33,912 nt of DNA from Flavicella sp. (GTDB lineage Bacteria > Bacteroidota > Bacteroidia > Flavobacteriales > Flavobacteriaceae). Of the stretch, positions 1-33,912 are shown piece after piece. The notes under the pieces are model-generated. The model did not search any database, had not been told where the DNA came from, and saw only the letters and a list, made by a program, of their open reading frames with translations. A program made the position numbers and the translations under genes. Every line of letters starts with the position of its first letter. Position 1 is the stretch's first letter. The stretch lies in NCBI RefSeq assembly GCF_029238425.1, contig NZ_JAQWGB010000192.1:1-33912 (forward strand). The letters run 5' to 3'.

Positions 1-80
1 CAAAATATCGAAAAAAGATTTTTGATACTAAAGTTGGTGAGCGTATTGCCAAAGCCTTTAAAGCTTTGCCTAGAAATTAA
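1..80 (+). CDS. 3' end of an unidentified gene (possibly class IV aminotransferase)
   Basis: An open frame entering from the left edge is read from base 3 and ends with TAA at 78-80. Only 26 codons are visible, ending in FDTKVGERIAKAFKALPRN. The lysine-rich tail and the position next to yqgE vaguely recall class IV aminotransferases (PabC/branched-chain type), which I remember lying beside yqgE in flavobacteria, but no diagnostic motif is inside the window. The stop overlaps the yqgE stop by 4 bases on opposite strands (shared TTAA). The reading frame is moderately likely to be real; the product is a guess. Confidence 0.45.
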   Translation, partial: KYRKKIFDTKVGERIAKAFKALPRN

Positions 81-634
81 TTTAATTTAGGGTCGGAGGG
101 AGCATTTGCCCAAAGTTTATATTTTCCACCAATTTCTAGAAGGTGATTTTTCCAGAAGGAGTTGTTTTTTTCTTTTAAAATATTTGGGTAGCTATTTTCT
201 ATGCAAAACCAAGAGTTGGTGTCCATTTCATCCAAAAGTTGATTGGAAGCCCATCCTGAATATCCAAGGAAAAATCGAATACTACTACTGTCTATTTTTT
301 TGTCATTTAATAAATCTACTAAAGAGTCAAAATTCCCGCCCCAGTAAATTCCATTACCAACTTCAATACTATTAGGAATATGTTCGGGTATTTGGTGTAT
401 GAAGTATAAATTATCTTGTTCTACGGGGCCCCCTTGGTAAACTATAAAGTCACAATCAATGTCAGGTATCAAATCACGAAGGGTATAAGATAATGGCTTG
501 TTGAGAATAAAACCAATAGAGCTGTCTTGCGAATGCTCGGTAAGTAAGACTACAGATCGATTAAATGAACTATCACTTAATATGGATGGTTCTGCAACTA
601 AAAGTCTCCCTTTATGAGGTGCTAATGAGTCCAT
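77..634 (-). CDS. YqgE/AlgH family protein (DUF179)
   Basis: This 185-residue soluble protein matches the YqgE/AlgH (UPF0301) family over its whole length. Visible hallmarks are GRLLVAEPSI near residue 9, FNRSVVLL near 24, the GFILNKPL block near 41, YQGGPV near 66, and FLGYSGWASNQLLDE near residue 122. The length is usual for the family (about 185). The biochemical role is unknown; AlgH was named from a link to alginate regulation in Pseudomonas, which does not transfer here. It lies downstream of the HU gene but is separated from it by a strong hairpin terminator, so it probably has its own promoter. It converges on the gene at the left edge with overlapping stop codons. Confidence 0.93.
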   Translation of the reverse strand: MDSLAPHKGRLLVAEPSILSDSSFNRSVVLLTEHSQDSSIGFILNKPLSYTLRDLIPDIDCDFIVYQGGPVEQDNLYFIHQIPEHIPNSIEVGNGIYWGGNFDSLVDLLNDKKIDSSSIRFFLGYSGWASNQLLDEMDTNSWFCIENSYPNILKEKNNSFWKNHLLEIGGKYKLWANAPSDPKLN

Positions 635-676
635 GTATATTTGGGTTTAGATATGAAGATAGTGAAAATATGGAAC

Positions 677-707
677 AAAAAAAACTTCCTTGGAAAAACC
701 AAGGAAG
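677..707 (-). terminator. Rho-independent terminator of the HU gene
   Basis: On the minus strand a 9-bp perfect stem (CTTCCTTGG / CCAAGGAAG, loop of five T) is followed directly by eight T residues. It starts about 26 bases after the HU stop codon and ends before yqgE begins, insulating the two genes. Confidence 0.9.
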
Positions 708-732
708 CTTTTGATAAGATATTTTCTTATAA

Positions 733-1005
733 TTAGTTTACTGAGTCGCTTAATCCAGCTCCTGCTTTAAACTTAACGATGTTCTTAGCAGCGATTTGAA
801 TAGTAGCTCCAGTTTGAGGATTTCTACCTTCTCTAGCTTCTCTTTTAGATACTGACCAAGTTCCCCATCCTACTAAAGCAACTTTACCTCCACCTTTTAA
901 CGTTTTAGTTACGTTGTCAGTTAAAGATTCTAATGCAGCTTTAGCAGCAGCTTTTGAGATTCCTGCGTCAGCAGCCATTTCACTAATTAATTCTGATTTG
1001 TTCAT
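733..1005 (-). CDS. HU/IHF-family DNA-binding protein
   Basis: This 90-residue protein is a bacterial histone-like HU. It starts MNKSELI, has the helical dimerisation half (residues 1-40), then the beta-arm region with GWGTW near residue 47 and the REGRNPQTG arm motif around 58-66, ending in VKFKAG. The family usually has GFGTF at the first site; here both aromatic positions are Trp. It would coat and bend DNA as a homodimer or heterodimer. It is monocistronic: a good Bacteroidetes-type promoter lies upstream and a strong terminator downstream. Palindromic and direct repeats upstream suggest it is regulated (see findings). Confidence 0.97.
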   Translation of the reverse strand: MNKSELISEMAADAGISKAAAKAALESLTDNVTKTLKGGGKVALVGWGTWSVSKREAREGRNPQTGATIQIAAKNIVKFKAGAGLSDSVN

Positions 1006-1059
1006 AATTATAGTTTTAAAAATTAAAAATTGGTTTTATATTTTTTTGTTTTGTCTTAA

Positions 1060-1089
1060 CAAATATAGCAGGAATAAGGGTTCGTGCAA
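1060..1089 (-). promoter_or_regulatory. Bacteroidetes-type promoter of the HU gene
   Basis: On the minus strand TTG (1089-1087), a 19-base spacer and TATATTTG (1067-1060) match the Bacteroidetes consensus TTG-N19-21-TAnnTTTG exactly. The -7 box lies 54 bases upstream of the HU start codon, leaving a 5' leader of about 50 bases that is very A/T-rich. Confidence 0.8.
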
Positions 1090-1098
1090 GTCTTGCAC
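1084..1098. promoter_or_regulatory. 15-bp palindrome over the HU -33 element
   Basis: GTGCAAG-T-CTTGCAC is a perfect 7-bp inverted repeat around one central base. It covers the TTG -33 element of the HU promoter (1087-1089), which is where a repressor operator would act. The binding protein is unknown. It is GC-richer than its surroundings, so a chance AT palindrome is less likely. Confidence 0.5.
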
Positions 1099-1114
1099 CT
1101 AAAAATACACCACT

Positions 1115-1145
1115 TTGTTAATAAATGAGGGTTAATTGTTAATAA
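1115..1145. repeat. Direct repeat pair TTGTTAATAA upstream of the HU promoter
   Basis: The 10-mer TTGTTAATAA occurs at 1115-1124 and again at 1136-1145. The copies start 21 bases apart, two helical turns, so both would face the same side of the DNA. They sit just upstream of the HU -33 region and downstream of the fmt stop. This layout fits an activator or HU autoregulation site, but AT-rich repeats can arise by chance. Confidence 0.4.
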
Positions 1146-1187
1146 CACCTGTGTTTTTTACACTAATCCTTGGCTTTTTTATCAGTT

Positions 1188-2132
1188 CTACATGGTTTTT
1201 GCTTCTGTTTTGAAGCTGTAACCATTCAATAAACTAGCTGAATCCATACGTTTCTTCCCTGATAACTGCAGGCTTAGGACTTTTAGATAGCCTTCTTGGG
1301 TCGCTATTTTCAGGGATTTTTTATCTGCTATTATGGAACCTACTTCATGGTTGTGTTGTTCAAATTCTTTCTCAACATCATAAATTTTTAATTTTGATTC
1401 TTTTGAGTCGTTTGTGAAATTCGTCCAAGCTGCAGGATAAGGATTCAACCCTCTAATAAGGTTGTAAATATCATTTAATGGTTGGGTCCAGTCAATTTTG
1501 CAAGTTTCTGTATGGATTTTATATGCTGCTTTTGTGATTTTTTCTGGTTGTACTGTTGTTGTTGCCTTATCACTTTCAATAAGTTTTAAAGTGTCAATCA
1601 CAAGGTCACTACCTAGGTGCATTAATTTATCATGTAAAACTCCCACAGTCTCATTTTCTGCGATGTCGGTTTCTTTTTGAAGAATGATAGCTCCTGTATC
1701 GATTTTATCATCCAAGAAAAATGTGGAAACCCCTGTTTTCCTTTCTCCATTGATAATGGCCCAATTGATGGGTGCGGCTCCTCTGTAGTCTGGTAATAAA
1801 GATGCATGTAGATTAAATGTCCCAAGTCGAGGCATGTTCCATACCGCTTCAGGCAACATTCTAAAGGCAACAATAATTTGTAGATCTGCATTTAAGGCTT
1901 TCAATTCTTCTAAAAAAGCGATGTCCTTTAAATTGGTCGGTTGTAAAACTGGCAATTCATTTTGAATGGCAAATTTCTTTACAGCAGATTCATTTAGTTT
2001 TCTTCCTCTTCCTGCAGGTCTGTCAGGAGCAGTAATAACTCCTACTATATTATAAGTCTCTTTTAGTAATTTGTCTAATATGGCCACCGCAAAATCTGGA
2101 GTACCCATAAAAACGATTTTTAAATCTTTCAT
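1188..2132 (-). CDS. fmt: Methionyl-tRNA formyltransferase
   Basis: Fmt transfers a formyl group from 10-formyl-tetrahydrofolate to Met on initiator tRNA. The 314-residue protein has the usual length (E. coli 315). The N-terminal transferase fold shows VFMGTPDFA (residues 7-15), the ITAPDRPAGRGRK loop (33-45) and SLLPDYRGAAPI (111-122). The catalytic triad is visible as N107 and H109 in NLHAS and D145 in IDTG. The C-terminal OB-like tRNA-binding domain covers roughly residues 205-314, including GLNPYPAAWT. It lies 76 bases downstream of recQ on the same strand. No peptide deformylase gene, its usual partner in other phyla, is adjacent. Confidence 0.97.
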   Translation of the reverse strand: MKDLKIVFMGTPDFAVAILDKLLKETYNIVGVITAPDRPAGRGRKLNESAVKKFAIQNELPVLQPTNLKDIAFLEELKALNADLQIIVAFRMLPEAVWNMPRLGTFNLHASLLPDYRGAAPINWAIINGERKTGVSTFFLDDKIDTGAIILQKETDIAENETVGVLHDKLMHLGSDLVIDTLKLIESDKATTTVQPEKITKAAYKIHTETCKIDWTQPLNDIYNLIRGLNPYPAAWTNFTNDSKESKLKIYDVEKEFEQHNHEVGSIIADKKSLKIATQEGYLKVLSLQLSGKKRMDSASLLNGYSFKTEAKTM

Positions 2133-2208
2133 GGTATGAATTGTTAGAATGTTGTATTTCTAAAGTTGCAAATATAAAGTACTAATGGAAAATAGGTGAT
2201 GGTAAAGC

Positions 2209-4113
2209 TTATTGTTTTTTCGAAAGAAAATATTCTCCAAGCTCATTTCGTTGAATCAAATCGTCCTCTATTAATATAGACAGGGTATTTAATATTTCAA
2301 TTTCTTTATACTGGGATAGTTTTAAAACGATCGCTCTTGAAGATAGTTGGTGGTTTGAATTGAGGAGGGTAAAAATTTGTTGCTTGAGGTTTTTCTCAGG
2401 AGATTTTTGTTTGTGGGCTAAACAGACATCACAGATTCCACATTTTTCAGATTCTTTTTCTTTAAAATAGTTAAGTAGCTGCACACTTCTACACGTGTTT
2501 TTGTTTTCAACAAAATCTGCCATTGCAGAAGCTTTAAAATCTTTATTATGTTGTAGTCTTGTCAGTGCTTTTGCTATACTGTTTATGGTTCTGTCATCAT
2601 CTCTAGGAACTACAAATTTTAAATTAGCCGCTTTGCTGGCAGGGAAATATTTGATGATTCCATCTTTTTCAAGTTTTTCAAAGTTTTTTAGGACTTGTCC
2701 TACGGGGATATTTAGTTTTTTAGCCAGGTTGAATTCATTTACTTGGACAGTGTTTTCAAATATTCCTCCGAACGATCTTAGGATGGAAGTAATAAAATTA
2801 TCTAGCGAAGGGTATTGCTGAGAATAATTTAGTACGGAATCACTAGAAGTGATAAATTTTACACTGGTTCTTTTTTGTAATCCCTCGGTAAAGGAAACTA
2901 TTTGGTGGGTGGCTAAAGTTTTTAGCGCATTGTATGTTTTGGTGTAAGGTAGTTTGTAACTGTTACAAAATTTATTGATTTCAAAACTGAACTCTTCTGA
3001 AGGTAATTCTCCTAAAGAAACTGTGTAGAATTGGTTCAGTTGAAAATATGTTTTTTTTAGAAAATCAATGGTAACTTCTTGCTCTTTATGATGGGTTTTA
3101 AAAAGCTCGATATCATTTTTTTGTAGGAGCATTACAGCAAATGCTTTCTTGCCATCTCTTCCCGCTCTCCCGGCTTCTTGTAAATAATTTTCAATGCTAT
3201 TCGGGATTTTTAAATGTATCACTACTCGAATATTGGGTTTGTCAATTCCCATTCCAAAAGCATTGGTGGCAACTATCGTTGGGGTTTTCTCAGTAAACCA
3301 ACTAGTATAGGCTTCTTGTTTTTCATTATTACTTAAACCACCATGATAAAAGGTGGTTTTAAATCCTTCATTATTTAAAAGCGTGCTTGTTTTTTTAGTC
3401 TCATTTCTGGTACTTGTATAGATAATTGTAGGAGCCTTAATCTTGTTAAGGATTTGTTTTATCTTAAAAATTTTATCCTCGACTTCAAATATCTGATAGG
3501 CTAAATTTTCTCTTTTGAATGATTTTTGAAAAATCTCAGGGGTGTCAATTTTTAATTGTTCTGACATGTCCTTCAAAACTTTTGGCGTAGCCGATGCTGT
3601 TAAAGCAATTGTATTAGCGTTCGGACATAATTCTTTGAGTATTTGAAGCTCTAGATAGGAAGGTCTAAAATCATGTCCCCATTCAGAGATACAGTGAGCT
3701 TCGTCAATAGCAACTAAAGAAATATTTAGTTGTTTTATTTTCTCTTGAATAAAAGCAGTTTGTAGTTTTTCAGGAGAGAGGTATAAAAATTTAATATTGT
3801 TGAATTGAATGTTGTCAAAAAGAATAATAGTGTCGTTTTGCGACATCGGTTTATTTAAGGCAACCGCTTTTATTTTTTTTCTTTGCAGACTTTCTACTTG
3901 GTCTTGCATTAGAGCGAGCAAGGGAGAAATCACCAGACAGACACCTTCTTGCGCTAAAGCAGGGACTTGGTAGCAAATGGATTTTCCACCACCTGTTGGA
4001 AGTAATGCAATGCAATTTTTTTTAGCCAAAACAGTCGAAACTATTTCTTCTTGTAGTGGCCTAAAAGAATCAAAACCCCAATATTTTTTTAATATGTCTT
4101 TCGCTGTACTCAG
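2209..4113 (-). CDS. recQ: RecQ-family ATP-dependent DNA helicase (short form), probable CTG start
   Basis: This 3'-5' superfamily 2 DNA helicase is 634 residues if read from CTG at 4113-4111. From there the protein has the family N-terminus: KYWGFDSFRPLQEE (the Q motif, Q21), then Walker A LLPTGGGKS (37-45), DEAHCISEWGHDFRP, TATNAFGMGIDKP-like motif V and the AGRAGRDG motif VI. A zinc-binding segment with four Cys (CRSVQLLNYF...CGICDVC) and a winged-helix RQC-like region follow. There is no HRDC domain, so it is the shorter of the RecQ types known in Bacteroidetes. An in-frame TGA lies three codons upstream of the CTG; the first conventional start (TTG, 4029) would remove the Q motif. The AAA-type gene upstream ends 38 bases before this start, so the two are probably cotranscribed. 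Confidence 0.93.
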   Translation of the reverse strand: MSTAKDILKKYWGFDSFRPLQEEIVSTVLAKKNCIALLPTGGGKSICYQVPALAQEGVCLVISPLLALMQDQVESLQRKKIKAVALNKPMSQNDTIILFDNIQFNNIKFLYLSPEKLQTAFIQEKIKQLNISLVAIDEAHCISEWGHDFRPSYLELQILKELCPNANTIALTASATPKVLKDMSEQLKIDTPEIFQKSFKRENLAYQIFEVEDKIFKIKQILNKIKAPTIIYTSTRNETKKTSTLLNNEGFKTTFYHGGLSNNEKQEAYTSWFTEKTPTIVATNAFGMGIDKPNIRVVIHLKIPNSIENYLQEAGRAGRDGKKAFAVMLLQKNDIELFKTHHKEQEVTIDFLKKTYFQLNQFYTVSLGELPSEEFSFEINKFCNSYKLPYTKTYNALKTLATHQIVSFTEGLQKRTSVKFITSSDSVLNYSQQYPSLDNFITSILRSFGGIFENTVQVNEFNLAKKLNIPVGQVLKNFEKLEKDGIIKYFPASKAANLKFVVPRDDDRTINSIAKALTRLQHNKDFKASAMADFVENKNTCRSVQLLNYFKEKESEKCGICDVCLAHKQKSPEKNLKQQIFTLLNSNHQLSSRAIVLKLSQYKEIEILNTLSILIEDDLIQRNELGEYFLSKKQ

Positions 4114-4151
4114 TAGAAATCAGGTATAAAATTAAAAATACAATTTTTTTT

Positions 4152-4685
4152 TTAATGGATGTTTTTAAGGATGAAATCTGTTCTGTCATCAATACTTCCA
4201 AAAGGGATTTCGATAACAGAATATCCTTCTTTTTGGTAGCTTTTTACAAGTTCATTGTGAATTTTTTTTGCTTCTTCAAATGATTCGTAGCGTTCATTGT
4301 CAATAGTGTGAATCTCTTTCCAAGGAGGGCAGATAAAAACTAGGTTGTATTTATTTTTTGAAAGAAAATTTTCAAAATCTATAGTGTGGTTTGAGTTGGC
4401 AAAATTTAAATATGCAATGATGTCAATGACACTTCTGTCAAAGAATATATTTTCAGTTGCTGTTTTTTCTGCATCAAAGAATTGTTGTATTCTTTTTTCT
4501 AAAAGTATTTCGCTGAATAAAATAGGAGAGGATACAAATAAATGTTCAACTCCTTTTTCCCTGGCTTCTAAAATAACCTCCCTAGAAATTTCTTCCATGC
4601 ATGGGTAGCCTTTTTTTACAAGAGCTTTGATAATACTAGATTTACCGGTACTTGGTCCTCCGGTAATAATATTTTTTTTCTGCAT
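4152..4685 (-). CDS. AAA-type ATP-binding protein (AAA_28, NadR/kinase-like)
   Basis: This 177-residue P-loop NTPase has Walker A GGPSTGKSS at residues 8-16 and a Walker B-like FFDRSVID near residue 80. The fold resembles the AAA_28 group, related to nucleoside or nicotinamide riboside kinases (NadR C-terminal half) and to Ttd14-type proteins. The substrate is unknown. It is a small cytosolic single-domain protein with no regulatory domain. It heads the probable two-gene unit with recQ. A TAnnTTTG box lies only four bases upstream of the ATG, suggesting a leaderless transcript. Confidence 0.85.
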   Translation of the reverse strand: MQKKNIITGGPSTGKSSIIKALVKKGYPCMEEISREVILEAREKGVEHLFVSSPILFSEILLEKRIQQFFDAEKTATENIFFDRSVIDIIAYLNFANSNHTIDFENFLSKNKYNLVFICPPWKEIHTIDNERYESFEEAKKIHNELVKSYQKEGYSVIEIPFGSIDDRTDFILKNIH

Positions 4686-4689
4686 GCTA

Positions 4690-4697
4690 CAAACATA
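4690..4697 (-). promoter_or_regulatory. Candidate -7 box for the AAA-type gene (possible leaderless mRNA)
   Basis: TATGTTTG on the minus strand fits TAnnTTTG and ends four bases before the ATG at 4685. Transcription starting the usual few bases after the box would begin at or next to the start codon. No TTG is found 19-21 bases upstream, so support is partial. Confidence 0.35.
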
Positions 4698-4798
4698 CTA
4701 TTTTTAGCGTTGAATCGTTACTTATGGGAGCTTCAATCTAGGTATTAAGTCGGAATAAAATAAACAAAATCAACATTTCACAAGTCGTTGATTATATG

Positions 4799-4806
4799 TA
4801 ATTTTG
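4799..4806 (+). promoter_or_regulatory. Candidate -7 box for the DUF493 gene
   Basis: TAATTTTG fits TAnnTTTG and lies 46 bases upstream of the ATG at 4853. At the 19-base spacing the -33 region reads TTC rather than TTG, so this is a moderate match. Confidence 0.4.
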
Positions 4807-4852
4807 TGTTCTTGAAAATTAGAATAGAATACGTTTAGAAAATATAACAATA

Positions 4853-5134
4853 ATGAGTAAACAATCAGAGTTTTACGATAAGTTAAAAGAGAGTTTAGAT
4901 AATTCATCAACCTATCCATCAAAATATCTTTTTAAGTTTATAGTTCCTACTACTAAAAACCAATTGAAAGAGGTGAAAGATATATTTGATTTACCTGGGG
5001 TTGTAATCAATACAAAGGCTTCAAAAACAAATAAATACATCAGTGTTTCAATAACAAAAGTGGTGAAAAGTTCTGATGAGATTATTGCCAAATATAAAGA
5101 AGTAGCCGGTATAGAGGGAATTATTTCTTTATGA
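4853..5134 (+). CDS. DUF493 (YbeD-like) protein
   Basis: The 93-residue product fits the DUF493/YbeD family: a small ACT-like alpha/beta fold starting with a short helix (FYDKLKESL), then YLFKFIVPT, a helix, and SVSITKVVKSSDEIIAKY, ending in a conserved GIISL-type strand. E. coli YbeD lies beside lipB and was proposed to have a regulatory role, but no function is established. It lies 87 bases upstream of the PPIase genes on the same strand and may or may not share their transcript; a weak hairpin (AATAGG / CCTATT, 5189-5207) lies between. Confidence 0.88.
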   Translation: MSKQSEFYDKLKESLDNSSTYPSKYLFKFIVPTTKNQLKEVKDIFDLPGVVINTKASKTNKYISVSITKVVKSSDEIIAKYKEVAGIEGIISL

Positions 5135-5221
5135 TACTTTTAACACAGAAAGACATAACCATAGAATAACTTGCAAGATTGAATATAGAATAGGCCTAAC
5201 ACCTATTGTTTGTTTTAAAAT

Positions 5222-7117
5222 ATGAAAAACCTTATGCTTAAGAAAATCAAAACCATCGCCTTTTTTTTATTGATAGGATCTGCTGTTGTGGCGCAGAAAA
5301 GTAGAGATAAAGTTTTATTGAAAATTGACAAAGAAAAAGTATATGCTTCTGAATTTGAACGTTTGTTCGGGAAAAATAAAAATTTAAAAATACAAGGAGA
5401 AGCTCCGAGTATTGAGGATGATGTTCAGCTTTTTGTTGACTATAAATTAAAGTTGATAGAGGCGGAAGAGCTTCAAATGGATACGGTTTCTTCTTATATA
5501 GAGGAAGTGGCTCGTTATAGAAATCAACTGGTATTGCCTTATTTAAATGATGATAGTTTGGTAGATAGTCTTGTTTTAGAGGCTTATGAAAGAACTTTAA
5601 GAGAGGTAAGAGCAAGTCATATTTTAATTCGCGTTGATAAAAATGCAACAGATACCGTAGCTGCTTATGAAAAAATTACTGCCATAAGACAAAGTATCAT
5701 TGATGGAGCGGATTTTGATGCTGTCGCAAAAGAAAAATCTGAAGATCCAAGTGCAAAGAATAACGCAGGAGATTTAGGATATTTTTCCGCTTTTAGAATG
5801 GTGTATCCTTTTGAAAGTGCTGCTTTTAATACTCCTAAAGGTGAGGTTTCAGAAGTGTTTAGAACTCAATTTGGTTATCATTTCTTAAAAGTTGTTGATG
5901 TTAGAGAATCTATGGGAGAGATGGAAGTGGCTCATATCATGATTAGAGATACAACAGCACCAGGAACCTCTACGATCAATAAAGTATACAAAGAATTAGT
6001 GTCTGGTGCTAGTTTTGAAGAATTGGCTAAAAAATATTCTGATGATAAAAGATCTTCGGTAAATGGTGGAAAATTGAATAGATTTGGCGTTGGTTCATTG
6101 CCTCCTCCTTTCGGAGAAATTAGTTTTGCATTGACACCTGAAAATAAATATTCAGAGCCTTTTAAAACAGCTTATGGATGGCATATCGTAAAATACTTGA
6201 ATCATTATCCAGTGAGTAGTTTTGAAGATGCTAAGGAAGAATTACTTCAGAAAACCAAAAAAGATAGCAGGTCAAAAACATTGTCAAATCCTGTAGTCTT
6301 AAGATTAAAGAAAGAATATACAATTGAAATAAATGAAGCTGCAAAAAAGGAATTTGAGAATCCTAGTTTTGTGGTTGTAGATTCTTTGAATGCTTGGTTG
6401 ATTAAAATCCAACAAGATACCTTGACGCAAAAGGACTTTTCTAATTATATTATGAATAGGAGAGATAAAACAGCAATGCAAAATTTCAACCCTTATTTAG
6501 ATCAAGAAATTTTGGAATATTACAAGGTGCATTTAGAGGAAACAGATGTAGAATTTAAAAACTTGTTCCAAGAATATAAAAATGGACTTTTATTATTTGA
6601 CTTAATGAAAGAAAAAATTTGGGATGCTGCTCAAAATGATTCCATCGGTCTACAGGAATTTTATACTTCTCATAAAACAAATTATATCAAGCCTGAATCT
6701 TTTAAGACAGTTGTGGTGAGTACTAAAATTACCGAGCAGGTAGAAGCTTTGAAAGAATTGGTTTCTGATTCAGATTCAATCTCAATGGTTACTAGGGTTG
6801 TAGCGAATAAAGAGGGTGTTTTGATCAAATCTGGTTCTTTTGAAAAGACCAATGGTATTTTTCCTGAAAATGTGAATTTGGTGGTGGGTGAAACTAATGT
6901 ATATCAACAAGATGGTTATTCGGTAATCATCAAGGTATTTGCAAAAGAAGAGGCAATTCAGCAAGAATTTGATGATATAAAAGGGAAAGTAATTAGTGAC
7001 TTTCAGAATAAAATTCAAGAAAATTGGTTGGCAAGTCTAAGAGCGAAGCACAAAGTAAAAGTTTATAAAAGGACCGTTAAAAAATTAGCTTCTGAAATGG
7101 AGATTTATAGTGAATAA
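5222..7117 (+). CDS. Periplasmic peptidyl-prolyl isomerase with two parvulin domains
   Basis: This 631-residue secreted foldase has a signal peptide at residues 1-24 (hydrophobic FFLLIGSAVVA, cleavage before Q25), a SurA-like N-terminal helical part (about 28-125), and two tandem parvulin (PpiC/rotamase) domains. Domain 1 spans about 129-226 (ASHILIR, KNNAGDLGYF, FGYHFLKV). Domain 2 spans about 235-327 (VAHIMIRD, NGGKLNRFG, YGWHIVKY). A roughly 300-residue C-terminal helical region follows without a recognised domain. It probably assists folding of outer-membrane proteins in the periplasm. Its last 8 bases overlap the next gene, pointing to an operon with coupled translation. Either ATG (5222 or 5234) could start it. 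Confidence 0.93.
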   Translation: MKNLMLKKIKTIAFFLLIGSAVVAQKSRDKVLLKIDKEKVYASEFERLFGKNKNLKIQGEAPSIEDDVQLFVDYKLKLIEAEELQMDTVSSYIEEVARYRNQLVLPYLNDDSLVDSLVLEAYERTLREVRASHILIRVDKNATDTVAAYEKITAIRQSIIDGADFDAVAKEKSEDPSAKNNAGDLGYFSAFRMVYPFESAAFNTPKGEVSEVFRTQFGYHFLKVVDVRESMGEMEVAHIMIRDTTAPGTSTINKVYKELVSGASFEELAKKYSDDKRSSVNGGKLNRFGVGSLPPPFGEISFALTPENKYSEPFKTAYGWHIVKYLNHYPVSSFEDAKEELLQKTKKDSRSKTLSNPVVLRLKKEYTIEINEAAKKEFENPSFVVVDSLNAWLIKIQQDTLTQKDFSNYIMNRRDKTAMQNFNPYLDQEILEYYKVHLEETDVEFKNLFQEYKNGLLLFDLMKEKIWDAAQNDSIGLQEFYTSHKTNYIKPESFKTVVVSTKITEQVEALKELVSDSDSISMVTRVVANKEGVLIKSGSFEKTNGIFPENVNLVVGETNVYQQDGYSVIIKVFAKEEAIQQEFDDIKGKVISDFQNKIQENWLASLRAKHKVKVYKRTVKKLASEMEIYSE

Positions 7118-7964
7118 ATATATTTTTTACATATCGTTATGTGTTGCTTTTTCTAGTTGTGAAATGTTTCCTTTTAAAGAAAAGAAAAAAGATTCTAAGC
7201 TGATCGCTAAGGTGTATAACCATAAGTTGTATCAAGAGGATTTAGAATTGGTTTTTCCAAAAGATGTTGCCAGTAAAGACAGTGCAGAGGTTGCAAATAA
7301 TTTGATTTTATCATGGGCTAGGAAAAAATTACTTTTGCAAAAAGCAGAGGTAAACATGCCAAGCCAAAATGAAGAGTTGGAAGTGTTAGTGGAACGATAT
7401 CGAGAGGATTTGTTTATCAATTCTTTTAAAAAAGCTTTAGTTGTAAAAGAATTGGATACAGTAGTTTCTCATGAGGATTTGGAAAAATATTATGAGGAAA
7501 ATAAAGAGAGTTTTAAAATCAACGAGGAGTTGGTTAAGTTTAGGTATATTGCCTTGAAACCAACGGACAGGAATAGGGCTAAATACAAACGTTTGCTTTT
7601 GTCAAAATCTATGAATGATCTTTTTATTCTTGACGAGCAGACCGATAAAATGGAATCGGCATTTTTAAGCGATTCCTTATGGTTTCGATATAAAGATGTG
7701 CAAAGAAAATTACCGGTTTTAAAAAAATATAGCAAGGCTCATGTTTTAAAACCAAATAAATTTATTGCTAAAAGCCATGAAGGAGATTTGTATTATGTTT
7801 ATATAAAGGATGTTGTGAATAGAAATGAAATTGCTCCTTTGCGTTATATTTCTAAAACAATAGAGCAAATGGTGGTGCAGCAGCGTAAGTTGCAGATGAT
7901 TCATAAAGTAGAGGAAGTATTGGTGGATGATGCCATGAAAAACAAACAATTTGAAATTTATTAA
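7110..7964 (+). CDS. SurA-N-like lipoprotein of the PPIase operon
   Basis: The 284-residue product starts with GTG at 7110, inside the end of the preceding gene. A short signal peptide ends in the lipobox AFSSC, so Cys17 would be lipidated. The mature part begins with a strand-helix segment (LIAKVYNHKLYQEDLELVFP) like the N-terminal helix region of SurA and PrsA foldases. A segment near residues 135-260 may be a degenerate parvulin domain, but the usual HILI and GG motifs are missing. I infer a membrane-tethered chaperone partner of its two neighbours. There is no ATG alternative near the start, and the lipobox position supports the GTG. Confidence 0.8.
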   Translation: MNKYIFYISLCVAFSSCEMFPFKEKKKDSKLIAKVYNHKLYQEDLELVFPKDVASKDSAEVANNLILSWARKKLLLQKAEVNMPSQNEELEVLVERYREDLFINSFKKALVVKELDTVVSHEDLEKYYEENKESFKINEELVKFRYIALKPTDRNRAKYKRLLLSKSMNDLFILDEQTDKMESAFLSDSLWFRYKDVQRKLPVLKKYSKAHVLKPNKFIAKSHEGDLYYVYIKDVVNRNEIAPLRYISKTIEQMVVQQRKLQMIHKVEEVLVDDAMKNKQFEIY

Positions 7965-7965
7965 G

Positions 7966-9315
7966 ATGACAAAAAAAATATTATCACTTTTACCAATGCT
8001 TTTTTGTGTGCTAGTTTTACAGGCGCAAAAAATTAAAGTGGATGGTGTCGCTGTTGTGGTAGGAGAAAATATCGTGCTAGAGTCAGATGTTGCTAAATTT
8101 AAGCAAGAGGTTTACAATAATAGTGAAGGAAAAGTCACCATGTCTGATTGCGAAATGCTTGAGCAAATTATGTTGCAGAAGTTGTTGGCACACCATGCTG
8201 TTGTAGATAGTGTAATTGTTTCTGATGCTGAAATTGAATCGGGTGTAGAAAGAAATATTGCTTATTTGAAACAACAATTAGGTTCTGTAGAAAAGGTTTA
8301 CAAGATGTATGGTTTTGATGATGAAGCTGATTTGAGAAAAGAATTGCTTCGTATCGAAAGAGAAAACACTTTGATTCAAAGAGAGAAACAAAATGTAGTT
8401 TCTGAGGTGAATGTAACTCCTGAAGAAGTTCGTGTGTATTTTAGAAGTTTAGAGTCGCAAAACAATTTACCTGAATTTGGTGCAGAGATTGAAATGGCCC
8501 AGATTGTAATGCATATAAAACCTTCAGAAAAAGAAAATCAAGAAGTTATTGATAAATTAAAAGGAATTCGTCAAGATATTCTAAATGGTTCTAGTATGCG
8601 TATGAAAGCCGTTTTGTATTCAGAGGATCCAGGAGTGACGCAGAATGGTGGTAAGTATACATTGACTAGAGAAAGTCAGTTTGTAAAAGAGTTTAAAGAA
8701 GTGGCTTTTAGTTTGGATGAAGGTGAGGTTTCAGAACCTTTTAAATCTGATTTCGGATACCATATCATCCATTTAGAAAAAATTAAGGGGCAGGAGTTAG
8801 ATGTACGTCACATTCTAATTCAACCAAAGGTTACGCAAGAAAAGCTAAAGGAGGCTGAAGAAAAGATTACTCAAATAAGAGATAGTATTCTTGCAGATGA
8901 ACTTACTTTTGAGAAAGCTGTTATAAAGTATTCTCAGGACAAAGGAACACGTCAAAATAAGGGAATTATTATCAACCCTCAAACGAATGATGCCAATTTT
9001 GAGTTGACCAGAATGGATCCTAGTTTGTATGGAAGAGTAAGTTCTTTAAGCGTAGGTGATATTACGGAGCCGTTTTATGATGAAACGAGAGAAGGGTTAA
9101 AAATGTTTAAGTTAATTGTCTTAAGAGAAAAGAGAGAAGCTCATACGGCTGATTTCACAAGAGATTATGTGAAAATTCAACAAATGACTCTTCAGAAGAA
9201 GCAAGAAGACGCCATGGAGAAATGGTATAATGATCATGTGGTTGAAACCTTTGTAAAGATAAATGAAAGCAATAAGAGTTGTGATTATAAATATCTTTGG
9301 GGACAAGAATTATAA
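7966..9315 (+). CDS. SurA-like periplasmic PPIase with two parvulin domains
   Basis: The 449-residue protein, read from ATG 7966 two bases after the upstream stop, has a signal peptide (residues 1-20, cleavage in LQA-QK). A SurA-type N-terminal domain opens with VDGVAVVVGENIVLESDV (about 25-42). Parvulin domain 1 spans about 173-272 (AQIVMHIKP, NGGKYTL, FGYHIIHL). Parvulin domain 2 spans about 278-385 (VRHILIQP), where the usual glycine pair is partly lost (NKGIIINP). The family architecture matches E. coli SurA, the main chaperone for outer-membrane proteins. A TTG 15 bases upstream (7951) is in frame, but the ATG puts the signal peptide at the usual distance. A terminator follows directly. 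Confidence 0.93.
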   Translation: MTKKILSLLPMLFCVLVLQAQKIKVDGVAVVVGENIVLESDVAKFKQEVYNNSEGKVTMSDCEMLEQIMLQKLLAHHAVVDSVIVSDAEIESGVERNIAYLKQQLGSVEKVYKMYGFDDEADLRKELLRIERENTLIQREKQNVVSEVNVTPEEVRVYFRSLESQNNLPEFGAEIEMAQIVMHIKPSEKENQEVIDKLKGIRQDILNGSSMRMKAVLYSEDPGVTQNGGKYTLTRESQFVKEFKEVAFSLDEGEVSEPFKSDFGYHIIHLEKIKGQELDVRHILIQPKVTQEKLKEAEEKITQIRDSILADELTFEKAVIKYSQDKGTRQNKGIIINPQTNDANFELTRMDPSLYGRVSSLSVGDITEPFYDETREGLKMFKLIVLREKREAHTADFTRDYVKIQQMTLQKKQEDAMEKWYNDHVVETFVKINESNKSCDYKYLWGQEL

Positions 9316-9317
9316 AA

Positions 9318-9346
9318 AAAGAGAGCTAATTAGCTCTCTTTTTATT
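9318..9346. terminator. Bidirectional terminator between the SurA-like gene and rsmD
   Basis: GAGAGCTAA-TTAGCTCTC is a perfect palindrome flanked by seven A residues on the left and five T residues on the right, so it can end transcription from both convergent genes. It starts three bases after the SurA-like stop and ends one base before the rsmD stop. Confidence 0.92.
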
Positions 9347-9347
9347 G

Positions 9348-9887
9348 TTAGTCTTTTTCAAAAAAACTAAAAACATTTCCACCATATCTTTTCTCATACG
9401 AGAAATTAGGATGATCATTTAGTTTTGTCTGTTTGGAGTGTTCAATAATCAATAGACCTTCTTCATTCAGTAAATCCTTTTCAAAAATAATAGTAGCAAT
9501 TTTTGAAAAATCTTCATCAGAAAAATTATAAGGTGGGTCTGCAAAAATGATATCTGCCTGAATTTTTGTTTTGTCAATAAATTTATAGACATCACTTTTG
9601 ATGGTATTGATGTCAAAATCAAATTCTTTACATACTTCATTGATGTATTTGATGCAACCATAATGCTTGTCTACTGAAGTTATCTTTTGAGTCCCTCTAG
9701 AGGCAAATTCAAAACTGATATTTCCAGTACCGCTAAAAAGATCCAAAACTTCTAAATCTTCAAAATAATAAGTATTGTTAAGAATATTAAAAAGGGATTC
9801 TTTTGCCATGTCCGTTGTTGGACGAACCGGTAGGTTTTTAGGAGCGCTAAGACGTCTTCCTTTATGCTTTCCAGAAATGATTCTCAT
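9348..9887 (-). CDS. rsmD: 16S rRNA (guanine(966)-N2)-methyltransferase RsmD
   Basis: RsmD methylates N2 of G966 in 16S rRNA within the assembled 30S subunit. The 179-residue protein starts MRIISGKHKGRRL, as the family does, followed by RPTTDMAKESLFNIL, the SAM-binding motif I VLDLFSGTGNISFE (near 47-60) and the catalytic DPPY motif (FADPPYNF near 117). Length is usual. It is the last gene of a minus-strand group with DUF3822 (29 bases upstream) and ends at a shared bidirectional terminator. Confidence 0.96.
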   Translation of the reverse strand: MRIISGKHKGRRLSAPKNLPVRPTTDMAKESLFNILNNTYYFEDLEVLDLFSGTGNISFEFASRGTQKITSVDKHYGCIKYINEVCKEFDFDINTIKSDVYKFIDKTKIQADIIFADPPYNFSDEDFSKIATIIFEKDLLNEEGLLIIEHSKQTKLNDHPNFSYEKRYGGNVFSFFEKD

Positions 9888-9916
9888 TGTGTATAAAGTC
9901 TGTTAAATATGACTGT

Positions 9917-10753
9917 TTAGTTAAAAAGTATAGCGTTTGCATGTTTGGGCAAACTTTGAAACTCTTCTCTGTTGGATAAAGCATTGGCTTCATAAAAAGA
10001 GATATGTCTGATGTAAGTGTAAAGAATAGAGTATAATTCTGACTCTTTTTCGATATCACCTATCAATACCAGTTGTAATGTTTCTGGGTCGAGTTTTAGT
10101 TGTTCAGCGGTAAAAAGTATGTAATAAATAAAATCTTCAGCAGTTTGAAATTCAAATCTATTCACAACTTGAAGCTGGTTTTGTTTGAACGCTACTAATT
10201 CAAAGTTTTTATTATTTACTTGTATGTAAATTTTATCAGAAGCAGCTGTCACGTCTTCTTTAGAAGTGATTTCAATAAGTTTTGTAAAACTATGGAAATA
10301 CTCAAAAGAGCCATAAATATTGAATAAGAAATTATTGATATTTACAAATGGGATATATACGGTGTTTCTTTTTTCTGATGTATCGAAGCAAATAAAATCA
10401 ATTGGTAAAACCTTTACAGTATGTTGTAGATAGTCTTTTAAATTGTCTTCATGAAACAGTTCATCAGGGACCAGGGTTGCCAACTCATTTTGGTGGACAA
10501 CTTCGACTTTTTTAAAATCTTGACCTAGAAATTCATTTTGATCAAAAATAGTTTCAATTTCCCTGAGGTGAGTCTCGGGTGTAAGTGCTTTTTGCTCAAA
10601 TTCAAAACGTTGAAAAACGAGTGGATTCTTTTCAGGTAGCGTATAGACACAAAAAGAAAATCCATCCAAATTAATTTGGATGGACAATTGAGTTTCTTTT
10701 AAATCAGTATTTTCAACCGATTTAGAAATTATGTTATTTAACCTTTTTGTCAT
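9917..10753 (-). CDS. DUF3822 family protein
   Basis: This 278-residue protein (from ATG 10753; a further in-frame ATG lies at 10774) matches DUF3822, a Bacteroidetes-restricted family. The N-terminal part has LSIQINLDGFSFCVY and later YIPFVNINNFLFN; the C-terminal part has IYYILFTAEQLKLDPE and LVLIGDIEKESELY. My recollection is that such proteins have an actin/ASKHA-like fold without clear nucleotide motifs; nothing in the sequence proves that. It overlaps the end of the upstream membrane-protein gene by 20 bases and precedes rsmD, an order often seen in this phylum. Function is unknown. Confidence 0.85.
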   Translation of the reverse strand: MTKRLNNIISKSVENTDLKETQLSIQINLDGFSFCVYTLPEKNPLVFQRFEFEQKALTPETHLREIETIFDQNEFLGQDFKKVEVVHQNELATLVPDELFHEDNLKDYLQHTVKVLPIDFICFDTSEKRNTVYIPFVNINNFLFNIYGSFEYFHSFTKLIEITSKEDVTAASDKIYIQVNNKNFELVAFKQNQLQVVNRFEFQTAEDFIYYILFTAEQLKLDPETLQLVLIGDIEKESELYSILYTYIRHISFYEANALSNREEFQSLPKHANAILFN

Positions 10754-11459
10754 AAAAAGGAGGCCAGTTTCCATTTGAGTTAACTTCTTCTAAAGAACCT
10801 ACAGATAAAAATTCACCTTTTACCTCATCTCCACCAATAGCTTCTTTTTCTTGTCTTACTAAGTGAGGATCTAATCCTTCTAAAATTACTGCTTTATCAA
10901 CTTTGGCAATAAATACAGGAACTTCTAGTCCAGCTACTTTAGTAATGTATCCTACAGTGATTTTGAATTCTTCATTCGTATCAGGTACTTTAAGCATCTG
11001 AGTATAGTCTCTTCCTTTGAATACTGTTTCTTTTACAGATTCGTATCCAGTTGTATCAGTTACTTTCTCTTCAACTTCCACCATAATAGGTTGCCATTTG
11101 GTTCCTTTGTTAACCTGCTTGATTTCGTTGTGAGTATTTGTAATAGCAAATTCTGCTGAGTCTAAAAACTTGATTAGTTTTTCTCCGTTTCTTTCAAATT
11201 TTCCTGTAATTGTTTTGTGTGCATCTTGTGCATCACGAATCATTCTTAAATTCTCAATTACTTTAGCGTATCTAACCTTCTTTTCAACATTGAAGCGAAT
11301 AGGTCCCATAATACTATCATAGATAGAATAACCTAAATATCCTGCTACACCAAGTAGTACTATTGAAACAAGCCACTGAAGTTTTAAAGGAATGAATTTC
11401 ATAATAAGGATAGCTAACAAAACTGCTACTGCAATCCCTGCAATTAAAGTAATTATCAT
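10734..11459 (-). CDS. Membrane-anchored protein of unknown function
   Basis: The 241-residue product has two membrane segments at the N-terminus (about residues 2-20 and 27-46, joined by the short loop KFIPLKLQ). A soluble part starts with a helix (FNVEKKVRYAKVIENLRMIRDAQDAHK) that resembles the start of a pilin-like or coiled-coil domain, followed by a predicted beta-rich tail. No family was recognised. I infer an inner-membrane protein with a periplasmic domain. It heads the DUF3822-rsmD group, overlapping the next gene, and has a TAnnTTTG box upstream. Confidence 0.8.
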   Translation of the reverse strand: MIITLIAGIAVAVLLAILIMKFIPLKLQWLVSIVLLGVAGYLGYSIYDSIMGPIRFNVEKKVRYAKVIENLRMIRDAQDAHKTITGKFERNGEKLIKFLDSAEFAITNTHNEIKQVNKGTKWQPIMVEVEEKVTDTTGYESVKETVFKGRDYTQMLKVPDTNEEFKITVGYITKVAGLEVPVFIAKVDKAVILEGLDPHLVRQEKEAIGGDEVKGEFLSVGSLEEVNSNGNWPPFYDKKVK

Positions 11460-11489
11460 TGTGATTTAAGTTTTAAAAATTGAATTAGA

Positions 11490-11497
11490 CAAATCTA
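11490..11497 (-). promoter_or_regulatory. Candidate -7 box for the membrane-protein/DUF3822/rsmD group
   Basis: TAGATTTG on the minus strand fits TAnnTTTG and ends 31 bases before the start codon at 11459. At 19-20 bases further upstream the sequence is TTT rather than TTG. Confidence 0.45.
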
Positions 11498-11542
11498 CAA
11501 TTTTTTTTGAACCATAAAAATTTTTAAGGACAAATCAATCCC

Positions 11543-11550
11543 TATCTTTG
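11543..11550 (+). promoter_or_regulatory. Candidate -7 box for the RecD-like helicase gene
   Basis: TATCTTTG fits TAnnTTTG and ends 15 bases before the ATG at 11566. The -33 position at 19-base spacing reads TTT. Its last three bases form the TTG that would otherwise be taken as an upstream start codon. Confidence 0.5.
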
Positions 11551-11565
11551 CTTTTTTTTGACCCT

Positions 11566-12996
11566 ATGATTAAAACCTCCTCCAATTTTTATAAAGAATT
11601 GATAAAAACGTTTCCTTTTGAGGCTACAAGTACTCAAAATGAGCTGTTAATGATGTTGTCAGAATTTCTTTTCTCAAAAGATTCTGACGCAGTTTTTTTA
11701 TTAAAAGGGTATGCCGGAACTGGTAAGACATCTACTATAAGCACTTTGGTAAATAATTTATGGAAAATAGGTCAAAAACCGGTTTTACTTGCGCCTACGG
11801 GTAGAGCAGCAAAAGTGATTTCTTTGTATTCCAAAAAACAAGCTTTTACCATTCATAAAAAAATCTATCATCCTAAAAAAAACTCAAATGGTGGGGTGGA
11901 GTTCACAAGACAAGTTAATAAGCATACCAACACCGTGTTTTTTGTAGATGAAGCTTCTATGGTGCCAGATGCTCCAAGTAATTCAAAGTTATTTGACAAT
12001 GGTTCTTTGCTTGATGATTTAATGGATTATGTGTATTCTGGTAAAAATTGTAAGATGATTTTGATTGGTGATACTGCTCAATTACCACCTGTGAAATTAG
12101 AAGTAAGTCCTGCGTTGAATGAGGATAATTTAAGTTTTCATTATAACAAATCGGTTTCTTTAATAGAATTGGATGAAGTGATGCGTCAGCATAAAAATTC
12201 GGGGATATTGGTAAACGCAACAGAATTAAGAATGTTTATTAGCAATGATAGTTTTGCTGATTTTCAGTTCAATTTAGAGTATCCCGATGTAGTACGTTTG
12301 GTGGATAGTTATGATATTCAAGATGCGATTCACACGGCATACGACCAACATGGGATTGATGAAACTGCTATAGTAGTAAGGTCAAATAAAAGAGCCAACC
12401 AATACAATCAACAAATTCGAACGAGAATTTTAGACAAAGAAAATGAAATCTCCGTAGGGGATCATATTATGGCTGTAAAAAACAATTATTTCTGGTTGAA
12501 AGATTCCGCAGAAATTAGTTTTTTAGCCAATGGAGATACTTTTGAGGTGTTAGAGATTTTTAACACCAAAGAGTTGTATGGTTTTCGTTTTGCTGAAGTT
12601 AAAATTCGTTTGATAGATTATCCATCTCATCCACCTGTTGAGACTGTTTTATTGTTGGATACCTTGATGTCTGAAAGTCCATCACTCTCTTATGAGGAAT
12701 CGAATAGGTTGTATCAAGAAGTAGGAAAGGACTATGCGGATATTAAATCAAAATATAAAAAACTCTTAGAGATCAAGCAGAATAAATATTTTAATGCCAT
12801 TCAGGTAAAATATTCGTACGCTATGACTTGTCATAAGTCTCAGGGGGGGCAATGGGATACGGTTTTTATTGAAAAGCCATATTTGCCAGACGGGCAGAGT
12901 GTTGATTATTGGAGGTGGTTGTATACGGCAATTACAAGAGCAAAATCTAAATTATATCTTTTAGGTTTTCAGAACGAAGATATAGAAGAGCTTTAA
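11566..12996 (+). CDS. RecD-like superfamily 1 DNA helicase (AAA_30 / UvrD_C_2)
   Basis: This 476-residue 5'-3'-type SF1B helicase has Walker A GYAGTGKT (residues 48-55), APTGRAAKV (76-84), Walker B VDEAS (127-131), motif III GDTAQLPPV (168-176), motif V TCHKSQGGQWD (near 425) and motif VI AITRAKSKLY (near 460). The layout matches RecD/Dda-like helicases rather than full RecD2, since the N-terminal helix-hairpin repeats are missing. It probably acts in DNA repair or replication restart. ATG 11566 is preferred over TTG 11548, which lies in the -7 box. The stop overlaps that of the convergent LpxR-like gene. Confidence 0.93.
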   Translation: MIKTSSNFYKELIKTFPFEATSTQNELLMMLSEFLFSKDSDAVFLLKGYAGTGKTSTISTLVNNLWKIGQKPVLLAPTGRAAKVISLYSKKQAFTIHKKIYHPKKNSNGGVEFTRQVNKHTNTVFFVDEASMVPDAPSNSKLFDNGSLLDDLMDYVYSGKNCKMILIGDTAQLPPVKLEVSPALNEDNLSFHYNKSVSLIELDEVMRQHKNSGILVNATELRMFISNDSFADFQFNLEYPDVVRLVDSYDIQDAIHTAYDQHGIDETAIVVRSNKRANQYNQQIRTRILDKENEISVGDHIMAVKNNYFWLKDSAEISFLANGDTFEVLEIFNTKELYGFRFAEVKIRLIDYPSHPPVETVLLLDTLMSESPSLSYEESNRLYQEVGKDYADIKSKYKKLLEIKQNKYFNAIQVKYSYAMTCHKSQGGQWDTVFIEKPYLPDGQSVDYWRWLYTAITRAKSKLYLLGFQNEDIEEL

Positions 12997-13949
12997 TTAA
13001 ATTTATAGGATATTTGTATGCTTCCATAAGTGTTCATGTTTTCCTCTATTGCTTCTGTTTTTTTAGAATATTTGATGATGGAATAGGAAAGGTCAAATCT
13101 TTTTATCGAATACCTCAAACCGAATTCCAATTCATAAATAAAGGAATTGATCCCATAGGTAATTGGACTGTTGTCATTAAATAAACTTCCTTGAATGGTT
13201 GCATTGTAAAGTGCATATCCTAGTTGAGGTTTGATAAATAAAAACAACTCATTTTTCTGGTTTTTGTCTATGTCATTCAAATTACTAGCAAAAAGACTGC
13301 TGTTTGAATACTTGTTTAATGGCCGATTGAATAAATTAATTCTGCTGTAAATATTAGTGTTCAGTTCTGAAAAAATAGTTCCAAGTTTGAAAGAGGTGGT
13401 TGAGGTGAAGTCAATTCTCTTTTGTTCTTTTTTACTAAAGGGCTTTAAAAATAAAAATTGCATTCCAATACCCAAGGTGTTTTCAATTTGGTACTGCCAT
13501 CCTTCTGCAGGAGAAAACCCATATATATTATGGATGATATTCTGAAGATCTTGAGCCAAAGCATCAGGTCCTAAAATTCCTAATTCAAAAGAGGACTTTA
13601 AACCGAAGTTTTTATCGGAAAAAAACAATTGACTGTAGTTGATAAAAGCATAACCTGCATAGGGACGATCTATTGCTTCCGGAAAATGTGAATTTGCAAA
13701 TTGAGGTGTATACATTTGCTGACCGATTCTAAACTCATGAACCTTTTTTATTTTCGATTTTGTTCCAAGGTATCTAAAATATAAAAAGGTTCCATTTGTG
13801 TAATAACGATCATAATAGGTAGAAGTGTAAAGATCATTATCGCTGATCAATCCAAACTCTTTGGAAAAAGATTTTTGAGCACATGCTTCCTCAGTATTCA
13901 AAAAACAAAGGAAGAGGAGGTTAAGAAATAAGAAAAAATGGTTTTTCAA
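12993..13949 (-). CDS. LpxR-family outer-membrane lipid A deacylase
   Basis: The 318-residue product has a signal peptide (residues 1-24, ending ACA-QK) and the LpxR (DUF2219) pattern. Visible motifs are DNDLY with N38-D39, DRYYTNG (47-53), DRPYAG (94-99) and a GILGPDA...H segment with H140. In Salmonella LpxR an N-D pair and a His belong to the active site that removes the 3'-acyloxyacyl chain of lipid A, so catalysis looks intact. The C-terminus ends in alternating strands (IQISYKFN) with a terminal hydrophobic-Phe-Asn signature of beta-barrels. The start is TTG (13949); no ATG lies nearby. It follows lipA, separated by a strong terminator. Confidence 0.87.
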   Translation of the reverse strand: MKNHFFLFLNLLFLCFLNTEEACAQKSFSKEFGLISDNDLYTSTYYDRYYTNGTFLYFRYLGTKSKIKKVHEFRIGQQMYTPQFANSHFPEAIDRPYAGYAFINYSQLFFSDKNFGLKSSFELGILGPDALAQDLQNIIHNIYGFSPAEGWQYQIENTLGIGMQFLFLKPFSKKEQKRIDFTSTTSFKLGTIFSELNTNIYSRINLFNRPLNKYSNSSLFASNLNDIDKNQKNELFLFIKPQLGYALYNATIQGSLFNDNSPITYGINSFIYELEFGLRYSIKRFDLSYSIIKYSKKTEAIEENMNTYGSIQISYKFN

Positions 13950-13984
13950 AGGGATACTGCTTTTATCAGGAAAAGATAGTAAAA

Positions 13985-14021
13985 AAACAAAAAAGCTCTG
14001 ATTTAGAAATCAGAGCTTTTT
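13985..14021 (-). terminator. Terminator downstream of lipA
   Basis: An almost perfect hairpin (AAGCTCTGATTT / AAATCAGAGCTT around AG) is flanked by A and T runs on both sides. On the minus strand it lies 84 bases after the lipA stop and 36 bases before the LpxR-like start. It probably insulates the two minus-strand genes; its symmetry allows bidirectional use. Confidence 0.88.
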
Positions 14022-14104
14022 TACTAACCAAACTTAATTTATGAAATGAAAGGTAACCACTCCCTTCGAAAAGGATAATGCAATTACCGTGCCAAAAAAT
14101 AAAT

Positions 14105-14974
14105 TTAGTTAATGTGTTTTTGAGCTTTGTATGAAGAACGTACCAAGGCGCTGCTCTCAACGTGTTTAAAACCAAGCTCTAAGCCTATAGTTTCGTATTT
14201 TTTAAATTGTTCTGGTGTAATGAATTCTTTTACAGGTAAGTGTTTTTTACTTGGTTGTAAATATTGCCCGATGGTAACCACATCTACTTTTGCTTTTGCT
14301 AAATCATGCAAAGTTTCAATTACTTCGTCTTCAGTTTCTCCCAATCCTAACATGATACCAGATTTGGTTCTTCTCTGACCATTGTCTTTTAGATATTTTA
14401 GAACTTCCAGACTACGATCGTATTTTGCTTGAATACGTACTTCACGAGTCAATCTTCTTACCGTTTCTAAATTATGAGAAATAACTTCTGGAGCCGCTCT
14501 TAACAAACGATCGATATTTTTTTCGATTCCTTGAAAATCTGGAATCAATGTTTCAAGTGTCGTGTTTGGATTAGCTCTTCTAATAGCCTGAATTGTTTCT
14601 TCCCAAATAATGGAACCACCATCTTTTAAATCATCTCTATCTACCGAAGTAATCACGGCATGTTTAATTTTCATGATTTTAATAGATCGTGCAACTTTTT
14701 CTGGTTCGTCCCATTCTACCGTTTCAGGTCGCCCCGTCTTTACACCGCAAAAACCACAAGACCTTGTGCATACATTTCCTAGAATCATAAAGGTTGCTGT
14801 ACCTTCGCCCCAGCATTCTCCCATATTAGGACAGCTTCCACTGGCACATATGGTGTTAAGTTTGTATTTGTCAACCAAACCTCTTAGTTCCGTGTATTTT
14901 TTTCCAACCGGAAGTTTTACGCGCAACCATTTTGGCTTGGTAACTTTATTTTCTTTAATTGCTTCTTCTGACAT
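14105..14974 (-). CDS. lipA: Lipoyl synthase (radical SAM)
   Basis: LipA inserts two sulfur atoms into protein-bound octanoyl groups to give lipoyl cofactors of 2-oxoacid dehydrogenases and the glycine cleavage system. The 289-residue protein carries both iron-sulfur signatures: the auxiliary cluster [12 protein letters not shown] (C43, C48, C54) and the radical [11 protein letters not shown] (C69, C73, C76). [22 protein letters not shown] and GLGETEDEV follow, and the C-terminal RSSY motif, whose Ser coordinates the auxiliary cluster, is present. It appears monocistronic, with a TAnnTTTG box (14997-15004) upstream. Confidence 0.98.
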
Positions 14975-14996
14975 AACCTGTTATTTTAGGTGCATG

Positions 14997-15004
14997 CAAA
15001 GTTA
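14997..15004 (-). promoter_or_regulatory. Candidate -7 box for lipA
   Basis: TAACTTTG on the minus strand fits TAnnTTTG and ends 22 bases before the lipA start codon. No TTG is present at the usual -33 spacing. Confidence 0.4.
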
Positions 15005-15096
15005 CAAATAAAGTCGTTCAATTGTTTATGTAAATATTTTAAAAATAGCAATGCATAACTAACAAATTGAGGATAGAATTCTTTTACATTTTGAAT

Positions 15097-18000
15097 TTAA
15101 TAAACAGCAACTTTTTTAGATACAGTCCCCTTCGATGTTTTTAGTTTTACGATGTAAATTCCCTGAGCCATTTCTTTAGTATTGATTTCAAGATTTTCTT
15201 TTTCATATTGAATTAGTGTACCTAACGAGTTTGAAACAGTCAATTCGGAAATTTCAAGGTCACTTGGTTTTGAAATGGTTATTTTTTGAGTTTTTTTGTC
15301 AAAACGGATGTATAGATTTTCAACATCAGTTAACTCGTTAGCTAAAACTTCATTCTCCTTAAATACAATGGAGAAACGATCAGAGTATTTCCCCTTGTTT
15401 AATGTTAAAGTAGTTCGGCTTCCAGTCTCTAATGGAGTAATCGTTTCAGCTAAATTATCTTTAAGGAAAACTGGGTATTCTATATTTATCCTTTCATCTA
15501 TCATCAAATAAGCATTTCCTGTGTAATTCATAGAGATGGTTAGAGGAACCTCTAGGTCTACAGAAATTTCTTGAATTCCTGCAATAGCATAGGCTTGTCT
15601 ATCGCCATTGAATTGGAAATATGCGTCTGTTCCATCCAAATCAAAGACCTGGCTATCATAGCCCTCTTCTTGTCCAAAAGTATTACCCTCTTTAAAAGAA
15701 ACAGCAATTTGCCTATGTAAATCAAAACCATCGTCATTATTGTATTCAAACCCAAGTTTTAGAACGGGTAATTCATCATTTTGAGATTTTGATTTTTTAT
15801 TATTTCCTTTGAAAAAATGTGAATTACCATTTCCAACAGGAGTATGTGTGCTAAGTGCTCTTTGTGAGTTGTTGAAGGTAATGGTTCCTCCGTTTAGACC
15901 CGCCTTTAAAAAGAAACCTTGCGCAACAGGTATATGTCTTTGTGGAGCGTGATACGTTGCATTCCCTAGCCCTGCGGTGTTGTCAATAGCTACTGTTGCT
16001 GCGGTACCTGTACTCGCGTTTCTAATCCCATAACCTCCTTCGTACTGACCCTGGGTATGATTTCCTCCATCGCCAGTGTGTTCCCAAAAGTATAGAGTAG
16101 ATATTATGGATGAGTTATCCGCAAAAAACTCATCAGCATCCAAAGGTGACGGATAAGGATTACCAAGTAAAGAGTTGTGCCCTGCACTAATAGTGGTTGT
16201 ATAATCACCATCATGAGGTGTACCGACAAAAGTATAGTTTTGAGCAGCTCCAGGTCCTTTTAAAATAAAAGCTTCACCGGCATCGAAAGAGCCTGTTTCT
16301 TTTTGTTGAATCCAGGAAGTTCCTGTCAATCCATTTACATAACTATAGATCCAATAGTTTGCGATGGTTAGTGAGTTTCCTCCAGAGGCAAGACTACCAT
16401 TTAGGGTGCTGTAGTTTCCTGTAAATGATTGGAAGTTTATTTCATCTGGCGTAGAAGTAGCTGTTAAAGGTGTTGTTCCGTCTTTTAAAACTTCCCCTAC
16501 TGTAAACATACTCGATTGTCCTAGTGTGGAAACAGGAGAGGTTAGATAATTGTATCTAAAAACAGTCTCTGCTGTGGCGGTTTGCTCAATATAAAACTTT
16601 CCATTACCTGTAACTTTAGAGGTTCCAGTATGCGTTTGGATTAATTGTGCATCTCCTAACATTTTTAAATCTCCGTCCAACTGCAAGTCGTCCGCTATTT
16701 GTAGGTATAAATTTGTGTCAACACTCAAAACGGATCCAGATTTGATCCATAGACATCCAATCTCTATATTTTCATTTAGAATTGCGTCCGCACCGCCATT
16801 GCTATCTATAGTAACTAACTCAGTATCGTCAGTATCATCCGGTGCTCCCGAGGTTTGACTTGAAGATCCGCCAGACCATGCTCCTGAACCTCCATTGGCA
16901 GATCCGTCCCATGTGATACCATTTACTTCTGTAAATGTGAAATATTTGGTTCCGTCAAAGTCGAAGGTTCCCGTTAGTTGATTGATTCCATTAATGTTAC
17001 TTGTGGACAATGATACAAATTCAACATTTGTAGTTAATGCTTCATTGTCTGCTACTTTTATGGCTATTTGAATACTCGGACTTGTATCAAGGTCAGTTCT
17101 TATATCAGATTCAGGAGCTGCTATCTGCACCATACCGACAGATCCAGTTTCTACGATTTTCCATACACGATTCAGAATTTGTGAAGAACTGCATAAAACT
17201 GAAGTTGCCGTTGTTTTTCCCGTTGCGTTGTTGTTTCCCCACATCAAAAAGTCTTTGTCGGTTGTAAAAGTATTCACATTAGAGGCGTTGTCTGTTGCAA
17301 TAGATCCAAGTCCAATAGTTATTAATGCATCTGAGTTTACGGATTTTGATTGTTTTTGATTTAAGTTTCTTGTTTCATCCAATCCTATTCCGGCGATGTC
17401 ATTGTGATGAGCAGAATTGTCATCATAACTCCAAACTTTGGTGGATCCGTTTGAAAGTAGGTAATCTCCTTCAGTAATAGAACCACTATTATTTGTGTCA
17501 TCCAATGTGAATCCATACTTAATTCCTAAATAAGATTCAATAACTTGTCTTTCTGCATCTGTGTGAGCATTTGTAAATAACATGATTTCTGCTATGCTAC
17601 CATCAATAGTTCTATCATTTATATTTCTATCTCTTCCGGCATAATAGTCGGTTGTGTTATTTGAAAAATTACTTGTGAAAATTCTTGATTGTAGTTCAAA
17701 GTTATCTGGTCTATCATGACTGTTTAAATCCGTATTCAATCCATTTACAAAATTTGAATTACTATCTCTAACTTCGGTTGGAGTATAAGTTGTATTGAAA
17801 ACCTGTGTATCGTCAGAGTGGCCATGACCAATATTATTACTAGTGTTGGTGAATGGAGTTGTCCACGAAGCTGTGGAAGCATCATTATAAACGATATACA
17901 TTGTTCTAGGGTTCATATTTGCATTTGAAATACTTAGAACATCATTGTTTCCTGGTGTAAACGTAATTACAGGGTTAAAGTTTAATAGGTTTTGTGTAGC

Positions 18001-21000
18001 ATCCGGCTCAGAACCACCGCTTCCCGTAAAATTATTATCATCCGTAAAGTCGTTATTGTCATTGGTGTCACTTTGATCTTGCCAGGTAGTAACAGTCGCC
18101 CCGCCGATGACACCTGAATCTGCTCTTAGCCAAAGTGTATTTCCAATTCCAGAAGTAACATCAATAGTATCATCTCTAAAATCTACATCCCCTCCAGTTA
18201 ACAAGTCGGTATCAGAATCTGGTAAACCTGTAAGGTTATCAATGTTTCCGTTTACGTCTAAGTAATCATTGGACGTGTATATATTGCTATCCAAACCATT
18301 CACACCGTTTGCTCCACTTAAAGTCAGCCCCGCTTCGATAGTATCGTCTTGGCCTTCGTTATCCGAATCTGTATCTATATAATCCTCATTATCAGTCCCG
18401 TCGGTGTTTACAGGTGTTAGTCCACCTAAATAAGCGGAGTTCACTCCATTGTTGTTCTCATATGTTTGGGAATCGTCGTTGGCAGGAGGGATATAGCTAT
18501 TGGTAAGTTGAGCTTCAAGGTTATCCGGAATTCCATCACCATCTGAATCTAAATCTAAATAATTTTTGATTCCATCATTATCAGTATCTAAGATGGTTCC
18601 TTCTTCAGTGTCTAGAATTCCATCGTTATCATCATCAAGGTCAACGGTATCATTTACACCATCATTGTCATTATCACCTATGCTAGTTGCATCTCTAAAG
18701 TCCACATCTCCACCAAAATTCATGTCACCGTCCGAATCTGGTAAGTTTTCTGGATCGTTTAAAATCCCGTTTACATCCGAATAATTATCAATAGTATCAA
18801 TGTTGTTGTCTAAACCATTAAGTCCTACATTTCCATTTAAAGTAAGGTTTGCTTCGGTGGTATCATTACTACCTTCATTATCAGAATCTGTGTCTAGATA
18901 ATCTGGGTTGTCTACACCATCTGTGTTTATAGGAGTAAGTCCTGATGGATAGGCAGTATCAACACCAGAATTATTGTAAGTCCCATTTGGAGGTATGTAG
19001 CCTATTGTTGTTTGGGCTTCTATATTATCAGGGATCCCATCTCCATCAGAGTCGAGATCTAAAAAGTCGGATATTCCATCTAAATCAGTATCTGTTGGAT
19101 TGGTTAATGGGTTGTTATCATTGTCTAAATTGGCATCTTCAACAGTATCATAAATCCCATCATTATCATCATCCAAATCCACATCATTTGCAATTCCATC
19201 ATCATCTGTATCAGGGAACCCACTAATTAATTTGATAAAAATAGCCGAGTCATAAGAATTATCTGTTACGTCACAGATTGCAAATTTTACATGATATGTT
19301 TCACCAGGAGTCAAACCTGTAGCTGATGCTCTTATTTTTTTAGTTATTCCATCATATTCAATGGAGAGATTTCCACTACTATTGTCTGTGAAATAAGAAG
19401 ATTGCGTCAAGTCGCCGCAATTAGCTGCGTTTCCACTAGAACCAACAGAACCATTGTTTAAGTTGTTTATTGAAACGGTATTGTTTGTCCCTGGAACCAA
19501 GGCGATATTTTGCGCACCTACAATTTCATTTCCAGAAACAAAATATCCGAATACGTCATTAAAACTAGAGCATACGTATTCGTTGTATTCATCCGATGCA
19601 AATTGATAATCTATAGTAAGAACCGTTGCTTCTTCGTCTAGTTCAGCATCAAATTCAAAGATTACAGGGTCATTCATAGAACCGCTTGCAAGTGGGTCCA
19701 AATCAGTGTCATTTGTAGAGGTACCATGACTTGTTGTGCTTCCCCCGCTTGAGTTTGTAGAAAAAGATTCTGTAACGGTTCCTGTTGTTAAAATAATTCC
19801 ATCATCCACCTCAAGCCCTTTACCTTGGATAGCTCCCACAAAAGTTCCTATCTGAGTTCCTTGTCCTGTCGTTATTGTTTGGTTTGTGATTGTAACTCCT
19901 GGTCCTTCAATAGAGTTTTTTAAATCGGTAGCACTTGCACCTGTTGTAAACGAAAAAGGAGTGGATTGCGTATTGTCTCGGTAGTCAATATCACCTCCTG
20001 AATTTAAATCAGCATCGGTATCCGGAAGTGTTGTAGGATCATTTAAAGAACCATTTACATCTGAATAATCATCGATTGATTCATAGTTTGAGTCCAGACC
20101 ATTTGAACCGTAAATTCCAGACAAACTGTAACCGGCTTCTGTGGTGTCATTGTCTCCTTCATTGTCCGAATCGGTATCTTGGTAGTCAGGGAGTGCATCT
20201 CCTTCTGTGTTTATTGGCGTAAGTCCACCAGAATAAGCAGTGTCTAAACCATTTGCATCGTAAGAATGATTTGGTGGGATATAACTATTGGTAGCTTGAG
20301 CCTCCACATTATCTGGAATACCATCATTGTCAGAATCTAAATCTAGATAGTCGTAAATACCATCATTATCGGTGTCTTCGGGAGTACAAGACACAATGTT
20401 TTTTAGCTGATTGATTTCACTAAAAGTAAGGGACTTATCGTAATGATAGATTTCATCCATCAATCCAGTAAAATAATGTCCACTACCGGAGCCAAATGCA
20501 TTGTTTGAGTTTGTAGCACCAAATCCACTTCCGTTTCCATGGTTTGTCAAAGTGGCTTCTTCAGTATCTACGGAGCCAGAAGGAATACCATCCAAATAGA
20601 GGGTTAATATTCCTGCTTCAAAAGTAGCAGCAATATGATACCATTGATTTAGGGTACTTATGGTGAATGTAGGAGTGGTGAAGATGTTAGTGGCCGTGTC
20701 ATTGTTGATCGCACATTCTAGTGTTGTTCCGTTAAGTCTTATTGCAAAACCTCTACCTGTAGCACCTTCTTCTACTAAGGTTTGTTCTCCACTTAAGGAT
20801 TGAGGGTAGATCCAAAAAGAATATGTAAAGTTAGCAATAGTCTGATTTAAAAATGTACCATCACTATAATGCAATATAGTTGAAGATCCATCAAACTGAA
20901 GAGAAGTACTTCCTTGAATTGCAATAGGGCTATAGACTTCTGTTATTCCAGTTTGTAGGTTGTAGGCATTGTTTGTTGAGTCATTTGTGGTGTTGTCCAA

Positions 21001-21321
21001 AGACCAGTAAGCATCATAACCAGATATTGGGGTACAGGTGTTTTCTACTTCATCCAAAATACCATCATTGTCATCATCCAAATCAGCCAAGTCATCAACA
21101 CTGTCTGCATCATTATCAGAAGCGAAAAAAGCATAGGCGTATGTTTGTGGGGTTTTCGTATCACTTAAAATATTTTGAAGGACACTCTCTTTAAAAATAA
21201 AAGAGGTATAGTCAAAAGAATTTGGGTCTATTGGTTTTTTTGCAAAAGCACTTGAAAAGCCGAAGAAAAACAATAAATATACCAATAAAACTATTGGAGG
21301 TGAATAGGTTTTTTTGAACAT
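15097..21321 (-). CDS. Giant T9SS-secreted protein with thrombospondin type 3 repeats, LamG and choice-of-anchor L-like domains
   Basis: The 2074-residue product starts with a signal peptide (residues 1-27, ending AFA-KK). A TSP3 calcium repeat (about 69-96, [12 protein letters not shown]) is followed by a LamG/concanavalin-like domain (about 99-310, [23 protein letters not shown]) and a TSP3-rich module (314-447). Next come a choice-of-anchor L-type domain (about 448-700, [38 protein letters not shown]), two further copies of the module (701-873 and 874-1047), and a second lectin-like region resembling DUF8202 (about 1050-1340, [19 protein letters not shown]). A beta-rich middle leads to a type A T9SS sorting domain at about 2000-2074 ending [15 protein letters not shown] plus a basic-hydrophobic tail. 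It is probably exported and anchored at the cell surface for adhesion or gliding-type contact; the ligand is unknown. Confidence 0.93.
18180..20390 (-). repeat. Three copies of a TSP3-containing module inside the giant gene
   Basis: A module with fixed landmarks occurs three times in the coding strand, at about 20390-19980, 19218-18700 and 18700-18180. The landmarks are DLDSD-DGIPDN-EAQ, a YIPP turn, GGLTP(I/V)NT (SGLTP in the second copy), [12 protein letters not shown], a D-DVNG turn, LPD-D-D and GGD(I/V)D(F/Y)RD. The first copy is separated from the others by the choice-of-anchor L-type domain. Copies 2 and 3 lie back to back. Acidic Asp-rich loops would bind many calcium ions. Confidence 0.85.
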
Positions 21322-21389
21322 TTTAAACAGGATCTTAAGGGATTCTAAAAATAAGCATTTTTTCAGAGGGTATATGTTTATTTTAATAA

Positions 21390-21409
21390 GTATTAACCAA
21401 TGTTAATAC
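21390..21409. promoter_or_regulatory. Perfect 8+4+8 inverted repeat between the giant gene and the symporter genes
   Basis: GTATTAAC-CAAT-GTTAATAC is a perfect inverted repeat in the 211-base divergent intergenic region, the largest gap in the window. It lies 68 bases upstream of the giant gene's ATG and 123 bases upstream of the first symporter's ATG. A dimeric regulator could use it. I see no other clear element in this gap; an almost-consensus TATATTTT lies near 21492. Confidence 0.5.
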
Positions 21410-21532
21410 GCGGGTTAAAGTTGTTTTTACATTTATTACTACAAGGTTTGCGTTAGTTGATTTTTTTTGAGGAGATTTTTTCGATTAAAATTATATTTTA
21501 GCGGCATTAAAAATTAAATCAATTAAATTTAT

Positions 21533-23215
21533 ATGGGAATTATTTCATTTGTAGGCTTTACTGCTTTGGTAGCGATTATAGCTTATTTGGCAACAAGGAA
21601 AAATAAACAATCAGCGGACGGATACTTTTTAGGTGGACGTAGTTTGACAGGGCCTGTTATTGCTGGTTCTTTGCTACTTACAAATCTATCAACAGAACAA
21701 ATTGTAGGTTTGAATGGTGCAGCCTTTGATGAAGGGATTTTAGTGATGGCATGGGAAACATTAGCAGCAATCGCAATGGTTGTAACAGCTGTGTTTTTGT
21801 TGCCGAGGTATTTAAAAGGAGGAATTACTACAGTACCTCAATTTTTAGAGAGTAGATATGATAAATTGACTAAAACTTTGGTTTCTGGATTGTTTCTATC
21901 AGGGTATGTAGTTGTTTTGTTGCCTATTGTATTGTATTCGGGTGCTTTGGCAGTAAATACTATGTTTGATGTTCCTAAGTTGTTAGGAGTAGGGGAGTTT
22001 ACAGGATTGTATATTACTGTTTTTGCAATTGGAACGATTGGAGTTTTTTATGCAGTATTTGGAGGATTGAAAGCCGTTGCCGTTTCGGATTCAATAAATG
22101 CAGTTGGGTTGTTAATTGGAGGATTGGCGATTCCTGTTTTTGGTTTGATGGCAATTGGATCTGGTAGTATTGGAGAAGGACTAGATGTTTTAGTTTCTTA
22201 TTCTAAACCGTTAGGTAAGATGAATTCTTTGGGAGGACCTGAGGCATCTGTACCATTTGGAACTATATTTACCGGGATGATGTTAGTTCAGTTATTTTAC
22301 TGGGGAACAAATCAAGCTATTATTCAAAGAGCCTTAGGAGCTAAAAATTTAGCTGAAGGACAAAAGGGGTTATTATATGCAGCATTTTTGAAAATTTTAG
22401 GACCTTTGATGTTAGTGCTGCCAGGTATGATTGCATTTTATATGGCACAACATCCAGAAAGCTTTAACTTTTTTGCTGCTGGAGATGCGATCAACAAAGA
22501 TCAAGCGTATCCATTGTTAGTAAAGCAAGTGTTGCCGGCTAGTATGGTTGGCTTTTTTGCTGCAGTTTTGTTTGGAGCTATTTTGAGTTCATTTAACGGA
22601 GGGTTAAACAGTTCTGTTACTTTATTTGGATTGGATATTTACAAGGCTCATATCAACACAGAAGCATCAGATGCGAAAGTTGTGAAAGTGGGTAAAACAT
22701 TTGGAATATTTTTAGCGATTGCTGCCATGTGCATTGCTCCTTGGCTGATCAAAGCATCTGGAGGATTGTTTGCATACTTACAAGAGGTAAACGGATGTTA
22801 CTCTATTCCAATTTTTACAATTATTGTGGTTGGGTATTTGACAAAAAGAGTACCGGCTATAGCAGCAAAGATTGGATTATTTTCAGGTGTTGTATTGTAT
22901 TCAATAAGTCAGTTTATTATCAAGCCTATGATGGTAAGTTCAGCAGTTGCAGATGCAAAAGCATCAGGAGTTTCCGATGCATTGGAGTTGGCAATGATTG
23001 AAAGTACTGCTTATCCACATTTCTTGCATGTAATGGCTATATTATTTGTATTGAATATTGTAATTATGCTTATCATTGGAAAATTAAAACCGAGAGAGGT
23101 TGATTTTGTTCAGGAGTACACAGAACAAGTAGATATCAAACCTTGGAGTATTTTGAAGCCTGTAAGTATTGTAATTTTAGTAATTGTAGTTGGTATTTAC
23201 ATCTATTTTAGCTAA
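21533..23215 (+). CDS. SSS-family sodium:solute symporter, YidK-like
   Basis: This 560-residue inner-membrane transporter has about 14 hydrophobic segments and the SSS signature. It closely resembles E. coli YidK (LLTNLSTEQIVGLNG, FLPRYLKGGITT, LPIVLYSGALA). Aligned by motif with vSGLT, the sugar-site positions are Q56, E75, A78 (Ser in vSGLT), Q253 (Asn in vSGLT), K287 and Q417. The inner-gate Tyr is Y256, and the sodium-site Ser pair is S352-S353. A sodium-coupled sugar or sugar-like substrate is therefore likely, but identity is unknown. It is followed by its own terminator, then by a second SSS gene. Confidence 0.92.
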   Translation: MGIISFVGFTALVAIIAYLATRKNKQSADGYFLGGRSLTGPVIAGSLLLTNLSTEQIVGLNGAAFDEGILVMAWETLAAIAMVVTAVFLLPRYLKGGITTVPQFLESRYDKLTKTLVSGLFLSGYVVVLLPIVLYSGALAVNTMFDVPKLLGVGEFTGLYITVFAIGTIGVFYAVFGGLKAVAVSDSINAVGLLIGGLAIPVFGLMAIGSGSIGEGLDVLVSYSKPLGKMNSLGGPEASVPFGTIFTGMMLVQLFYWGTNQAIIQRALGAKNLAEGQKGLLYAAFLKILGPLMLVLPGMIAFYMAQHPESFNFFAAGDAINKDQAYPLLVKQVLPASMVGFFAAVLFGAILSSFNGGLNSSVTLFGLDIYKAHINTEASDAKVVKVGKTFGIFLAIAAMCIAPWLIKASGGLFAYLQEVNGCYSIPIFTIIVVGYLTKRVPAIAAKIGLFSGVVLYSISQFIIKPMMVSSAVADAKASGVSDALELAMIESTAYPHFLHVMAILFVLNIVIMLIIGKLKPREVDFVQEYTEQVDIKPWSILKPVSIVILVIVVGIYIYFS

Positions 23216-23233
23216 GGTTTAAAAATTAAGGAT

Positions 23234-23272
23234 AAAAAAGAGCTAGTAATTAATTTTGCTAGCTCTTTTTTA
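23234..23272 (+). terminator. Terminator after the YidK-like symporter gene
   Basis: AAAAAAGAGCTAG and CTAGCTCTTTTTT form a 13-bp perfect stem with a 12-base loop and a T-rich end, 18 bases after the stop codon. It separates the two symporter genes transcriptionally. Confidence 0.9.
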
Positions 23273-23304
23273 TTGTTCTCATAAACATATGTTGTCAAGC
23301 GAAA

Positions 23305-23312
23305 TAAATTTG
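23305..23312 (+). promoter_or_regulatory. Candidate -7 box for the vSGLT-like gene
   Basis: TAAATTTG fits TAnnTTTG, 41 bases upstream of the ATG at 23354 and after the preceding terminator. No TTG lies at standard spacing upstream. Confidence 0.4.
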
Positions 23313-23353
23313 ATATATTAGTGCCGCTTAAACACTAACTTAAATTATATATT

Positions 23354-24970
23354 ATGACAACAGGATTTCATTTTTGGGATTACTTCATTTTTGTAGCTTA
23401 TGCAATTCTTATTTTAGGAGTAGGATTGTGGGTTTCTAGAGATAAAGATGGACATCAAAAAAATGCGGAAGATTATTTTTTAGCCAGTAAATCATTACCA
23501 TGGTGGGCTATTGGAACATCTTTAATTGCAGCAAATATTTCAGCAGAACAATTTATTGGGATGTCTGGATCAGGATTTGCTTTAGGTTTGGCTATCGCTT
23601 CTTATGAGTGGATGGCAGCCTTAACACTTATTATCGTAGGAAAATATTTCTTACCAATATTTATTGAAAAAGGACTTTATACAATTCCGGAATTTGTTGA
23701 AAAACGATTCTCAACAAATTTGAAAACTATTTTAGCTGTTTTCTGGATTGGATTGTATGTATTTGTGAATCTTGCATCTGTATTGTATTTAGGAGGATTG
23801 GCTATTGAAACGATCATCGGTATTGATATGATGTATGCCGTAATTGGTTTGTCTCTTTTTGCTGCTGCCTATTCATTATACGGAGGATTATCTGCCGTAG
23901 CATGGACAGATATTATTCAGGTGGTTTTCTTGGTGTTAGGTGGTTTGATTACTACTTATTTGGCTTTGAATACCGTTTCTGGAGGAGAAGGAGCATGGCA
24001 AGGTATGGTAGCTGTATATGAGGCAGCTCCGGACAGATTTAACATGATTTTAGAAGAAAGTAACCCACAATATGCAAACTTACCAGGAATTGGAGTTTTA
24101 GTTGGAGGATTATGGGTAGCAAACTTATATTACTGGGGATTCAATCAATATATCATTCAACGTACCTTAGCTGCGAAATCATTAAAAGAATCTCAAAAAG
24201 GTATTTTATTGGCAGCTGCATTAAAGTTGATCATTCCTTTTATTGTTGTAATTCCTGGAATTGCAGCATATGTGATTGTTAATGACCCTGAATTGATGGC
24301 TAGCTTAGGAGAGGTTGGGAAATTAAATATGCCAAGTGTAGATGCTGCTGATAAAGCATATCCTTGGTTGTTACAATTCTTGCCAACTGGATTGAAAGGA
24401 ATTGCATTTGCAGCATTGGCCGCAGCAATTGTATCTTCATTGGCTTCTATGTTGAATTCAACATCTACGATCTTTACAATGGATATTTATAAGCAATACA
24501 TTAACAAAGAGGCAAACGATAAAACAACGGTAAATGTTGGTCGTATCTCAGCAGCGGTTGCCTTGGCAATTGCAGCAGTAATGGCTCCTTTATTAGGTGG
24601 TATTGATCAAGCATTCCAGTTTATTCAAGAATACACAGGTATTGTAAGTCCAGGTATCTTGGGTGTATTTATGTTAGGATTGTTCTGGAAAAAGACAACA
24701 AACAAAGCTGCTATCTGGGGAGCATTATTATCAATTCCAGTGGCCGTATTGTTTAAAATGACGAGCATGCCTTGGATGGACCAAATGGGATTGACTACTT
24801 TGGTGACGATGGCCATTATTATTGCAATTAGCTTCTTGCAAAATAAAGGTCAGGATGATGAAAAAGGAATTGATTTGACTAAAGGTGTATTTAATACTTC
24901 GCCATTATTTAATATAGGTTCTTTTGCAATTATGATTGTGCTAGTTGCATTGTATGCGATGTTCTGGTAA
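23354..24970 (+). CDS. Sodium/sugar cotransporter, vSGLT-like (SSS family)
   Basis: The 538-residue protein resembles Vibrio parahaemolyticus vSGLT along its entire length, including NISAEQFIGMSGSG, IEKGLYTIPEFVEKRF and IQEYTGIVSPGILGVF. With a constant offset of three, the vSGLT galactose site maps to Q66, E85, A88 (Ser91 in vSGLT), N257, K291 and Q425. The outer gate maps to M70, Y84 and F421, the inner gate to Y260, and the sodium site to A59, I62, S361 and S362. Only Ser91 to Ala differs. It probably imports galactose or glucose with sodium, but the substitution could alter preference. No sugar-catabolic gene is nearby. It has its own terminator. Confidence 0.96.
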   Translation: MTTGFHFWDYFIFVAYAILILGVGLWVSRDKDGHQKNAEDYFLASKSLPWWAIGTSLIAANISAEQFIGMSGSGFALGLAIASYEWMAALTLIIVGKYFLPIFIEKGLYTIPEFVEKRFSTNLKTILAVFWIGLYVFVNLASVLYLGGLAIETIIGIDMMYAVIGLSLFAAAYSLYGGLSAVAWTDIIQVVFLVLGGLITTYLALNTVSGGEGAWQGMVAVYEAAPDRFNMILEESNPQYANLPGIGVLVGGLWVANLYYWGFNQYIIQRTLAAKSLKESQKGILLAAALKLIIPFIVVIPGIAAYVIVNDPELMASLGEVGKLNMPSVDAADKAYPWLLQFLPTGLKGIAFAALAAAIVSSLASMLNSTSTIFTMDIYKQYINKEANDKTTVNVGRISAAVALAIAAVMAPLLGGIDQAFQFIQEYTGIVSPGILGVFMLGLFWKKTTNKAAIWGALLSIPVAVLFKMTSMPWMDQMGLTTLVTMAIIIAISFLQNKGQDDEKGIDLTKGVFNTSPLFNIGSFAIMIVLVALYAMFW

Positions 24971-24993
24971 AAGAAGAAAATAGAATAAAATAT

Positions 24994-25027
24994 AAAAGCC
25001 ACTCAAGTTATTGAGTGGCTTTTTTTA
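24994..25027. terminator. Terminator between the vSGLT-like and DUF4494 genes
   Basis: AAAAGCCACTCAA and TTGAGTGGCTTTT form a perfect 13-bp stem with a four-base loop (GTTA), followed by T residues on the plus strand. It lies 24 bases after the symporter stop and 24 bases beyond the stop of the convergent DUF4494 gene, so it may serve both. Confidence 0.9.
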
Positions 25028-25050
25028 TGTTAGATAAAATGGAAGAAAAT

Positions 25051-25611
25051 TTATTCTTCTACCTCTTCTTCAAGTTCTTCTTCTAATGCTTCACTTTCTG
25101 TTTCTTCAGCTACTTCCTCAAAAGAGTCACTTGGTTCTAAAGGACGTAAGTTTTCAGGAACTTCTTCGTTTAAAGGTGCTTCTTCTTCACCATCATAATA
25201 AGGGAATACATCAAGTATAGGAGATTCAACAACACTTGGTATTTCGTAATTACTTACCGTGTCCGTTAAACTAGCAGCCAATACATCATACGCGTCTTTT
25301 ACATCATTGGCTTGAACTAAAATATAAGAGTTTGCTCTTTTTTCAGATCCTTTTTCTTCGTCTATAGTGATGCATGATAATTTACACTTAAACCATCTAT
25401 CTCCTGCTTCATTTGGGCAAATTTCAGCAAAGTTTGCCACCTTGATGTTTGTAATTTTAAACTCTGTAGAAATGTACTGTACCATTTCCTCATTTACCCT
25501 AGCTTCTGCTTCTGTAAAAGACATTGCGTCAAATAAATAGGGCTGGTTGAATGTTTTTACTCTATCATCTTCGTCAATTCTGCTATATTTTATTTTACAT
25601 TCGTACCACAT
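25051..25611 (-). CDS. DUF4494 family protein with acidic tail
   Basis: Read from ATG 25611, the 186-residue product starts MWYECKIKYSRIDEDDR, the typical opening of the Bacteroidetes DUF4494 family, and continues with PYLFDAMSFTEAEARVNEE and WFKCKLSCITIDEE. The conserved domain covers about residues 1-125. The remaining tail is rich in Glu, Asp and Pro and ends in a highly acidic Glu stretch, so it is probably disordered. No transmembrane or signal segment is seen. An in-frame start 12 codons upstream (25647) lies in the -7 box and is unlikely. Function is unknown. Confidence 0.88.
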   Translation of the reverse strand: MWYECKIKYSRIDEDDRVKTFNQPYLFDAMSFTEAEARVNEEMVQYISTEFKITNIKVANFAEICPNEAGDRWFKCKLSCITIDEEKGSEKRANSYILVQANDVKDAYDVLAASLTDTVSNYEIPSVVESPILDVFPYYDGEEEAPLNEEVPENLRPLEPSDSFEEVAEETESEALEEELEEEVEE

Positions 25612-25644
25612 AGTTGTTTGATTTATAGTTAAAAATTTGAAGAG

Positions 25645-25652
25645 CAAATATA
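25645..25652 (-). promoter_or_regulatory. Candidate -7 box for the DUF4494 gene
   Basis: TATATTTG on the minus strand fits TAnnTTTG and ends 33 bases upstream of ATG 25611. A -33 TTG is not seen at standard spacing. Confidence 0.45.
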
Positions 25653-25715
25653 AACTTTTGGCCTAAATAGTACTCGTATGAAGTCTAAAATATTTATTAA
25701 GAATATGTTTATAAA

Positions 25716-26531
25716 TCACCACCAGGTAATGAAGAGTTTGTGAGTCTCATTTTTTACGTTTTTTCTCCAAATAAGCGGTGCTCTTTTTTGCAGCATTAAA
25801 CTTTGGAGTTCTTCAATGATTTCTGGAAAAAGATACCAATTCTCATTCGTTTTTGGGTTGCATAACCAATTCTGTTTGCTCGGTATATAGAACTCTGAAT
25901 CAGTAAAAGGATTCGTTTTGAATTCTTCAAAAGATACATAATATCCACAGATGGCATTTTCGTTGATTTCTGGAAAAAGATCATGCTCTAAAGAAAGAGG
26001 TATAAAAAGCTGAGCTTTGAATAAAATTGCTTGGCTAATGGTGGACATGTCCAGATTTATTTTGTCTTTGGTTTCCTGCTTGAAAAGTAAGGGGAATTGA
26101 TGGGAACTTAGTTTGTTGATTTTTTTTGATAGGTTATCATCCCTATTAGGACCGATCCATTTCTCAATATTATTTCCTGTAATATTTGGGTCGTATAAAT
26201 AGAATTTATAAGCTATTTCTACATGTGTTATTTTTTTTGAATTCGTATCCTGTATAATGATATCCAATTCACCAATGGTTCTTCTTTCTTTCTGCACTTG
26301 AATATTCTCAAAACAAATATCAAATGTTTTTGTTGCTTTGAGCTCCGATTGAAAAAAAACTTCCACTCGCTTTCCAAGCATTAGTGTCTTGCTAATTGTA
26401 AAGTCAGGGATACCAGATGTTATGGGAAGATGGAATAATTCCTGTTCAAAAGGATTGTTTTTAGTTGTGAAAATAGAAGGGGTTTCTTTATAACCTTGGT
26501 ATTGTAAATTATGGATTCTTTTTTCGTCCAA
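25716..26531 (-). CDS. DUF1853 family protein (possible PD-(D/E)XK-type fold)
   Basis: The 271-residue protein fits DUF1853. It shows LGKRVEVFFQSELK (about 52-65, E57), RRTIGELDIIIQD (about 83-95, with E88 and D90) and THVEIAYKFYLYD (about 102-114, E105 and K109), then a mid region with IGPNRDDNLSKKINKL. The Glu, Asp and Glu-x-x-x-Lys pattern across a beta-hairpin is like a restriction-endonuclease core, and I recall such a relation for this family; the activity is unproven. The final part is aromatic-rich (LFITWW). It stands alone on the minus strand, divergent from the YciO/Sua5 gene. Confidence 0.8.
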   Translation of the reverse strand: MDEKRIHNLQYQGYKETPSIFTTKNNPFEQELFHLPITSGIPDFTISKTLMLGKRVEVFFQSELKATKTFDICFENIQVQKERRTIGELDIIIQDTNSKKITHVEIAYKFYLYDPNITGNNIEKWIGPNRDDNLSKKINKLSSHQFPLLFKQETKDKINLDMSTISQAILFKAQLFIPLSLEHDLFPEINENAICGYYVSFEEFKTNPFTDSEFYIPSKQNWLCNPKTNENWYLFPEIIEELQSLMLQKRAPLIWRKNVKNETHKLFITWW

Positions 26532-26592
26532 TAGAATAATAGTTTGAGTAAGATGAAAGTACTTAGGTACTACGAAGATAGTTTTTTATCAT

Positions 26593-26600
26593 TACTTTTG
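26593..26600 (+). promoter_or_regulatory. Candidate -7 box for the YciO/Sua5 gene
   Basis: TACTTTTG fits TAnnTTTG and ends 23 bases before ATG 26624. No TTG at standard spacing was found. Confidence 0.45.
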
Positions 26601-26623
26601 TAGGAAATACGGAACAGAGACAT

Positions 26624-27244
26624 ATGCCTGAATTAATTAAAATATATGAGCAAAATATCGATCCAAGACAAATACAAAAAGCGGTAGATGTTTTGAGAAA
26701 AGGTGGATTGATTATTTATCCCACGGATACTGTTTATGGTTTGGGGTGTGATATTACCAATAAAAGTGCTTTGCAAAAAATAGCTCAAATTAAAGGAGTT
26801 AAATTAGAGAAATCTAATTTTTCTTTTATCTGCAAAGATTTAAGTAACCTATCTGATTATGTAAAGCAAATAGATTCTTCAACCTTTAAATTACTTAAAA
26901 GAGCCTTGCCTGGCGCTTATACTTTTGTATTGCCTGGGAGTAAAACCTTACCCAACGCTTTTAAAAATAAAAAAACAGTGGGGATTAGAGTTCCGGATAA
27001 TGCCATTGCAATTGAGTTAGTTTCCTTGTTGGGAAACCCTATTGTATCGACGTCAATTCATGATGAGGATGAGGTGTTAGAGTATACTACAGATCCGGAA
27101 TTGATTTATGAAAAATGGCAATCTAAGGTTGATGTTGTTATTGACGGTGGTTATGGTGACAACCATGCCTCAACGGTTATTGATTTAACAGGGGATGAAC
27201 CAGAAGTTATTAGAGAAGGGAAGGGTAGTTTGGATGTTCTTTAG
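26624..27244 (+). CDS. Sua5/YciO/YrdC family protein (L-threonylcarbamoyladenylate synthase-like)
   Basis: This 206-residue YrdC-domain protein has the nucleotide-binding motif IYPTDTVYGLGCD (31-43), ALPGAYTFVLPGS, VGIRVPDN and STVIDLTGDEP, as in enzymes that make threonylcarbamoyl-AMP for tRNA t6A37 modification. The length equals E. coli YciO (206) rather than full Sua5, which has an extra C-terminal domain. The charged loop IKGVKLEKSN (about 56-65) replaces the KRR-type motif of TsaC, so it may be a YciO paralogue with weaker or different activity. I cannot tell from this window whether another TsaC/Sua5 exists in the genome. Confidence 0.92.
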   Translation: MPELIKIYEQNIDPRQIQKAVDVLRKGGLIIYPTDTVYGLGCDITNKSALQKIAQIKGVKLEKSNFSFICKDLSNLSDYVKQIDSSTFKLLKRALPGAYTFVLPGSKTLPNAFKNKKTVGIRVPDNAIAIELVSLLGNPIVSTSIHDEDEVLEYTTDPELIYEKWQSKVDVVIDGGYGDNHASTVIDLTGDEPEVIREGKGSLDVL

Positions 27245-27254
27245 GTTTGTGATT

Positions 27255-28424
27255 TTAAAATAACGGGTTGATTTCAGCATTAGGTATTTTAGTGTAACCT
27301 TGACTTTTGAACATTGTTTTTCTAAGGGGTTTCCATTTCTTTAGATATTTTTCAACAAAGCGTTTTTCCTGTTCAGCAGATTTAATTAAGTCTGGTAACC
27401 TGTCTTTTTCAAAATTTAGATGTTTGTTTAATTCAACATCTGTGGATGATATTTCTAATAGAGGATCTTTACATGCATTGAAGGCTTTACATGCGTTATC
27501 AACTAATTCTTTAATTTCAGAATCGTCCAATTTAGGAGTTTCAAATCGATTGTTTTTAGAGAATATATAATCGTTATAATTCTCTATAGCATAATTCAAA
27601 GTGTCAATAACCTTTGAGAATTTAAGATGTGCAATATGGTTCAAGTTCCAAGCCAGTTCTTCTCTTGTTGTTTTATTGGTGATGCCGCATTGAATCATTC
27701 TACGGTTTTCTTGCTCAACTTGTTTTATCTCATCAAGTGATTTATGTTCTTTTATTATTTTTTCAAATGGATAGTTGTCATTTCCATTGAGTCTTTCAAA
27801 ATTCTTTTCGTTAAATTCAATTTGCCTAATAGGATTGGGTAAGAATTGCCAAATAGGGTCAAATGGGATATGTGTTTTTATGAAATTTTCAGGTTTGATT
27901 AAAAAATATTTATCACTAAAATGTCTAACATATCTGTCTTCTTTAATATAACCTGCTGACCAAGTAGTGTCGATAAAATAGTATTCTGAATCGATCTTAA
28001 TGGCATTCCAAGCATGACCTACATCGGCGATTTCTCCTTTGTAATTTCTTGTGTAGCCTGACACAATAAAAGTATTTAAACCTACCGATTTTGTCATGTC
28101 TAGAAATAAATCAGCATAATGTTGACAAACTCCTGATCGTTTTTTTAAAACATAGTTGACGAAATCTTTTGAGCCTGTGTATTTAGGAAGGTTTTCTAAC
28201 ATTTGATAATCATAACTTATGTTATGTGTAATCCAAATGTATATGGCCCTTGCTTTTTCGGTGTCAGAATGTAAGTCCTTTGTCAGTGCAGATGCAATTT
28301 GTTTCGAGGTGTAAAGTGAATAATCTACTTTTTTCGAAGCATTGTCAATTAAAGTGTAATCTGTTTGGGTATAACTATAACTACTAATATGAATTAGTAA
28401 AATAAATGCAATCTTTTTTATCAT
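27255..28424 (-). CDS. Secreted transglutaminase-like protein
   Basis: The 389-residue product has a short signal peptide (about 1-19, LLIHISSYSYTQ) and a transglutaminase/protease-like core with an intact triad: C100 in SGVCQHYA, H137 in GHAWNAI and D152 in YFIDTTW. The preceding KARAIYIWITHNISYDY (about 57-73) is also typical of the family. The C-terminal half (about 200-389) is helical and charged, without a recognised domain. Bacterial members often act as periplasmic peptidases or cross-linkers; the substrate here is unknown. It converges on the YciO/Sua5 gene with only 10 bases between stops and no clear terminator. Confidence 0.87.
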   Translation of the reverse strand: MIKKIAFILLIHISSYSYTQTDYTLIDNASKKVDYSLYTSKQIASALTKDLHSDTEKARAIYIWITHNISYDYQMLENLPKYTGSKDFVNYVLKKRSGVCQHYADLFLDMTKSVGLNTFIVSGYTRNYKGEIADVGHAWNAIKIDSEYYFIDTTWSAGYIKEDRYVRHFSDKYFLIKPENFIKTHIPFDPIWQFLPNPIRQIEFNEKNFERLNGNDNYPFEKIIKEHKSLDEIKQVEQENRRMIQCGITNKTTREELAWNLNHIAHLKFSKVIDTLNYAIENYNDYIFSKNNRFETPKLDDSEIKELVDNACKAFNACKDPLLEISSTDVELNKHLNFEKDRLPDLIKSAEQEKRFVEKYLKKWKPLRKTMFKSQGYTKIPNAEINPLF

Positions 28425-28461
28425 AGCAATATGATGGTTTCTAGCTATTTTTACTAGGCAA

Positions 28462-29454
28462 TTATAGATTTTTTGATTTTCTGATGTTTAAAACAAAGTG
28501 ACTCCACACAATACTTGTAGTGTTGTAATATTTTAAATTATTATGTTTAAAGTTTCTTTTGGAAATCATTTTTTTTAGATTTCCGTAAAAGCTCATATGA
28601 GACTTGATGATCGCAACCATGTGAATTGGTCTTCCTTGTAGTGTAAATCTTATTCCTGCCACTGCGTCCAATATCATTCTAATAAAAATATAAAGCACAA
28701 CTTTGTTAGCAGGTAAGTTTTTCAATAGAGAATATAAGCTGTTTCTGAAGTTTAGAAATGTCTTAAATGAATTTGCTTCACTCAGCGTAGCTCCACCTAC
28801 ATGGTATACTGCAGAAGTTCCAACATATTTGATGTCGTATCCTAAATTGCTGGTTCTCCAACACAAATCAATTTCCTCTTGATGGGCAAAATAATCTTCA
28901 TCAAAACCTTTTAATTGATGGTAAATTTCCGATTTGATAAAAAAACAAGCCCCTGACGCCCAATTGATTTTTATAGTATCATCATACTGTCCTTTGTCTT
29001 TTTCTAAGGAATTGAAAATTCTTCCTCTGCAATATGGATAGCCTAAAATATCCAAGAATCCACCTGCGGCTCCAGCATATTCAAACTTCTTTTTGTTTTT
29101 AAAATCTAAGATTTTTGGTTGGATAATCCCTGTCTTTGGGTTTTTCTCAAATTCGTCTAGAATTGGATCTAGCCAATTTTCTGTGACCGAAACATCTGAA
29201 TTGACCAACGCATAAATAGGAGTTTCTATATGTTGTAGAGCATCATTGTATCCTTTGGCAAAACCACCATTTTCAGAATTAGAAACAATATGTACAGAAG
29301 GGAAATTTTTTTTGATAAAAGAAACAGAATCGTCCGTAGAAGCATTGTCAGCGACATAAATAGAGGCATTTGCACTATATTTAATAATAGATGGTAAAAA
29401 TTCTTCTAATAATTTTTTACCATTCCAATTTAGTATGACTACTGCAATATTCAT
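28462..29454 (-). CDS. Family 2 glycosyltransferase
   Basis: The 330-residue GT-A fold enzyme starts with AVVILNWNG (4-12) and has VADNASTDDS (34-43), GFAKGYNDAL, ALVNSDVSV (the DxD-equivalent, here NSDV) and the acceptor-side HQEEIDLCWR motif near residue 191, typical of rhamnosyltransferase-like GT2 enzymes such as WbbL. A hydrophobic, basic segment near 250-290 suggests membrane association. It probably adds a sugar to a lipopolysaccharide or other cell-surface glycan; donor and acceptor are unknown. It lies 37 bases upstream of the transglutaminase gene on the same strand, so the two could be cotranscribed. Confidence 0.92.
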   Translation of the reverse strand: MNIAVVILNWNGKKLLEEFLPSIIKYSANASIYVADNASTDDSVSFIKKNFPSVHIVSNSENGGFAKGYNDALQHIETPIYALVNSDVSVTENWLDPILDEFEKNPKTGIIQPKILDFKNKKKFEYAGAAGGFLDILGYPYCRGRIFNSLEKDKGQYDDTIKINWASGACFFIKSEIYHQLKGFDEDYFAHQEEIDLCWRTSNLGYDIKYVGTSAVYHVGGATLSEANSFKTFLNFRNSLYSLLKNLPANKVVLYIFIRMILDAVAGIRFTLQGRPIHMVAIIKSHMSFYGNLKKMISKRNFKHNNLKYYNTTSIVWSHFVLNIRKSKNL

Positions 29455-29505
29455 TCTTAATAAATTACCCTAAAGGTAAATAGCGATTGTTTCAAAAGTT
29501 GATTG

Positions 29506-29513
29506 CAAACATA
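29506..29513 (-). promoter_or_regulatory. Candidate -7 box for the glycosyltransferase gene
   Basis: TATGTTTG on the minus strand fits TAnnTTTG and ends 51 bases before the start codon at 29454. It lies just after the stop of the HsdR-N-like gene. Confidence 0.4.
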
Positions 29514-29568
29514 CTTTAAAAATGCGAGTATTGTTCCATTCTAGATTGTTAAAAGAAATAGAAATGTA

Positions 29569-30012
29569 CTATTTATAGGAAGGTATGTCTTTTAAAAAAG
29601 TATAGGCTTCTTTTTTATGATCAATTTGACAATAAAAATGAGAAAGACCGTTGGTGACAATTAGATAATTGGCATTTAATTTTAGGTTGTATCTTGCAAT
29701 TTGATCAAAAGTACTTTGGGTGATTTCTACAGAAGGAGCTTTGCATTCTACAATAATATCTGGCAGTCCTTGTTTGTTGAAAATCAAAATATCGGTTCTT
29801 TTTTTTAAGCCATTTACTGTAAGTTGTTTTTCAACTGACATAATTGATTCGGGATAGTTTTTTTCTTTTCTTAAATAGGAAACAAAATGTTGACGCACCC
29901 ATTCTTCTGGGGTCAAAACAATGTATTTTTTTCTAAGGTTATCAAAAATGAATCGCTTATTTTCGCTACTTTTGATTTTGAATTTGCAAGGAGGCAAGTT
30001 TAAAATAGTCAT
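29569..30012 (-). CDS. HsdR N-terminal-like PD-(D/E)XK protein
   Basis: The 147-residue protein is only the nuclease-like domain seen at the N-terminus of type I restriction HsdR subunits (HSDR_N_2). Visible features are LTPEEWVRQHFVSYL (33-47), RTDILIF (D74), IVECKAP (E89, K91) and FDQIARYN (Q104), an intact D...ExK core. There is no helicase part, and no modification or specificity gene nearby, so it is not a restriction system. Flavobacteria commonly carry this stand-alone gene divergent from holA, as here, with 60 bases between the starts. A role in DNA metabolism is an inference. Confidence 0.9.
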   Translation of the reverse strand: MTILNLPPCKFKIKSSENKRFIFDNLRKKYIVLTPEEWVRQHFVSYLRKEKNYPESIMSVEKQLTVNGLKKRTDILIFNKQGLPDIIVECKAPSVEITQSTFDQIARYNLKLNANYLIVTNGLSHFYCQIDHKKEAYTFLKDIPSYK

Positions 30013-30072
30013 AAAACAAAACTAAGTTTTTTAGAGGAGAAGCAGGAAGCTTTTTCTAAAAAATAGAGACGC

Positions 30073-31074
30073 ATGAATGAGGTAAATCAAATTGTATCAG
30101 ATATTAAAAGTGGTAATGCCAAACCCATTTATATTTTAATGGGAGAGGAATCCTACTACATTGATAAAATATCAGATTATATTGAAAATAATGTTTTGAC
30201 AGAGGAAGAACGTGGTTTCAATCAGGTCGTTTTGTATGGAAGAGATGTCACAGTCGATGAAATTGTATCACAGGCAAAGCGATTTCCTATGATGGCAGAG
30301 AAAACTGTAATTATTGTAAAAGAAGCGCAGGATCTTTCGAGGACTATTGAAAAACTAGTTTCCTATGTAGAAAATGTGCAGCCTACTACAGTATTGGTTA
30401 TTAATTATAAGTACAAAACTTTAGACAAACGTAAAAAACTGAACAAACTTGCTTCTAAGGTTGGGGTGGTGTTTGAGAGTAAAAAGTTATACGAGAATCA
30501 GGTTGCAGATTGGATTCGTAAAGTTTTGAATGGAAGAAATTATCAGATGGAACCCAAAGCAGCCCAAATGTTGGTTGAGTTTTTGGGAACTGATTTAAGT
30601 AAAATTAGTAATGAATTGGATAAACTGGTGTTAATTTTACCAGAGGGAACTATTATCAACCCAATTCATATAGAAGAGAATATTGGGATCAGTAAAGATT
30701 TTAATAATTTTGAACTGAGAAAGGCGGTGGGGAATAGAAACGTTGTCAAGGCCAATCAGATCATTAATTATTTTTCAAACAATCCTAAAAGCAATCCAAC
30801 AGTAATGACAGTTTCTTTGTTGAATAGTTATTTTACACAGTTGTTAATGTATCATGGATTGCAAGATAAATCCAAAGCAAATGTGGCGAAGAATCTAGGA
30901 GTGAGTCCGTATTTTGTGGATGACTATGTCGGTGCTTCTAGAAATTACCCCATGAGAAAAGTATCTCAGGTTATTGGTTTTTTGCGAGAAGCTGATGTAA
31001 AAAGTAAAGGGGTCGGTGCCTCCATCTCTCAGAATGATTTATTGAAAGAATTATTGTTTAAAATAATGCATTAA
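30073..31074 (+). CDS. holA: DNA polymerase III delta subunit
   Basis: HolA is the clamp-loader wrench that opens the beta sliding clamp. The 333-residue protein has the family N-terminus (PIYILMGEESYYIDKISDYI, about 18-37), the AAA+-like mid domain with FPMMAEKTVIIVKEAQ and TTVLVINYK, and the C-terminal collar domain (FNNFELRKAVGNRN, LLNSYFTQLLMYHGL). The length is usual (E. coli 343). The start ATG 30073 is the first in frame. A MORN-repeat gene follows after 10 bases and is probably cotranscribed. Confidence 0.95.
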   Translation: MNEVNQIVSDIKSGNAKPIYILMGEESYYIDKISDYIENNVLTEEERGFNQVVLYGRDVTVDEIVSQAKRFPMMAEKTVIIVKEAQDLSRTIEKLVSYVENVQPTTVLVINYKYKTLDKRKKLNKLASKVGVVFESKKLYENQVADWIRKVLNGRNYQMEPKAAQMLVEFLGTDLSKISNELDKLVLILPEGTIINPIHIEENIGISKDFNNFELRKAVGNRNVVKANQIINYFSNNPKSNPTVMTVSLLNSYFTQLLMYHGLQDKSKANVAKNLGVSPYFVDDYVGASRNYPMRKVSQVIGFLREADVKSKGVGASISQNDLLKELLFKIMH

Positions 31075-31084
31075 TATTTTTAAC

Positions 31085-31810
31085 ATGCTGCGCAGTATAT
31101 TTTTTTGTTTGATTCTTTTTTCCTTGAATGCTATGGGACAGCAGTCCATAAATCAATTAGATGCTAATGGAAAAAAAACGGGTGTTTGGATGAAAAAATA
31201 TTCTAATGGAAACATTCGTTATAAAGGTCAGTTTATTAACGATAAAGAAGTTGGTGTTTTTAAGTTTTACTCTGAAGGCTATTCAAGTCGACCTGTAATT
31301 ATAAAGACCTATAGTTCACAAAAATCACTTTGCAAGGTTGAGTTTTTTACAAATACTGGCGTTAGACAAAGTGTGGGAGATATGATAGGGAGACTTCGCA
31401 CAGGCAAATGGCTTTATTACGACAATACTGGACAAAAAGTAATCTTAGAAGAGAACTATCTAAACGATACGCTCTCTGGCGAAAAAAAAATCTATTATCA
31501 AGATGGTTCCTTAACAGAGGTAAGTCATTATAAAAATGGAAAATTGCACGGAGAAAGTTTGCGCTATACGGATCAAGGTAAGCTTATAGAAAAGGTGCCT
31601 TATGAGGAAGGGGAAATCCATGGGGAAATTTTTTATTACCACAATGACGGAGTCATAAGAGAAACTGGTTTTTATGATCATGGAAAACGAGTGGGGCGAT
31701 GGGAATTTTATATTGATGGAGAACTTGCAGGCTTTGAAGAACCCAATAAAAAAGTTGCAAAAGAGCCTGTTTCTTTAGAGGAAATCAACAGTAGAAAAAA
31801 GAAAAAATAA
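31085..31810 (+). CDS. Secreted MORN-repeat (YwqK-like) protein
   Basis: The 241-residue protein has a signal peptide (about 1-18, FFCLILFSLNAMG-QQ) followed by about six MORN_2-type repeats of the form NG-xxG-W-xYYxxG (for example GKKTGVWMKKYSNGN, RTGKWLYYDNTGQ, GKLHGESLRY, GKRVGRWEFYIDG). A basic, disordered tail (SRKKKK) ends it. In databases such proteins are often called toxin-antitoxin YwqK components, which is doubtful here. In flavobacteria they are common surface or periplasmic proteins of unknown role. It follows holA closely and precedes mnmA, which has its own -7 box. Confidence 0.85.
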   Translation: MLRSIFFCLILFSLNAMGQQSINQLDANGKKTGVWMKKYSNGNIRYKGQFINDKEVGVFKFYSEGYSSRPVIIKTYSSQKSLCKVEFFTNTGVRQSVGDMIGRLRTGKWLYYDNTGQKVILEENYLNDTLSGEKKIYYQDGSLTEVSHYKNGKLHGESLRYTDQGKLIEKVPYEEGEIHGEIFYYHNDGVIRETGFYDHGKRVGRWEFYIDGELAGFEEPNKKVAKEPVSLEEINSRKKKK

Positions 31811-31868
31811 GTTACTTCCATTATTTTTCAAGCTTTTTTACAAAGCCTTTTTTTCAAATACTATTCCG

Positions 31869-31876
31869 TATCTTTG
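31869..31876 (+). promoter_or_regulatory. Candidate -7 box for mnmA
   Basis: TATCTTTG followed by CA fits the Bacteroidetes TAnnTTTG box and ends 21 bases before ATG 31898. The -33 region is a T-rich run without a clear TTG. Confidence 0.5.
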
Positions 31877-31897
31877 CAGTCTTAAATTTTGAAGAAA

Positions 31898-33085
31898 ATG
31901 AAACGTGTAGTTGTTGGACTTTCCGGAGGAGTAGATAGTAGTGTTGCTGCTTATTTGTTGCAGAAACAAGGGTACGAAGTTATTGGCTTGTTTATGAAGA
32001 ACTGGCATGATGATTCTGTAACGATATCTAATGAATGTCCATGGCTAGAAGATAGTAACGATGCAATGATCGTTGCTGAAAAACTAGGAATTCCTTTTCA
32101 AGTAGTGGATTTAAGTGAGCAATACAAAGATCGTATTGTAGATTATATGTTCCGAGAATATGAAATGGGACGCACTCCAAATCCAGATGTTTTATGTAAC
32201 AGAGAGATTAAGTTTGATGTGTTTATGAAAATAGCCTTGGACTTAGGGGCAGATTATGTTGCAACAGGACATTATTGTAGAAAAGGGACTTTGGAGAAAG
32301 AAGGATCAGAGGTGTATCAGTTGTTAGCAGGTAAAGATGGGAATAAAGATCAATCCTATTTTCTATGTCAATTATCACAAGAGCAATTGTCTAAAGCGCT
32401 TTTTCCAATTGGTGAATTGACAAAACCGGAGGTAAGAGAAATAGCAAAAGAACTTGACTTGGTTACTGCCGATAAAAAGGATTCTCAAGGTTTATGCTTT
32501 ATTGGTAAAGTGAGATTGCCAGAGTTTTTACAGCAAAAACTACAGCCAAAAGAAGGGGTTATAGTAACTATTCCTGCTGAGTTGGAAGCATATAATAGAG
32601 CCATACCAGAATTTTCTAATAAAGAAGAAGAATTAGCATTTTTTAGCAGCAAATATAAATACGCCATCTCTGATGGAAAAACGGTGGCGAAGCATCAAGG
32701 TGCTCATTATTTTACCAAAGGACAACGTAAAGGTTTGGCTGTTGGTGGGACTGTGGAGCCTTTGTTCGTGATAGATACCGATGTTCAGGAGAATGTAATT
32801 TATGCAGGAGAAGGTAAAAATCACCCGGGGCTGTATCGTAAGGTTTTATTTGTTTCAAATGAAGAACTGCATTGGATTCGAGAGGATTTGGCATTAAAAG
32901 ATGGAGAATCTTTAGAGGTTCAAGCTCGAATAAGATATAGACAAACCTTAGAGCCAGCAACTCTTTATAAAGTAACAGATGGATTGTATGTTGAATTTAA
33001 GAATCCTCAATCAGCGATTACTGAAGGTCAATTTGTTGCTTGGTATTTAGAGGATGATTTGGCGGGTTCAGGAGTAATTTCATAA
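31898..33085 (+). CDS. mnmA: tRNA-specific 2-thiouridylase MnmA
   Basis: MnmA thiolates U34 of Glu, Gln and Lys tRNAs. The 395-residue protein has the PP-loop GLSGGVDSS (7-15), [12 protein letters not shown] with catalytic C100, GHYCRK, KDQSYFL and DSQGLCFIG with C200 (the second catalytic Cys). [10 protein letters not shown] marks the C-terminal part. It is longer than E. coli MnmA (368) because of an insertion of about 30 residues near 227-258, rich in Glu and Phe. The start is ATG 31898 giving [11 protein letters not shown]; the in-frame TTG at 31889 is less likely. menA follows after 11 bases. Confidence 0.97.
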
Positions 33086-33096
33086 ATATAGAATAC

Positions 33097-33912
33097 ATGA
33101 AGCATTGGATTCAGGCAGCTAGGTTAAGAACCTTGCCGTTATCGTTATCAGGGATTATTTTAGGGGCTTGTTTGGCAACCAAATACGATAGTTTTGATCT
33201 TTGGATTTTTGTTTTTTCTATTTTAACCACTATCGGTTTTCAGGTGTTGTCAAATTTCGCAAATGATTATGGTGATGGGGTTAAAGGAACAGACAATGAA
33301 AACAGAATTGGTCCAGAAAGAGCCTTGCAAAGTGGTGCCATAACTCCGAAACAAATGCTGAGAGGTATTTATATTACTGTTGCTTTGACTTTAGCGGTTG
33401 CTTTGGTACTTATATATTTAGCTTTTGGTGTTGAGAATTTTGGATTTTCTGTTTTGTTCTTTTTTCTTGGTTTGGCTAGTATTGCTGCCGCAATTAAATA
33501 TACTATGGGAAAAAATGCCTACGGTTACAGCGGACTTGGAGATGTTTTTGTTTTTGCTTTTTTTGGCTTGTTGAGCGTTGTAGGTAGTTTGTTTTTGTAT
33601 ACAAAAACAGTTGAGATCAATACTTTTTTACCGGCATTCTCTATTGGGTTTTTAAGCGCTGCGGTGCTTAATTTGAATAACATGAGGGATAGAGAATCGG
33701 ACATCTTATCAAATAAAAATACGTTGGTTGTGAAAATGGGGGCTGAAAAAGCAAAGCAATATCATTATTCTTTATTGATTTTGGCTTTTGTTGCAGCTTT
33801 GGTTTATGTGGTTTCAGATTATCATAGTCCGAATCAGTTGTTATTCTTGATTGCTTTTGTTCCAATTGCTTTGCACTTTGTGCGAGTGGTTAAAAATAAA
33901 GAAGCAGGAAAA
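33097..33912 (+). CDS. menA: 1,4-dihydroxy-2-naphthoate polyprenyltransferase, cut by window end
   Basis: MenA attaches the polyprenyl chain to 1,4-dihydroxy-2-naphthoate in menaquinone synthesis. The frame is open from ATG 33097 to the end of the window (272 codons, about 90% of a usual 300-residue protein). It has the UbiA-family prenyl-diphosphate site NFANDYGDGVKGTDNE (about 68-83), the second Asp-rich motif NNMRDRESD (about 190-198), and about eight hydrophobic segments. The N-terminus AARLRTLPLSLSG is typical of MenA. It lies 11 bases after mnmA and is probably cotranscribed with it. Confidence 0.95.
   Translation, partial: MKHWIQAARLRTLPLSLSGIILGACLATKYDSFDLWIFVFSILTTIGFQVLSNFANDYGDGVKGTDNENRIGPERALQSGAITPKQMLRGIYITVALTLAVALVLIYLAFGVENFGFSVLFFFLGLASIAAAIKYTMGKNAYGYSGLGDVFVFAFFGLLSVVGSLFLYTKTVEINTFLPAFSIGFLSAAVLNLNNMRDRESDILSNKNTLVVKMGAEKAKQYHYSLLILAFVAALVYVVSDYHSPNQLLFLIAFVPIALHFVRVVKNKEAGK

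Follow-up and report, generated by a model that had tools for sequence, protein, structure and literature searches.

The 2074-residue protein analysed here likely belongs to a family of T9SS adhesins in which exchangeable, probably disulfide-stapled head domains are carried on a thrombospondin type 3 (TSP3) stalk and swapped by recombination. It is encoded in the window, by which we mean the whole 33,912-nucleotide stretch of Flavicella sp. DNA under analysis. Its stalk modules and those of its relatives share a socket, the inserts that fill this socket are bracketed by cysteines and diverse, the same socket of co-linear proteins holds different heads, and a near-identical head pair occurs in two sockets of a single protein. 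The geometry of head and stalk at the socket is predicted from the domain order. The broader proposition, that the Flavobacteriaceae maintain a dedicated cysteine-bracketed plug-in site in T9SS TSP3 stalks for dozens of unrelated, recombination-swapped heads, stands at about an even chance; if it is true, the heads would act as cassettes by which surface specificity is altered.

The giant surface-type protein is encoded by a single open frame on the minus strand, and the best segment of its orthologue from Flavicella marina (L019) is 64% identical to it. The features are as follows.

15097-21321, minus strand: giant T9SS-type surface protein, 2074 residues, with residues 1-2074 matched by the F. 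marina orthologue

21238-21321, minus strand: probable signal peptide, residues about 1-28, from a by-eye reading of the sequence

21040-21117, minus strand: TSP3 pair preceding socket 1, residues 69-94, closing with a DxDDDNDGIxD-type motif

20386-21036, minus strand: head of socket 1, a LamG domain from C96 to C312, based on PF13385, AF2, PDB matches and the cysteines

19975-20376, minus strand: module core M1, residues 316-449

19228-19926, minus strand: choice-of-anchor L domain at residues 466-698, which separates two modules and is outside any socket, based on NF038133

19138-19212, minus strand: TSP3 pair preceding socket 2, residues 704-728; the socket is empty (18-residue linker, no cysteine)

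18691-19092, minus strand: module core M2, residues 744-877

18601-18675, minus strand: TSP3 pair preceding socket 3, residues 883-907; the socket is empty (7-residue linker, no cysteine)

18172-18588, minus strand: module core M3, residues 912-1050

17497-18171, minus strand: second lectin-like domain at residues 1051-1275, of which the genus has two divergent versions

15106-15279, minus strand: T9SS type A sorting domain, residues 2015-2072, based on NCBIfam TIGR04183

The threefold module of this giant protein, described in an earlier note on the same DNA, was confirmed within the one frame. The three TSP3-type modules, of 134-139 residues, are 65-68% identical; their cores align pairwise at 91/134, 87/134 and 90/134 identities, with global scores of 499, 450 and 458 far above the shuffled means of 46-48 (maximum 108.5; 500 shuffles per pair). 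The landmarks YIPP (residues 347/775/943), DTDSDNEG (382/810/983) and DVNG (421/849/1022) are all present in triplicate and follow one order in every copy, whereas the note's landmark SGGLTPIN is literal only once and reads SGLTPIN and GGLTPVN in the other copies. The choice-of-anchor L-type domain does set one copy apart, lying between modules 1 and 2 with an NF038133 match at E 4.7e-61 (206 bits against a cut-off of 27, profile positions 2-216 of 219). LamG-like domains had been proposed on both sides of the modules. The N-terminal one was recovered by Pfam PF13385 at residues 161-303 (E 5.3e-21, 75.8 bits against a cut-off of 27.6) and lies inside the first module, where it separates the TSP3 pair from the core, rather than merely beside the modules; support for the C-terminal one is weak, as described below.

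Further assignments vary in strength. The sorting domain scored 31.1 bits with TIGR04183, above the cut-off of 23, and 25.1 bits with PF18962 in Pfam, just under the cut-off of 27. The bacterial TSP3 model PF18884 gave only a weak match of 13.2 bits, under its cut-off of 25; DxDxDG motifs are present, and the stalk is therefore called TSP3-like. AF2 modelled residues 60-455 at a mean pLDDT of 54.4, with the stalk below 50; within the LamG domain 13 of about 22 ten-residue blocks reached pLDDT 68-91, and the first third was poorly modelled. The best PDB matches of the LamG model are to generic jelly-rolls of the ConA type, among them toxin binding domains, pentraxins and an arabinanase domain; no toxin relationship is read from them. 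A PDB sequence search with the whole protein returned no match at E 0.01. Residues 1281-2000 (15322-17481), about 700 residues in which neither Pfam nor NCBIfam has a family over cut-off, are matched wholly or partly by paralogues on contigs C183, C133, C98, C71 and C155 of the same genome and could possibly be the real functional core.

Each module opens with a TSP3 pair ending in DxDDDNDGIxD, and a head domain sometimes lies between this pair and the core. Sockets 2 and 3 of the window protein run directly to the core through their short cysteine-free linkers, while socket 1 is filled by the LamG domain flanked by C96 and C312; a paralogue on contig C183 (L013) carries three inserts of this kind, all with cysteines at both edges. 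Socket patterns were written from the window, the own-genome paralogues and loci L019-L022, and were then applied unchanged to held-out loci. An insert of at least 100 residues defined a filled socket, and a cysteine within 16 residues of both edges defined a bracketed one, the edge window having been 14 residues in the first listing; all counts use the wider 16, a choice made before any held-out locus was read. The discovery set, including the window, comprised 99 sockets, since only those 99 of 252 pre-socket motifs with a recognisable following core were counted; the held-out set (L120-L159 without L131) comprised 53. L100 and L131 were excluded, being the same as L019 and on the same contig as L027, respectively.

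In the discovery set 45 of the 55 filled sockets had cysteines at both edges, six at one and four at neither, against both-edge cysteines in 2 of 44 shorter sockets. The held-out set gave 19 of 26 filled sockets with both, three with one and four with none, against 0 of 27 shorter sockets with both and two with one. Random pairs of internal windows from the filled inserts carried a cysteine in both at a rate of 0.7%. Removal of near-duplicates left 44/54 versus 2/40 in the discovery set and 19/25 versus 0/22 in the held-out set. A second held-out set covered 12 loci, five of which contained the ten sockets counted, and these were bracketed in 1/1 filled and 0/9 shorter cases; one countable locus came from outside the family and contributed one empty socket. 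Exactly two cysteines were present in 55 of 63 bracketed inserts. The N-edge and C-edge cysteines covary after near-duplicate removal (63 inserts with both, seven with the N-edge only, two with the C-edge only, seven with none; Fisher p 3.6e-5, not corrected for relatedness). Such p-values overstate independence, because close relatives occur among the loci and 8 of the 19 bracketed heads from the held-out set share clusters with discovery heads.

The 63 bracketed heads, drawn from 39 proteins in 33 loci, form 27 BLAST clusters, which are sequence clusters rather than folds, two of them being both F5/8 type C; one bracketed insert (L141 at 48; 629 residues, nine cysteines) spans several domains. 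When 20 representatives from 25 listed were scanned against Pfam, three exceeded the cut-offs, namely PA14 (L013) and F5/8 type C (L143 and L159), to which the window's own LamG head may be added; the other 17 head types had no match over cut-off, and MAM, DUF642, CBM_4_9 and others appeared among the heads below it.

Different heads occupy the same socket of co-linear proteins, whose orthology rests on that protein co-linearity. The proteins on L013 (own genome), L101 (F. marina) and L103 (G002) are 60-74% identical in heads 1 and 2 and 64-85% in the flanking modules, yet their third socket holds a 159-residue PA14 domain, a 146-residue cluster-1 head and a 227-residue LamG domain, respectively. 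These three heads are unrelated (16-30% apparent identity) between flanks that are 64-77% identical. Likewise, socket 5 is filled (143 residues) on L102 and empty (7 residues) on L103, with flanks 74 and 78% identical. On L109 (G005), a single protein has LamG heads in two of its sockets that agree at 98.3% over 783 nt, the longest exact run being 490 nt, whereas the following cores range in 45-nt bins from 30/48 to 44/45; the whole repeat reaches 91.0% over 1272 nt. Recent transfer of a head copy from one socket to another accounts for this pattern better than a whole-module duplication does, but such a duplication with later conversion may also have produced it. Socket flanks within the window gene share 60-78% DNA identity, which is modest for homologous recombination. 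Paralogues of the giant gene occur as tandem pairs on L102, L103, L104 and L108, and such pairs could help recombination between heads. On L108 (G005), the window gene has a syntenic counterpart at 8896-15381 that is broken into four overlapping frames and may represent a decayed gene or a sequencing artefact, and the tandem paralogue beside it (646-8820) is one open frame.

The second lectin-like domain lies outside any socket and seems to have been replaced as well. Its identity to the F. marina orthologue is 33% by BLAST and 43% in the full-length alignment, against 60-63% by BLAST to the Polaribacter loci L020 and L022, while its neighbours are 81% (M3) and 79% (residues 1281-1420) identical to F. 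marina. In the window protein residues 1051-1275 have no Pfam match at E 0.01; 4 of 12 homologous segments match Laminin_G_3, the best at 1.9e-9. Profile comparison with the first LamG domain by hhalign gave a probability of 5.5% and E 0.007, the AF2 model of residues 880-1300 a mean pLDDT of 35.9, and a PDB sequence search with the domain one chance-level match at E 0.76.

The module core was found in 53 of 120 Flavobacteriaceae genomes (E 1e-15), and a phylum-wide draw recovered it in 19 of 247 at E 1e-8, 16 of them in the family (own genome included) and 3 outside. Export by the T9SS is plausible, as SprA_N (PF14349) is over its cut-off in the own genome and in none of 14 control genomes. 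Searches of six Flavicella genomes detected neither DsbB nor VKOR, and DSBA-family proteins were present in three of the six and absent from G005, which has bracketed sockets; on these counts no standard oxidation route was found. A bond of the C96-C312 type may thus form uncatalysed, form via another oxidase, or be absent.

In the proposed mechanism, the T9SS would export the giant adhesin to the cell surface, where the Asp-rich TSP3 modules would act as a calcium-dependent stalk, Asp-rich TSP3 loops being known to bind calcium in other proteins. Each module would offer a fixed socket between the TSP3 pair (DxDDDNDGIxD) and the core, either closed by a short, nearly always cysteine-free linker or filled by a head, the nameable heads being predicted beta-sandwich or jelly-roll types. 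The edge cysteines, probably joined as a disulfide, would staple the neighbouring termini of the head, and the stapled head would hang off an uninterrupted stalk. LamG, PA14, F5/8 type C and many unnamed heads would pass between sockets and paralogous genes by recombination, and this exchange would diversify what the cell binds. How these bacteria change surface specificity becomes testable, since there are co-linear genes that a single head in a single socket sets apart. In addition, the order TSP3 motif, Cys, head, Cys, TSP3 motif provides a sequence rule for picking candidate binding domains in giant marine Flavobacteriaceae proteins.

Terminal disulfides are common among extracellular domains, and the cysteine pair might accordingly belong to each head family and have arrived with it, leaving the socket as a tolerated insertion point only. 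Profiles of six head families recovered 26 further copies outside the bracketed list, of which 18 have cysteines on both sides, although by our own reading TSP3 motifs flank 13 of these 18; on L132, both cysteines accompany a PA14 copy that no TSP3 motif precedes, which fits a pair travelling with the head. We consider this explanation unlikely. LamG, PA14 and F5/8 type C heads share the bracket with similar spacing, the first cysteine lying 3-14 residues past the TSP3 motif and the last 0-12 residues before the next one. In the L109 protein two LamG domains outside sockets have no flanking cysteines, whereas three of the four within sockets have both, which suggests that the bracket follows the socket rather than the head type; the family of the second lectin domain, outside sockets, is cysteine-free in 12 of 12 members. 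Filled sockets lacking one or both edge cysteines (10/55 in the discovery set, 7/26 in the held-out set) come to 16 inserts after near-duplicate removal, some of them mis-delimited by the pattern. On L024 at 1726 the pattern misplaced the edges and a profile search puts both cysteines at the head edges, and the non-conforming inserts of L145 and L136 are Asp-rich spacers rather than obvious domains. True exceptions, with a LamG domain in a socket but no cysteine, are L111 and the final LamG copy on L109; the insert of L142 resembles a further cysteine-free head. Near the short LamG-socket protein of L111 (G005), positions 6185-7127 consist of tandem 96-nt units about 99% identical to one another.

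The bracketed-socket reading also has to be set against accounts that place the emphasis on the stalk or on polysaccharide. The earlier note had read the protein as having grown by internal duplication of a calcium-bound stalk with several heads. The evidence supports internal duplication of a stalk that is rich in Asp, probably binds calcium and carries several heads; growth by recent duplication, with strain-variable length as in tandem-repeat adhesins, is not supported and is very improbable here. In its favour are the similarity of the three modules, the varying module number among paralogues and deeper relatives (two full modules, none before the anchor L domain, in Polaribacter L020 and L022 and in L021, a Bacteroidia MAG), and the long 90-99% identical internal repeats of L129, L136 and L150, which look like recent stalk growth, unlike the window gene. 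Third codon positions between the module copies, however, are only 40-43% identical and fourfold sites agree at 11-12 of 33-38; dS between the copies had no computable value, and the silent sites look saturated. F. marina has the same domain order, the same three modules and a conserved gene order, close to the finding, identical module number and equal divergence of all copies in relatives, that the note had named as speaking against recent expansion. A tree of 35 cores groups each of M1, M2 and M3 with the F. marina core at the same position (ultrafast bootstrap/SH-aLRT 97/98, 96/93 and 96/75, the last under the mark for strong support), and the triplication is therefore older than the split between the window species and F. 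marina. The exchange of heads in fixed sockets is the more telling process than module multiplication. Named head folds often bind carbohydrate, and the protein might be mainly a scaffold for degrading or capturing polysaccharide, with heads serving as carbohydrate-binding modules, rather than an adhesin. A TSP3-repeat operon of Zobellia rises on alginate or laminarin according to the accessible part of PMC5613140, but no catalytic family was over cut-off in the 2074 residues by Pfam or NCBIfam. We regard the scaffold as improbable, although the unassigned residues 1281-2000 might still hold such a function. Beside the giant gene, the otherwise co-linear loci differ in their SSF symporter genes: the gene at 21533-23215, flanked by the giant gene and by another SSF gene (23354-24970), has no one-to-one partner on L019, whose single SSF gene is 93% identical to the latter and 33% to the former.

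Among known systems, thrombospondin type 3 repeats (PF18884) share the Asp-rich DxDxDG repeats with the present stalk, but their model has 22 positions and leaves the 134-residue core and the socket beyond its coverage; in animal thrombospondins the heads are at the ends of the stalk. The choice-of-anchor L proteins (NF038133) are represented by a domain that here separates two modules and has a start region free of cysteine. Earlier work listed proteins with TSP3 from marine Flavobacteria (PMC5219744, PMC5613140, PMC2668756), and TSP3 repeats are known from ice-binding proteins (PMC9957290); the accessible parts of these four papers do not describe the socket. For the genome of Lutibacter profundi, adhesion domains of the TSP_3 and LamG types and Por_Secre tails were reported, the account in the part consulted giving domain names only, without socket, cysteine bracket or head exchange (PMC5219744). 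A literature search of titles and abstract openings, a coverage that mostly leaves aside subscription journals and bioRxiv preprints, returned no description of the socket. The closest parallel is found in the RTX adhesins AhLap of Aeromonas, FrhA of Vibrio and MpIBP, in which a stalk domain is split by a ligand-binding domain that joins the stalk through its neighbouring termini and projects outward, the heads of such split domains including PA14 and carbohydrate-binding modules (excerpts of PMC12077191 and PMC10865825). A comparable insertion is predicted here from the sequence order, in which LamG lies between TSP3 pair and core. The host domain of the RTX adhesins is an Ig-like domain or an RTX roll, AhLap carrying a type I secretion signal, whereas the host here is TSP3 with a T9SS type A tail. 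The cysteine bracket is a further difference, the words "disulfide" and "cysteine" being absent from the accessible main text of PMC12077191, and "disulfide" from that of PMC10865825. The window protein gave no RTX family in the Pfam or NCBIfam listings at E 1, and its proposed system would work like the RTX split-domain adhesins without being a member of them.
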